From Pseudomonas chlororaphis subsp. aurantiaca (GTDB lineage Bacteria > Pseudomonadota > Gammaproteobacteria > Pseudomonadales > Pseudomonadaceae): a stretch of 64,000 nucleotides of DNA. The translations under genes were made by a program, and so were the position numbers. The notes below the pieces were generated by a model. That model worked only from the letters and a program-made list of their open reading frames with translations. It ran no database searches and had not been told where the DNA came from. Each line of letters begins with the position of its first letter. Position 1 is the first letter of the stretch. Location of the stretch: NCBI RefSeq assembly GCF_013466605.1, contig NZ_CP059162.1:4588001-4652000 (forward strand), read 5' to 3'. This document shows positions 1-64,000 of this stretch, piece by piece.

Positions 1-597
1 CAGGGGCACGGCGTGGGCGATTTCGGTGCCTACCAGGCGCTTGGTGGCCAGGAACGGGTACAGGATGAACAGCGCCACGGTGCCCAGGGCGCCGGCGCCG
101 ATGGAAGTCAGGGCGACCATGGTGCCGAGGACTACGCCGGTCACCACTGTCAGCCCGTTGAGGCTGGAATCCTTCAGGTGGTAGTGATCGCCGGCATGCT
201 TCTGGGCAAACGCCAGGAGCTTTTTCTTGAACAGGATCGCCAACGCGGTAAGCAGCAGCACAAAGCCCAGGGCCTGCTTGATCACGCTGTTCAGCGCTTG
301 CGGGTCGGTGTCCAGGCTCTTGAGGAACCACAGGGTGGCCAACACCGCGGGCACGCTGCCCAGGGTCAGCCAGCCGGTGATCTTCCAGTCGATGTTTCGG
401 TTTTTCTGATGGACCAGCACACCACCGGACTTGGTGATGGCGGCATACAGCAGGTCGGTCCCCACAGCGGTCGCCGGGTTGATACCAAACCACAACAGGA
501 TCGGGGTCATCAGCGAACCGCCTCCCACCCCCGTCATCCCAACAATGAAACCCACCAACAGGCCCGCGATTACAAAACCAAAATTACCCACATCCAT
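1..597 (-). CDS. TauE/SafE-family (DUF81) permease, 3' end outside window
   Basis: The 199 visible codons encode the N-terminal part of a TauE/SafE inner-membrane permease. This family is associated with export of sulfite and related organosulfur anions. The hydrophobic N-terminus leads into the glycine-rich motif TGVGGGSLMTP at residues 22-32, followed by GTDLLYAAITKSGG, both typical of the first half-repeat. A second glycine-rich segment (SIGAGALG) lies further on. ATG 597 was chosen because an AGGG Shine-Dalgarno-like sequence sits about 8 bases upstream. The gene runs off the left edge, so its C-terminus cannot be judged. The substrate is not inferable from sequence or context. Confidence 0.85.
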   Translation of the reverse strand, partial: MDVGNFGFVIAGLLVGFIVGMTGVGGGSLMTPILLWFGINPATAVGTDLLYAAITKSGGVLVHQKNRNIDWKITGWLTLGSVPAVLATLWFLKSLDTDPQALNSVIKQALGFVLLLTALAILFKKKLLAFAQKHAGDHYHLKDSSLNGLTVVTGVVLGTMVALTSIGAGALGTVALFILYPFLATKRLVGTEIAHAVPL

Positions 598-816
598 CAA
601 TAAGCCCTACGCATCAACCGCGGCCAGGTAAAAAACTGGCGGCAGCATAGCGCTAATGCTTATGTCCATTTATATAAATAAAATCTAACGTTATAACTCT
701 TTGCCTTTTTGCCATGTATCCAGCGCATATAACCCTTGGATTTCATGCAGCAGTCACATGGCGAAAATGGCTCGGAAGCAGCCGGGGAAAACCTTGGAAG
801 CCGCGCCCTTTTCAGC
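598..816. promoter_or_regulatory. AT-rich intergenic region upstream of the permease
   Basis: This stretch contains the only strongly AT-rich patch in the first 2 kb (roughly 650-715). It lies upstream of the minus-strand permease and downstream of the DUF3087 gene, so it probably holds the permease promoter. No sigma-factor consensus or operator could be defined with confidence. Confidence 0.35.
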
Positions 817-1350
817 TCACTTTTTTACCGGGATCCGCTTCACCGCTTCGATCCAGTCCGGATTCAAACGGTTCTGCTCGGTGTCCATACCCAGGGCTTG
901 CATCCGTTCCTTGTGCCGGTCGATCTCATGCACCACCTGGCTCAGCGCACTGGAGTTGGCGTCCAGCTGGTACATCTGGGTCAGGCCCAGGTGGTAGAAG
1001 CGCAGCAGCTTCATCGCTGTCAGGTCTGCGGCCTCGACGCCGGCGGTGACGTGGTGCATGACGTTGGTCACGCTCATCAGGCTGCGCTTGAGCTGCCAGC
1101 CGTAGACCGCCGCGGCCATCCACGGCTGCGACCAGAAACGCACGCGCATCAGCACGATGCTCACCACCAGAGCGGCCAGCACGCCGGCGACATTCAGGCG
1201 GAAGTTGTCGCCACCCGGCTCACCGAACAGCAGCACCGCGGCGCTGGAAAACAGCATGGCCAGGGACAGGAAGATCAGGGCGATAAACAGGGTGCTACGA
1301 CGGGTCTGCTGGCGAAAAAGCTCGGGGTTCTGCGGCTGGATCTCGAACAT
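817..1350 (-). CDS. DUF3087 family membrane protein
   Basis: This encodes a 177-residue protein beginning MFEIQPQNPELFRQQTRR, which resembles the DUF3087 family of small gammaproteobacterial membrane proteins of unknown function. Two hydrophobic segments lie at about residues 20-42 and 53-72. A soluble, charged helical C-terminal half ends in KRIPVKK. The reading frame stays open upstream to 1515, but the extra N-terminal residues look non-coding, so ATG 1350 is preferred; an ATG at 1386 is the alternative. Its neighbours give no functional clue. Confidence 0.7.
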   Translation of the reverse strand: MFEIQPQNPELFRQQTRRSTLFIALIFLSLAMLFSSAAVLLFGEPGGDNFRLNVAGVLAALVVSIVLMRVRFWSQPWMAAAVYGWQLKRSLMSVTNVMHHVTAGVEAADLTAMKLLRFYHLGLTQMYQLDANSSALSQVVHEIDRHKERMQALGMDTEQNRLNPDWIEAVKRIPVKK

Positions 1351-1544
1351 GGCGACGGTGCGCTCGCATGATGAACAGGTCGGCATTATCACCCTGCCCG
1401 CACCGGGAGATGGCGAATAAATCCGCGCTGCGACAATCCACCTCGGCCCTGGGCGGTCGCACTGTCGAAACGACTCAGAGATAGGGAGTGATACGGATGC
1501 GGGATTGCCGGGCATCGAATGACGAGCCCGGCACGGTCAATGAA

Positions 1545-1564
1545 CCGGCCCCCGCGGGGGCCGG
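1545..1564. other. GC-rich perfect palindrome between genes
   Basis: A 20-base perfect palindrome (ccggcccccg and its complement) lies between the ends of the DUF3087 promoter region and the DUF533 gene. It could form a very stable hairpin after the stop of the minus-strand DUF533 gene. No T-run follows on the minus strand, so intrinsic termination is uncertain. Confidence 0.5.
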
Positions 1565-1574
1565 CTCTTGTGGG

Positions 1575-2342
1575 TCAGGCCACCCCGCCCTTGGCCTGTT
1601 GCTCCAGGTGCAGTTGCAACTCGGGGTCGATCCGCAGCGCCGCCGCCAGCTCGTCCAGGTAACTGCGCTCGGCGTCCTGCTGGTCGTCCACCAGCATCAC
1701 GCTGGCCAGGTACATTTCCGCTGCCATGCCCGGCTCGCCGGCGGCCGACTGGGCCACGTCGGCGGCGTCCAGGGGACGCGCGACTTCGTCGTCGAGCCAT
1801 TGCTGCAATTGCGGGTCATCGGTGTGACGACCGATCTCGGCGCTGATCAGTTGTTTTTCCTGCTCGTCGATGCGGCCATCGGCCTTGGCTGCGGCGATCA
1901 GCGCGCGCAGGATCGCATGGCTGTGTTCTTCGACTTCCGGGCCGGCCAACTGGTCGACGGTACGCAACGCCTGTTGCGGGGCCGCCGATTGCTGCTGTTG
2001 TTGCCAGGCCTGGTAAGCCTGGAACGCCATCATCCCCAGGGACGCCAGCGCCGCGTAGTTCATGCCACCGCCGGAGCGCCCCTGAGGGACGCCACCGGAA
2101 GCCGCGCCGCCAGAGATCGCGCCGCCCAAGCCGGAACCGCCCAGCAGGCCGCCCAGCAGACCACCCAGCCCGCCCAGGCCACCGGCCGGAGCACCGCCGC
2201 CGCTGTTACCGCCCAACAGGCCGCCGAGCAAGCCACCCAGGCCTCCCAGGCCGCCCTGCGGTGCCGAGGCCCCGCCACCCTGCTGCGTCATCGAGGCCTG
2301 GCCGGCGCGCAGCAACTGTTCAAGCAAATCACTGGTGTTCAT
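1575..2342 (-). CDS. DUF533 / TerB-like protein with Gly-Leu repeat
   Basis: This 255-residue protein has three parts. The N-terminal helix (MNTSDLLEQLL) is followed at about residues 30-75 by a low-complexity glycine-leucine segment containing two copies of GGLGGLGGLLGGLLGG. A short hydrophobic stretch (NYAALASLGMMAFQAYQAW) follows near residue 95. The C-terminal half from about residue 130 is a TerB-like helical domain with the acidic motif AKADGRIDEQEKQLI, which matches DUF533 proteins such as E. coli YebE. These are thought to be inner-membrane-associated and their function is unknown. The ATG at 2342 heads the only plausible start. Confidence 0.8.
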   Translation of the reverse strand: MNTSDLLEQLLRAGQASMTQQGGGASAPQGGLGGLGGLLGGLLGGNSGGGAPAGGLGGLGGLLGGLLGGSGLGGAISGGAASGGVPQGRSGGGMNYAALASLGMMAFQAYQAWQQQQQSAAPQQALRTVDQLAGPEVEEHSHAILRALIAAAKADGRIDEQEKQLISAEIGRHTDDPQLQQWLDDEVARPLDAADVAQSAAGEPGMAAEMYLASVMLVDDQQDAERSYLDELAAALRIDPELQLHLEQQAKGGVA

Positions 2343-2499
2343 GGCATCGCTCTCTTCGGGCAGTTATTCAGATTGCCAACAATAGTCTTCGCCACGGCTT
2401 GCGCCAACTGCTTCCGCTGATGCCCTGATCCCTTCTCGCCAAACGCCGGCGCTGGCGGCCCATTCGATCCGCCAGCGCCGGCCATAGAACCCGGGCGAA

Positions 2500-2940
2500 T
2501 CAGGCCTGGGGCATTTTGCGGAAACCCACGGCCAGGCGGTTCCAGCTGTTGATGGTGGCGATGGCCAGGCTCAGGTCGACCTGTTCACAGGGGCTGAACT
2601 GGCTGCTCAGCAGCTCGTAGTCGGCATCCGGGGCGTGGGTTTCGCTGACCCGGGTCAGCGACTCGGTCCAGGCCAGGGCGGCGCGTTCGCGGTCGGTGAA
2701 GAACGGCGTTTCGCGCCAGACCGAGACCGCGTACAGGCGGCGCTCGGTTTCCCCACTCTTGCGCGCGTCGGCGGTGTGCATGTCGACGCAGAAGGCACAG
2801 CCGTTGATCTGCGAGGCGCGCAGCTTCACCAGCTCGATCAGCGACTTTTCCAGGGGCAGTTTCGAGACCGCGGTTTCCAACGCGATCATGGCTTTGAGGG
2901 CGTCCGGCGAAGCGGTGTAGAAGTCGATACGCGGTTGCAT
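2500..2940 (-). CDS. AhpD-like / carboxymuconolactone decarboxylase family protein
   Basis: This 146-residue protein belongs to the AhpD/CMD family. It carries the hallmark CxxC pair with a following histidine (CAFCVDMHTADARKSG, residues about 52-67), the alkylhydroperoxidase active-site arrangement. The N-terminus MQPRIDFYTASPDALKAMIALE and the central YAVSVWRETPFFTDRERAALAW are typical of the stand-alone peroxidase-like clade. A role in thiol-dependent peroxide or electrophile defence is inferred from the family. It appears to be transcribed alone, and its substrate is not known. Confidence 0.85.
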   Translation of the reverse strand: MQPRIDFYTASPDALKAMIALETAVSKLPLEKSLIELVKLRASQINGCAFCVDMHTADARKSGETERRLYAVSVWRETPFFTDRERAALAWTESLTRVSETHAPDADYELLSSQFSPCEQVDLSLAIATINSWNRLAVGFRKMPQA

Positions 2941-3046
2941 GGGGTAGCTCCAGATCCAGTGAATGTGGCGCTACGTTAAGCCCGGGTCCGTTTCGCACCA
3001 ATAACCAATTCCGGCTAAGACCAGGTGACCAATGCCCCCCTCTCTT

Positions 3047-3150
3047 CTGTAGGAGCGCAGCTTGCGCGCGATAGCGTCAGTCCAGACACCTCGGCGAATG
3101 GCCGCTGCGCGGATCGCGCGCAATCGAGCGTCGACCGGCTGCTCCTACAG
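3047..3150. repeat. REP-type element (TGTAGGAGC family)
   Basis: The segment begins ctgtaggagcgcagcttgcg and ends with the inverted copy gctcctacag, with complementary GCGCGCGAT-type arms inside. This is a typical Pseudomonas REP doublet between convergent or tandem gene ends. The same family recurs near 12.1 kb and 15.6 kb. Confidence 0.75.
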
Positions 3151-3167
3151 GGGCTGTGTATTGACGT

Positions 3168-4607
3168 TCAGGCGCGGCGGCGCAGCCACTGCATAAAGCC
3201 TTTTTTCAGCACTGGCCGCGGGGTTTCCCGGGTCAGGGTCTGGGCGATGTGCTGGCGGAAATCCAGGAGGTTTTTCATCGCCTCGTTGATATCGCGCCGC
3301 GCGTCCAGGCACGGCTTGAGGTACTCGTTTTCGATGCGGTACAGGGTGCAGAAGGTCTTGGCCGAGAAGTCCGCCGCGTTCGCCTGATCGGCGATGCCCG
3401 CCTCGCCTATCACTTCGCCCGGCCCCATGCGCCCGGCCTCGAACGGCTTGCCATCGCGGATCAGGCTCACCGAGACCACTCCCGACTCGATGATCAGCAG
3501 GTGATCGCTGACCTCGCCCGCCGGCAGGATGGTCTCGCCGGCGCGGAAGGTTTGCAGGGTCATGTTCTGGCTGAAGGTTTCCTTCTCCTCCTGGCGCAGG
3601 GTGGAGAAGATGCTCGAGCTGTCCAGCAGCGCCCGCGGGCGCGACAGGTTGGCCGCCACACTGCTTTCACCGGAGGACAGCAGGCTGACGCCGGACGCCT
3701 GCAAGTGACGGAAGGCCAGGTCGAACAACTGGTTGCGCACCTCGCGCTTCTGCCCCATGGAGGCCACGAAGCCGCTGATCTCGTACTCCACCCCGGCGTT
3801 GCCCGAGCTTTTCAGGGCCACGCTGGGGGCCGGCTTGGGGAGCAGGAAACGGCAACCGAGCATGGCCCGCTCCAACGCCTCGATCACCGTTTGCGGCCGC
3901 GCATGGGGGCTGACCTGGAGGCTGATGGAAAGCCCGTGCATATCGGCGGGACGGCTGAAGTTGATGATCTTGGCCTTGGCCGCCAGGGAGTTGGGGATCA
4001 CCGCCATGCTGCCCTGGGAGGTCTGCAACCGGGTGGCGCGCCAGTCGATGTCGGTGACCCGGCCTTCGGTGCCGTCGATGGAGATCCAGTCATCGAGCTG
4101 ATAAGGCTTGGTGGTGTTCAGCACGATCCCGGAGAACACATCGCTGAGGGTGCTTTGCAGCGCCAGGCCGACAATGATCGCCACCGCGCCGGAGGTGGCC
4201 AGCACGCCCTTGACCGGCAGCTCCAGCACATAGGCCATGGCGGCGATGATGGCGATCAGGAAAATCACCGCGCCCATCAGGTCCTGCAACAGCCGCCCGG
4301 TATGGCCCACCCGTTGCATCATCAGGGTGCCGAGCAACACCGTCAGGGTCCGCGCGCCGAACAGCCACCAACCGATCTGCAACCCGGTGGCGGCCAGGTG
4401 CAGCGGCACGTCCTCCGGCCAGGGCGCCGCCTGCATCGGGTTCAGCCCCTGGTTGAACAGCAGCACGCTGTACAGGGTGAAGATCAGCACCCGCACCAGC
4501 AGCTTCCAGTAACCGCCCCGCGCGCCGATCAAGCGCCACAGCAGCATGTCCAGCAGGATCAGGACCAGCGCGGCGAACAGCGGGTGGTCGGCGAACAGAA
4601 TCGACAT
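3168..4607 (-). CDS. Mechanosensitive channel (MscS) fused to a cyclic-nucleotide-binding domain
   Basis: This 479-residue membrane protein starts MSILFADHPLF. About four hydrophobic segments occupy residues 5-135. The MscS core follows (pore-lining helix ATSGAVAIIVGLALQSTLSD near residues 135-155, then the beta domain NTTKPYQLDDWISIDGTEGRV). A Crp-type cyclic-nucleotide-binding domain lies at about residues 330-450 (FRAGETILPAGEVSDHLLI, MGPGEVIGEAGIADQ). The fusion suggests a small-conductance channel gated or tuned by a nucleotide ligand. The ATG at 4607 is preferred over the adjacent TTG because GGAG lies 7 bases upstream. The ligand is unknown. Confidence 0.85.
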   Translation of the reverse strand: MSILFADHPLFAALVLILLDMLLWRLIGARGGYWKLLVRVLIFTLYSVLLFNQGLNPMQAAPWPEDVPLHLAATGLQIGWWLFGARTLTVLLGTLMMQRVGHTGRLLQDLMGAVIFLIAIIAAMAYVLELPVKGVLATSGAVAIIVGLALQSTLSDVFSGIVLNTTKPYQLDDWISIDGTEGRVTDIDWRATRLQTSQGSMAVIPNSLAAKAKIINFSRPADMHGLSISLQVSPHARPQTVIEALERAMLGCRFLLPKPAPSVALKSSGNAGVEYEISGFVASMGQKREVRNQLFDLAFRHLQASGVSLLSSGESSVAANLSRPRALLDSSSIFSTLRQEEKETFSQNMTLQTFRAGETILPAGEVSDHLLIIESGVVSVSLIRDGKPFEAGRMGPGEVIGEAGIADQANAADFSAKTFCTLYRIENEYLKPCLDARRDINEAMKNLLDFRQHIAQTLTRETPRPVLKKGFMQWLRRRA

Positions 4608-4671
4608 CAAGCAACTCCAGCACAGTCAGAGGCGCGACAATCTCACACAAGCGACCTTGCAGGTATAGCCG

Positions 4672-4708
4672 GAAAAACAAAAACAGGGGCCTCATGGGAG
4701 GCCCCTGT
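4672..4708 (-). terminator. Rho-independent terminator after the isochorismatase genes
   Basis: Arms acaggggcct (4683-4692) and aggcccctgt (4699-4708) form a 10-bp stem with a 6-base loop. On the minus strand the stem is followed by a T-rich run (complement of 4672-4683). It lies downstream of the minus-strand gene ending at 4855. Confidence 0.75.
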
Positions 4709-4729
4709 CTGCAACACCCTCGTTCACCT

Positions 4730-4850
4730 CTGTAGCCACTGGCGCAGCCTGCGTTCGGCGACGTAGCCGTCGGCAGTCTGACCGGTAGATCGCATGCCCT
4801 GGATTGCGCTGGCTACGCCAGCGATCGCAGCCCTCGGCAGCGGCTACCGG
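4730..4850. repeat. REP-type element (TGTAGCC...GGCTAC family)
   Basis: The left end reads ctgtagccactggcgcagcc and the right end gcagccctcggcagcggcta, which are inverted relatives of one another. The inner part has further small inverted repeats (ggctacgcc). It lies just after the stop of the hydrolase gene at 4855. Confidence 0.7.
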
Positions 4851-4854
4851 CAGG

Positions 4855-5481
4855 TCATTTGCCGGTGGTCAGGGTGGTGTAGCTGGTGATCAGGTTGCGG
4901 TAGTCCGGGATGTGGTTGGAGAACAAGGTGCCCAGGCCCTCGATGTCGTTGCGCCAGTCGCGGTGCAGCTCGCAGGCCAGGCCGAACCAGGTCATCACTT
5001 GCGCGCCGGCGGTGGACATGCGGTTCCAGGCCGAATCGCGCGTCAGCTCATTGAAGGTGCCAGAGGCATCGGTCACCACGAACACCTCGAAACCTTCTTC
5101 CAGGGCCGACAGCGCCGGGAACGCCACGCAGACCTCGGTCACCACGCCGGCGATGATCAACTGCTTCTTGCCGGTGGCCTTGATCGCCTTGACGAAGTCC
5201 TCGTTGTCCCAGGCATTGATCTGGCCGGGCCGGGCAATGTACGGCGCGTCCGGGAACAGCGCCTTGAGCTCGGGTACCAGCGGGCCGTTGGGGCCGGTTT
5301 CGAAGCTGGTGGTGAGGATGGTCGGCAGCTTGAAGTACTTGGCCAGGTCGGCCAGGGCCAGCACGTTGTTCTTGAACTTGTCCGGGTCGATGTCGCGCAC
5401 CAGGGACAGCAGGCCGGCCTGGTGATCCACCAGCAGCACGGCGGCGTTGTCTTTATCGAGACGCTTGTAGGCAGTAGTCAT
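4855..5481 (-). CDS. Isochorismatase-family cysteine hydrolase, YcaC-like
   Basis: This 208-residue protein has the isochorismatase-like fold and the same length as E. coli YcaC. The catalytic Asp lies in LLVDHQAGLL (about residues 16-25), the Lys/Arg region in APYIARPGQINAWDN, and the nucleophile Cys in VVTEVCVAFPALSA near residue 118. Its natural substrate is unknown; the family hydrolyses amides or vinyl ethers. A second, distinct paralogue lies 55 bp upstream on the same strand, so the two are probably co-transcribed. The start has no competing ATG. Confidence 0.88.
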   Translation of the reverse strand: MTTAYKRLDKDNAAVLLVDHQAGLLSLVRDIDPDKFKNNVLALADLAKYFKLPTILTTSFETGPNGPLVPELKALFPDAPYIARPGQINAWDNEDFVKAIKATGKKQLIIAGVVTEVCVAFPALSALEEGFEVFVVTDASGTFNELTRDSAWNRMSTAGAQVMTWFGLACELHRDWRNDIEGLGTLFSNHIPDYRNLITSYTTLTTGK

Positions 5482-5536
5482 GGGGTAGTCCTCGCTTCTT
5501 GTCGATGCCGACTGGAAATCGGCGTGGGGTGCTGCT

Positions 5537-6220
5537 TCAGCGCTGGGAATCCAGCACTTCGTGTTCGTTCGCCACTTGCTGGGCCTTGATGTAGCTCTCG
5601 ATCAGCAACTGATAGTGCGGCATGGCCTGGGCGTAGACCGCGGCCCACTGCTCGGCGTCCGGGCGGTTCCACGAACCCTGCAGTTCGGAGAGCGTGGCCA
5701 TGATGTCGATCGGCACCACCCCGGCCTGGGCCAGTCGGGCGATGGTCAGATCGGTGGCCAGCCGCGAATGGTTGCCCGAGGCATCGACCACCGCGAACAC
5801 CTTGTAGCCTTCATGCACCGCGGCGATCGAGGGAAACGCCAGGCAGACGCTGGTCAGGGTGCCGGCGATCACCAGGGTTTTCTTGCCGGTGGCCTCGACC
5901 GCCGCCCGGAACTCGGGATTGTCCCAGGCGTTGATTTCGCCTTTGCGGGCCACGTACCGGGCATGGGGCGCCTCCTGGTGGATTTCCGGGACCAGCGGGC
6001 CGTTGGGCCCCTGGGGTACCGAGGCCGTGGTGATCACCGGCATCTGCAACAGGGTCGCGGCTTTCGCCAGGGCGATGGCATTGGCCCGCAGTTGCGGCAC
6101 GTCCATGTCCTTGACGATCTGGAACAAGCCGCTCTGGTGGTCGATCAGCAGCATCGCCGCGTCGTTGGGGTCGATGGTCGGTTTCAGGCCATTGAAGTTG
6201 GCCGCGTTGAGGGTGTTCAT
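5537..6220 (-). CDS. Isochorismatase-family cysteine hydrolase (second paralogue)
   Basis: This encodes about 227 residues starting [17 protein letters not shown]. The catalytic Asp is in [11 protein letters not shown], the family motif [13 protein letters not shown] follows, and the Cys nucleophile is in [17 protein letters not shown] 6220 is preferred over the upstream ATG at 6247 because AGAGGA lies about 7 bases before it. The C-terminal 30 residues are charged and lack an equivalent in the downstream paralogue. It lies between its paralogue and a pirin gene, all on the minus strand, which suggests one co-expressed unit. The substrate is unknown. Confidence 0.87.
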
Positions 6221-6318
6221 GTGCAGTTCCTCTTGTGTCTGGGGCATTTATTTAAGGCAACAGCCATCCCTGGCCCTGAAACCGGCCTACGCGTCCTGTG
6301 CAAGTCGGTAAGGGGGTG

Positions 6319-7185
6319 TCAGCCAGGCATCTGGCCGAAACGGCCGGACTGGAAGTCGACGAATGCCTGGTGGATCTCGGCCTCGCTGTTCATCACGAAC
6401 GGGCCGTGGCCGACGATGGGCTCGTCGATCGGTTCGCCGCTGAGCAGCAGCACCACCGCGTCGTTGTTGGCTTCCAGGCTGAGCTGGTCGCCGTCGCGTT
6501 CGAACAGCACCAGCTGGCCTTCGCGCACCAGTTCCTGGCCGTTGACCTGGACCGTGCCGCGCAGCAGCACCAGGGCGGTGTTGCGCCCCTGGTGCAGATC
6601 GAGGGTCAGGGGCTTGCCGGCATTCAGGCGGATGTCCCAGACGTCGATCGGGGTGAAGGTGCGCGCCGGGCCCTCGACGCCGTCGAACTCGCCGGCTATC
6701 AGCCGCAGGGTGCCGGCCTTGTCCTTGAGAGCGATGGCCGGAATGTCGCCATCGAGAATGGTCTGGTAACCGGGCGCTGCCATCTTGTCCCGCGCTGGCA
6801 GGTTGACCCACAGCTGGACCATGTCCAGGGTGCCGCCGGACTGGGCGAACGCTGCGGAGTGGAACTCCTCGTGGAGAATCCCCGAGGCCGCGGTCATCCA
6901 TTGCACGTCGCCAGGGCCGATCTTGCCGCCGCTGCCGGTGGAGTCGCGGTGCTCCACCTCGCCCTTGTAGACGATGGTCACGGTTTCGAAGCCGCGATGG
7001 GGATGCTGGCCCACGCCGCGGCGCCCCTGGGTCGGGGTGAATTCAGCCGGGCCGGCGTGGTCGAGCAGCAGGAACGGGCTGATGTGCTTGCCCAGGTTGT
7101 CGTAGGAAAACAGCGTACGCACCGGGAAGCCGTCGCCCACCCAATGGGCCCGTGGGCTGGTGTAGATACCGATGATGTTTTTCAT
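6319..7185 (-). CDS. Pirin family cupin protein
   Basis: This 288-residue two-cupin protein is a pirin. The metal-binding histidines of the N-terminal cupin are visible in GQHPHRGFETVTIVYKGEVEH and the downstream HEE of ASGILHEEFHS. Bacterial pirins bind iron or another metal; some have quercetinase activity and others act as redox-sensing partners. It is divergent from the LysR regulator at 7294, with 108 bp between starts, and lies upstream of the two isochorismatase genes. The LysR protein is therefore the likely regulator of pirin, by the usual divergent arrangement. That link is inference. Confidence 0.9.
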   Translation of the reverse strand: MKNIIGIYTSPRAHWVGDGFPVRTLFSYDNLGKHISPFLLLDHAGPAEFTPTQGRRGVGQHPHRGFETVTIVYKGEVEHRDSTGSGGKIGPGDVQWMTAASGILHEEFHSAAFAQSGGTLDMVQLWVNLPARDKMAAPGYQTILDGDIPAIALKDKAGTLRLIAGEFDGVEGPARTFTPIDVWDIRLNAGKPLTLDLHQGRNTALVLLRGTVQVNGQELVREGQLVLFERDGDQLSLEANNDAVVLLLSGEPIDEPIVGHGPFVMNSEAEIHQAFVDFQSGRFGQMPG

Positions 7186-7293
7186 GTGGGTGCCTCCGAC
7201 ATGGGTGAGTTATTTCGTGAGATACACCTTAAAACCCATACCTTTGATGCACTAGACTGCAAAAATCGCCCTTAGCGTTCTATTTGGAGAACG
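7186..7293. promoter_or_regulatory. Divergent promoter region, pirin / LysR
   Basis: The 108-bp gap separates two genes transcribed away from each other, the standard place for a LysR operator. It is AT-richer than its surroundings. No single T-N11-A palindrome stands out enough to name. Confidence 0.4.
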
Positions 7294-8202
7294 ATGATGG
7301 AAGACCTCAACACCCTCTATTACTTCACTCAGGTCGTCGAACACCGTGGTTTCGCCGCCGCCGGGCGCGCCCTGGACATGCCCAAGTCCAAGCTCAGCCG
7401 GCGCATTGCCCAGCTCGAGGAGCGCCTCGGCGTGCGCCTGATTCACCGCACCAGCCGCCACTGCTCGCTCACCGAGATCGGCCATGAGTATTACCAACGC
7501 TGCCTGGCCATGCGCGTGGAAGCGGAAAGCGCCGCGGAAGTCATCGAGCGCAACCGTTCCGAACCCCAGGGCCTGGTACGCATCAGTTGCCCGACCGCGC
7601 TGCTCAACTCCTGGGTCGGGCCGATGCTGACCCGCTACATGCTCAAGTACCCGCTGGTGGAGCTGTTCATCGAGAGCACCAACCGCCGCGTCGACCTGAT
7701 CCACGAAGGTTTCGATATCGCCCTGCGGGTGCGCTTCCCGCCGCTGGAAAGCAGCGACCTGGTGATGAAGGTGCTGGGCAACAGCACCCAGTGCCTGGTC
7801 GGCCACCCGGACTTTCTCGCGCGCCTGTCGAGCCCCGCCTCGCCCGCCGACCTCAGCGGCCTGCCGAGCCTGCACTGGGGCGCGGCGCAGCGCGAATACC
7901 AGTGGGAACTGTTTGGCCCCAACGAGGCCCTGGCGCAGATTCGCCACAAGCCGCGGATGGTCACCGACGACCTGATCGCCCTGCGCCAGGCGGCCCTGGC
8001 GGCGATCGGCATCGTCCACCTGCCCAGCGTGGTGGTACGCGACGATGTGGCCGCCGGGCGCCTGGTGCAACTGGTACCGGACTGGGCGCCCAAGTGCGGG
8101 ATCGTCCATGCGATCTTCCCGTCGCGCCGTGGCCTGCTGCCGTCGGTGCGTACTCTGATCGACTTTCTCGGCGAGGAGTTCAGCCGCAGCGATATCACCT
8201 GA
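7294..8202 (+). CDS. LysR-family transcriptional regulator
   Basis: This 302-residue protein has the canonical N-terminal winged helix-turn-helix (FTQVVEHRGFAAAGRALDMPKSKLSRRIAQLE, given here in two parts: residues about 8-24 and 25-40) and a substrate-binding domain with SCPTALLNSW, the usual start of the effector domain. Its closest familiar relatives are regulators of pirin and quinone-reductase genes. GGAG lies 5 bases before ATG 7294; a second ATG follows directly. The divergent pirin and hydrolase genes are its probable targets. Confidence 0.9.
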   Translation: MMEDLNTLYYFTQVVEHRGFAAAGRALDMPKSKLSRRIAQLEERLGVRLIHRTSRHCSLTEIGHEYYQRCLAMRVEAESAAEVIERNRSEPQGLVRISCPTALLNSWVGPMLTRYMLKYPLVELFIESTNRRVDLIHEGFDIALRVRFPPLESSDLVMKVLGNSTQCLVGHPDFLARLSSPASPADLSGLPSLHWGAAQREYQWELFGPNEALAQIRHKPRMVTDDLIALRQAALAAIGIVHLPSVVVRDDVAAGRLVQLVPDWAPKCGIVHAIFPSRRGLLPSVRTLIDFLGEEFSRSDIT

Positions 8203-8327
8203 GGATGCGCTCAAGGTGAAGCCAGGCCGAATCTTCCGACCTGTGGCGTTTTTGACACTGGCCGAAATAATATTTCGAACATAATATTTTGCTCGTCATC
8301 TTATTCCGCCCAGTGAGGAAAACGCCC
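8203..8327 (+). promoter_or_regulatory. AT-rich promoter region before the thioesterase gene
   Basis: A TTGACA hexamer near 8252 and AT-rich repeats (two copies of ataatattt at about 8270-8290) precede the gene at 8328. The spacing does not fit one unambiguous sigma70 promoter. Confidence 0.35.
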
Positions 8328-8867
8328 ATGCAAAGCCCATCACGCGAGGCCATCCTGGCCCAGTGGATTGCCCAGGAACAGGCCATGCGCGCGCGCCTGG
8401 CCGGTCCGGGCAGCCTGTCCCTGGCCGAAGTCAGTGCCCTCTCTCCCAGCGAATTCTTCGAAGGCATCGGCAACGGCGAACTGCCCTCGCCGCCCATCGG
8501 CACGCTGATGGACTTCATCCCCATCGAATGGTCCGCCGGGCATTTCGTGTTCCAGGGCACCCCGGATGCCCGGCATTACAACCCGCTGGGCAGCGTGCAC
8601 GGCGGTTATGCCGCGACCCTGCTGGACTCCTGCATGGGCTGCGCGATCCACACCCGGCTGAACAAGGGCCAGGGCTACACCACCCTGGACCTGCGCATCA
8701 GCTATGTACGCGCCCTGACCGGCAGCAGCGGGCCGATCCGCGCCGAAGGCAAGATCGTCCACCTGGGCCGCTCCACCGCCCTGGCCGAAGGACGGATCTA
8801 CGATGTCGATGGCCGCCTGTACGCCACCGGTTCCACCACCTGCATGATCCTCGAAGCTCGTGGCTGA
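8328..8867 (+). CDS. PaaI-like hotdog-fold acyl-CoA thioesterase
   Basis: This 179-residue protein has a 4HBT/PaaI hotdog domain. The signature YNPLGSVHGGYAATLLDSC (about residues 83-101) carries the HGG motif, and TLDLRISYVRAL and GRSTALAEGRIYD follow in the usual order. Such enzymes hydrolyse CoA thioesters of aromatic or medium acyl groups. ATG 8328 is preferred over the upstream frame opening because GAGGA lies 9 bases before it. It is a single gene with no obvious partner; the substrate is unknown. Confidence 0.85.
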   Translation: MQSPSREAILAQWIAQEQAMRARLAGPGSLSLAEVSALSPSEFFEGIGNGELPSPPIGTLMDFIPIEWSAGHFVFQGTPDARHYNPLGSVHGGYAATLLDSCMGCAIHTRLNKGQGYTTLDLRISYVRALTGSSGPIRAEGKIVHLGRSTALAEGRIYDVDGRLYATGSTTCMILEARG

Positions 8868-9055
8868 ACCCGTCGCGTTTGGGTTGGGTGATGGAACAGG
8901 GTCGCCCGGCGGTTCCTGCGGGGGCGTGCGTCGTCTCTGCGGGAGCCGGGGATATTCGTGATTCGCGGTAAAGATTCCTTTGCCTTTCCGGCGGTTTTTC
9001 TCAAAGGTGCGGACCGGGATACTCGTGGCCTTTCCACTGCCATCTGGAGTCATTC

Positions 9056-9859
9056 ATGTCTGTACCTGCTTTCGGCCTCGGCACCTTTCGCCTGCAAGGC
9101 CAGGTCGTCATCGACTCGGTCAGCACCGCGCTCGAGCTGGGCTACCGGGCGATCGACACCGCACAGATCTACGAGAACGAAGCCGAGGTCGGCCAGGCCA
9201 TCGCCGACAGCGGCCTCCCCCGCGACGAGCTGTTCGTCACCAGCAAGATCTGGGTCGCCAATTTCGCCCGCGACAAGCTGATCCCCAGCCTCAAGGACAG
9301 CCTGCGCAAGCTGCGGACCGACTACCTGGACCTGACCCTGATCCACTGGCCGTCACCGGACAACCAGGTGCCGGTCGAAGAGTTCATGGCGGCGCTGCTG
9401 GAGGCCAGGCAACTGGGGCTGACCCGGCAGATCGGGGTTTCCAACTTCACCAACGACCTGATGAAGCAGGCCATCGCCGCGGTCGGCGCCGAGCACATCG
9501 CCACCCACCAGATCGAACTGCACCCCTATCTGCAGAACCGCAAGGTCGTGGAGTTCGCGCAAAGCCAGGGGATCCACATCACCTCGTACATGACGCTGGC
9601 CTACGGGGAAGTGCTCAAGGACCCGATCATTCAGCAGATCGCCGAGCAGTATCGGGCGACGCCGGCTCAAGTGACCCTGGCCTGGGCCATGCAATCGGGT
9701 TATGCGGTGATCCCCTCCTCGACCAGGCGCGCGAACCTGGAAAGCAACCTCAAGGCCTGTACCCTGATCCTGGGCGAAGCAGACATGCGGCGCATCGCCG
9801 ATCTGGAGCGCGGGCATCGCCTGACCAGCCCCGCCGGCATTGCACCAGCGTGGGACTGA
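9056..9859 (+). CDS. dkgB: Aldo/keto reductase, 2,5-diketo-D-gluconate reductase B type
   Basis: This 267-residue protein matches the DkgB/YafB group of NADPH-dependent aldo/keto reductases in length and motifs. The catalytic tetrad is in place: Asp in [14 protein letters not shown] with the Tyr a few residues on, Lys in VTSKIWV, and His in TLIHWPSP. The cofactor-binding end is [15 protein letters not shown]. These enzymes reduce 2,5-diketogluconate, methylglyoxal and similar carbonyls. The start overlaps no better candidate. Its 3' end overlaps a convergent frame by 110 bases (see the receiver protein at 9750). Confidence 0.92.
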
Positions 9860-10343
9860 GGTCTAAACGCACCACGGCATTCAACCGAATGCCATCAGGT
9901 GCGATCTCTTGCTCATTGGAACTGCCGAGAAACGTTCCGGCCGTCGGGGTCTTGCTCCGACGGCCGGTGTCGATGGCCTTCATCAAGCGGCTGATGGTCT
10001 CGTAGTCCGGCAACGACAGGCTGCTGATATACATCTTGCGTCGCGAGCCGGCTGGAATCGACGGCATGCCGAGAAGCTCGGAGTCATAGACCAGTACGTG
10101 ACGGACCTGCGGGTTATCCATACAGAACGCCACGATATCGAGCCGGGCCTGCAACCCCAGCGAGGCGTTGATGATCAGCAGGTCCATTGGCTCACTGCCA
10201 TATTCCACGACGTTCAACACCTCGATGAGTCGATACATCGGTGCAATCCGGTAATAGCCCAGTTGGTTCAGCACCCGCTCGATCTTCATTCGATGAAAAT
10301 GCTGTTCATCGGCGATCAGGATTCGTAACGTTTTATTCGGCAT
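9750..10343 (-). CDS. Degenerate receiver-domain protein, copy 1 (3' end uncertain)
   Basis: This frame starts [25 protein letters not shown], a receiver-domain beginning with the acidic pair. The position of the phosphorylated Asp reads [10 protein letters not shown], so Asp appears replaced by Asn, and the conserved Lys near SSLSLPDYE is also absent. About 150 residues look like a receiver. The last roughly 40 residues are translated from the antisense of dkgB and look artificial, so the true end may lie near 9860-9900 or the C-terminus may be frame-shifted. It is paralogous to the gene at 10699. No output domain is present, so it may act as a protein-binding or pseudo-receiver module. Confidence 0.6.
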
Positions 10344-10698
10344 TTTTCGCGACCATGAAAAAGTCTGAGATGACAGGCTCCAAGCCTACGAATAAAGGCT
10401 AGGGGAGCAGCCGAGTGTTTTCTCTAAGGGATTTCTGAAAAGCCCTATTCCGAATTACTAAAATGCGGCTTTCCCCTACTTTTTGAGCCCGAAATGCTCG
10501 TTTCCCTGGGATATCCGCCCGCATCGGCGGTACACACCCGGTATCGATGGTCGGCCATGAATCCTGCTTTTTGCCCGCTCCGGATGGAGACAAAAGGCCC
10601 GCCCGGCTCCGGCAGCGGCCATCGGAAACCGCTGGCCAGGTGGTGGTTTCCGCCTCCAGCAGCACGACGCAAGCCCTGTTCCCGGCAACTGCGGGGGG
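10344..10698. other. 355-bp gap between the two receiver paralogues
   Basis: No convincing gene was found here. The part just upstream of 10343 is AT-richer (about 10350-10490) and should contain the promoter of copy 1. The remainder is GC-rich and shows short frames that lack family features. Confidence 0.4.
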
Positions 10699-11127
10699 CT
10701 ATTCCAGTATTCGGACGGTTCGGTCTTTGCCCGAGGAGGGAGGATTGATATGGGCAATGAAGCGCCGGAGGATCTCCTGCGTTGCGCCCTGCACCCAGAG
10801 AATCTCCTGTAGCGCAGAGGCGCCGAGGACCACCGGCAATGCATGTTCGGTGCGACCGCCATAGATCATGGCATGGCGGATCTGCGGGTTGCCCTGGCAG
10901 AACGCACCGGCGTCCACCCCGGCGGCGAACGCCAGCTCGCCGCTGAGCAGCAACAGGTCGAAGTTCTCGAAGGGCTCGCAGGAATAGTGAGTCAGGGTCA
11001 CCAGTTCGCGGAAAGCCCCCACCGTGGCGACCCGAAAGTAGCCCAGGCCGTTCAACACACGCTGGATGCGTACACACCGTTCCCGGGACGCGTCGGCAAT
11101 CAGTATTCTCAGGCGTTTGTTGGGCAT
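10699..11127 (-). CDS. Degenerate receiver-domain protein, copy 2
   Basis: This 142-residue paralogue of the gene at 9750 starts MPNKRLRILIADASRERCVRIQRVL. It keeps the beta-1 acidic residue, but the phospho-acceptor position reads DLLLLSGELAF, with Ser where Asp is expected. The GNPQIRHAMIYG segment corresponds to [16 protein letters not shown] sequence in copy 1. ATG 11127 aligns with the start of copy 1 and is preferred over the upstream in-frame ATG at 11163. The protein consists of a single domain, with no DNA-binding or enzymatic output. Its function is unknown. Confidence 0.65.
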   Translation of the reverse strand: MPNKRLRILIADASRERCVRIQRVLNGLGYFRVATVGAFRELVTLTHYSCEPFENFDLLLLSGELAFAAGVDAGAFCQGNPQIRHAMIYGGRTEHALPVVLGASALQEILWVQGATQEILRRFIAHINPPSSGKDRTVRILE

Positions 11128-11300
11128 CGGCGTGGCAACTCTCGGTTGAACACAGAGGTTCAACAGACTATCCGATGGCCCCCGGCCAACTCTTTAAGAC
11201 GATTCCCAAAATTCGCTGCGAACGGGAAAAATTTTCCTCTCGGCAAAGGCCTGCTGTTTACAGGCGCATCGCCCTCGCCCCGACACAGGGACTGCACGGT

Positions 11301-12017
11301 TTATTCGGTGGTACTGGGGCTCCAGAACGCCTGCTCCACCAGGGCCGAGGTGGACAGCCGCGCCACCAGCGCGTCGAGTTCGTCGCCGTCCACCGAGGTG
11401 GTGGCCAGGGTGGCTTCGATCTCCACGTCGTCGTTGCCGAAGGCATGGACATCGATATCGCTGGCCGGGTAGTTGCTGCGCTCCAGCTCCGCTTCGAGCA
11501 GGGCGAACACGGCTTTCTGCTTGGAGCGATGGGCGATCACGTAGACAATGTTGGTGACCTCGGCGGAGATCACGTCCAGCGGCTGGCGGTTGATGTTGTT
11601 GACGATCGGCCGCAGCAAGGTATTGGCCGCCAGCACGAACAGCGTGCCGAGAAAGGCCTCGAGGATCAGGTCGGCACCGGCACAGGCGCCCACCGCCGCC
11701 GAGGCCCAGAGGGTGGCCGCGGTGTTCAGGCCACGCACGTTGCCCTCCTCGCGCATGATCACCCCGGCGCCGAGAAAACCGATGCCGGACACCACGTAGG
11801 CCACCACCCGCACCGCGCCTTCGGCGCCGCCGAGACGGTTGGCCATGTCGACGAAAATCGCCGCGCCCACCGCCACCAGTACGTTGGTGCGCAGGCCGGC
11901 GGTGCGCTGCCGGTATTGGCGCTCGAAACCGATCAGGCCACCGAGGATAAAGGCCGCGCTGAGGCTGACCAGGGTGTCCACCAGGGAGGTCAGGTTGATG
12001 TTCTGGAGTGCTTGCAT
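11301..12017 (-). CDS. mgtC: MgtC/SapB family protein
   Basis: This 238-residue protein has the MgtC N-terminal membrane domain: [20 protein letters not shown], then [26 protein letters not shown] and [18 protein letters not shown]. Four or five transmembrane helices are followed by a soluble ACT-like C-terminal domain (residues about 150-238). MgtC proteins support growth in low magnesium and modulate F-type ATPase in pathogens. The P-type magnesium ATPase gene lies about 300 bp upstream on the same strand, which supports the magnesium link. The exact biochemical role in Pseudomonas is less certain. Confidence 0.88.
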
Positions 12018-12070
12018 GAATCAAGTCCTTGAGTACGCGACGGTCGGCTGCCCCTACAGGATAGGTGCAC

Positions 12071-12110
12071 TTCGTAGGAGCGAGCGGGAGGCGATCCAAC
12101 CGCCCGCGAT
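12071..12110. repeat. REP half-element (GTAGGAGCGAGCGGG family)
   Basis: The sequence cgtaggagcgagcgggaggc followed by gatccaaccgcccgcgat is a REP unit between mgtC and mgtA. A near copy occurs at 15.6 kb. Confidence 0.7.
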
Positions 12111-12180
12111 GAGGCTGGCTGGGGTGCCGGGTATCTTGCACCGGCTGGCGTTACGAGCAGATGGCGATTGCCGGTTAAGC

Positions 12181-12290
12181 CTGTAGCCGCTGCCGCAGGC
12201 TGCGATCGGCCCGCAGGGCCGTGGCGATCGTGCCAACGCCGGAGGACCTGCAGTCCTGGCACAGCCTGTGGCAGCGGCCACAGGAATTCT
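12181..12290. repeat. REP-type element (TGTAGCCGCTGCC family)
   Basis: It begins ctgtagccgctgccgcaggc and ends with the inverted relative gtggcagcggccacagg. It occupies most of the space between the mgtA stop and the mgtC promoter side and may affect mRNA stability between the two genes. Confidence 0.7.
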
Positions 12291-12316
12291 GTACAGCGTT
12301 GGCCGCACGCCGCAGC

Positions 12317-15082
12317 TTATTGCCAGCCGAACCGGCGGATATAAAAGCCCTTCACCGCCTGGGTCAGCGCCATGTACGCCAGCAGGATCACCGGCAGGAA
12401 CACGAAGTACAGCGAAGGCAGCGCCTGCAGCTTGAAGTAGTGCGCCAGCGGGCCCATGGGCAAGAAGATGCCGATGGCCATGATCACCCCCGTCATCACC
12501 AGCAGCGGCATGGCCGCGCGGCTTTGCAGGAAGGGGATCTTCGGCGTGCGGATCATGTGCACGATCAGGGTCTGGGTCAGCAGCCCGACCACGAACCAGC
12601 CGGACTGGAACAGCGTCTGGTGGTCCGGGGTGTTGGCATCGAACACATACCACATCAGGGCGAAGGTGCCGATGTCGAAGATCGAACTGATCGGCCCGAA
12701 AAACAGCATGAAGCGCCCGACGTCCGCCGGCTGCCAGCGCTGGGGCCGGGCCAGCATTTCCTCGTCGACGTTGTCGAACGGGATGGCGATCTGGGAAATG
12801 TCGTACAGCAGGTTCTGCACCAGCAGGTGCATCGGCAGCATCGGCAGGAACGGAATGAAGGCGCTGGCCACCAGCACCGAGAACACGTTGCCGAAGTTCG
12901 AGCTGGCGGTCATCTTGATGTACTTGAGCATGTTGGCGAAGGTCCGCCGCCCTTCCAGCACGCCCTCCTCCAGCACCATCAGGCTTTTCTCCAGGAGGAT
13001 GATGTCCGCCGCCTCCTTGGCGATGTCCACGGCGCTGTCCACCGAAATGCCGATGTCCGCGGTGCGCAATGCCGGCGCGTCGTTGATGCCGTCGCCCATG
13101 AAACCGACCACATGGCCATTGCCCTTGAGCAGGCGGACGATGCGCTCCTTGTGCGAGGGCGTGAGCCGGGCGAAGACATTGGTGGTTTCCACGGCCTTGG
13201 CCAGTTGCGCATCGCTCATGCGCTCGATGTCGTTGCCCAGCAGCAGGCCCTGTTGTTCCAGGCCGACTTCGCGGCAGATCTTCGCCGTCACCAGTTCGTT
13301 GTCGCCGGTCAGCACCTTCACCGCCACGCCATGGGCGGCCAGGGCCTGGAGCGCCGGGGCGGTGCTTTCCTTGGGCGGGTCGAGGAATGCCACGTAGCCG
13401 ATCAGGGTCAGCCCCTGCTCGTCCGCCAGGCTGTAGCTGTCGCGATCCCGCGGCATCGGCCGGGCAGCCACGGCCACCACCCGCAGGCCCTCGCCGTTGA
13501 ACTCGGCGGTGACCCGGCGAATCCGCGCCAGCAGCTCGTCGCTGAGCATTTCCTCGGCGGCGCCATGGCGCACCCGGGTGCACACCGCCAGCACCTCCTC
13601 CACCGCGCCCTTGCAGATCAGCAGGTGCGCACGCTCCTTCTCGGCCACCACCACCGACATGCGCCGCCGGTTGAAGTCGAAGGGAATCTCGTCGACCTTC
13701 TGGAACGCCGTGCCCACCCTCAGCTCGCGCTGCACCTCGACATGCTCCAGCACCGCCACGTCCAGCAGGTTCTTCAGGCCGGTCTGGTAGTAGCTGTTCA
13801 GGTAGGCCATTTCCAGCACGTCCTCGGACTCTTCGCCCCAGACATCCACATGCCGGGCGAGGAAGATCTTGTCCTGGGTCAGGGTGCCGGTCTTGTCGGT
13901 GCACAGCACGTCCATGGCGCCGAAGTTCTGGATCGCGTCCAGGCGCTTGACGATGACCTTCTTGCGCGACAGGAACACCGCGCCCTTGGCCAGGGTCGAG
14001 GTGACGATCATCGGCAACATTTCCGGGGTCAGGCCCACGGCGATAGACAGCGCGAACAGCAGCGCCTCCATCCAGTCGCCCTTGGTGAAGCCGTTGATGA
14101 ACAGCACCAGCGGCGCCATGACGAACATGAAGCGGATCAGCAGCCAGCTGACCTTGTTCACCCCGTTCTGGAACGAAGTCGGCGCCCGGTCGGTGGTCCC
14201 GACCCGCTGGGCCAGGGCGCCGAAATAGGTGGCGTTGCCGGTGGTCAGGACCAGCGCGGTGGCCGCGCCGGACACCACGTTGGTGCCCATGAACAGGATG
14301 TTGTCCAGCTCCAGCGGGTTGAGGGTGGCGGCGTCCTGCTGGCGCGGGAATTTCTCCACCGGCATCGATTCGCCGGTCATCGCCGCCTGGCTGACGAACA
14401 GGTCCTTGGCGCTGAGCACCCGGCAATCGGCGGGGATCATGTCGCCGGCCGAAAGCTGGATCAGGTCGCCCGGCACCAGTTGCCGGATCGGCAGTTCCAG
14501 GCGTTGCAGGCCCTGGTACGCCACCGCCGCGCCATGCAGCCTGGCGAACACCGACGGCGCGGCGTCGCCCACGTTGCGCCGCAGCACGGTGGCGGTGTTG
14601 CTGACCATCGCCTTGAGGGCGTCGGCGGCTTTATTCGACTTGGCCTCCTGCCAGAAACGCAGCAGCGTGGAGAGCACCACCATGGACAAGATCACCGTGG
14701 CCGCCTTCATGTCTTCGGTCAGCCAGGAGATCACCGCCAGCAGGGTCAGCAGCAGGTTGAAGGGGTTCTTGTAGCAATGCCACAGGTGCGTCCACCAGGG
14801 CAGCGGCTGCTCGTGCTCGACCTCGTTGAGGCCATGCCATTCGCGCAGGGCCTGGGCCTCGGCTTCGCTCAGGCCATCGGTATGACTGCCGAAGCGTTGC
14901 AGCAGCTGCGCGGCATCGTCGTTGGCCGCGGCCACCAGGGTTTGCGCCAGGCTGGACGGCAGGTCGCGGCTGACGCTGGCGTCGCTGAAGCTTTCCAGCA
15001 GGGCCAGGCGGCGAAAGTGCCGGGCGAAGTGCCGGGTCCGCAGGAAGCCGGCAAAAAACTCTTTGAGCAGGGTGAGGTTCAT
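12317..15082 (-). CDS. mgtA: Magnesium-importing P-type ATPase (MgtA/MgtB)
   Basis: This 921-residue protein is a type IIIB P-type ATPase. The phosphorylation motif CTDKTGTLTQ lies near residue 392, TGES near 250, and the hinge GDGINDAPALRTADIGISVDS near residues 665-685. The C-terminal membrane helices end in KGFYIRRFGWQ. It imports magnesium into the cytoplasm. ATG 15082 (MNLTLLKEFFAGFL) is preferred over a frame opening 38 codons earlier because AGGGGA lies 7 bases upstream. The mgtC gene downstream suggests a magnesium-starvation unit. A 500-base untranslated stretch upstream could hold leader regulation. Confidence 0.93.
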   Translation of the reverse strand: MNLTLLKEFFAGFLRTRHFARHFRRLALLESFSDASVSRDLPSSLAQTLVAAANDDAAQLLQRFGSHTDGLSEAEAQALREWHGLNEVEHEQPLPWWTHLWHCYKNPFNLLLTLLAVISWLTEDMKAATVILSMVVLSTLLRFWQEAKSNKAADALKAMVSNTATVLRRNVGDAAPSVFARLHGAAVAYQGLQRLELPIRQLVPGDLIQLSAGDMIPADCRVLSAKDLFVSQAAMTGESMPVEKFPRQQDAATLNPLELDNILFMGTNVVSGAATALVLTTGNATYFGALAQRVGTTDRAPTSFQNGVNKVSWLLIRFMFVMAPLVLFINGFTKGDWMEALLFALSIAVGLTPEMLPMIVTSTLAKGAVFLSRKKVIVKRLDAIQNFGAMDVLCTDKTGTLTQDKIFLARHVDVWGEESEDVLEMAYLNSYYQTGLKNLLDVAVLEHVEVQRELRVGTAFQKVDEIPFDFNRRRMSVVVAEKERAHLLICKGAVEEVLAVCTRVRHGAAEEMLSDELLARIRRVTAEFNGEGLRVVAVAARPMPRDRDSYSLADEQGLTLIGYVAFLDPPKESTAPALQALAAHGVAVKVLTGDNELVTAKICREVGLEQQGLLLGNDIERMSDAQLAKAVETTNVFARLTPSHKERIVRLLKGNGHVVGFMGDGINDAPALRTADIGISVDSAVDIAKEAADIILLEKSLMVLEEGVLEGRRTFANMLKYIKMTASSNFGNVFSVLVASAFIPFLPMLPMHLLVQNLLYDISQIAIPFDNVDEEMLARPQRWQPADVGRFMLFFGPISSIFDIGTFALMWYVFDANTPDHQTLFQSGWFVVGLLTQTLIVHMIRTPKIPFLQSRAAMPLLVMTGVIMAIGIFLPMGPLAHYFKLQALPSLYFVFLPVILLAYMALTQAVKGFYIRRFGWQ

Positions 15083-15578
15083 GGTGTGTCCCCTAACGGT
15101 CGGCGCCGGGAGACTCACAGCCAGGTCGGGTTCGCCGGCGCGCAAGCAGGCGCGGCCGTAGCGCGGCGATGCGGCGCCAGGCCGGGCATCACCCACGGTT
15201 GCAGTGTCGATGAGAAGGACATCGGGAACTGGCCCTGAAGGCCACGATCGGGAAGCCGCCGCTCGCTGTTACGGCGAGACAACGGCACACAAGGCGGGCG
15301 CGTTATCTTGCCGGGAAGGTGCCGGTTATCGAAACCGGCCGACTACTGTCACTCGAACAAGTACCCACTGTGGGTCTCCGCTTGATGGAAAACGCGCGCA
15401 GCTTACGCCGGGGCTTTTGCGGAGTAAATCGATGGCAAAGGCCCGGGTGGGGGAATCGAAAAGTTCTTCAGCGAAGGTTCAGGAAGGGTCGACGACGGGC
15501 GCCCGGCCGGGGAGATAACAGCGGGAATTTGCGGGGTGTAAAGAGATCAGGAATGGAGGACGGCTGCGCCGTCCATCA
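15083..15578 (-). other. Long upstream region of mgtA, possible regulatory leader
   Basis: About 500 bases upstream of the mgtA start hold no convincing gene. Magnesium transporter mRNAs often carry sensing leaders, so this is the place to look. I did not recognise the M-box (ykoK) consensus or a proline-rich leader peptide. Confidence 0.35.
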
Positions 15579-15657
15579 CGGGCAAGCCTCGCTCCTACAG
15601 ACTGCGCGCTTCTGTAGGAGCGAGCGGGCGGCGATCCGACTTGCCCGCGATAAGGCC
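15579..15657. repeat. Paired REP elements (TGTAGGAGCGAGC family)
   Basis: Two units face each other: cgggcaagcctcgctcctac in one orientation and tgtaggagcgagcgggcggc in the other, with cttgcccgcgat closing the pair. They separate the pvdA stop region from the mgtA upstream region. Confidence 0.75.
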
Positions 15658-15697
15658 CGAACGTTCAACACAGAACTATCGGGCCCGGCGGCTTCTG

Positions 15698-17032
15698 TCA
15701 GCTGGCGGTGGCCAGCAGCAGGTCGCGCACCGAACGGCTGTGGCGGCCTTTGTCGTGCTCGTACAGCGAGGCGGCGATTTCCTCGGCACGGATTGGCAGC
15801 ACCGACAGCAAGGTGTCGCTCAGGCCATGGCTGGCCTGGCTGAAGCCCTGGGTGTAGATGCCGGCCTTGCAGCGTCCGTCGGTGATGAGCCGGTAGTTGC
15901 GGTCCACTTCGAAGTCGCCCAGGTAGGCTTCCAGCGGCGCCAGCAGCGCGCGGTGGGTCTGGCGTTCGTAGCCGGTGGCCAGGATCACTGCGTCGTAGTG
16001 GCGGGTGCTCAACTCGCCGGTGGAGGTGTTGCGCAGCACCAGTTCGACGCCCTGGGCGGTGGCGGAGGCTTTCTCCACGGTGGTCAGGGTGCGGAAGGCA
16101 TGGCGCGCGATGCCGGAGACTTTCTGGCGGTAGAGAATCCCGTAGATACGCTCGATCAGGTCGACGTCCACCACCGAATAGTTAGTGTTCTGGTACTCGT
16201 GGACCAGACGCTCGCGCTCGCCGCTCGGCTGCTGGAACACCAGGTCGGTGAAGGCCGGCGAGAACACTTCGTTGACGAACGGGCTGTCGTCCGCCGGCTT
16301 CAGCGCCGAACCGCGCATCAGCATGTCCACCTGCACCGAAGGGAAGCTGTCGTTGAGGTCGATGAAAGCCTCCGCCGCGCTCTGCCCACCACCGATGATC
16401 GCCACGTTCATCGGCTTGCCGCTGGTGCACGGCTGGCTGGCCATGCGCTCCAGGTAGTGCGCGTGGTGGAACACCCGGCCATCGTCCTTGAGCGCCTTGA
16501 AGGTGTCCGGGATCAGTGGCGTGCCACCAGGGCTGACCACCACCGAACGGCTGGTACGGACGAATTCCTGGCCCTGGCTGTCGCGGGAAATCACCCGCAG
16601 CGCCTCGACCTGCTGGTTGTGCAGCACCGGCTCGATGGCCAGCACTTCTTCACCGTAGCGGCTCTGCTCCTGGAAGTGCCCGGCGACCCAGCGCAGGTAG
16701 TCGTTGAACTCCATGCGGCACGGATAGAAGGTGCCCAGGTTGATGAAGTCCACCAGGCGGCCGTGGTGCTTGAGGTAGTTGACGAAGGAGTACGGGCTGG
16801 TCGGATTGCGCAGGGTCACCAGGTCCTTGAGGAAGGAAATCTGCAGGTCGCTCTGGGCCACCAGCGTGTTGCCGTGCCAGCGGTAGTCGGCCTGCTTGTC
16901 GAGAAACAGTGCGTCCAGCGGCCCCTGGATCTGGCCACGTTCTTCCAGCGCGATAGCCAGCGCCAGATTCGAGGGGCCGAAACCGATACCGATCAGGTCG
17001 TGAACGATGGTCGATGCAATTGCCTGTGTCAT
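15698..17032 (-). CDS. pvdA: L-ornithine N5-monooxygenase PvdA
   Basis: This 444-residue flavoprotein hydroxylates the side-chain nitrogen of L-ornithine, the first step towards the hydroxamate ligands of pyoverdine. The FAD motif GIGFGPSNLALA lies at residues 15-26 and the NADPH motif IIGGGQSAAEAF near 210. The C-terminal ATGYERQTH motif is typical of siderophore N-monooxygenases. The length equals that of P. aeruginosa PvdA. A perfect PvdS box lies 97 bases upstream of ATG 17032. Together with PvdF it supplies fOHOrn to synthetase modules 4 and 6. Confidence 0.96.
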   Translation of the reverse strand: MTQAIASTIVHDLIGIGFGPSNLALAIALEERGQIQGPLDALFLDKQADYRWHGNTLVAQSDLQISFLKDLVTLRNPTSPYSFVNYLKHHGRLVDFINLGTFYPCRMEFNDYLRWVAGHFQEQSRYGEEVLAIEPVLHNQQVEALRVISRDSQGQEFVRTSRSVVVSPGGTPLIPDTFKALKDDGRVFHHAHYLERMASQPCTSGKPMNVAIIGGGQSAAEAFIDLNDSFPSVQVDMLMRGSALKPADDSPFVNEVFSPAFTDLVFQQPSGERERLVHEYQNTNYSVVDVDLIERIYGILYRQKVSGIARHAFRTLTTVEKASATAQGVELVLRNTSTGELSTRHYDAVILATGYERQTHRALLAPLEAYLGDFEVDRNYRLITDGRCKAGIYTQGFSQASHGLSDTLLSVLPIRAEEIAASLYEHDKGRHSRSVRDLLLATAS

Positions 17033-17128
17033 TTCCAGTGTCCTCTGGATAAATCCCTCAACGCGGGGAGAAATCGACGGTGACCTGATCGGCCCATGGC
17101 GAGGCAGCAGGTCGTCTGTTGAGTAGGA

Positions 17129-17152
17129 ACGAGGACAGTGAAAAAAAATTTA
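17129..17152 (-). promoter_or_regulatory. PvdS-type IS box for pvdA
   Basis: On the minus strand the sequence is TAAAT, exactly 16 bases, then CGT, the consensus for the iron-starvation sigma factor PvdS. CGT ends 97 bases before the pvdA ATG. Confidence 0.85.
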
Positions 17153-17163
17153 ACAAAGAAGGA

Positions 17164-17646
17164 TCAATGGGCGTCCCACTGCCGGACCCGCACCCGGCAA
17201 TGTTTCATCGCATTGACAATGTGCTTCTCCACCAGGCTGCGGGAAATCCCCAGGCGCTCGGCGATCTCGGGGTGGGACAGGCCTTCGAGCTTGCGCAGCA
17301 GGAAGCTTTCCCGGCACAGCGGCGGCAGTTCCGCCAGCGCCCGTTGCAGCATGTCCAGGCGCTGGCCGTGGTCGATGCTGGTTTGCGGCGAGGGGCTGAA
17401 GAAGCGCTCTTCATTGTCGAGCACATCCAGCGGCTCGACCTGGCGCAAGGCGTTGCGCCGATGGCCGTCGATCACCAGGTTCAGCGCCGTGCGATAGAGG
17501 AAGGCCCGCGGTTGCTCGATCGGCGTGTCGCTGGAGCGCTCCAGCACCCGCACGTAAGCGTCATGCACCACATCTTCGGCCACCTGCAGGTTGCCCAGCT
17601 TGGCGTTGAGGAAACACACCAGCTCGCGATAGTAGTTTTCCAACAT
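17164..17646 (-). CDS. fpvI: ECF sigma factor FpvI
   Basis: This 160-residue FecI-type ECF sigma factor has region 2 (AEDVVHDAYVRVLE, ALNLVIDGHRR) and region 4 (LPPLCRESFLLRKLEGLSHP, EIAERLGISRSLVEKHI). In P. aeruginosa FpvI directs fpvA transcription in response to ferripyoverdine. ATG 17646 is preferred over a frame opening 38 codons upstream because GGGAG lies directly before it and the length then equals the family's 159-160 residues. It lies between pvdA and pvdR as in P. aeruginosa. The anti-sigma gene fpvR, which sits between fpvI and pvdR there, is missing. Confidence 0.9.
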   Translation of the reverse strand: MLENYYRELVCFLNAKLGNLQVAEDVVHDAYVRVLERSSDTPIEQPRAFLYRTALNLVIDGHRRNALRQVEPLDVLDNEERFFSPSPQTSIDHGQRLDMLQRALAELPPLCRESFLLRKLEGLSHPEIAERLGISRSLVEKHIVNAMKHCRVRVRQWDAH

Positions 17647-17740
17647 GACTCCCGACCGCGATACGCGGCTTTTGTCCTTGAGTACAACCGGCGCCCCGCC
17701 CCTGGGCAGGCGATTCGATGATGGCAGTTTAGAAGTGGCG

Positions 17741-17765
17741 TAATTTATAGTAATTCTCATATAGA
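17741..17765 (-). promoter_or_regulatory. Putative Fur box upstream of fpvI
   Basis: On the minus strand the sequence includes atgagaattactataaatta, which resembles Pseudomonas Fur boxes. It lies about 100 bases before the fpvI start. Iron repression of fpvI by Fur is known in P. aeruginosa. Confidence 0.6.
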
Positions 17766-17849
17766 TTTAAAGTGCTGCGTCGGTTCGCCGGATTTATTTT
17801 CGTCGCCTAACCTGTAACCCCTTCACCTGTAACGCCATGTGTCATGGCT

Positions 17850-17873
17850 TAAATTCCCCCCGGCGCTTCTCGT
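17850..17873 (+). promoter_or_regulatory. PvdS-type IS box for pvdRT-opmQ
   Basis: TAAAT, 16 bases, CGT on the plus strand, ending 108 bases before the pvdR ATG. It is an exact match to the consensus spacing. Confidence 0.82.
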
Positions 17874-17981
17874 CTACCTGACAGCTCCCCGTATCTGTCG
17901 CGCTATCGACAGCCTCCGGCCCTGCCCACGCCCCTGGGCCTGGCCGGTCGACGGGCCGACTTCCATTGGCCGGAACCCTGC

Positions 17982-19154
17982 ATGAAACGTCCCCGTCATC
18001 CCCGACGCGCCCTGCTTGTCACCCTGTGTCTGATTCCCATCATCGCCCTCGCCGCCTGGCAGATCCTGCCGCCGGGGCGCGACCAGCTCGCCACCGTGCA
18101 GGTCAGCCGCGGCACCATCGAAAGCAGCGTGACCGCCCTGGGCACCCTGCAACCGCGGCGTTATGTCGACGTCGGTGCCCAGGCGTCCGGGCAGATCCGC
18201 AAGATCCACGTCGAAGCCGGCGACCCGGTCAAGGAAGGCCAGCTGCTGGTGGAGATCGACCCCGCCACCCAGCAGGCCAAGCTCGACGCCAGCCGCTTCT
18301 CCATCGAGAACCTGCAGGCCCAGTTGCAAGAGCAGCGGGCGCAGAACGAGCTGGCCCGGCAGAAATACCAGCGCCAGCAGAACCTCGCCGCCGGCGGCGC
18401 GACCCGCGACGAAGACGTGCAGACCGCCCGCGCCGAACTCAAGGCCACCCAGGCGCGGATCGACATGATCCAGGCGCAGATCCGCCAGGCCCAGGCCAGC
18501 CTGCGCAGCGACCAGGCCGAGCTGGGCTATACGCGCATCTATGCGCCGATGTCCGGCACCGTGGTCGCGGTGGACGCCCGCGAAGGCCAGACCCTCAACG
18601 CCCAGCAGCAGACACCGCTGATCCTGCGCATCGCCCGGCTGTCGCCGATGACCGTCTGGGCCGAAGTTTCCGAAGCCGATATCGGCCACGTCAAACCGGG
18701 CATGAGCGCCTACTTCACCACCTTGAGCGGCGGCGCCCGGCGCTGGACCAGCACCGTGCGGCAGATCCTGCCGATCCCACCCAAGCCGCTGAACGAAAGC
18801 AGCCAGGGCAGTGGCAGCCCCAACAGTTCGAGCAAGAGCGGCAGCGGCCGGGTGGTGCTCTACACCGTGCTGCTGGATGTGGATAACGCCGACAACGCCT
18901 TGATGGCCGAGATGACCGCCCAGGTGTTTTTTGTCGCCGAGCGCGCGCAGGACGTTCTCACCGCACCGATCGCCGCCCTGCAGGGCAGCGCCGAGAGCGG
19001 CGTGCAGCTGGCCCGGGTGGCGGCGAAAAACGGTTCGATCGAGGAGCGCAAGGTGCGGGTCGGCATCAGCGACCGCTTGCGCATCCAGGTGCTGGACGGC
19101 CTCGACGAAGGCGATCACCTGCTGATCGGTCCCGCGCAAAGCAGCGGAGGCTGA
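17982..19154 (+). CDS. pvdR: PvdR, periplasmic adaptor of the PvdRT-OpmQ efflux pump
   Basis: This 390-residue membrane-fusion protein has one N-terminal membrane anchor (ALLVTLCLIPIIALAAW, residues about 10-26). The lipoyl-type half-motifs are VDVGAQASGQIRKIHVEAGD and RIYAPMSGTVVAVDAREGQT, flanking a long coiled-coil rich in Gln and Glu (about residues 95-180). With PvdT and OpmQ it secretes newly made pyoverdine and recycles used pyoverdine from the periplasm. Its TGA is followed immediately by the ATG of pvdT, so the two are tightly coupled. Confidence 0.94.
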   Translation: MKRPRHPRRALLVTLCLIPIIALAAWQILPPGRDQLATVQVSRGTIESSVTALGTLQPRRYVDVGAQASGQIRKIHVEAGDPVKEGQLLVEIDPATQQAKLDASRFSIENLQAQLQEQRAQNELARQKYQRQQNLAAGGATRDEDVQTARAELKATQARIDMIQAQIRQAQASLRSDQAELGYTRIYAPMSGTVVAVDAREGQTLNAQQQTPLILRIARLSPMTVWAEVSEADIGHVKPGMSAYFTTLSGGARRWTSTVRQILPIPPKPLNESSQGSGSPNSSSKSGSGRVVLYTVLLDVDNADNALMAEMTAQVFFVAERAQDVLTAPIAALQGSAESGVQLARVAAKNGSIEERKVRVGISDRLRIQVLDGLDEGDHLLIGPAQSSGG

Positions 19155-21128
19155 ATGCAGACCCCGCTGATCGACCTCAAGGGCATCCGCAAATCCTATG
19201 GCGGCGGCGACACGCCGCAGGTGGACGTGCTGCGTGGCATCGACCTTTCGATCCACGCCGGCGAGTTCGTTGCCATCGTCGGTGCTTCCGGCTCCGGCAA
19301 ATCGACGCTGATGAACATCCTCGGCTGCCTCGACCGCCCGACCTCGGGCGAGTACCTGTTCGCCGGGGAAAACGTCGCCCGGCTGGGCAGCGACGAACTG
19401 GCCTGGCTGCGCCGCGAAGCCTTCGGCTTCGTGTTCCAGGGCTACCACCTGATTGCGTCCGGCTCGGCCCAGGAAAACGTCGAGATGCCGGCGATCTATG
19501 CCGGCACCCCGGCGGCCGAGCGCCATGCCCGCGCCGCCGCCCTGCTCGACCGCCTGGGCCTGGCCTGCCGCACCGGCAACCGCCCGCACCAATTGTCCGG
19601 CGGCCAGCAGCAGCGGGTGTCGATCGCCCGCGCGCTGATGAACGGCGGCCATATCATCCTCGCCGACGAACCCACCGGCGCCCTCGACAGCCACAGCGGC
19701 GCCGAGGTCATGGCGCTGCTCGACGAACTGGCCAGCCAGGGCCATGTGGTGATTCTCATCACCCACGACCGCGAAGTCGCGGCCCGGGCCAAGCGCATCA
19801 TCGAAATCCGCGACGGCGAGATCATCAGCGACACCGCCGACGACCACCCCCAGGTCCAGGCCAGCGCCAACAGCGGCGCCCTGCAGGCGGTGGACCTGCG
19901 CCAGCGCCTGGCCGATGGCAGCGAACACAACGGCGCCTGGAAAGGCGAACTGGTGGACGCCGTGCAGGCGGCCTGGCGGGTGATGTGGATCAACCGTTTC
20001 CGCACCGCCCTGACCCTGCTGGGGATCGTCATAGGCGTGGCCTCGGTGGTGGTGATGCTGGCGGTGGGCGAAGGCAGCAAGCGCCAGGTCATGGCGCAGA
20101 TGGGCGCCTTTGGCTCGAACATCATTTACCTGGGTGGCTATATGCCCAACCCACGCACCCCGCCCGGCATCATCACCCTCGACGACGTCGCCGCCCTGGC
20201 CGCCCTGCCGCAGGTCAAGCGCATCATGCCGGTCAATGGCGCCGAGGCCGGCGTGCGCTTCGGCAATGTCGACCACACCAGCTACGTCGGCGGCAACGAC
20301 ACCAACTTCCCGGCCATCTTCAACTGGCCGGTGGTCGAGGGTAGCTATTTCACCGAGGCCGACGAGCGTGGCGCGGCGGCCGTGGCGGTGATCGGCAAAA
20401 AAGTCCGCGACAAGTTGCTCAAGGACGTGGCCAATCCCATCGGCCAATACATCCTGATCGAGAACGTGCCATTCCAGGTGGTCGGCGTGCTGGCGGAAAA
20501 AGGCGCCAGCTCCGGCGACCAGGACAGCGACGATCGCATCGCCATCCCCTACTCCGCCGCGAGCATCCGCCTGTTCGGCAGCCACAACCCGGAGTACGTG
20601 GCGATCGCCACCAGCAATGCGCGCAAGGTCAAGGAGGCCGAGCAGGCCATCGACCAGCTGATGCTGCGCATGCACGGCGGCAAGCGCGACTTCGAGCTGA
20701 CCAACAACGCGGCGATGATCCAGGCCGAGGCCCGGACCCAGAACACCCTGTCGCTGATGCTCGGCGCCATCGCCGCGATCTCGCTGCTGGTGGGCGGTAT
20801 CGGGGTGATGAACATCATGCTCATGACCGTGCGCGAACGCACCCGCGAGATCGGCATCCGCATGGCCACCGGCGCCCGCCAGCGCGACATCCTGCGCCAG
20901 TTCCTCACCGAGGCGGTGATGCTCTCGGTGGTCGGTGGCCTGGCCGGGATCGGCGTGGCGCTGATCATCGGCGGCATCCTGATCCTCAGCGAAGTGGCGG
21001 TGGCCTTCTCCCTGGTGGCGGTCCTGGGCGCCTTCGCCTGCGCCCTGGTCACCGGCGTCATCTTCGGCTTCATGCCGGCCCGCAAAGCAGCCCGACTCGA
21101 CCCGGTCACGGCCCTCACCAGTGAATGA
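19155..21128 (+). CDS. pvdT: PvdT, MacB-type ABC transporter of the pyoverdine efflux pump
   Basis: This 657-residue protein joins an N-terminal ATPase to a MacB/FtsX permease. Walker A is GASGSGKST (near residue 43), the signature LSGGQQQR, and Walker [13 protein letters not shown]. The permease has a first helix near residue 285 ([20 protein letters not shown]), a large periplasmic domain, and three C-terminal helices beginning at [20 protein letters not shown]. It powers the tripartite pump with PvdR and OpmQ. The stop codon overlaps the beginning of the opmQ region. Confidence 0.95.
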
Positions 21129-21135
21129 TCGACCT

Positions 21136-22530
21136 ATGAAAGCGCCCCTCAGCCTTATCGCCGCCAGCCTGTTGCTGGCGGCCTGCAGCGGCCCCGCGCC
21201 GCGCCCGGACAGCGGCCTGCAGGCACCGCCCGCCTGGCACTCGCCCCATACCGCGGCCGCGCAGCAGGACAACCGCCAATGGTGGACCCGCTTCGGCAGC
21301 CCGGAACTGGAGCGCCTGATCGAGCAGGCCCGCCTGGGCAGCCACGACCTGGCCGCCGCCACGGCCCGGGTGCGCCAGGCGCAGGCCACGGCGGTGGTCG
21401 CCGGCGCGCCGTTGCTACCGGAACTCAAGGGCGCGCTCAATGCCAACCGGCAGAAGCTGCTGCGCGGCAACGGCTACAGCCAACTGGACGCCGACAGCAG
21501 CAACAAGGCCGTGGACTACTTCGACGCCAGCCTCAGCGCCAGCTATGAAATCGACTTCTGGGGCGGCAAGCGCGCGGCCCGCGACAGCGCCGTGGAAAGC
21601 CTGCGGGCCAGCGAATTCGACCAGGCCACCGTCGAGCTGACCCTGCTCGGCGGCGTCGCCAACAGCTACACCCAGGTGCTGTCGCTGCGCGAGCAGAGCC
21701 GCATCGCCGAACTCAACCTGGCCAATGCGCAAAGCGTGCTCAGGCTGGTGCAGACCCGCTACGACTCGGGCTCGGCCACCGCCCTGGAACTGGCCCAGCA
21801 GAAGAGCCTGGTGGCCGCCCAGCAGCGCCAGTTGCCATTGGTGCAGCAACAGGCCGAGGACGCGCGGATCACCCTCGCCGCCCTGCTCGGCCAGCCGGTA
21901 CAGAACCTCGATCTCGGCCAGCAACCCTTCGCCCAGCTGACCTGGCCCAGCATCGATGCCGGCGTGCCCAGCGACCTGTTGAGCCGCCGCCCGGACATCG
22001 CCAGCGCCGAAGCCAGGCTCGCCGCCGCCCAGGCCGACGTCACGGTGGCGCGGGCGGCGATGCTGCCCAGCGTCACCCTGAGCGCCAGCCTCGGTTCGGG
22101 CGCCGATACGGCCTCGGATATCCTGCGCAGCCCGTTCTATAACCTCACCAGTGCCTTGGCGGCGCCGATCTTCAACGCCGGCCGCCTGAGCGCCGAGCGC
22201 GACCGGGCCCGGGCGCGCCAGCAAGAGCTGCTGGAAAGCTATCGCGGGGCGATCGTCAATGGCTTCGCCGATGTGGAAAAGGCCCTCGCCAGCATCCGCG
22301 GCCTCGATCGGCAGCGGCAATGGCAGAGCGAAGAACTGCGCCAGGCACAGATCGCCTTCGACATCGCCCAGAGCCGCTACCAGGCCGGCGCCGCCGACCT
22401 GCTCACGGTCCTGGAAACCCAGCGCACCCTGTACGCCGCCCAGGACCAGAACGTGCAACTGCGACTGTCACGCCTGCAGGCCAGCATCGCCCTGTACAAG
22501 GCTTTGGGGGGCGGCTGGAAAGCGCTTTGA
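21136..22530 (+). CDS. opmQ: OpmQ, outer-membrane factor of the pyoverdine efflux pump
   Basis: This roughly 464-residue TolC-family lipoprotein has the signal MKAPLSLIAASLLLAACSG with the lipobox LLAAC. Two OEP repeats follow, with motifs such as SYEIDFWGGKRAARDS, SGSATALELAQQKSLV and RRPDIASAEARLAAAQADV. It forms the outer-membrane channel of PvdRT-OpmQ. ATG 21136 gives a proper lipoprotein signal; a GTG five codons earlier overlaps the pvdT stop and is the alternative. Translational coupling to pvdT is likely. REP elements follow its stop. Confidence 0.93.
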   Translation: MKAPLSLIAASLLLAACSGPAPRPDSGLQAPPAWHSPHTAAAQQDNRQWWTRFGSPELERLIEQARLGSHDLAAATARVRQAQATAVVAGAPLLPELKGALNANRQKLLRGNGYSQLDADSSNKAVDYFDASLSASYEIDFWGGKRAARDSAVESLRASEFDQATVELTLLGGVANSYTQVLSLREQSRIAELNLANAQSVLRLVQTRYDSGSATALELAQQKSLVAAQQRQLPLVQQQAEDARITLAALLGQPVQNLDLGQQPFAQLTWPSIDAGVPSDLLSRRPDIASAEARLAAAQADVTVARAAMLPSVTLSASLGSGADTASDILRSPFYNLTSALAAPIFNAGRLSAERDRARARQQELLESYRGAIVNGFADVEKALASIRGLDRQRQWQSEELRQAQIAFDIAQSRYQAGAADLLTVLETQRTLYAAQDQNVQLRLSRLQASIALYKALGGGWKAL

Positions 22531-22558
22531 TCCCGAACACGCAGACGCTGCGCCGCCT

Positions 22559-22720
22559 CTGTAGCCGCTGCCGAGCGCAGCGAGGCTGCGACCGGGCGCG
22601 AAGCGGCCGTGAATCAGGCAACACGGTGTTTCAGACAAATCCCGTGCACAGGCTTTGCGAGGACTGCGTCGGAATGCCGCCCACCTCGATCGCAGCCTCG
22701 CAAGCTCGGCAGCGGCTACC
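22559..22720. repeat. REP-type element (TGTAGCCGCTGCCGAGC family)
   Basis: Inverted ends are ctgtagccgctgccgagcgc and agctcggcagcggctaccgg. The element separates the convergent ends of opmQ and pvdP. Confidence 0.78.
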
Positions 22721-22752
22721 GGGCCTTGGTGTCTGCACGGGCGTGAGCATTG

Positions 22753-24378
22753 TTACAGCAACCGCTCACGCACCTTCAGGTGGCGGGCATACCAGGGCCG
22801 CTTGGGCACTTTGCGAAACAGCTCGGCCAGCTTGCCTTCCTCGGCGAAGGTGATGCGCAAAGCCAGCTTCATGGTTTCCGGGTCCATCTCCACCGAGCGC
22901 CCCAGCTGCAGGCCGGGGGTGGTGCTGCAACCGTGGGTGTCCGGGCCCAGCCAGGGGTCGTCGATCTCGACCCAGCGCCCGGGAGCGAACCAGGGCACGC
23001 CGTTGACTTCAAGGCGGCTGACTTCTCCCGGGTGAAAGCGCTCATGGGCGCGGAACCAGTCCTCCACGCGGTCGTCGATCCAGCCGTGGAAATGCCAGAA
23101 CACCGGGCTCACATGGGAAGAAAACGGATCGCCGAGGAAGTCGTTTTCCGCGGCGTACCAGCGCGCCGAAAAGTCCGCCGGATCGCGGGCGAACGGCACC
23201 GGCGCGCCGTTGGAGGGGTCGCGCGGCACCGAGGCCCAGCGCATGTGCAGCCAGTCGTGCAGGCCCAACTCCACCTCGGAACCGAACTGCCCCAGGGTCA
23301 GCGTCGACAAGTAGCGCGGGTCGCGGTAACGCGATTCCCAGACCTGGAAGTTACTGTGGTAGGTCTCGGCGGTCTTGATGTCGCTGACCCACTGGGTGTA
23401 CTCGGCGTCGTCGCTGGCCAGCCAGGTCGGCGGCAAGGCGAAGCCGTCGTGATTGTCGAAATAACGGGCAAACCCCTGGCGATCGCGCTCCAGCTCCGGC
23501 TGCGGGGTCGGGAAGTTCAGCCAGGACGGCAGGTCCTGCATGGAACGCGCGGTGCCGAGCATGTGCCGGTGCATGAAAAAGAAATCGATGCCCGAGCCGT
23601 TGCGGTCCTTGCGCTTGCCCCGGGCATCACGCTCCTGGCCACGCGGGCCGGGCTGCCAGCCGATGCCGCGCAGGGCGTCGCGCTTCTCTTCGGACAGGGT
23701 GTGCCACTTGTCCCGCGAGGCGTGCCACAGCTGGTGAAACAGCCGGTGCTCGGGGGAAACCAGCCAGGCCAGCAGCGTCGGATTCAGGCCGATACGCTGG
23801 CGGGCTTCGGGAAACAGCTGCTTGGTGGCGACGAAGCGATTGTCCTGCTCGGGCAGCGCCAGCGGCCGGTCCAGGCGCAGGATACGCCCGCTGAGGGTGC
23901 CGCTGCCGGCGTTGCCGAAATCGGCCCAGACCTCGTCGAGCACCACGTTGAACTCATAACAAGGCGCGCCGTCGCGGGCATCGACGCTTACCAGGCGCCA
24001 ATAAAGCTGCTTCGGATCGGGCGCCAGCAGATCGCCGACTACCCGATAACGCGGCTCGGCCTCGCCGCGCAATGCCTCGGCACGGTCCAGGTAGCCGCGC
24101 AGGCCGCGCCCGCGCTGGGCAATGTCGAGAAACAGTTCCAGCCCCTCGCGCGGCAGGCCCGCCAGGCCGGCGTCCGCGCCCTCGAAGCGCAGGGTCCAGA
24201 CCCCGCGCAGCTTGTCCGCCAATTGCTGGCCGGCGGTGTCCGCCAGATCGACCGTCGCTTCGCCGGGGGTTTGCGGCTCCTCCTCACGCGTCAGTTCACG
24301 GTGCGCATAAATGGCCGCGGGCACCGCAGCTCCAGTGAGCGCCAAGCCTGCGATAAACCCTCGTCGAGAAATCGTCAT
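22753..24378 (-). CDS. pvdP: PvdP, periplasmic tyrosinase of chromophore maturation
   Basis: This 541-residue copper tyrosinase completes the dihydroxyquinoline chromophore of pyoverdine from the D-Tyr/Dab part of ferribactin. The Tat signal (SRRGFIAGLALTGAAVPAA) opens the protein. Copper-ligand histidines are visible in FFFMHRHML (near residue 267), LGLHDWLHMRW (near 372) and SPVFWHFHGWIDD (near 432). It is transcribed away from pvdMNO across a region holding two PvdS boxes, one 46 bases before its ATG. Length and motifs agree with P. aeruginosa PvdP (544 residues). Confidence 0.95.
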   Translation of the reverse strand: MTISRRGFIAGLALTGAAVPAAIYAHRELTREEEPQTPGEATVDLADTAGQQLADKLRGVWTLRFEGADAGLAGLPREGLELFLDIAQRGRGLRGYLDRAEALRGEAEPRYRVVGDLLAPDPKQLYWRLVSVDARDGAPCYEFNVVLDEVWADFGNAGSGTLSGRILRLDRPLALPEQDNRFVATKQLFPEARQRIGLNPTLLAWLVSPEHRLFHQLWHASRDKWHTLSEEKRDALRGIGWQPGPRGQERDARGKRKDRNGSGIDFFFMHRHMLGTARSMQDLPSWLNFPTPQPELERDRQGFARYFDNHDGFALPPTWLASDDAEYTQWVSDIKTAETYHSNFQVWESRYRDPRYLSTLTLGQFGSEVELGLHDWLHMRWASVPRDPSNGAPVPFARDPADFSARWYAAENDFLGDPFSSHVSPVFWHFHGWIDDRVEDWFRAHERFHPGEVSRLEVNGVPWFAPGRWVEIDDPWLGPDTHGCSTTPGLQLGRSVEMDPETMKLALRITFAEEGKLAELFRKVPKRPWYARHLKVRERLL

Positions 24379-24423
24379 TGCCCTACCTGTGTCAGCCCTG
24401 AAGCAGGCTTTATCCCAGCTAGG

Positions 24424-24447
24424 ACGTTTGCAGAGGGGGGAAATTTA
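24424..24447 (-). promoter_or_regulatory. PvdS-type IS box for pvdP
   Basis: Minus strand TAAAT, 16 bases, CGT; exact match. CGT ends 46 bases before the pvdP ATG. Confidence 0.85.
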
Positions 24448-24497
24448 AGCGGCGCCAACAAAGGCCCGCGCCCGCCGCGCAGACCGGCCACGGGGCC

Positions 24498-24521
24498 TAA
24501 TTTTCCACAGACCTCACTCGT
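24498..24521 (+). promoter_or_regulatory. PvdS-type IS box (TAATT variant) for pvdMNO
   Basis: Plus strand TAATT, 16 bases, CGT, 75 bases before ATG 24597. The same one-base variant recurs before the first synthetase and pvdG, which suggests it is a real alternative -35 element. Confidence 0.7.
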
Positions 24522-24596
24522 TCTTCCCAGATAGCAAAGGCGCTGCACCTGTACCGGCACGCCTGCACCTTGACGGCGAACCCGACTGAGATGGCA

Positions 24597-25946
24597 ATGA
24601 CAAAACCACGTTCGAAAAAGGCTCTTTACATCGGTCTGCCGCTGGCCCTGGCCATCGGCGCCGGAGCAGGCTTTCTGGCCTGGGACTACTGGTTCCGTGG
24701 CAACCCCGGCTACCCGGTCAAGGTGATCAAGCAGGCCGATGAATTGCAGGAACGCATCCTGTCGTTCGACAGCCACATCAGCCTGCCGCTGGACTTCGGC
24801 GCCGCCGGCAACGAGTTCGACAAGGACGGCGGTGGCCAGTTCGACCTGGTCAAGGCCAACCGCGGGCGGCTGTCCGGCGCGGCCCTGACCATTTTCGGCT
24901 GGCCGGAAATGTGGAATGGCCCCAACGCGCCGCACCGCCCCACCGAGGGTTTTGTCGAGGAAGCGCGCAACCAGCAGGAGGTGCGCTACAAGATCATCTC
25001 CGGCATGGTCCGCGACTTCCCCAACCAGGTCGGCATCGCCTACACCCCGGACGATTTCCGCCGCCTGCACGGCGAAGGCAAGTTCGCGATCTTCATCAGC
25101 ATGCTCAACGCCTACCCCCTGGGCAACGACCTGAACCTGCTGGACCTGTGGACCGCCCGTGGCATGCGCATGTTCGGCTTCAGCTACATCGGCAACAACG
25201 CCTGGGCCGACTCCTCGCGACCGCTGCCGTTCTTCAACGACTCGCCGGACGCCCTCGATGGCCTGTCGGAGATCGGCAAGCAGGCGGTGCACCGCCTCAA
25301 CGACCTGGGGGTGATCATCGATGTCTCGCAGATGTCGACCAAGGCCCTGGAGCAAGTGGCGCAATTGAGCCGCACGCCGATGGTGGCCTCGCACTCGGCG
25401 CCACGGGCCTCGGTGGATATCCCGCGCAACCTCAGCGACAAGGAAATGCAGCTGATCAAGAACAGCGGCGGCGTGGTCCAGGTGGTCGGCTTCTCGCAGT
25501 ACCTGCGCCCGCTGACCCAGGCCACCCAGGACAAGCTCAACGCCCTGCGCGCGCGCTTCGACCTGCCACCGCTGCCGAACCTGGCCATGGCCCTGATGCC
25601 GGGCGACCCGATCATCTCGGCCTGGCCGGAACAGAAGTTCGGCCAGTACGCCGGCGAGCTCTACGCCATCCTCGAGGAAGAGCCCAAGGCGACCCTCAAG
25701 GACCTGGGCGACGCCATCGACTACACCGTGCGCAAGATCGGCATCGACCATGTCGGCATCAGCTCGGACTTCAACGAAGGCGGCGGGGTCAAGGGCTGGG
25801 AGAACGTCGGCCAGATCCGCAACGTCACCGCCGAGCTGCTGTCGCGCGGCTACTCGGAGGCGGACATCGCCAAGCTCTGGGGCGGCAACTTCCTGCGAGT
25901 CTGGGACCAGGTGCAGAAGGCCGCGCGCCCGGTAGCCAACCGTTGA
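24597..25946 (+). CDS. pvdM: PvdM, periplasmic dipeptidase-like maturation protein
   Basis: This roughly 449-residue protein of the membrane-dipeptidase (M19) fold is needed for oxidation of ferribactin to dihydropyoverdine in the periplasm. An N-terminal signal anchor (ALYIGLPLALAIGAGAGFLA) precedes the catalytic-like domain with SFDSHISLPLDFG, VASHSAPRA and GIDHVGISSDFN, where classical peptidases carry their zinc ligands. ATG 24597 agrees with P. aeruginosa PvdM (448 residues) and has GAG 6 bases upstream; ATG 24591 is the near alternative. It heads the pvdMNO operon. Confidence 0.93.
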   Translation: MTKPRSKKALYIGLPLALAIGAGAGFLAWDYWFRGNPGYPVKVIKQADELQERILSFDSHISLPLDFGAAGNEFDKDGGGQFDLVKANRGRLSGAALTIFGWPEMWNGPNAPHRPTEGFVEEARNQQEVRYKIISGMVRDFPNQVGIAYTPDDFRRLHGEGKFAIFISMLNAYPLGNDLNLLDLWTARGMRMFGFSYIGNNAWADSSRPLPFFNDSPDALDGLSEIGKQAVHRLNDLGVIIDVSQMSTKALEQVAQLSRTPMVASHSAPRASVDIPRNLSDKEMQLIKNSGGVVQVVGFSQYLRPLTQATQDKLNALRARFDLPPLPNLAMALMPGDPIISAWPEQKFGQYAGELYAILEEEPKATLKDLGDAIDYTVRKIGIDHVGISSDFNEGGGVKGWENVGQIRNVTAELLSRGYSEADIAKLWGGNFLRVWDQVQKAARPVANR

Positions 25947-25976
25947 ACCTCTTTTGCCGTCAAGTGAAACCGACCC

Positions 25977-27269
25977 ATGACTGATCGTCGTACTTTTCTC
26001 AAGCAGGCCGGCGTCCTCGCCGCCAGCCTGCCGCTGGGCAATGCCGCCCTCGCCGCCCTGGCCCGGGCCGACGAGCCCCGCGACAGCACCCCAGCGTCCG
26101 GGGACAAATGGCTGCAACTGCGCCAACTGTTCAATCAGGACCCGGACTACCTGCACTTCTCCAACTTCCTGGTGACCTCCCACCCCAAGCCGGTGCGCGA
26201 CGCCATCGAGCGCCACCGCGCGAGCATCGACCGCAACCCCGGCCTGGCCATGGACTGGGACCTGGAGGAAACCTGGAAGCGCGAAGCCGAGGTGCGCAAA
26301 TGGGCCGGGCGCTACCTGGACGCCAAGCCCGGGCAGATCGCCCTGACCGGCAGCACCAGCGAAGGCCTGGCGATGATCTACGGCGGCATCCATGTGCACC
26401 CGGACCAAGAGATCCTCACCACCGTCCACGAGCATTACTCCACCGAGTACAGCCTGGACTTTCGAGTGAAAAAACAAGGCACCCAGGTGCGCAAGATCAA
26501 GCTGTTCGAGAACGCCCATACGGTGTCGGCGGACGAAGTGCTGGGCTCGATCAAGCGCAGCATCCGCCCCAACACCCGGGTGCTGGGCATGACCTGGGTG
26601 CAGTCCGGCAGCGGCGTGAAACTGCCGATCGGCCAGATCGGCCAGTTGGTGGAGGAGCTCAACCGCGAGCGCGCCGAGCAGGACCGCATCCTCTACGTGG
26701 TCGACGGCGTGCACGGTTTCGGCGTGGAAGACCTGAGCTTCCCGGACATGCATTGCGACTTCTTTATCGCCGGCACCCACAAGTGGATGTTCGGCCCGCG
26801 CGGCACCGGGATCGTCTGTGCACGCTCCGAGGAGCTCAAGGATGTCACCCCGATGACGCCGACCTTCTCCGAAGACAACAATTTCGCCACCTCCATGTCG
26901 CCCGGCGGCTACCACGCCTTCGAGCACCGCTGGGCGCTGGACGAAGCCTTCAAGCTGCACCTGGAACTGGGCAAGGCCGAGGTCCAGGCGCGTATTCACA
27001 GCCTCAACAGCTACCTGAAACGACGCCTGCAGCGACATCCGCAGATCGAACTGGTGACGCCGCTGAGCAGCGAGCTGTCCGCCGGCTTCACCTTCTTCCG
27101 GGTCAAGGGCAAGGACAGCGACGCGGTCGCCGCCTACCTGATGAAAAACCGCGTGGTGGCCGATGCCGTGGACCGCGACGTCGGCCCGGTGATCCGCACC
27201 GCGCCCGGGCTGCTCAACGACGAAGCGCAGATCGACCGCTTCATGGACCTGCTGGCGCGCACCCTCTGA
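25977..27269 (+). CDS. pvdN: PvdN, Tat-exported PLP enzyme modifying the pyoverdine side chain
   Basis: This 430-residue class V aminotransferase-fold enzyme converts the glutamate side chain of the chromophore to succinamide. The Tat signal is DRRTFLKQAGVLAASLP. The PLP Lys is in GTHKWMFGPRGTG (near residue 266) and the Asp/His pair in VDGVHGFGVED. Export by Tat fits folding with cofactor in the cytoplasm. It follows pvdM by 30 bases and precedes pvdO by 52, so the three form one operon. Confidence 0.94.
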   Translation: MTDRRTFLKQAGVLAASLPLGNAALAALARADEPRDSTPASGDKWLQLRQLFNQDPDYLHFSNFLVTSHPKPVRDAIERHRASIDRNPGLAMDWDLEETWKREAEVRKWAGRYLDAKPGQIALTGSTSEGLAMIYGGIHVHPDQEILTTVHEHYSTEYSLDFRVKKQGTQVRKIKLFENAHTVSADEVLGSIKRSIRPNTRVLGMTWVQSGSGVKLPIGQIGQLVEELNRERAEQDRILYVVDGVHGFGVEDLSFPDMHCDFFIAGTHKWMFGPRGTGIVCARSEELKDVTPMTPTFSEDNNFATSMSPGGYHAFEHRWALDEAFKLHLELGKAEVQARIHSLNSYLKRRLQRHPQIELVTPLSSELSAGFTFFRVKGKDSDAVAAYLMKNRVVADAVDRDVGPVIRTAPGLLNDEAQIDRFMDLLARTL

Positions 27270-27321
27270 GCGCGCGCCACTGGTCCAGCAGATCCCCCCT
27301 TGCCAACCCTTGAGATGACTC

Positions 27322-28221
27322 ATGACCACTGAACCGACTCACCCCGCCACCCCACCACTGGCTCTGAAAAAACTCTGCGCCACCTCCCTGCTCGCGCTGT
27401 TCGGCGGCCTGCTGTGCCAGGGCGCACAAGCCGCCACGCCGCAACCGGGCCAGGTGTTCAAGGACTGCAAGGACTGCCCGGAAATGGTCGTGCTGCCCGC
27501 TGGCACCTTCACCATGGGCACTCCGGACGACGAGGTCGGCCGCGAACCCGACGAAGGCCCGATGCATGACGTGACCTTCGCCAAGCCCTTTGCCATGAGT
27601 CGCTTCCAGATCACCGCCGGCGAATGGGACAGCTACGTCAAGCAGACCGGCGTGGTCATCGCCAATGGCGACACCCGCCCCGGCCGCGAATGCGTCGCCA
27701 GCAAGCCGCGCTACCCGCAAGGCCCGCGTCAGCCGGCGGTGTGCATGGACTTCGCCGACGTGAAGGCCTATGTCGCCTGGCTGTCGAAAAAGACCGGGCA
27801 CAACTATTCGATGGTCAGCGAGGCCCAGCGCGAATACGCCGCCCGCGCCGGTTCCAAGGGGCCCTTCCCGTTTCCGTTCGATGAAGGCAAGGGCTACAGC
27901 ATCGCCAAGCACGCCAACACCTATGGCCCGGCCGATGGCTACAGCTTCAGCTCGCCGGTGGGCAGCTACCCGCCCAATGCCTTCGGCATGTACGACATGC
28001 ACGGCAATGTCTATGAATGGATCGCCGACTGCGAACACGCCAACTATGTGGGCGCGCCTACCGATGGCAGTGCCTGGGTAGAGCCGGGCTGCGAATCGCT
28101 GCAGATCCGTGGCAACGACTGGGGCGAAGCTCCGGTGTTCTCCCGTTCGGGCAATCGCAACAATATCTACCCGAGCACCCGCGGCGACTGGATCGGCTTC
28201 CGAGTGGTACGCGAGCTGTAA
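27322..28221 (+). CDS. pvdO: PvdO, formylglycine-generating-enzyme-like maturation protein
   Basis: This 299-residue periplasmic protein of the FGE-sulfatase fold catalyses the last oxidation, dihydropyoverdine to pyoverdine. A Sec signal (KKLCATSLLALFGGLLCQGAQA) leads into the family motifs MVVLPAGTFTMGTPDDE (near residue 54), MSRFQITAGEWDSYV, FGMYDMHGNVYEWIADC (near 220) and the C-terminal GDWIGFRVVREL. It is the last gene of the pvdMNO operon and faces pvdF, with REP elements between. Confidence 0.94.
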   Translation: MTTEPTHPATPPLALKKLCATSLLALFGGLLCQGAQAATPQPGQVFKDCKDCPEMVVLPAGTFTMGTPDDEVGREPDEGPMHDVTFAKPFAMSRFQITAGEWDSYVKQTGVVIANGDTRPGRECVASKPRYPQGPRQPAVCMDFADVKAYVAWLSKKTGHNYSMVSEAQREYAARAGSKGPFPFPFDEGKGYSIAKHANTYGPADGYSFSSPVGSYPPNAFGMYDMHGNVYEWIADCEHANYVGAPTDGSAWVEPGCESLQIRGNDWGEAPVFSRSGNRNNIYPSTRGDWIGFRVVREL

Positions 28222-28259
28222 CCCCACTCCCGCGTCGCCAGGTTTACGCGGCTGCGCCC

Positions 28260-28350
28260 CGATCGCCGCCTGCGGCAGCGGCTACAGATATCCCCTCTGT
28301 AGCCGCTGCCGAGCCAGGGCGAGGCTGCGATCGCCCGCAAAGCGGGCGCC
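28260..28350. repeat. REP doublet between pvdO and pvdF
   Basis: Two units face each other: gcctgcggcagcggctacag and ctgtagccgctgccgagcca, followed by gaggctgcgatcgcccgc. They lie between convergent gene ends. Confidence 0.78.
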
Positions 28351-28373
28351 AGCTCCGGCGCCCGCCAAAGGGT

Positions 28374-29201
28374 TCAACCCTGCTTGGCCAACAGCGCCAG
28401 GCCTTCATGCAAGGCCGGGAACAGGCTGTTGTTGAAGTTGTTCCAGCGCAGTTCGAGGATAGTGTCCTCGGGGGCGATGGTGGTGTTGAGCACGTCATGG
28501 AACACCTCGCCGGAATCGATGCCGTTGTCCACGTAGTGGAACGAGGCACCGGTCATGTACAGCGGCTCGACCGGCTCGGTTTCCCGCGTGGTCCAGTCCA
28601 CCACCTTCTGCCCACGGGCACCGTACAGCGCATTCCAGGTGGCATAGGCGCCGCGACGCTCGTAGGGCGACTCGAGGCGGGTGATGCCCGGATGGATGTT
28701 CATGATCCGCCGCGCGAAAGGCGCGCCCGGGCGCACCAGCTCGTCGAGAATCACCAGCAGGCCGTCGAGCACCACGATGTCAGCCTTGAGCTCCACCAGG
28801 GTGTCGTGCAGGCGGCGCTCGAAATCCTGCTTGCCGGCGATATGCTCGGCCGAGCCCCGCGGATGGCGACGATAGGTGGACGGCACGCTGAGCAGCAGGT
28901 CGTTGACCAGGCGCCCCTGCACGCGCAGGTCCGCCGGGTACAGCCACTGCCGGCCGGGCTGATAGGCAAAGCCGTAGTCGCTCACCAGTTGCTGGTCCCG
29001 TGGCGACTGCTCGTCATCGTCGTAGACCACCCCGACCAGGTTATAAGCCTCGCCCAGGGGCGTCTGGTTGAGCGACTCCACCAGGAACTCCAGCACCGAC
29101 TTCATGTAGCGCTCGTGATCCTTGTAGGCCACCGGTTGCCCGGCCTTGTCGGCCGCCGCGTTCCTCAGGGACCAGACATACACCAGATTCTTTTTCATCA
29201 T
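28374..29201 (-). CDS. pvdF: PvdF, N5-hydroxyornithine transformylase
   Basis: This 275-residue enzyme, the same length as P. aeruginosa PvdF, formylates N5-hydroxyornithine from formyl-tetrahydrofolate to give fOHOrn. The N-terminus is MMKKNLVYVWSLRNAAADKAG. The formyltransferase catalytic elements are RIMNIHPGITR (near residue 165) with Asn and His, and YVDNGIDSGEVFHD (near 225) with Asp. The frame is open 20 codons further upstream, but ATG 29201 follows a GAGCGAG ribosome site and matches the family start. A PvdS box lies 63 bases upstream. Confidence 0.95.
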   Translation of the reverse strand: MMKKNLVYVWSLRNAAADKAGQPVAYKDHERYMKSVLEFLVESLNQTPLGEAYNLVGVVYDDDEQSPRDQQLVSDYGFAYQPGRQWLYPADLRVQGRLVNDLLLSVPSTYRRHPRGSAEHIAGKQDFERRLHDTLVELKADIVVLDGLLVILDELVRPGAPFARRIMNIHPGITRLESPYERRGAYATWNALYGARGQKVVDWTTRETEPVEPLYMTGASFHYVDNGIDSGEVFHDVLNTTIAPEDTILELRWNNFNNSLFPALHEGLALLAKQG

Positions 29202-29263
29202 TTGCTCGCTCTCGCTGAATGGGCCAGGCACGACGTCGTTACGCGTGCCCCTCCAGAACAAGA

Positions 29264-29287
29264 ACGAAGCAGGCGCCGGGCAATTTA
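29264..29287 (-). promoter_or_regulatory. PvdS-type IS box for pvdF
   Basis: Minus strand TAAAT, 16 bases, CGT; exact match, 63 bases before the pvdF ATG. Confidence 0.85.
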
Positions 29288-29306
29288 TCCGCGCCCGCTG
29301 CCAAGC

Positions 29307-29330
29307 TAAATACTCCCGCCAACGGTTCGT
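29307..29330 (+). promoter_or_regulatory. PvdS-type IS box for pvdE
   Basis: Plus strand TAAAT, 16 bases, CGT; exact match, 57 bases before the pvdE ATG. It pairs with the oppositely oriented pvdF box only 20 bases away. Confidence 0.85.
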
Positions 29331-29387
29331 CTGTCATGAGTACGGGTCTTTCTGCCTCGACCCTTCATTCACTGCCGGGAACCCCTT

Positions 29388-31040
29388 ATGACCGACCCCA
29401 AGCGCGGAGCCTTCCACGGATTGCTCGCCCTGCTCAGACCCTTTCGTACCACTGTCGTGATTTCCGTTGCCCTGGGCATGGTCGGCGGCCTGGCCATCAC
29501 CCTGCTGCTGGCCACCATCAACAACGCCCTGCACTCGCAGACCGGCATGACCCAGGGCGTGGTCCTGACCTTCGCTGCCCTGTGCCTGCTGGCCCTGACC
29601 AGCTCGATCGTCTCGGATATCGGCACCAACTATGTGGGCCAGCGGATCATCGCCGCCCTGCGCAAAGACCTGGGAGAAAAAGTGCTCTCGGCGCCCATCG
29701 CCCAGATCGAACGCTACCGCTCCCACCGGCTGATCCCGGTGCTGACCCACGACGTCGACACCATCAGCGACTTCTCCTTCGCCTTCACCCCGCTGGCCAT
29801 CGCCGCCACCGTCACCCTGGGCTGCCTGGGCTACCTGGCGTACCTGTCGGTGCCGATGTTCCTGATGATGGTGGTCGCCATCATCATCGGCACCAGCGTG
29901 CAGTACGTGGCCGGCGGCAAAGGGATCCGCGGCTTCGACCTGGCCCGCGACCAGGAAGACGAGTTGCAGCGCTACTACAACGCCATTGCCTCGGGCGCCA
30001 AGGAACTGCGCATGCACCGGCCGCGCCGCTACCGCATGAATACCCACCGCATCCAGGAAACCGCGGATCGCATCGCCTCGATCCAGGTGCGTTCGGTGAA
30101 CATCTATATCCTGGCCAAGACCTTCGGCTCGATGCTGTTCTTCGTGGTCATCGGCCTGGCCCTGGCCATGCAGGCCTACAACCCGAACCCGGACCCGACC
30201 GTGATCACCGGCTTCGTGCTGGTGCTGCTGTACATGAAGGGCCCGCTGGAAAACCTGGTGGCCTACCTGCCGGTAGTGGGCAAGGCGAAGATCGCCTTTG
30301 GCCGCATCAGCGAACTGTCCGCGCGCTTCTCCTCCCCCGAACCCCATCTGCTGCTGGACGCTACCGAGGCGCCGAAACCCGTGGTGCACAGCCTCGAACT
30401 GCGTGGCGTGAGCTACAACCCGCCACCGGTGGAAGGCAGCGAGCCGTTCCACCTGGGGCCGATCGACCTGGACATCAAGCAAGGCGATATCGTCTTCATC
30501 GTCGGCGAGAACGGCTGCGGCAAGACCACCCTGATCAAACTGCTGCTGGGGCTGTACCAACCCCAGGCCGGGGAAATACGCCTGAACGGCGAGGCCGTGA
30601 CCGACCCGGCCCGGGACGACTACCGCCAGCTGTTCACCACCGTGTTCGCCGACTACTACCTGTTCGACGACCTGGTCCAGGGCGGCGGCCAGCAGTCACT
30701 GGACAGCGCCACCCAATACCTGGACCGCCTGGAAATCGCGCACAAGGTCAGCATCAAGGACGGCGCCTTTACCACCACCGACCTCTCCACCGGCCAGCGC
30801 AAGCGCCTGGCCCTGGTCAACGCCTGGCTCGAAGGGCGCCCGGTGCTGGTGTTCGACGAATGGGCGGCGGACCAGGACCCGGCCTTCCGGCGGATCTTCT
30901 ACACCGAGCTGCTGCCGGACCTCAAGCGCCTGGGCAAGACCATCATCGTCATCAGTCACGACGATCGCTACTTCGATATCGCCGACCAACTGGTCCGTCT
31001 GCGCGCAGGCAAGGTGGTGCGCGAAATGCAACCGGCCTGA
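29388..31040 (+). CDS. pvdE: PvdE, ABC transporter moving the pyoverdine precursor to the periplasm
   Basis: This 550-residue half-transporter has six hydrophobic segments in residues about 20-290 and a C-terminal ATPase with Walker A VGENGCGKTTL (near residue 373), signature LSTGQRKRLAL and Walker B VLVFDEWAADQDP. It belongs to the cyclic-peptide transporter group and carries acylated ferribactin across the inner membrane. A PvdS box precedes it. The receptor gene fpvA follows after 108 bases with its own Fur-like site, so the two may be transcribed together and separately. Confidence 0.95.
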   Translation: MTDPKRGAFHGLLALLRPFRTTVVISVALGMVGGLAITLLLATINNALHSQTGMTQGVVLTFAALCLLALTSSIVSDIGTNYVGQRIIAALRKDLGEKVLSAPIAQIERYRSHRLIPVLTHDVDTISDFSFAFTPLAIAATVTLGCLGYLAYLSVPMFLMMVVAIIIGTSVQYVAGGKGIRGFDLARDQEDELQRYYNAIASGAKELRMHRPRRYRMNTHRIQETADRIASIQVRSVNIYILAKTFGSMLFFVVIGLALAMQAYNPNPDPTVITGFVLVLLYMKGPLENLVAYLPVVGKAKIAFGRISELSARFSSPEPHLLLDATEAPKPVVHSLELRGVSYNPPPVEGSEPFHLGPIDLDIKQGDIVFIVGENGCGKTTLIKLLLGLYQPQAGEIRLNGEAVTDPARDDYRQLFTTVFADYYLFDDLVQGGGQQSLDSATQYLDRLEIAHKVSIKDGAFTTTDLSTGQRKRLALVNAWLEGRPVLVFDEWAADQDPAFRRIFYTELLPDLKRLGKTIIVISHDDRYFDIADQLVRLRAGKVVREMQPA

Positions 31041-31082
31041 ATCTTTTTTTCCGGTTTGTTCATGAAGGAACGTCTCACTATC

Positions 31083-31100
31083 GTTAATGAGAATTAACCG
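31083..31100 (+). promoter_or_regulatory. Fur-box-like inverted repeat upstream of fpvA
   Basis: GTTAAT and ATTAAC form a perfect inverted repeat around GAGA, giving aatgagaattaac, close to known Fur boxes. It lies about 50 bases before the fpvA start. No PvdS box with correct spacing was found here, so FpvI rather than PvdS may drive fpvA. Confidence 0.6.
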
Positions 31101-31148
31101 CAATAAATACCAGCACCTGCCAACCTATACATAGAAGAGAACGCATCC

Positions 31149-33593
31149 ATGCCAGCAGTACTCGGTCTCAGTCCCCTGAGTAAAGCGCTATCCATGCGAA
31201 AGGCCCTGAACATCAAGCTTCTCCCCAGCGCACTGGCCCTTGCGGTGTCGCTGCCGGTAGCCGGCTATGTACAGGCCCAAGAGATCGAGCTGGACATTCC
31301 CGTGCAATCGCTAGGCAGTGCCCTGCAGGAGTTCGGGCGGCAGAGCAACCTGCAGGTGCTCTATAGCCCGCAGGACGTACAAGGCAAGCAGAGCACCGCG
31401 GTGAAGGGCAAGATGGACGCGCAACGGGCCATCGGCATCCTGCTGACCGGCAGCGGCATCCGCTACAGCCTGCAGGGCAACTCGCTGACCCTCAGCGCCA
31501 CCAGTGCCGGCGCCGAGGGCCTCGAGCTGAGCCCGACGCAAGTGACCGCCAACCAGTTGGGCAACGTGACCGAAGGCACCGGCTCCTACACCCCGGGCAC
31601 CATCGCCACCGCCACCCGCCTGCCGCTGACCCTGCGCGAAACCCCGCAGTCGATCAGCGTGGTCACCCGCCAGCACATGGATGACTTTGCCCTCAACAGC
31701 GTCGACGCCGTCATGCGTCATACCCCGGGCATCACCGTGTCGGCGTTCGACACCGACCGGACCAACTACTATTCCCGCGGTTTCTCGATCAACAACTTCC
31801 AGTACGACGGCATTCCCTCCGCCGTGCGCAACGTCGCCTATTCGGCGGGCAACACCCTGAGCGACATGGCGATCTACGACCGCATCGAAGTGCTCAAGGG
31901 CGCATCCGGCCTGCTCAGCGGCGCCGGTTCCCTGGGCGGCACCATCAACCTGGTGCGCAAGAAGCCCACCGCCGACTTCCAGGGCCACGCCACCCTGGGT
32001 GCGGGCTCCTGGGACAACTACCGCAGCGAACTGGATGTCAGCGGCCCGTTGACCGAAACCGGCAACGTCCGCGGCCGGGCCGTGGCCGCCTACCAGGACA
32101 AGAACTCGTTCATCGACCGCTACTCGACCAAAAACTCGGTGTTCTACGGCATCCTCGAGTTCGACCTGTCACCCGACACCCTGCTGACCGTGGGCGCCGA
32201 CTATCAGGACAACGACCCCAAGGGTTCCACCTGGTCCGGCAGCTTCCCGCTGATCAACTCCAAGGGCGAACACAACAGCGCCAAGCGCTCGTTCAGCAAC
32301 GCCACCGACTGGAGCAGCTGGCAGCAGTACACCCGCACGGTCTTCGCCACCCTGGAACACGACCTGGGCGACGGCTGGGTGACCAAGCTGCAACTGGACC
32401 ACAAGTACAACGGTTACGACGCCCAGATGGGCTCCATCCAGTTCGACCAGCCGCTGCCCGACGGCAGCGCCGAAATCAACGCCCAGCGCTACAAGGGCGA
32501 CACCACCAGCGACTCGGCCGACCTCTATGTCAGCGGCCCGTTCAGCCTGCTGGGCCGCGACCACGACCTGGTGCTCGGCGGTTCGATCAGCAAGGCCCAC
32601 TGGAAAGGCAAGGGTTACTGGGACGAAACCTTCTCGGTCCCCAACCGTGTGGATTACAACAACTGGCACGGCAACCTGCCCAAGCCCGACTGGGGCCCGG
32701 TGTCGCAGCCCACCGACGACGTGATCCGCCAGACCGGCGTCTACATGACCACCCGCCTGAACGTGACCGACGACCTGAAAGTCCTGCTGGGCGGGCGCGT
32801 GGTCAACTACAGCCTGACCGGCTTGACCCCGACCTACACCGAATCCGGGCGCTTCATTCCCTACGCCGGGGCAATCTACGACCTGAACGATAACTTCTCG
32901 GTCTACGCCAGCTACACCGACGTGTTCATGCCCCAGGAGAACTACAACCGCGACCGCGACAACAAGTTGATCGAGCCGGATGAAGGCAAGAACTACGAAA
33001 TCGGCATCAAGAGCGAATTCTTCGACGGTCGCCTGAACGCCAGCCTGGCCTACTTCGAAGTCAAGGAAACCAACCGTTCGGTACCGGACGATGCCTACAA
33101 CAACCAGACCCCGACGCCGCCCAACTACGCGTACAAGGGCAGCAAGGCGACCACCAAGGGCTACGAACTGGAAGTGTCCGGCGAACTGGCTCCGGGCTGG
33201 CAGGTGCAGGGCGGCTACACCCACAAGGTGGTGCGCGACGACAACGATGTGAAGCTCTCGACCTTCGAGCCCGAAGATCAGCTCAGCCTCTACACCACCT
33301 ACAAGCTCACTGGCGACCTGGACAAGATGACCATCGGCGGCGGTGCCCGCTGGCAGAACAAGGCCTGGCAGCAAATCTGGAACAGCCCCAAGGGCGTGAA
33401 TGAAGACATCACCCAGGAATCCTACTGGGTGGTGGACCTGATGACCCGCTACCAGATCACCAAGAACCTGTCGGCGACGCTCAACGTCAACAACATCTTC
33501 GACAAGTACTACTACACCAACGTCGGCTTCTATAACTCGGCCATCTACGGTGAGCCACGCAACGTCATGGTCACCACCCGCTGGGACTTCTGA
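31149..33593 (+). CDS. fpvA: FpvA, TonB-dependent ferripyoverdine receptor and signal transducer
   Basis: This 814-residue outer-membrane receptor has a signal peptide ending near AGYVQAQ. An STN signalling domain follows at about residues 44-115 (IPVQSLGSALQEFGRQSNLQ), then the plug (TLRETPQSISVVTRQHMDDF, YYSRGFSINNFQYDGIPS). The 22-strand barrel ends in the aromatic terminus TTRWDF. The STN domain means it can signal through an anti-sigma factor to FpvI and PvdS. The start MPAVLGLSPLSKAL aligns with P. aeruginosa FpvA, so 31149 is used rather than the internal ATG 15 codons on. Iron-loaded pyoverdine of the matching peptide type is the expected ligand. Confidence 0.95.
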   Translation: MPAVLGLSPLSKALSMRKALNIKLLPSALALAVSLPVAGYVQAQEIELDIPVQSLGSALQEFGRQSNLQVLYSPQDVQGKQSTAVKGKMDAQRAIGILLTGSGIRYSLQGNSLTLSATSAGAEGLELSPTQVTANQLGNVTEGTGSYTPGTIATATRLPLTLRETPQSISVVTRQHMDDFALNSVDAVMRHTPGITVSAFDTDRTNYYSRGFSINNFQYDGIPSAVRNVAYSAGNTLSDMAIYDRIEVLKGASGLLSGAGSLGGTINLVRKKPTADFQGHATLGAGSWDNYRSELDVSGPLTETGNVRGRAVAAYQDKNSFIDRYSTKNSVFYGILEFDLSPDTLLTVGADYQDNDPKGSTWSGSFPLINSKGEHNSAKRSFSNATDWSSWQQYTRTVFATLEHDLGDGWVTKLQLDHKYNGYDAQMGSIQFDQPLPDGSAEINAQRYKGDTTSDSADLYVSGPFSLLGRDHDLVLGGSISKAHWKGKGYWDETFSVPNRVDYNNWHGNLPKPDWGPVSQPTDDVIRQTGVYMTTRLNVTDDLKVLLGGRVVNYSLTGLTPTYTESGRFIPYAGAIYDLNDNFSVYASYTDVFMPQENYNRDRDNKLIEPDEGKNYEIGIKSEFFDGRLNASLAYFEVKETNRSVPDDAYNNQTPTPPNYAYKGSKATTKGYELEVSGELAPGWQVQGGYTHKVVRDDNDVKLSTFEPEDQLSLYTTYKLTGDLDKMTIGGGARWQNKAWQQIWNSPKGVNEDITQESYWVVDLMTRYQITKNLSATLNVNNIFDKYYYTNVGFYNSAIYGEPRNVMVTTRWDF

Positions 33594-33616
33594 TACCCCG
33601 CCCCCGCGTCCCCCAA

Positions 33617-33656
33617 GCCCTGGGAAGGTTCCACCTTCCCAGGGCGTTTTTGTTTG
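33617..33656 (+). terminator. Rho-independent terminator of fpvA
   Basis: A 12-bp stem, gccctgggaagg with ccttcccagggc, a 5-base loop and a T-run (gtttttgttt) lie 24 bases after the fpvA stop. Confidence 0.9.
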
Positions 33657-33675
33657 CCCCGGATTCCCTGGCCCC

Positions 33676-33696
33676 CCTGTAGCCGCTGCCCCGCCG
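33676..33696. repeat. Single REP half-unit
   Basis: The fragment ctgtagccgctgccccgc matches one arm of the TGTAGCCGCTGCC REP family. It sits between two terminators and has no partner arm. Confidence 0.5.
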
Positions 33697-33699
33697 TAC

Positions 33700-33744
33700 A
33701 AACAAAAACGCCCCCGGTCACCACAGCGACCGGGGGCGTTTTTT
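33700..33744 (-). terminator. Bidirectional terminator at the end of the synthetase operon
   Basis: An 11-bp stem, cgcccccggtc with gaccgggggcg, is flanked by an A-run on the left and a T-run on the right. It can therefore stop transcription from the synthetases (minus) and any read-through from fpvA (plus). It lies 14 bases from the synthetase stop. Confidence 0.9.
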
Positions 33745-33757
33745 ATCCTGGCGGCGT

Positions 33758-45634
<11,877 letters not shown>

Positions 45635-45637
45635 TGT

Positions 45638-48600
45638 TCAAATCGCCTCAAGTTCGCTCAAGAAATCTCTAAGATCATCAAAATCGGCAGCACTGCCCGA
45701 CCGGCAATCGCCGGCGGCCTGGGCATAGGCCTGCAGTGATTCGGTGTGGAACAGCGCGGCCAACGGCACTTCAAGCCCCAGCTCGGCATGCACCCGCGAG
45801 GTGATCTGGGTCGCCAGCAGGGAATGGCCGCCCAGCTCGAAGAAGTGATCGTTCAAACCGACCCGTGGCAAACCCAGGACTTCGGCCCAGATCGCCGCGA
45901 TCTGTTGTTCCAGTTCGCTCTGCGGCGCCACGTACTCCTGTTGCAACAGGCTGGCGTCCGGCAGTGGCAAACCCTTGCGGTCCAGCTTGCCGTTGGGGGT
46001 CAGCGGCATGCTTTCCAGGAACATCAGGTGCGCCGGCACCATGTAGTCCGGCAAGCGGGCCTTCAGCGCCCGACGCAGGGCTTCGCGGCACGTCGCCTGG
46101 GCGGCAACATCCGCGGCCACTGTCGGATCCAGGGTGACGATGTAACCCACCAGTTGCTTGCCGCTCGGCCCGGCCTGGGCCACCACCACCGCTTCGCGCA
46201 CCGAGTCCTGCTCGCGCAGGCGCGCTTCGATCTCGCCCAGCTCGATACGGAAACCGCGGATCTTCACCTGATGGTCGACCCGACCCAGGTAATCCACCAC
46301 ACCGTCCGGACGACCACGGGTCAGGTCGCCGCTGCGGTACACACGGCTGCCGGGGGCACCAAACGGATCCGGGACAAAACGCTCGGCGGTCAGCGCCGGA
46401 CGCTCCAGGTAACCGCGGGCCACGCCTTCGCCGCCGAGGTACAGCTCACCGGCGACGCCGATCGGTTGCAGGTTGAGCTGGGCGTCCAACACGTAGCCGC
46501 TGCGGTTGCCCAATAGCTCGCCAATCGGTGCATAGGCCGCGCCGCATGGATCGCCCTTGCGCGCCTTCCACAGCAGCGGCGTGACCACGGTTTCGGTCGG
46601 GCCGTAGCCGTTGAACAGGTAGGTCGGGCGCAAGGCGCGCCAGGCCAGGTCGTAGCTGGATTGCGCCACCGCGTCGCCGCCAAAGCAGTACACCCGCACC
46701 GCCGGTGGGTTGCCGTCGCGCTCGGCATGTTCGGCCAGTTGTTGCAGGTACACCGGCGGGAACACCCCCACAGTCACACCGTGGCGATGCATCTGCGCGT
46801 AGGTGTGTTCCGGCAGCCACAGGCTGTCGTCGCGGATCAGTACCCGGGCGCCGTTGATCAGCGGGTGCATCCAGCCTTCGTGGGAACCGTCGAAAGCGAA
46901 GGACATGAAGTGCAGTTCGCAATCCGCCGGGGTCATTTCATACCGCTCGCCGGTGGCGATGATGTGCGCTACCAAAGGACCGTGAGATACCGCCACGCCT
47001 TTCGGCATGCCGGTGGAACCGGAGGTGTAGATCACATAGGCCAGGTTGTCGCCATCCAGCGCCACGTTCGGCGCACTGTCGTCCTCCCCTGCCCAGTCCT
47101 GGATGCGGTCCACCGCCAGGCTGTCCAGCCCGTCCGGGATTGGCAGCTGCTGCGACACCGCGGTATGGGTCAGCAGCAACTTGGCGCGGCTGTCCTGCAT
47201 CATGTACAGCAGGCGATCACGCGGGTATTCCACGTCCAGCGGCACATACACACCGCCAGCTTTGAGTACCGCAAGGAAGGCCACCATGATTTCCGCGCTG
47301 CGCGGCATGGCGATCGCCACCCGCACTTCCGGGCCGACGCCACGGGCCATCAGCGCCCGGGCCAGGCGGTTGGCGCTACGCTCCAGCTCGCCGTAGCTCA
47401 ACTGCTGATCGCCAAAGATCACTGCCACCGCTTCCGGGTTTTCCCGGGCGCGGTCAGCCACCAGTTCATGCACCAGACGCTTGGCCGAGAAGCCGGAGTC
47501 CGTGCGATCCCACAACGCCAGGATCTGCTGCTGTTCGCTATCGTCGAGCAGCACCACCTGGGCAACGCTCTGCTGCCGGTCGGCGACCATGCCTTGCAAC
47601 AGGTTCTGCCAGTGCCGGGCCATGCGCTCGATGGTCGCGGCCTCGAACAGATCGGTGGCATAACTCAGGGACGCGCGCAGCTCGGCCGGCGCCTCCTCGA
47701 TATCCAGGGCCAGGTCGAACTGGGCCACGCCCTCGTCCCAGGTCACCACCTCGATATCCAGTTGCGCCATGGACTGCAATTGGCTATCGGCCGAGGTCAC
47801 CCGGTGGTTGAACATCACCTGGAACAGCGGGCTGAGGCTCAGGCTGCGCTCGGGTTGCAGCGCCTCCACCAGTTGCTCGAACGGCAGGTCCTGGTGGGCC
47901 TGGGCCTCCAGCGCGCGCTGCTTGACCTGTTGCAGCAACTGGGCAACCGTCATTTGCCCGTCGATATCGGCCTTGAGCACCTGGGTGTTGACGAAGAAAC
48001 CGATCAGACGCTCGGTCTCGACCCGGTTACGGTTGGCGATCGGCACGCCGACGCGAATGTCTTCCTGGCCGCTGTAGCGATGCAGCAGGGCCTGGAACGA
48101 AGCCAGCAACAGCATGAACAGGGTCACGCCCTCGCCCTGGGCCAGGGTCTGGAGGTCCGCCAGCAACTGCGCATCCAGCCGCAGGTCCAGGCGCGCGCCA
48201 CGGTGGCTCTGGATCGCCGGACGCGGGTGATCGAACGGCAATTCCAGCACTGGCTGCTCGCCGCCCAGCTGGCCCATCCAGTAGTCCAGCTGGCGCTCTT
48301 TCTCGCCGGCTTCCATCCACTGGCGTTGCCATATGGCGTAGTCCGCGTACTGGATCGGCAGCGCCGGCAAGTGCAGGTCCTGGCCTTGGCTGTAGGCGCC
48401 GTACAGCTGCACCAGCTCATCGACCATGATCTGCATCGACCAGCCATCGGAGACGATGTGGTGCTGCACCAGCACCAGCACATGCTCGTCCTCGGCCAGG
48501 CGCAGCAGCTTGACCCGCAACAGCGGCCCCAGCTGCAAATCGAACGGCCGGGTAATCTCCTCCACCACCCGGGCCTTGAGGCTGGCCTCGTCGGTTGTCG

Positions 48601-48870
48601 CCAGCGCGATGTTGAGGGTTGCCTCGGCGCGAATCACCTGCACCGTGCGCTGGCCATCCTGCTGCAGGCGGGTGCGCAGGCTTTCATGGCGCGCCACCAG
48701 GGTGTCGAAGCTGCGCTGCAACGCGGCCTGGCCCAGCCGGCCCTTCAGGCGCAGGGCGCTCGGGATATGGTAGGCGGCGCTCTGCGGCTCCAGCTGCCAG
48801 AGGAACCACTGGCGTTCCTGGGCATAGGACAGCGGCAACGGCAGGTCGCGGCTGACCTTGTGGATCGCCG
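45638..48870 (-). other. Module 4 (C-A-T), predicted fOHOrn
   Basis: The A-domain code is DGEVCGGVT, and the domain differs from module 6 in only about one residue over the region compared by eye. The carrier motif is HFFELGGHSLL. A short acidic tail ends the protein. Confidence 0.83.
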
Positions 48871-51800
48871 GAACCTCGCTGGCCACGTTGCCCAGCGCGT
48901 TGACGAAATCCCCCAGCAGCGGTTGCTCGAACAGGGTCTTCAGCGCGACCTCGATGCCCAGCGCCTGGCGCACCCGCGAAACCACCCGCGTGGCCAGCAG
49001 GGAGTGACCGCCCAGCTCGAAGAAGTGGTCTTCCAGGCCGACCTGCCGGGCGCCCAAGACATCGGCCCAGATCGCCGCGACCTGTTGTTCTTTTTCGCTG
49101 ACCGCCGGCACATGGCGTTTCTGCAACAGGCTGGCGTCCGGTTTTGGCAGGGCCTTGCGGTCCAGCTTGCCGTTCGGCGTCAGCGGCATGCGCTCGAGGA
49201 ACAGCAGGTAGGCCGGCACCATGTAGTCCGGCAACGATTCGCGCAGGGCTGCCTTGAACCGCTCGCGCAGCACCGCCTGATCCGCCTCGGTGGTCGCGTC
49301 GTGGGTCACCAGGTAGGCGACCAGTCGATCGTTCTCGGCCAGCACCGCCGCTTCGCGGACCTCGGCCTGGTCACGCAGGCAGCTTTCGATTTCACCCAGC
49401 TCGATGCGGAAACCACGCACCTTCACCTGATGGTCGACCCGGCCGATGTACTCGACCACGCCATCAGCGCGATAACGCGCCAGATCGCCGGTGCGGTACA
49501 GCCGCTCGCCCGAACCGGCAAACGGATCGGGCACGAAGCGCTCGGCGGTCAGCGCCGCCCGGCCGTGGTAACCACGGGCCAGGCCGACGCCGCCGATCAG
49601 CAGCTCGCCGGCCGCCCCCACCGGGCACGGCGCCAGGTCGGCGCTGAGGATGAATAGCGAGGTATTGGCAATCGGCCGGCCGACAAAGGGCTGGGCGTCG
49701 CACAGACGATAGGCCGCCGACCAGATGGTGGTTTCGGTCGGGCCGTAGAGGTTCCACACCGTGCCTTGCAGGTCGAGCATGCGCTGGGCCAGGTCGTTCG
49801 CCAGCGCCTCGCCGCCGCACAGGCACTTGATGCCGCGCAGCAGGGAACGCCGTTCGCTGTCGAGCAGCATGCGCCAGGTCGAGGGCGTGGCCTGCACCAC
49901 GCTGGCCGCCTGGGCCTGCAGCAGGTCGAGGATCGCTTGCGGGTCCAGCGAAAGCTCCTTGTCGCCCAGCACCACGGTCGCGCCCACGCTCAGCGGTACA
50001 TAGAGTTCCAGGGCGAAGATGTCGAAGGAGAAGGTGGTCAGCGACAGCATCCGCTCGTCACGGCCGATCTCCAGGATAGCGGCCATGCCGCTGGTGAAGC
50101 TGCTCAGCGCCTGATGACGGATCATCACGCCCTTGGGCCTGCCGGTGGAGCCCGAGGTGTAGATCACATACGCCAGATGCTCCGGCGACAGCACCAGGTT
50201 CGGGTTCTCGTCGCTGCACCCGGCTTCGGCAACCGGCCCGTCCACCAGCAGCACCCGCGGGCCGCTCGGCAGTTGCAGGCGCTCGCGCAGACGCTCCTGG
50301 GTCAGCAGCACCTGGGCGCGGCTGTCTTCGAGCATGAAGGCCAGGCGCTCGGCCGGGTATTGCGGATCGAGCGGCACATAGGCGCCGCCGGCCTTGAGGG
50401 TGGCCAGCAGGCCGACCACCATCTCCACCGAACGCTCCAGCGCCACCGCCACCCGCACGTCCGGACCGACCCCGGCGTCCATCAGGCGATGGGCCAGGCG
50501 GTTGGCGCGGCGGTTCAGTTCGGCATAGCTCAGCGACTCGCCGTTGCAGTGCAGGGCAATGGCCTGCGGTTGCGCCAGCACCTGGGCTTCGAACAACTGA
50601 TGCACGCCCCGGTCCTGTGGATAAGCGGTCGCCGTGGCGTTCCACTGATGCACGATCTGCTGCCACTGCGCTTCGCTGAGCAACGGCAGGTCGTCCAGGC
50701 GCGCGCTGGCTTGAGTCGCCACGGCCCGCAGCAGGTTCTGCCAGTGCTGCATCAGGCGTTCCACGGTGGCCGCTTCGAACAGGTCGGTGGCGTAGGTCAA
50801 GGAGGCCCAGAGACCTTCGGCAGTCTCCTGGGTATCCAGGTTGAGGTCGAACTGCGCGGTGTGGCTGTTCCACTGCAAGCCTTCCATCAGCAGGCCGGGC
50901 AGTTGCCGGGCGTTACGCGCGTCGCTCTGATGGTTGAACATCACCTGGAACAGCGGGTTGTGGCTCAGGCTGCGCTCGGGTTGCAGCGCCTCCACCAGTT
51001 GCTCGAACGGCAGGTCCTGATGGCTCTGCGCTTGCAGCGCGCGCTGCCTGACCTGCTGCAACAGCCCGACAAAGGTCATCTGAGCGTCGATATCGGCCTT
51101 GAGCACCTGGGTGTTGACGAAGAAGCCGAGCAGATGTTCGGTTTCCACCCGGTTGCGGTTGGCGATCGGCACGCCGATGCGGATATCCGCCTGGCCGCTG
51201 TAGCGGTACAGCAGGGTCTGGAACGCGGCCAGCAACAGCATGAACATCGTCACGCCTTCGCGCTGGGCCAGGGCCTTGAGCTGCTGCACCAGTTCCGGCT
51301 CCAGCGCCAGATCCAGGCGCGCGCCACGATGGCTCTGCACCGCCGGGCGTGGACGGTCCAGGGGCAATTCCAGCACCGGCTGTTCGCCCCCCAGCAGGGC
51401 CTGCCAGTAATCCAGCTGGCGTGCCTTCTCCCCTGCTTCCATCCAGTTGCGCTGCCACTGTGCGTAGTCGGCGTACTGGATCGGCAGCGCCGGCAATTGC
51501 AGGTCCTGGCCCTCACGGTAAGCGGCGTACAGCTGCACCAGCTCATCGATCATGATCTGCATAGACCAGCCGTCGGAGACGATATGGTGCTGGACCAGCA
51601 CCAGCACATGCTCCTCCGCACCCAAGCGCAGCAGGCTGACCCGCAACAGCGGGCCCTGTTCCAGGTCGAACGGCCGGGCGATTTCCTCGTCCACCAGGCT
51701 TTCCAGCCGGGCTTCGTCGGCATCGGTCAAACGGATCGCGATGGCCCCTTCGGCGTCGATCACCTGCACGGTGCGTTCGCCGTCCTGCAACAGGCGGGTA

Positions 51801-54800
51801 CGCAGACTTTCGTGACGCGCCAGCAGGCTGTCGAAACAGCGCTGCAAGGCGTCCAGGTCCAACCGGCCCTTCAGGCGCAGGGCGCTGGGCACATGGTAGG
51901 CGGCGCTGTCGGGCTCCAGCTGCCAGAGGAACCACTGGCGTTCCTGGGCATAGGACAACGCCAGCGGCTGGCCACGTTCCAGGACCTGCATCGGCGGCGT
52001 GCCGGCCCCTTGCACCTCGGCGCAGGCGGCGGCGAAAGCGCCCAGGGTCGGCTGCTCGAACAAGGTACGCAGCGGCACTTCCAGGTGCAGCTCATGACGG
52101 ACCCGGGAGATGACCTGGGTGGCCATCAGCGAGTGTCCGCCGCGCTCGAAGAAGTGCTCGCCCAGGCCGACAGGCGCGCTTTGCAAGACGTCTTCCCAGA
52201 TCGCCGCGAGCTGGCGCTGCAAACTGGTTTGCGGCGCTTGATAAGCCTCGCCGCCCTGAGCCGGGTCGGGTTTGGGCAGGGCCTTGCGGTCCAGCTTGCC
52301 GTTGTGGTTCAGCGGCAGGCGGTCGAGCAACAGCAAGTGGCTCGGCAGCATGTAGTCCGGCAACGAACGGGCCAGCGCCTGCAACAGTTGCGCGCGATAA
52401 GCGTCCTGCGATGGCAGGGTCGCCAGGGCCGGATCGCTGGCCACCACATACGCCACCAGTTGCGCACCCGCCGGACTGTCCTGGGCGATCACCGCCGCCT
52501 CGCGCACCTGTTCCAGGGCTTGCAGGCAGGCTTCGATCTCGCCCATTTCGATGCGGAAACCGCGAATCTTCACCTGATGGTCGATACGGCCGACGTACTC
52601 CAGGTCCGCGCCGTTGTAACGGGCCAGGTCGCCGCTGCGGTACAGCCGCGCCCCCGGTTCGGCGGCGAAGGGGTCGGGCAGGAAACGCTCGGCGGTCAAG
52701 CCGGGGCGATCGAAATAACGCTGCGCCAGGCCAAACGACGCGCCAATGCACAGCTCACCGACACCACCGGCCGGCAACAGCTGGCCGGCGCTGTCGAGCA
52801 CATAGAGCGCGCGTCCGCCAATGGCCTGGCCGATCGGCACGCCAAAGGCATCGCTGGCGTCTTCCAGGCGGCACTCATGCACGCTGGAGACCACCGTGGC
52901 CTCGGTCGGGCCGTAGGTATTGAGCAGGCGCACATGCCCCAGGCCAGCCTCGTGCCACAGGCGCAGGCCCTCGACGGACATGGCTTCGCCGCCCACATGC
53001 ACCTGGCGCAGGCGGCCCAGGGAACGCTTGGCGTCGATCGCGCACTCGCGGGCCAGCAGGTACCAGTAAGCCGCCGGCAAATCGGCCAGGGTCACGCCAT
53101 GGCGGACCATCTCGTCCGCCAGTTGCCCGACATCCCAAGGCTCGTCGCCACGCATGACCAGGGCCGCGCCGACGCAGAGCGGCGGATAGCACTGCTCGAC
53201 AAAACCGTCGAAGCTCACGGTGGCGAACTGCAGCACCCGGTCCTCGGCCGTCAGCCGCGAATACTCGGCGGCGGTCTGGCAGAACTCGCGCAGCGCGCCG
53301 TGATCGATGGCCACGCCCTTGGGCAGGCCGGTGGAACCTGAGGTGTAGATCACATACGCCAGGTCGCTGGCGGCGGCGCGGTTCTGCGGATCGCTGTCGG
53401 CATACGCCGCCAGCTCAGTGTGCAGATCGTCCAGGCACAACGCTCCCAAGCCCAGTCGCGGCAGCGATGCCGGCAATACCAGATCTTCCAGCAGCCCGGC
53501 TGCGCACAGCAGCAGGTCCAGGCGGCTGTCCTCGATCATGTAGGCCAGGCGTTCGGCCGGGTATTTCGAGTCGAGCGGCACATAGGCCGCGCCGCTTTTG
53601 AGCACCGCCAGCAGGCTGACGATCAATTGCGGGCCTCGGCCCATGGCCAGGCCGACCCGCTGGCCGGGCGCCACGCCCTGCTCCAGCAGGCGGTGCGCCA
53701 GGCGGTTGACCAGGGCATTCAACTGGCCATAGCTCAGCCGCTGGTCGCCGGCTTGCAGCGCCAGCGCGTCCGGGGTGGCGGCGGCCTGCGCGGCAAAACG
53801 CTGGTGCACCAGCTGTTCGCTGTGCAGGTGCAGCACCTGGGGCTGGCTCACGGCGAGGACCGCGGCCTGCCCGGCGCCATCCAGCAGGCGCAGTTCGCCC
53901 AGCGGCGCCTGCGGCAGGGCAACCATCTGCGCCAGCAGGTGCTGGAGGTCGGCGCTCAATTGCGCAACCTGGGCGGCGCTGAAGCGCGCCAGGTCATAGC
54001 TGAACTCCAGGCTCAGCCCGGCGCCGAGCTCGATGCCCAGGGTCAGCGGATAGTGGGTGCGCTCGTGGTTGTGCAACTCACCGAACGCCAGTCCGGCCGG
54101 CGCGCCGCCCTTGAGGGCCTCGGCCACCGGGAAGTTCTCGAATACCAGCAGGCTGTCGAACAGCGCCGTCCCCTGCTGCCCCGCCCAGCCCTGGATGTCG
54201 TAGAGCGGTATATGTTCGTACTCGCGCATGCTCAGGTTGAGGTTCTGCAGCGCGGCCAGCCACTGGTTCAGCGGCTGGTCCGGCGCCGCCGCGCAGACCA
54301 GCGGCAGAGTGTTGATGAACAGCCCCAGTTGCTGCTCGATACCCGGCAAGGCCGCCGAACGCCCGGCCACCGTGGCGCCGAAGACCACGCAATCCTGCCC
54401 GGTATAGCGTTGCAGCAGCAGGCCCCAGGCCGCTTGCACCAGGGTGTTGAGGGTGACCTTGTGCTGCCGGGCGAAGTCCGCCAGCCGCTGGGTCGCGGCT
54501 GCGTCCAGCGCCACCCGATACTCGGCGCTGCCGCTGCCGTCGACCGGCGGACGCAAGGCCTCGGCCAGCAATGTCGGGGTTTGCAGCGGGGCCAGCGCGG
54601 CCTTCCAGAACCGTTCGCCGGCAGCGCTCGACTGCTGCTGCAACCAGCCCAGGTAGTCACTGTACTGACTCAAGGGCTGGCCCAGCGGCTGGCCCGGGGC
54701 CTGTCCGGCATAGTCCTGGATCACTTCGGCGAGCAGCTGCGCGTTGCTCCAGCCGTCCATCAGGATGTGGTGGCTGGTGTAGATCAGGTGCCAGGCATCG

Positions 54801-57800
54801 TCGCCGCGGCGGACCAGTTGCAGGCGCAGCAGCGGCGCGCCGCTCAGTTCGAAACCACGCTTGCGCTCGGCGCTCGCCAGGGCCTCGAGGTCCGCGGCGG
54901 CCTCCTCGATGACCTGCCATTGCAGCTCGACCTGACGGTGCACCACCTGGTGCGCGACCTCCAGCCCCAGCCAGTGGAAGCTGCTGCGCAGGATCGCGTG
55001 GCGGTTCAGCGCGGCTTGCCAGGCGCGAGCGAAGGCCTGGAGATCCAGGCCGCGGATATCCAGGCGCAGCTGATTGATATAGGCCTCGGCCTGGGGCTCG
55101 TACAGGGTGTGGAACAGCATGCCCTGCTGCATCGGCGACAGCGGATAGAGGTCTTCGATGGCGCTGCTGTCCGGCGCCAGCACATCCAGCTGAGCCTGGC
55201 CGATGGTCGCCAGCGGGAAGTCCGACGGCGTGGCCTGGCCGGCCGGGACCGCGCAGCAATGGGCGATCAGCGCCTTGAGTTCCAAGACATAGGCGTCGGC
55301 CAGGCGCTGCACGGTGGCGTCCTCGAACATCTCGCGGCTGAAGCCCCATTGCAGCGCCAGCTCGCCACCGTAGACCTGCCCTTCCAGGGTCAGCCAGTTG
55401 GCCAGCGGCGCATCCGGGTCCTGGGCGCGGCCGCTGCTTTCCACGGCGGGGACCAGCAGCGCCGTGTCGTCGAACTGACGGTCGAACTGCCCCAGGTAGT
55501 TGAAGGTGATGCGCGGCGCCGGCAGGGCCCGCAGCAGCTCGCGACTGCCCGGCTCGCCCAGGTAGCGCAGCAGGCCGTAGCCCAGGCCTTTGCCCGGCAC
55601 GGCGCGCAGTTGTTCCTTGATCGCCTTGATCGCGCTCGCCAGTTCGTCCTGGGGCTGCAGGCGGACCGGGAACAGGCTGGTGAACCAGCCGACGGTGCGG
55701 CTCAGGTCGAGGTCGGCGGACAGTTCTTCGCGACCGTGGCCTTCGAGTTGGATCAGCGCCGCGTCCTGCCCGCTCCAGCGGCAGAGCACACGGGCCAGCG
55801 CGGTCAGCAGCAGGTCGTTGACCTGGGTGCGATAGGCCGCCGGCGCGCTTTGCAGCAGTTGCCGGGTCAGCTCGCTGTCCAGCCGCGATTCGATCTTGCG
55901 CTCCAGGCGATTGTGCAGGCCGCCTTGCGGGTTATCGCACGGCAGGTCGAGCCCGGCCTGTTGCTGCGCCTGCCAGTAAGGCAGTTGAGCCTCCAGTTGT
56001 CGGGCATGGCTTTGCAGCTGCTCGGCCCAGGCCTGGTAGGCGCTGGTCTTGGCCGGCAAGGCCACTGCGCTACCCGCCGCCAGCTGGCCGTAGGCGCGCT
56101 GCAGGTCCTCGAGCACGATGCGCCAGGACACACCGTCCACCACCAGGTGGTGGATGACCAGCAACAGGCGCTGGCTGCCATCGGCCAGATCCACCAGCGC
56201 GGCCCGCAACAGCGGCCCCTGCTGCAGGTTCAGGCTGCGCTGGGCCTCGTCGCAGAGCACAGCCAGGGCTTCGGTGTTTTCAGCCTGGCACTGCCACAGG
56301 CCGCTCTCCCCGAGCGGTGCGGCGTGGCTTTGCTGCCAGCCGTCGGCGCCCTGGACAAAACGCAGGCGCAGGGCATCGTGATGATTGAGCACTGCCGTCA
56401 GCGCGCCTTCCAGCCACCGCGCTTGCAGCTTCTGGCGCGGGGTCAGGAGCAGCGACTGGTTCCAGTGGCCAGGTTGGGCAATCGCCTGCTCGAAGAAATA
56501 CTCCTGGGCCGGGGTCAGGATCGCCTCGCCGCTGACCGGGCCCTGGTCGATCACGCTCGGGCTCTCGAACACCGCCGCCAGCGCCAGGCTGCGCACCGTC
56601 TGGTACTGGAACAGGTCCCGCGGGCTGAGGCGGATGCCGGCCTGGCGGGCGCGGCTGACCACCTGGATCGAGATGATCGAATCGCCGCCCAGTTCGAAGA
56701 AGTTGTCTTCCAGGCCGACCTGCTCCAGGCCCAGGACGTCGCACCAGATCGCCGCCAGGGCTTTCTGCGTGGCGTCCTCGGGAGCGATGAAGGCGTGCTG
56801 CGCTGTGGCTTCGGGCAGCGGCAACGCCTTGCGATCGAGCTTGCCGTTGGTGGTGACCGGCAGTTTCGCCAAGGGCATCAGGTAAACCGGCACCATGTAT
56901 TCCGGCAGGCTGCCCAGCAGCCACGCCTTGAGCTCTTGCTGCCAGGTGGCGGCCGGCTCGGCGTCCTCCAACACCAGATAACCCACCAGTTGCTTGCCGC
57001 CCTGCACCAGCACCGCGGCTTCGCGCACCAGCGGGTGCTGCATCAGGCGGGTCTCGATTTCGCCCAGCTCGATGCGCAGCCCGCGCAACTTGACCTGGTG
57101 ATCGAGGCGGCCGAGGTATTCGATGACCCCGTCGGCGCGCTGGCGCACCCGGTCGCCAGTGCGATACAGGCGCGTGCCAGCCTCGAACGGGCTGGTGACG
57201 AAACGCTCGGCCGTCAGCCCCGGACGGCGATGGTAACTGCGGGCCAGGCCGGCGCCGCCCAGGTACAGCTCGCCGGCGACACCGGCTGGCACCGGCGACA
57301 GCTCGGCGTCCAGCACATAGGTGCGCAGGTTGGCGATCGGACGGCCGATCGGCACGCCAAGGGCGCCCTCGTCGACACAGGTCCAGTGGGTCACGTCGAT
57401 GGCCGCTTCCGTCGGCCCATAGAGGTTGTACAGCGCGGCGTCCGGCAGCTTGGCGAACACCTGCTGCTGGGCGTCCAGGGGCAAGGCTTCGCCGCTGCAG
57501 ACAATGCGCTTGAGGCTGGCGCAGGCCCGTACGCCCGGCTCGTGGATGAACGCCTGGAGCATCGACGGCACAAAATGCAGGGTGCTGATGCCGTGCTTGA
57601 CGATGGTCTCGATCAACAGCGCCGGCTCGCGATGGGCGCCCGGCGCAGCCACCACCAGGCGCGCGCCGGTCAGCAGCGGCCAGAAGAATTCCCAGACCGA
57701 CACGTCGAAGCTGAACGGGGTCTTTTGCAGCACCGCGTCGCTGCCGTTGAGCCCATAGGCGTCCTGCATCCAGCACAGGCGGTTGACCAGCGCGGCATGG

Positions 57801-59824
57801 CTGTTGCCGGCGCCCTTGGGCTTGCCGGTGGAACCGGAGGTGTAGATCACGTAGGCCAGGTTCAGCGGCCCGCCGGCCAGGGCCAGCGGGGCTTCGCTGT
57901 AGCCGTCCAGCCAGTCCTGGTCCTGATCGAGGATCATGACCTTGAGCGCCTCGGTCGGCAGCACCGGCAGCAACGCGCTTTGCGTGAGCAACAGGGCGAT
58001 GCCGCTGTCTTCGATCATGTAGGCCAGGCGGTCCAGCGGGTATTCCGGGTCCAGCGGCACATAGGCGCCACCGGCCTTGAGGATCGCCAGCAGGCCGACC
58101 ACCATTTCGATCGAGCGCTCGACACAGATGCCCACCAGCACGTCCGGGCCCACACCCTGCTCGCGCAGCAGGTGCGCCAGCTGGTTGGCGCGGGCGTCGA
58201 GCTGGGCGTAGCTCAGTTCACGCTCGGCGAACACCAGGGCCGGCGCATGCGGCGTACGCCGCACCTGCTCTTCGATCAACTGGTGAAGGCAGCGCTCGAC
58301 CGGGTAGCGGGCCTCGGTCTGGTTCCACTCCAGCAGCAGTTGCTGCCGTTCGGCGGCGGCCAGCATCGGCAGCTCGCCGACCCGCTGCGCGGTATCGGCG
58401 ACCATCGCCTGCAACAGGCGGGTCCAGTGTTGCGCCATGCGCTCGATGGTGGCGGCGTCGAACAGGTCGTTGGCGTAGGTCAGCGCGGCCTGCAGCTTGC
58501 CGGCCTTCTCGAAGGTGTCCAGGGTGAGGTCGAACTGGGTGGTGCGGCTTTGCCACTCCACCAGGCCCAGCTCCAGGCCCGAGGCGGTGCTGACCGCGCT
58601 GATGTCGGCGACCTGCGGCTGATGGTTGTACATCACCTGGAACAGCGGGGTATGGCTCAGGCTGCGCTCCAGCTTGAGCGCCTCCACCAGTTGCTCGAAC
58701 GGCAGGTCCTGATGGGCCTGGGCGCCGAGGGCCGCTTCCTTGACCTGTTGCAGCAACTGGCTGACCGGCGTCTGCCCGTTCAGCCGGGTACGCAGCACCT
58801 GGGTGTTGACGAAGAACCCGATCAGCCCTTCGACTTCCGCGCGGTTGCGGTTGGCGATCGGCACGCCGACGCGGATGTCGTCCTGCCCGGTGTAGCGATG
58901 CAGCAGCACGTTGAAGGCCCCGAGCAACAGCATGAACAGCGTCACGTTGTGCTGCCTGGCGGTGGCGCGCAACTGCGCGGCCAGGGCCGGCTCGATGGCG
59001 AAGTCATAGCGGGTGCCGCGATAGCTGGGCATCGCCGGGCGCGGATGGTCGGTGGGCAACTCCAGCACCGGGTGCTCGTCGCCCAGTTGTGCCTGCCAAT
59101 ACTCCAGTTGCCGCGCCTGCTCGCCGGCTTCCAGCCAGCGGCGCTGCCACAGGGCGTAGTCGCTGTACTGGATCGGCAAGGCCGGCAGTTGCGGCGCTTG
59201 CTGCCGCTCATGGGCGTCGTAGAAACGGATGAATTCGTCGATCAGCACATTCATCGACCAGCCGTCGGAAACGATGTGGTGCAAGGTCAACAGCAGCACA
59301 TGTTCCTCGTCCGCCAGCTTCAGCAGCTTGACCCGCAGCAGCGGCCCGCTGCCCAGGTCGAACGGTTGCAGCGACTGGCGCTGCGCCTGGTCCGCGACCG
59401 CCTGCTCGCGCGCGTCGGGCGCCAGGGCGCTCAGGTCCACCGACTCCACGGGCACCGCGGTCTCGACCGCCACTTGCTCCAGGCGCTCGTCGGCATGGCG
59501 CTTGAACACCGTGCGCAGAGTCTCGTGGCGCGCCACCAGGCTGGCGAACGCCTGCTCCAGGGCCGGCAGGTTCAGGGCGCCACGCAGGCGCACCGCGCCC
59601 GGCAGGTTATAGGCGCCGCTGTGTGGGTCCATCTGCCAGAGGAACCACATCCGTCGCTGGGCATAGGACAGCGCCTGGCGATCCTCGGCGGCGATCCCGG
59701 CGGGAATCGGAAACAACGAAAAGTCGATGTTTTCCGCCCGCAGACCATCGAGGAACAACCGCCGCTTTTCCAGCGGCAGCTCGATAAATCGACTGGCGAG
59801 TTTCAGGGACTTTTCAGCATTCAT
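45638..59824 (-). CDS. pvdI: Pyoverdine peptide synthetase, modules 1-4 (PvdI-like)
   Basis: This 4728-residue NRPS has the order C-A-T-E, C-A-T, C-A-T, C-A-T with no thioesterase. The specificity codes are DVWHVSLID (Ser), DGEDHGTVV (Lys), DILQLGLIW (Gly) and DGEVCGGVT (fOHOrn). The epimerase in module 1 (HHLVVDGVSWR near residue 1228) predicts D-Ser. The first C domain (MNAEKSLKLASRF start, HHIVSDGWS) should accept the acyl-Glu-Tyr-Dab chain from PvdL, which is encoded elsewhere. The C-terminus (SAADFDDLRDFLSELEAI) looks like a docking tail for the next synthetase. A TAATT-type PvdS box lies 56 bases upstream. The symbol follows the P. aeruginosa four-module PvdI. Confidence 0.94.
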   Translation of the reverse strand: MNAEKSLKLASRFIELPLEKRRLFLDGLRAENIDFSLFPIPAGIAAEDRQALSYAQRRMWFLWQMDPHSGAYNLPGAVRLRGALNLPALEQAFASLVARHETLRTVFKRHADERLEQVAVETAVPVESVDLSALAPDAREQAVADQAQRQSLQPFDLGSGPLLRVKLLKLADEEHVLLLTLHHIVSDGWSMNVLIDEFIRFYDAHERQQAPQLPALPIQYSDYALWQRRWLEAGEQARQLEYWQAQLGDEHPVLELPTDHPRPAMPSYRGTRYDFAIEPALAAQLRATARQHNVTLFMLLLGAFNVLLHRYTGQDDIRVGVPIANRNRAEVEGLIGFFVNTQVLRTRLNGQTPVSQLLQQVKEAALGAQAHQDLPFEQLVEALKLERSLSHTPLFQVMYNHQPQVADISAVSTASGLELGLVEWQSRTTQFDLTLDTFEKAGKLQAALTYANDLFDAATIERMAQHWTRLLQAMVADTAQRVGELPMLAAAERQQLLLEWNQTEARYPVERCLHQLIEEQVRRTPHAPALVFAERELSYAQLDARANQLAHLLREQGVGPDVLVGICVERSIEMVVGLLAILKAGGAYVPLDPEYPLDRLAYMIEDSGIALLLTQSALLPVLPTEALKVMILDQDQDWLDGYSEAPLALAGGPLNLAYVIYTSGSTGKPKGAGNSHAALVNRLCWMQDAYGLNGSDAVLQKTPFSFDVSVWEFFWPLLTGARLVVAAPGAHREPALLIETIVKHGISTLHFVPSMLQAFIHEPGVRACASLKRIVCSGEALPLDAQQQVFAKLPDAALYNLYGPTEAAIDVTHWTCVDEGALGVPIGRPIANLRTYVLDAELSPVPAGVAGELYLGGAGLARSYHRRPGLTAERFVTSPFEAGTRLYRTGDRVRQRADGVIEYLGRLDHQVKLRGLRIELGEIETRLMQHPLVREAAVLVQGGKQLVGYLVLEDAEPAATWQQELKAWLLGSLPEYMVPVYLMPLAKLPVTTNGKLDRKALPLPEATAQHAFIAPEDATQKALAAIWCDVLGLEQVGLEDNFFELGGDSIISIQVVSRARQAGIRLSPRDLFQYQTVRSLALAAVFESPSVIDQGPVSGEAILTPAQEYFFEQAIAQPGHWNQSLLLTPRQKLQARWLEGALTAVLNHHDALRLRFVQGADGWQQSHAAPLGESGLWQCQAENTEALAVLCDEAQRSLNLQQGPLLRAALVDLADGSQRLLLVIHHLVVDGVSWRIVLEDLQRAYGQLAAGSAVALPAKTSAYQAWAEQLQSHARQLEAQLPYWQAQQQAGLDLPCDNPQGGLHNRLERKIESRLDSELTRQLLQSAPAAYRTQVNDLLLTALARVLCRWSGQDAALIQLEGHGREELSADLDLSRTVGWFTSLFPVRLQPQDELASAIKAIKEQLRAVPGKGLGYGLLRYLGEPGSRELLRALPAPRITFNYLGQFDRQFDDTALLVPAVESSGRAQDPDAPLANWLTLEGQVYGGELALQWGFSREMFEDATVQRLADAYVLELKALIAHCCAVPAGQATPSDFPLATIGQAQLDVLAPDSSAIEDLYPLSPMQQGMLFHTLYEPQAEAYINQLRLDIRGLDLQAFARAWQAALNRHAILRSSFHWLGLEVAHQVVHRQVELQWQVIEEAAADLEALASAERKRGFELSGAPLLRLQLVRRGDDAWHLIYTSHHILMDGWSNAQLLAEVIQDYAGQAPGQPLGQPLSQYSDYLGWLQQQSSAAGERFWKAALAPLQTPTLLAEALRPPVDGSGSAEYRVALDAAATQRLADFARQHKVTLNTLVQAAWGLLLQRYTGQDCVVFGATVAGRSAALPGIEQQLGLFINTLPLVCAAAPDQPLNQWLAALQNLNLSMREYEHIPLYDIQGWAGQQGTALFDSLLVFENFPVAEALKGGAPAGLAFGELHNHERTHYPLTLGIELGAGLSLEFSYDLARFSAAQVAQLSADLQHLLAQMVALPQAPLGELRLLDGAGQAAVLAVSQPQVLHLHSEQLVHQRFAAQAAATPDALALQAGDQRLSYGQLNALVNRLAHRLLEQGVAPGQRVGLAMGRGPQLIVSLLAVLKSGAAYVPLDSKYPAERLAYMIEDSRLDLLLCAAGLLEDLVLPASLPRLGLGALCLDDLHTELAAYADSDPQNRAAASDLAYVIYTSGSTGLPKGVAIDHGALREFCQTAAEYSRLTAEDRVLQFATVSFDGFVEQCYPPLCVGAALVMRGDEPWDVGQLADEMVRHGVTLADLPAAYWYLLARECAIDAKRSLGRLRQVHVGGEAMSVEGLRLWHEAGLGHVRLLNTYGPTEATVVSSVHECRLEDASDAFGVPIGQAIGGRALYVLDSAGQLLPAGGVGELCIGASFGLAQRYFDRPGLTAERFLPDPFAAEPGARLYRSGDLARYNGADLEYVGRIDHQVKIRGFRIEMGEIEACLQALEQVREAAVIAQDSPAGAQLVAYVVASDPALATLPSQDAYRAQLLQALARSLPDYMLPSHLLLLDRLPLNHNGKLDRKALPKPDPAQGGEAYQAPQTSLQRQLAAIWEDVLQSAPVGLGEHFFERGGHSLMATQVISRVRHELHLEVPLRTLFEQPTLGAFAAACAEVQGAGTPPMQVLERGQPLALSYAQERQWFLWQLEPDSAAYHVPSALRLKGRLDLDALQRCFDSLLARHESLRTRLLQDGERTVQVIDAEGAIAIRLTDADEARLESLVDEEIARPFDLEQGPLLRVSLLRLGAEEHVLVLVQHHIVSDGWSMQIMIDELVQLYAAYREGQDLQLPALPIQYADYAQWQRNWMEAGEKARQLDYWQALLGGEQPVLELPLDRPRPAVQSHRGARLDLALEPELVQQLKALAQREGVTMFMLLLAAFQTLLYRYSGQADIRIGVPIANRNRVETEHLLGFFVNTQVLKADIDAQMTFVGLLQQVRQRALQAQSHQDLPFEQLVEALQPERSLSHNPLFQVMFNHQSDARNARQLPGLLMEGLQWNSHTAQFDLNLDTQETAEGLWASLTYATDLFEAATVERLMQHWQNLLRAVATQASARLDDLPLLSEAQWQQIVHQWNATATAYPQDRGVHQLFEAQVLAQPQAIALHCNGESLSYAELNRRANRLAHRLMDAGVGPDVRVAVALERSVEMVVGLLATLKAGGAYVPLDPQYPAERLAFMLEDSRAQVLLTQERLRERLQLPSGPRVLLVDGPVAEAGCSDENPNLVLSPEHLAYVIYTSGSTGRPKGVMIRHQALSSFTSGMAAILEIGRDERMLSLTTFSFDIFALELYVPLSVGATVVLGDKELSLDPQAILDLLQAQAASVVQATPSTWRMLLDSERRSLLRGIKCLCGGEALANDLAQRMLDLQGTVWNLYGPTETTIWSAAYRLCDAQPFVGRPIANTSLFILSADLAPCPVGAAGELLIGGVGLARGYHGRAALTAERFVPDPFAGSGERLYRTGDLARYRADGVVEYIGRVDHQVKVRGFRIELGEIESCLRDQAEVREAAVLAENDRLVAYLVTHDATTEADQAVLRERFKAALRESLPDYMVPAYLLFLERMPLTPNGKLDRKALPKPDASLLQKRHVPAVSEKEQQVAAIWADVLGARQVGLEDHFFELGGHSLLATRVVSRVRQALGIEVALKTLFEQPLLGDFVNALGNVASEVPAIHKVSRDLPLPLSYAQERQWFLWQLEPQSAAYHIPSALRLKGRLGQAALQRSFDTLVARHESLRTRLQQDGQRTVQVIRAEATLNIALATTDEASLKARVVEEITRPFDLQLGPLLRVKLLRLAEDEHVLVLVQHHIVSDGWSMQIMVDELVQLYGAYSQGQDLHLPALPIQYADYAIWQRQWMEAGEKERQLDYWMGQLGGEQPVLELPFDHPRPAIQSHRGARLDLRLDAQLLADLQTLAQGEGVTLFMLLLASFQALLHRYSGQEDIRVGVPIANRNRVETERLIGFFVNTQVLKADIDGQMTVAQLLQQVKQRALEAQAHQDLPFEQLVEALQPERSLSLSPLFQVMFNHRVTSADSQLQSMAQLDIEVVTWDEGVAQFDLALDIEEAPAELRASLSYATDLFEAATIERMARHWQNLLQGMVADRQQSVAQVVLLDDSEQQQILALWDRTDSGFSAKRLVHELVADRARENPEAVAVIFGDQQLSYGELERSANRLARALMARGVGPEVRVAIAMPRSAEIMVAFLAVLKAGGVYVPLDVEYPRDRLLYMMQDSRAKLLLTHTAVSQQLPIPDGLDSLAVDRIQDWAGEDDSAPNVALDGDNLAYVIYTSGSTGMPKGVAVSHGPLVAHIIATGERYEMTPADCELHFMSFAFDGSHEGWMHPLINGARVLIRDDSLWLPEHTYAQMHRHGVTVGVFPPVYLQQLAEHAERDGNPPAVRVYCFGGDAVAQSSYDLAWRALRPTYLFNGYGPTETVVTPLLWKARKGDPCGAAYAPIGELLGNRSGYVLDAQLNLQPIGVAGELYLGGEGVARGYLERPALTAERFVPDPFGAPGSRVYRSGDLTRGRPDGVVDYLGRVDHQVKIRGFRIELGEIEARLREQDSVREAVVVAQAGPSGKQLVGYIVTLDPTVAADVAAQATCREALRRALKARLPDYMVPAHLMFLESMPLTPNGKLDRKGLPLPDASLLQQEYVAPQSELEQQIAAIWAEVLGLPRVGLNDHFFELGGHSLLATQITSRVHAELGLEVPLAALFHTESLQAYAQAAGDCRSGSAADFDDLRDFLSELEAI
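45914..47527 (-). repeat. Near-identical duplicate of module-6 A domain (copy in module 4)
   Basis: This is the partner of 39353-40966 (offset 6561). The same offset resumes in the upstream condensation-domain segment around 47831-48135, with a divergent stretch between. Confidence 0.85.
48871..51995 (-). other. Module 3 (C-A-T), predicted Gly
   Basis: The A-domain code DILQLGLIW (from FDIFALEL, VVQATPSTW, CLCGGEAL, WNLYGPTETTIW) is the well-known Gly code. The carrier is HFFELGGHSLL. Confidence 0.88.
51996..55230 (-). other. Module 2 (C-A-T), predicted Lys
   Basis: The condensation domain follows an epimerase and carries HHILMDGW. The A code is DGEDHGTVV (Lys). The carrier motif reads FFERGGHSLM, with Arg in place of the usual Leu. 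Confidence 0.8.
55231..59824 (-). other. Module 1 (C-A-T-E), predicted D-Ser
   Basis: The A-domain code DVWHVSLID (from FDVSVWEF, TLHFVPSM, RIVCSGEA, YNLYGPTEAAID) is a Ser code. The carrier is FFELGGDSII and the epimerase domain follows with HHLVVDGVSW and FNYLGQFD. Confidence 0.87.
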
Positions 59825-59879
59825 CTGGCTTCATCCGTACATGTTGGGTATCGAGCATTGGCTCGGCTATCCCTACGGA

Positions 59880-59903
59880 ACGGATGGGCAGGAGGAAAAA
59901 TTA
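59880..59903 (-). promoter_or_regulatory. PvdS-type IS box (TAATT variant) for the synthetase operon
   Basis: Minus strand TAATT, 16 bases, CGT, 56 bases before the first synthetase ATG. It carries the same one-base variation as the pvdM and pvdG boxes. Confidence 0.7.
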
Positions 59904-59940
59904 ACCTCTCGCGGCGGCGCGCCAGGGCGCGGCCCGCCGT

Positions 59941-59964
59941 TAAATTCCACGGATGGCGACTCGT
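59941..59964 (+). promoter_or_regulatory. PvdS-type IS box for the siderophore-interacting protein gene
   Basis: Plus strand TAAAT, 16 bases, CGT; exact match, ending 38 bases before ATG 60003. It is divergent from the synthetase box. Confidence 0.85.
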
Positions 59965-60002
59965 CAAAAGAGGACCATCACTTTCCACACAAGGTCGCGA
60001 TC

Positions 60003-60986
60003 ATGTCCTCTGCAACCTCACTGGCCAACTTCCTGTCAAACAGCTCGCTGGCAAACGGCTTGCGCAAACTGGTTGGCGCAGGCAACCAGCAGCCGCGCGC
60101 CTACCGCCTGATCAATGTCCAACTCAAGCAACGGATCAGCCTCAGCCCCTGCATGGCGCGCTTCGTGTTTACCGGCGAGGACGTCGCCCACACCCGCACC
60201 TTGGCGCCGGACCAGCGCATCAAGCTGCTGTTCCCCGCTGCCGACGGCCTGCCGCCCGAGCTGCCGTGCATCGGCGACTGGCACGCAGCCCGGCGCAAGC
60301 TGCCGGCGGCGCAGCAGCCACCGATGCGCACCTACACCATCCGCGCCCTGCGCGCCGAGCCCGCGGAGCTGGACGTGGATTTCGTGCTGCACGGGGTCAC
60401 CGGCCCGGCGTCGCGCTGGGCGACTCACGCCAGGGTCGGCGACCGCCTGCAAATGGCCGTGCCCGACAAAGCCTTCAGCGGCGACCCCGGCGGCTACGAA
60501 TGGCAACCGCCGGCGGGAATCCGCAAGGTCCTGCTGATCGGCGACGAAACCGCGCTGCCGGCCATCGCCGGGATTCTCGAAGACCTGATGGCGTACCCGA
60601 CGCCACCCGATGTCCAGGCGTTCATCGAGGTGCCCCACGAAAGCGATTGCCTGGCGCTGCGCCACAACCACCAGACCCGCCTGAGCTGGCTGCCCCGCGA
60701 CGTGCTGGGCGCCAGCCATGGCGAGGCGCTGATGCATGCCGCCCGGGAACTGGCCGAGCTGCCCGCGCCGGGCAAGCACCCGCGCCCCCTGAAACCCCAG
60801 GAGAACGCCGACGACCTGCGCCCCTGGGATTCGGCGAAACCTGCGGACAACAACTTTTATGCCTGGATCGCCGGCGAGTCGGGCACGGTCATGAAGATCC
60901 GCCGGCACCTGATCAACGAGCGCGGCCTGGAACGCCGCAACCTGGCACTGATGGGCTACTGGCGCCTGGGCCGCTCGCTGGAATAA
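60003..60986 (+). CDS. Siderophore-interacting protein (SIP), FAD-dependent ferric-siderophore reductase family
   Basis: This 327-residue protein of the ViuB/SIP family is a cytoplasmic FAD-dependent NAD(P)H:ferric-siderophore reductase. The FAD-binding motif RTYTIR lies at residues 109-114, a phosphate-binding GPASRWA segment follows, and the nucleotide-binding GDETALPAIAGILE starts near residue 180. The C-terminal NFYAWIAGESGTVMKIRRHL is typical of the family. There is no signal peptide. ATG 60003 is preferred over the far-upstream opening because AAGG lies 8 bases before it and it follows an exact PvdS box. A role in releasing iron from ferripyoverdine or another siderophore is inferred; classical pyoverdine iron release in P. 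aeruginosa is periplasmic. Confidence 0.88.
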   Translation: MSSATSLANFLSNSSLANGLRKLVGAGNQQPRAYRLINVQLKQRISLSPCMARFVFTGEDVAHTRTLAPDQRIKLLFPAADGLPPELPCIGDWHAARRKLPAAQQPPMRTYTIRALRAEPAELDVDFVLHGVTGPASRWATHARVGDRLQMAVPDKAFSGDPGGYEWQPPAGIRKVLLIGDETALPAIAGILEDLMAYPTPPDVQAFIEVPHESDCLALRHNHQTRLSWLPRDVLGASHGEALMHAARELAELPAPGKHPRPLKPQENADDLRPWDSAKPADNNFYAWIAGESGTVMKIRRHLINERGLERRNLALMGYWRLGRSLE

Positions 60987-61007
60987 AGGCAGCCCCCTCT
61001 TGCTCCC

Positions 61008-61040
61008 CGCAAAAAAAGACCCAACGCCAGGCGCTGGGTC
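61008..61040 (-). terminator. Rho-independent terminator after pvdG
   Basis: The stem gacccaacgcc / ggcgctgggtc is preceded on the plus strand by seven A, giving a T-run after the hairpin on the minus strand. It lies 24 bases past the pvdG stop and close to the convergent SIP gene end. Confidence 0.85.
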
Positions 61041-61063
61041 TGCACAGTCGCAGCAACACCCCT

Positions 61064-61804
61064 TCAACCCGTCAGCGCCACCCGCCGGGCATGCCGACGC
61101 CGATGGGGCTCAAGGTGATCCTTGATCATGCGCAGCACCTTGGGCTCGTGCTCATGAATGAAGAAGTGCCCACCGGATAGCATGTCCACGGAGAAGCTGC
61201 CGCTGGTTTCCCGGCGCCAGGCCATCAGTTGCTCGGTGCTGGCCCGGTCGTCCTTGCCGCCCAGCACATGCACCGGGCACTTGAGCGGGGTCCGCTGCTG
61301 CGGACGGAAACTGCCGCACAGCAGGAAGTCGGCGCGCAGCACCGGCAGGGTCAGGCTCATCAGCTCCTGGTTGGCCAGTACCTCTTCAGGGGTGCCGTTG
61401 AAGGTGCGCAGCTGTTCGATCAACTGGGCATCGGTTTTCGGCTCGGCCAGGTCGCGGTCGTATTCACCGCGCTCGCTCGGCGCCGCGGTGCCCGAGGCGA
61501 ACAGCGCCACCGGCTCCGGGCCTCCCAGCTGGCGCAGGGCATGGGCCATCTCGCACGCCAGCAACGCCCCCAGGCTGTGGCCGAACAAGGCATAAGGCGC
61601 CTGCAATGCCGGCAAATGCTCCCTGGCCAGCTGCTGCGCCAACCCCGCCAGATCGGTTTGCAAGGCTTCGCCAAAACGCGCGCCCCGCCCCGGCAGTTCC
61701 ACCGGCTGCAACTTCAGCCAGTCGGGCAGTTTGCGCCGCCAGCGGCTATAGACCATGGCGCTGGCGCCGGAATACGGCAGGCACAGCAGCGTCAACTGGG
61801 TCAC
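61064..61804 (-). CDS. pvdG: PvdG, type II thioesterase of pyoverdine synthesis
   Basis: This 246-residue external thioesterase clears misprimed carrier domains of the synthetases. The start of the family reads LTLLCLPYSGASAMVYSRWR, the nucleophile Ser77 is in FGHSLGALLACEMAH, and the C-terminal catalytic His is in SGGHFFIHEHEP. GTG 61804 is chosen because AAGGGG lies directly upstream and the protein then aligns with P. aeruginosa PvdG; the frame is also open to an ATG at 61849. A TAATT-type PvdS box lies 37 bases upstream. Confidence 0.93.
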   Translation of the reverse strand: MTQLTLLCLPYSGASAMVYSRWRRKLPDWLKLQPVELPGRGARFGEALQTDLAGLAQQLAREHLPALQAPYALFGHSLGALLACEMAHALRQLGGPEPVALFASGTAAPSERGEYDRDLAEPKTDAQLIEQLRTFNGTPEEVLANQELMSLTLPVLRADFLLCGSFRPQQRTPLKCPVHVLGGKDDRASTEQLMAWRRETSGSFSVDMLSGGHFFIHEHEPKVLRMIKDHLEPHRRRHARRVALTG

Positions 61805-61840
61805 TGTGTTCCCCTTGAAAAAAATGATGGTAAAGACTGA

Positions 61841-61864
61841 ACGTGCCACCTGGCCGGCAAATTA
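61841..61864 (-). promoter_or_regulatory. PvdS-type IS box (TAATT variant) for pvdG
   Basis: Minus strand TAATT, 16 bases, CGT, 37 bases before the GTG start of pvdG. Its distance supports GTG 61804, since the alternative ATG 61849 would fall inside the box. Confidence 0.7.
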
Positions 61865-61913
61865 GTGCGCAAACTGCTTAGTACGGGTCATTTGATACAG
61901 GCCCTGGAGCCTA

Positions 61914-61937
61914 TAAATTTCCCGCCACAGCCTTCGT
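61914..61937 (+). promoter_or_regulatory. PvdS-type IS box for the SCP2-JmjC gene
   Basis: Plus strand TAAAT, 16 bases, CGT; exact match, ending 39 bases before GTG 61977. It is divergent from the pvdG box. Confidence 0.85.
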
Positions 61938-61976
61938 TCCCTGTTGCAGATCAAACCGCAAACAAGAGAGATCGCC

Positions 61977-63110
61977 GTGGACTTGCAGACCATTCTGTCA
62001 AAGCTGTTCGCCAATGCCGGTGCCGTGGGAATCGAAGGCACCTTTCAGTTCGTGTTCGGTCCACAGCTGGCATTCTGGTCAGAGGTCAAGGCACACAGCC
62101 GGACCGAAGCCGGCCGGCATCCGGCGCCTGATGTCACCATCGAGGTCGCCCAGGCCGACTTTCTCGGGATCATGGGCGGCAGCGCCAACGTCGAGGAACT
62201 GTTCGCCAGCGGGCGCCTGAAAATCGGCGGCAACATGGGCCTGGCGACGCTGCTGCCGCAGATCATCGACCATGCCCGACATGGCGGCGCAGTGGAAAAG
62301 AAAGTCGAGATGAACACCCGCTACCCCACCCCGCCGCGCTACAGCGAGCAAGTCTCGGCCGGCCTGCCGACCCAGCGCACGGTGGAGCGGCGCCCGCGCA
62401 GCGGGCTGTCGGTAGAGGAGTTCAAGACGCGCTACCTGCCCCAGGGCATTCCCGTGGTGATCAGCGATGCCCTGCAGGACTGGCCGCTGTTCAAGCTCAG
62501 CCGCGAAGAATCGCTGGTGCATTTCGCCGAGCTGCAAGGCATCACCCGCCACGGCGACTACGTGAAAAAGACCTTTTCCACCGAGCGCGACTTCCGCTCC
62601 ACCTCCATGGCCGGGTTCATCGCCGCGCTGGACAACCCCGCAGCAAAAAGCGCCGACGGCGAACCGCCCGCCTATATGGGCAACAACATCCTGCCGGCGC
62701 AGTTGCTGGAGCAGATCCAGTACCCGCCCTACTTCGACCGCTCGCTGTTCATCCCGCCGCGGATCTGGATCGGCCCCAAGGGCACCCTGACTCCGCTGCA
62801 CCGCGACGACACCGATAACCTGTTCGCCCAGGTCTGGGGGCAGAAGTCCTTCATCCTCGCCGCGCCCCACCACCGTGAGGCCCTGGGCACCTGGTCGACC
62901 GCCCCCGAGGGCGGGCTCGACGGCTGCGAGGTCAACCCGGACGCGCCGGACTACGAGCGTTTTCCGGCCTCGCGGGACGTGACCTTCCTGCGCCTCACCC
63001 TGGAAGCCGGCGACCTGCTGTTCCTGCCCGAGGGCTGGTTCCACCAGGTGGAGTCGGTGTCCACCTCGCTCTCGGTGAATTTCTGGGTCAACTCCGGGCG
63101 CGGCTGGTAA
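61977..63110 (+). CDS. SCP2-like plus JmjC/cupin_8 protein, probable Fe(II)/2-oxoglutarate oxygenase
   Basis: This 377-residue protein has two domains. Residues about 1-105 resemble an SCP2 sterol-carrier fold (GIEGTFQFVFG, ADFLGIMGGSANVEELFASG). Residues about 135-377 are a JmjC/cupin_8 domain like that of FIH and TYW5. The metal triad is visible as His275-Arg-Asp277 in TPLHRDDTDNLF and His356 in EGWFHQVES, so an iron/2-oxoglutarate hydroxylase is likely. The start GTG 61977 has AAGAGAG 7 bases upstream; a TTG at 61944 is the alternative. An exact PvdS box precedes it, so it belongs to the pyoverdine regulon. Its substrate is unknown. The predicted peptide contains no hydroxy-Asp or hydroxy-His to explain it. 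Confidence 0.82.
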   Translation: MDLQTILSKLFANAGAVGIEGTFQFVFGPQLAFWSEVKAHSRTEAGRHPAPDVTIEVAQADFLGIMGGSANVEELFASGRLKIGGNMGLATLLPQIIDHARHGGAVEKKVEMNTRYPTPPRYSEQVSAGLPTQRTVERRPRSGLSVEEFKTRYLPQGIPVVISDALQDWPLFKLSREESLVHFAELQGITRHGDYVKKTFSTERDFRSTSMAGFIAALDNPAAKSADGEPPAYMGNNILPAQLLEQIQYPPYFDRSLFIPPRIWIGPKGTLTPLHRDDTDNLFAQVWGQKSFILAAPHHREALGTWSTAPEGGLDGCEVNPDAPDYERFPASRDVTFLRLTLEAGDLLFLPEGWFHQVESVSTSLSVNFWVNSGRGW

Positions 63111-63113
63111 GGC

Positions 63114-64000
63114 TCAGGCGACCGCCGGCTGGCCGCGGGTCAGTCGGCGACAGCTCTGTACCGCCGCCCCCAGCACCACCACTCCCGCCGCCTGCGCCAC
63201 CCAGAAGCCGCTGCGTGCGCCAAAGGCATCCACCAGCCAGCCGGAACTGGCCGCGCCGATGGCCACGCCGATGCTGACCCCGGTGACCAGCCAGGTCAGG
63301 CCCTCGGTAAGCTTGGCCGGCGGCACGATGTTTTCCACCAGGGCCATGGCGACGATCAGGGTCGGGGCGAAGAACAGGCCGGAGACGAACACCGCCAGGG
63401 ACAGGCCGAAGATATTGCTCGCCAGCAGCAATGGCAGGGTGGTCACGGCGGTGGCGATGCCGCCGTACATGAACAGTCGCGGCAGCGGGATATTCAGTTT
63501 CAGCGCACCAAAGGCGATACCCGCCAGGCAGGAACCGATGGCGTACACCGACAGCACGATGCTCGCCGCCGCGGGTTGCCCCTGCTGCTGGGCGAACGCC
63601 ACGCTGACCACGTCCACCACACCGACGATCATGCCCATGGCGATCATCAGCAGCACCAGCAACTGCAACTCCAGCGAGCGGATGATCGACGCGTCGTGCC
63701 CGGCCTCATGGGGGTGCACCGGCGGCTCGGTCGCCCGTTGCGCTACCAGCGCGGTGACGCCAATCGCCAGCATCAGCAGCGCCGCCAGCGGCCCGGCCTC
63801 GGGGAAGGCCGCCACGCACAGCCCCACCGACAACGGCGGGCCGACGATAAAGCACACCTCATCGAGCACCGATTCCAGGGCGTAGGCGGTCTGCAACTGT
63901 GGCTGGCCGCGGTACAGTTCGGTCCAGCGGGCGCGGATCATCGCCGGTATGCTCGGCATGCAGCCGGCCAGGGCGGCGAACAGGAACAGCGTCCAGTGCG
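63114..64000 (-). CDS. MFS transporter, 5' end outside window
   Basis: The frame is open from the right edge of the window to a stop at 63114, giving at least 295 residues of a major facilitator transporter. The visible part begins within an early helix (HWTLFLFAALAGCMPSIPAM), followed by IRARWTELYRG, a loop motif common in a clade of small-molecule exporters. Eight or more hydrophobic segments follow, ending in a basic tail. An internal ATG at 63959 would start mid-helix and is unlikely to be real. It converges with the JmjC gene, with only 3 bases between stops. The substrate is unknown, and a siderophore link is possible only by position. Confidence 0.8.
   Translation of the reverse strand, partial: HWTLFLFAALAGCMPSIPAMIRARWTELYRGQPQLQTAYALESVLDEVCFIVGPPLSVGLCVAAFPEAGPLAALLMLAIGVTALVAQRATEPPVHPHEAGHDASIIRSLELQLLVLLMIAMGMIVGVVDVVSVAFAQQQGQPAAASIVLSVYAIGSCLAGIAFGALKLNIPLPRLFMYGGIATAVTTLPLLLASNIFGLSLAVFVSGLFFAPTLIVAMALVENIVPPAKLTEGLTWLVTGVSIGVAIGAASSGWLVDAFGARSGFWVAQAAGVVVLGAAVQSCRRLTRGQPAVA

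What the first reader, a model, noticed from the sequence alone, without database searches (positions are those of the whole stretch)
61914..63110. An SCP2-JmjC oxygenase-like protein in the PvdS regulon
An exact PvdS box sits 39 bases before a gene coding for a lipid-carrier-like SCP2 domain fused to a JmjC/cupin domain with an intact His275-Asp277-His356 metal triad. The classical pyoverdine pathway assigns no step to such a protein, and the predicted peptide has no beta-hydroxylated residue. The SCP2 half could hold an acyl chain, and acylated ferribactin is the pathway's cytoplasmic intermediate, so hydroxylation of the acyl precursor, of a synthetase or of a ribosomal/tRNA target under iron starvation are testable ideas.
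Basis: partly seen in the sequence, partly recalled or inferred. Interest (0 to 1): 0.78.

Follow-up and report, generated by a model that had tools for sequence, protein, structure and literature searches.

The report
Likely missing hydroxylase for pyoverdine malamide
A bacterial iron-scavenging gene set contains an unstudied two-part enzyme that may add the oxygen found in one variant of the siderophore pyoverdine, a step whose enzyme reviews call unknown.

Summary
Window 61977-63110 (+) encodes a 377-aa SCP2-Cupin_8/JmjC protein ("CUP"). An exact PvdS box lies 39 bp upstream; such a box precedes 73 of 80 named homologues. The iron triad and 2-oxoglutarate residues are invariant apart from one truncated row.

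CUP belongs to pyoverdine synthesis: 33 of 149 Pseudomonas genomes have it, all among the 109 with PvdL at 60% identity or more, none of the other 40. It is not always beside pvdG (22 of 33); elsewhere it lies by pvdN or pvdP.

Best reading, unproved: CUP is the unidentified hydroxylase behind malamide/malic side chains. It would act on acylated Glu1 of ferribactin in the cytoplasm, SCP2 holding the acyl chain, PvdN finishing the malamide. P. fulva NBRC 16637 carries CUP and shows malamide masses. The only one of 398 genomes with a P. putida GB-1 primer site also carries CUP; GB-1 makes malamide and azotobactin.

Strain matches are few; +16 ions occur in 11 of 13 tabulated strains, so they discriminate poorly.

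The parts
61914..61937 (+). PvdS (iron-starvation) box TAAAT-N16-CGT of the CUP gene
   Evidence: a box (spacer 15-17) lies 31-91 bp upstream in 73 of 80 named homologue loci
61977..63110 (+). CUP: SCP2 domain (residues 44-97) fused to Cupin_8/JmjC Fe(II)/2OG oxygenase domain (148-370), GTG start, 377 aa
61064..61813 (-). PvdG-like type II thioesterase, divergent neighbour
   Evidence: Pfam Thioesterase 1.6e-48; best of 12 thioesterase matches in the genome
60003..60986 (+). SIP: siderophore-interacting protein (FAD-binding_9 and SIP domains); tandem partner of CUP in several genomes; start at 60003 inferred from the ORF and the box spacing
59941..59964 (+). PvdS box ahead of the SIP gene
63114..63998 (-). 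MFS transporter-like gene (runs off the window); bounds CUP on its other side here and in relatives
45638..59824 (-). pyoverdine NRPS 1, codes Ser-Lys-Gly-Orn
33758..45634 (-). pyoverdine NRPS 2, codes Lys-Orn-Ser, terminal thioesterase
25977..27269 (+). PvdN-like protein with twin-arginine N-terminus; named by place between PvdM- and PvdO-like genes, no family scan succeeded (one search failed)
27322..28221 (+). PvdO-like (FGE-sulfatase domain)
22753..24378 (-). PvdP-like, twin-arginine N-terminus (named by size, place and box; no Pfam match)

Best explanation
CUP is a cytoplasmic Fe(II)/2-oxoglutarate hydroxylase of the pyoverdine pathway. Its SCP2 half cradles the myristoyl chain that PvdL puts on the amino group of Glu1. 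Its JmjC half hydroxylates that Glu1, most likely at C3, the position that JMJD5/FIH-type enzymes favour on residues (recalled). After export by PvdE and deacylation by PvdQ, PvdN converts hydroxy-Glu to malamide as it converts Glu to succinamide; malic acid is the hydrolysis product. CUP would thus be the enzyme called unknown in the literature. Shown: gene, box, conservation, active-site residues, restriction to pvdL-bearing genomes, position among pvd genes, presence in P. fulva NBRC 16637. Inferred: substrate, position, order of steps, role of SCP2.
For: (1) PMC6206403 says an unknown enzyme makes malamide in some species, not found in PAO1 or A506, and that ferribactin is acylated on the amino group of its first residue, Glu. 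(2) P. fulva NBRC 16637 carries CUP (L194) and shows 1204.56 and 1220.55, the masses I compute for succinamide and malamide; the paper speaks of a malic acid amide type for it. MS/MS on strain 16639 (CUP not tested there) gives a peptide, Asp-Ser-Ser-AcOHOrn-Lys-Lys-cOHOrn, with no beta-hydroxy residue; the paper calls the same sequence likely in 16637. The 16637 genome (G138) has 2 TauD matches, both on contig C32, not on the CUP (C12), pvdN (C26) or pvdL (C44) contigs. (3) P. putida GB-1 makes malic acid amide and azotobactin. The GB-1 primer glmS-F matches exactly in 1 of 398 genomes, G592; glmS-R also matches there, about 334 bp away. (4) One genome, Pseudomonas sp. LB-090624 (G078 = L061 = L199), has pvdM-pvdN-CUP with 73 bp between pvdN and CUP and no box of CUP's own. 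In G072, G141, G057 and G592 CUP follows pvdM-pvdN at about 1.2 kb, in WCS358 (L192) it follows pvdN at that distance. (5) CUP in 33 of 109 PvdL+ and 0 of 40 other genomes, p 9.7e-6, not corrected for relatedness. (6) The N-terminus of CUP shows no twin-arginine or long hydrophobic stretch by eye, while PvdN and PvdP show twin arginines, so CUP should act before export. (7) JMJD5 is the best solved relative by sequence (3.1e-23) and fold (6.5e-18).
Against: Only one strain with malamide-type masses is itself shown to carry CUP; GB-1 rests on a relative picked by primer sites. In the 13 strains of the P. fulva paper's mass table that I entered, 11 show a +16 pair; computed malamide or malic masses for the printed peptides also fit NBRC 12996, 14796, 15366 and 109349, whose CUP status is unknown. 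P. putida NBRC 14671 carries CUP (L197) and has 1342.58/1358.58, but given those 11 of 13 this is weak. P. putida NBRC 14164 has 1336.52/1352.52 although no record of that name is among the 80 CUP loci shown of 92; oxygen elsewhere in the peptide could explain it. In L060 an esterase-like gene on the other strand lies between pvdN and CUP, so an operon with pvdN is supported in one genome only. G026 and G145 carry CUP without a PvdN match at E 1e-60. The review notes that hydroxylated Glu was never found and prefers succinamide as substrate. No side-chain data were found for the window's species. CUP absence in PAO1, A506, SBW25 and KT2440 was not tested on those strains.
Confidence: 0.5

Rival explanations
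1. CUP serves azotobactin ring formation: it oxidises the acyl side chain so that the side chain is expelled and its carbonyl stays as the extra ring; malamide is only a by-product.
For: In A. vinelandii CA CUP lies just downstream of pvdP (L201); that this species makes azotobactin is recalled (PMC4019867 refers to azotobactin work on it). P. fulva and GB-1 co-produce azotobactin-type forms with malamide. Azotobactin equals malamide pyoverdine minus C3H7NO2 in both: 1131.51 computed, 1131.50 reported; 1161.48 computed, 1161.53 reported. G145 has CUP beside pvdM and pvdP and no PvdN match.
Against: PMC4019867 calls azotobactin frequently co-produced with pyoverdine, perhaps also without CUP; no azotobactin data were found for most carriers; the C-C cleavage step is hypothetical.
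Confidence: 0.2
2. CUP hydroxylates a residue of the peptide chain (as SyrP/TauD-type enzymes do for beta-OH-Asp) on the synthetase.
For: JmjC-type relatives hydroxylate residues in polypeptides (recalled); CUP lies near NRPS genes in many genomes.
Against: The P. fulva peptide (MS/MS in strain 16639) has no C-hydroxylated residue. The window's NRPS code is the peptide reported for SBW25, without one. G145 has a TauD gene inside its pvd region, so that job has another enzyme there.
Confidence: 0.1
3. CUP hydroxylates the fatty acyl chain of acyl-ferribactin.
For: SCP2 domains bind lipids (recalled); the acyl chain is present only until periplasmic deacylation.
Against: PvdQ removes the chain, so the change would be lost from the product; the top solved relatives of the JmjC half act on proteins or tRNA (names).
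Confidence: 0.08
4. CUP is a regulatory protein, ribosome or tRNA hydroxylase of the iron-starvation response.
For: Closest solved relatives are JMJD5, FIH, JMJD7 and TYW5.
Against: Found only in pvdL-bearing genomes (33 of 109 against 0 of 40), no full-length match in 275 other Gammaproteobacteria sampled, and present or absent by itself between pvdG and the MFS gene.
Confidence: 0.08

Closest known systems
JMJD5 (KDM8) and the FIH/JMJD7/TYW5 group of JmjC hydroxylases
   Same: Cupin_8 double-stranded beta-helix; iron triad and lysine aligned; best sequence (3.1e-23) and fold (6.5e-18) match
   Different: 23-27% identity in the fold alignments; fused to SCP2; bacterial siderophore locus
SCP-2 sterol carrier / UbiT-type lipid-binding domain
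   Same: Pfam SCP2 above cut-off at 44-97; solved SCP-2 chains match at 1e-8
   Different: fused to an oxygenase; the UbiT model matches below its cut-off
SyrP/TauD-type Asp hydroxylases of pyoverdine clusters
   Same: Fe(II)/2OG hydroxylation in a siderophore pathway
   Different: other family (TauD, PF02668); in G145 both a TauD gene and CUP lie in the pvd region
PvdN and PtaA, the known side-chain tailoring enzymes of pyoverdine
   Same: act on the Glu1-derived side chain; pvdN is a near neighbour of CUP in six genomes seen
   Different: PLP enzymes exported to the periplasm; CUP shows no export signal and is an oxygenase by family

Membership tests
JmjC/Cupin_8 Fe(II)/2-oxoglutarate oxygenases | HxD...H iron triad | tested here: met
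   H275, D277 in 81 of 81 rows, H356 in 80 of 81 (one truncated copy); aligned with JMJD5
JmjC/Cupin_8 Fe(II)/2-oxoglutarate oxygenases | 2-oxoglutarate-binding residues (T272, N281, K290, N368; roles recalled from FIH) | tested here: met
   T272, N281, K290 in 81 of 81, N368 in 80 of 81
JmjC/Cupin_8 Fe(II)/2-oxoglutarate oxygenases | double-stranded beta-helix fold | tested here: met
   AlphaFold2 model, mean pLDDT 77.4; 694 PDB matches at E <= 0.001, JMJD5 first
JmjC/Cupin_8 Fe(II)/2-oxoglutarate oxygenases | 2OG-dependent turnover | not testable with these tools
   needs purified protein
JMJD5 orthologues | same domain architecture | tested here: not met
   N-terminal SCP2 domain; JMJD5's own N-terminal part recalled to be different
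SCP2 domain proteins | SCP2 profile above cut-off | tested here: met
   37.5 bits against 21.3
SCP2 domain proteins | acyl/lipid binding | not testable with these tools
   needs binding assay
PvdS regulon | conserved PvdS box at promoter distance | tested here: met
   73 of 80 named loci. Of the 7 without, L181, L199, L200 and L202 follow SIP, pvdN or pvdP on the same strand (matched ends 59-259 bp away); L168, L171, L184 do not or were not checked
PvdS regulon | PvdS- and iron-dependent expression | not testable with these tools
   the passages seen of the Pf-5 iron study name no such gene
TauD-type siderophore hydroxylases | TauD domain | tested here: not met
   no PF02668 match in the protein; none of 6 genome TauD matches lies here
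Malamide-forming enzyme of pyoverdine | presence matches malamide/malic side chains strain by strain | tested here: inconclusive
   for: P. fulva 16637, relative of GB-1; weak: P. putida 14671; open or against: NBRC 14164 and other +16 strains

The most novel reading that the evidence does not exclude
CUP is one gate to both unexplained side-chain fates of pyoverdines. It makes 3-hydroxy-Glu1 while SCP2 holds the acyl tail. With PvdN the product becomes malamide. If the 3-OH is oxidised, or cut by a PLP retro-aldol, the resulting beta-dicarbonyl amide is attacked by the chromophore nitrogen, the side chain leaves as an enolate and its carbonyl remains as the azotobactin ring. Azotobacter, with CUP beside pvdP, would run mainly the second branch.
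Probability: 0.22. Interest if true: 0.85.

Novelty: new variant of a known kind. Interest (0 to 1): 0.7.

Why it matters
Reviews of 2018 and 2022 state that the enzyme behind malamide/malate pyoverdines is unknown. This offers one gene to delete, a mass shift to look for, and a possible reason for the acyl chain beyond anchoring: a handle by which an SCP2 domain presents Glu1 to an oxygenase. It would be a new use of the JmjC fold (a lipidated siderophore precursor) and a new fusion. It might also open a route into azotobactin, for whose extra ring no enzyme was named in the passages read here. It would let side-chain type be predicted from genomes.

Tried and rejected
Considered and dropped: (a) CUP as marker of one peptide: the window's NRPS code equals the peptide reported for SBW25/ATCC 13525, while P. 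fulva, another carrier, makes a different peptide. (b) Another enzyme in CUP's place where CUP is missing: of 22 CUP-minus genomes with window-type pvdG, 8 were fetched; in 7 the matched ends of pvdG and the MFS gene lie 61-163 bp apart, the eighth shows no MFS match. (c) PvdN co-occurrence as a sharp test: 31 of 33 carriers have PvdN, but 95 of 149 genomes do (57% identity or more), so only nearness informs. (e) Papers whose passages gave no malamide evidence. (f) The genome-wide box count: 45 against 49 in the reversed control. Novelty searches (10 of 10 used) listed no paper tying a cupin, JmjC or SCP2 protein to pyoverdine side chains; only listings were seen for papers not named above, only open-licence PMC papers are held, and subscription papers could hold it.

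Full report
OBSERVATION. The window is 64 kb of a 6.95 Mb genome, close to Pseudomonas chlororaphis by this protein (97% to a P. chlororaphis MAG protein; 94% to strain PCL1601). It spans much of a pyoverdine locus: an L-ornithine 5-monooxygenase (PvdA) at 15698-17032, PvdRT-OpmQ-like export genes, a PvdO-like protein, a formyltransferase (PvdF-like), an ABC protein (PvdE-like), PvdP-, PvdM-, PvdN- and FpvA-like genes named only by size, place or box, and two NRPSs. The finding's gene runs from GTG 61977 to 63110. SCP2, Cupin_8 and JmjC_2 are above Pfam cut-offs. The box at 61914-61937 is exact, 39 bases ahead of the GTG.

IS THE BOX MORE THAN CHANCE? In the window yes: 7 found, 0.59 expected. 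Genome-wide the exact N16 pattern is no more frequent than its reversed control (45 against 49), so comparison is what counts. Of 33 CUP neighbourhoods (L032-L064, window included) 29 have TAAA[T/A]-N15-17-CGT upstream (L065 and L066 hold no full CUP and are left out). Of 80 named loci 73 have TAAAT-N15-17-CGT 20-130 bp upstream, 43 of them at 36-37 bp; those loci hold 79 exact N16 boxes in 659,038 bases summed over both strands. The two sets share genomes.

DISTRIBUTION. In 149 Pseudomonas genomes 33 carry CUP over most of its length (recounted; G034 and G102 are in two pieces, i.e. broken or mis-assembled; G139 has remnants and is not counted). PvdL, the first 600 aa at 60% identity or more, is in 109; 17 more have only weaker matches. 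All 33 are among the 109, none among the other 40 (Fisher p 9.7e-6; related species are not independent). Of 276 Gammaproteobacteria, G000 included, only G000 has the full-length protein; 21 others match in part. Azotobacter vinelandii and a record titled Pantoea sp. Ap-967 also carry it. The genome has one Cupin_8 gene, this one.

GENE ORDER. Window-type pvdG (75-100% identity) occurs in 44 genomes, 22 of them CUP-bearing, and there CUP lies within about 2 kb of it; in 15 of the 22 the order is pvdG-CUP-MFS. In 7 of 8 CUP-minus neighbourhoods fetched (of 22 such genomes), pvdG and MFS lie 61-163 bp apart. The other 11 carriers have other pvdG types elsewhere. Near pvdN: in G078 (L061 = L199) pvdM-pvdN-CUP with 73 bp between pvdN and CUP; in G072 (L056 = L188), G141 (L058), G057 (L060) and G592 (= L189) CUP follows pvdM-pvdN at about 1.2 kb on the same strand, and in WCS358 (L192) it follows pvdN at that distance. 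In L060 an esterase-like gene on the other strand fills that gap; the other gaps were not read. Near pvdP: A. vinelandii CA (L201), P. lopnurensis (L202) and P. carbonaria (L200) read pvdP-CUP on one strand; G145 has CUP between pvdM and pvdP. P. fulva (L057 = L194) and P. putida NBRC 14671 (L197) have CUP between an NRPS and SIP. SIP is in tandem with CUP in eight genomes seen (L050, L051, L054, L057, L059, L061, L197, G592) and near it in the window.

THE PROTEIN. Across 81 copies T272, H275, D277, N281 and K290 never vary; H356 and N368 miss only in one truncated copy. A profile of 17 members finds JMJD5 first among solved structures (3.1e-23) and SCP-2 at 1e-8. The AlphaFold2 model (mean pLDDT 77.4, below 50 at 109-114, 188-209, 224-238, 309-313) matches JMJD5 best (6.5e-18). 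The printed N-termini show twin arginines in PvdN and PvdP and none in CUP (by eye, no predictor run). A tree of 31 copies puts the window with P. chlororaphis PCL1601, and WCS358 with P. hunanensis and P. inefficax; 14 of 28 inner branches are well supported.

WHAT IT LIKELY DOES. The review PMC6206403 (outline, section 9 and passages) says that ferribactin is acylated on the amino group of its first residue, Glu; that PvdN makes succinamide and PtaA ketoglutarate from it; and that an unknown enzyme makes malamide in some species, absent in PAO1 and A506, the OH position being unresolved. A 2022 review repeats that the step is unknown (PMC9569983, passage). A cytoplasmic, PvdS-driven oxygenase with a lipid-holding domain is what one would expect if the step happens on acylated Glu1 before export.

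STRAIN-LEVEL TESTS. The P. fulva paper (PMC12195549; passages and section 16) did MS/MS on strain 16639 and gives for 16637 similar masses with a 'malic acid amide type' ion. Computed: succinamide 1204.56, succinate 1205.54, malamide 1220.55, imide 1187.53, malamide minus C3H7NO2 1131.51. Reported for 16637: 1115.47, 1187.53, 1204.56, 1220.55, 1238.56; for 16639 also 1131.50. The paper's text calls the 1220.56 ion malic acid (Mala) and names 1205.54 the succinamide form; by mass and by its own B1 formulae 1220.56 is the amide and 1204.57 the succinamide. So the extra oxygen of that molecule sits in the side chain. P. putida GB-1 (PMC4019867; outline and passages) makes malic acid amide (1250.57) and azotobactin (1161.53). 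Its primer glmS-F matches in 1 of 398 genomes, G592, glmS-R matches about 334 bp away, and the CUP contig of G592 is the P. hunanensis xwS6 contig of L189 (504,305 bases). G592 was then found to carry CUP. It could have failed (33 of 149 species carry CUP), though P. putida-group species may carry it more often.

RESULTS THAT DO NOT HELP. Of 13 strains entered from that paper's Table 4 (its P. cremoricolorata strain was not in the passage seen), 11 show a pair 16.00 apart, NBRC 16636 and 100650 do not. Computed malamide or malic masses fit NBRC 12996, 14796, 15366 and 109349 too; CUP was not tested in them. NBRC 14671 carries CUP (L197) and has 1342.58/1358.58, unassigned in print. NBRC 14164 has 1336.52/1352.52, and no record so titled is among the 80 loci shown of 92. 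Hydroxy-Asp or other changes could give +16. NBRC 100650 (KT2440, recalled) shows none; its CUP status was not tested. SBW25, with the window's peptide, is reported with succinic or ketoglutaric side chains (PMC2235872, passage); its CUP status was not tested.

STEP ORDER. The review prefers succinamide as substrate because hydroxylated Glu has not been seen. CUP shows no export signal and PvdN does, so if CUP is the enzyme the OH goes on before PvdN acts. G026 and G145 carry CUP without a PvdN match at E 1e-60; there the product must have another fate.

AZOTOBACTIN. P. fulva and GB-1 co-produce it, and A. vinelandii, a carrier with pvdP-CUP order, is the namesake producer (recalled). The relation malamide minus C3H7NO2 holds in both strains, but malamide is not shown to be the precursor. 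A beta-carbonyl derived from 3-hydroxy-Glu would be a good leaving group for ring closure; this is inference.

VERDICT. Membership in the Cupin_8/JmjC superfamily and the SCP2 family is met by sequence and model; activity is untested.

Noticed in passing
window 59941-60986: A siderophore-interacting protein (SIP) gene with its own exact PvdS box lies next to pvdG and CUP and is in tandem with CUP, in either order, in eight genomes seen. In Pf-5 the siderophore-interacting protein PFL_4096 rises under iron limitation (log2 1.17; passage of PMC3377617). It may feed electrons or Fe(II) to CUP.
   Followed up: partly
G139:C72:45286-45535 (L066), G034:C1:3008553-3009622 (L063), G102:C144:40234-41363 (L055): Remnant or split CUP copies at the usual place near window-type pvdG, suggesting recent losses or assembly errors. 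Only described.
   Followed up: partly
genus-wide: PvdG matches fall mainly into three identity classes: 75-100% (peptide NRPS locus), 64-69% (elsewhere), 53-59% (beside pvdL in those compared, e.g. G048, G059). These may be separate lineages.
   Followed up: no
L060:7765-8754 (-): An alpha/beta-hydrolase (esterase-like, by eye) gene between pvdN and CUP on the opposite strand; not scanned.
   Followed up: no
G000:C1:4759277-4759300: Another exact PvdS-like box about 1.5 kb upstream of pvdL (pvdL start near 4757822); gene not identified.
   Followed up: no
G100:C22:199370-200023 (L065): A distant Cupin_8 relative (36% over residues 151-374) in a genome without a PvdL match at E 1e-80, in a 550-aa frame.
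   Followed up: no
G138:C32:74537-75835 and G088:C1:231067-232365: A second, 41-42% identical PvdN-like gene in P. fulva-type genomes, function unknown.
   Followed up: no
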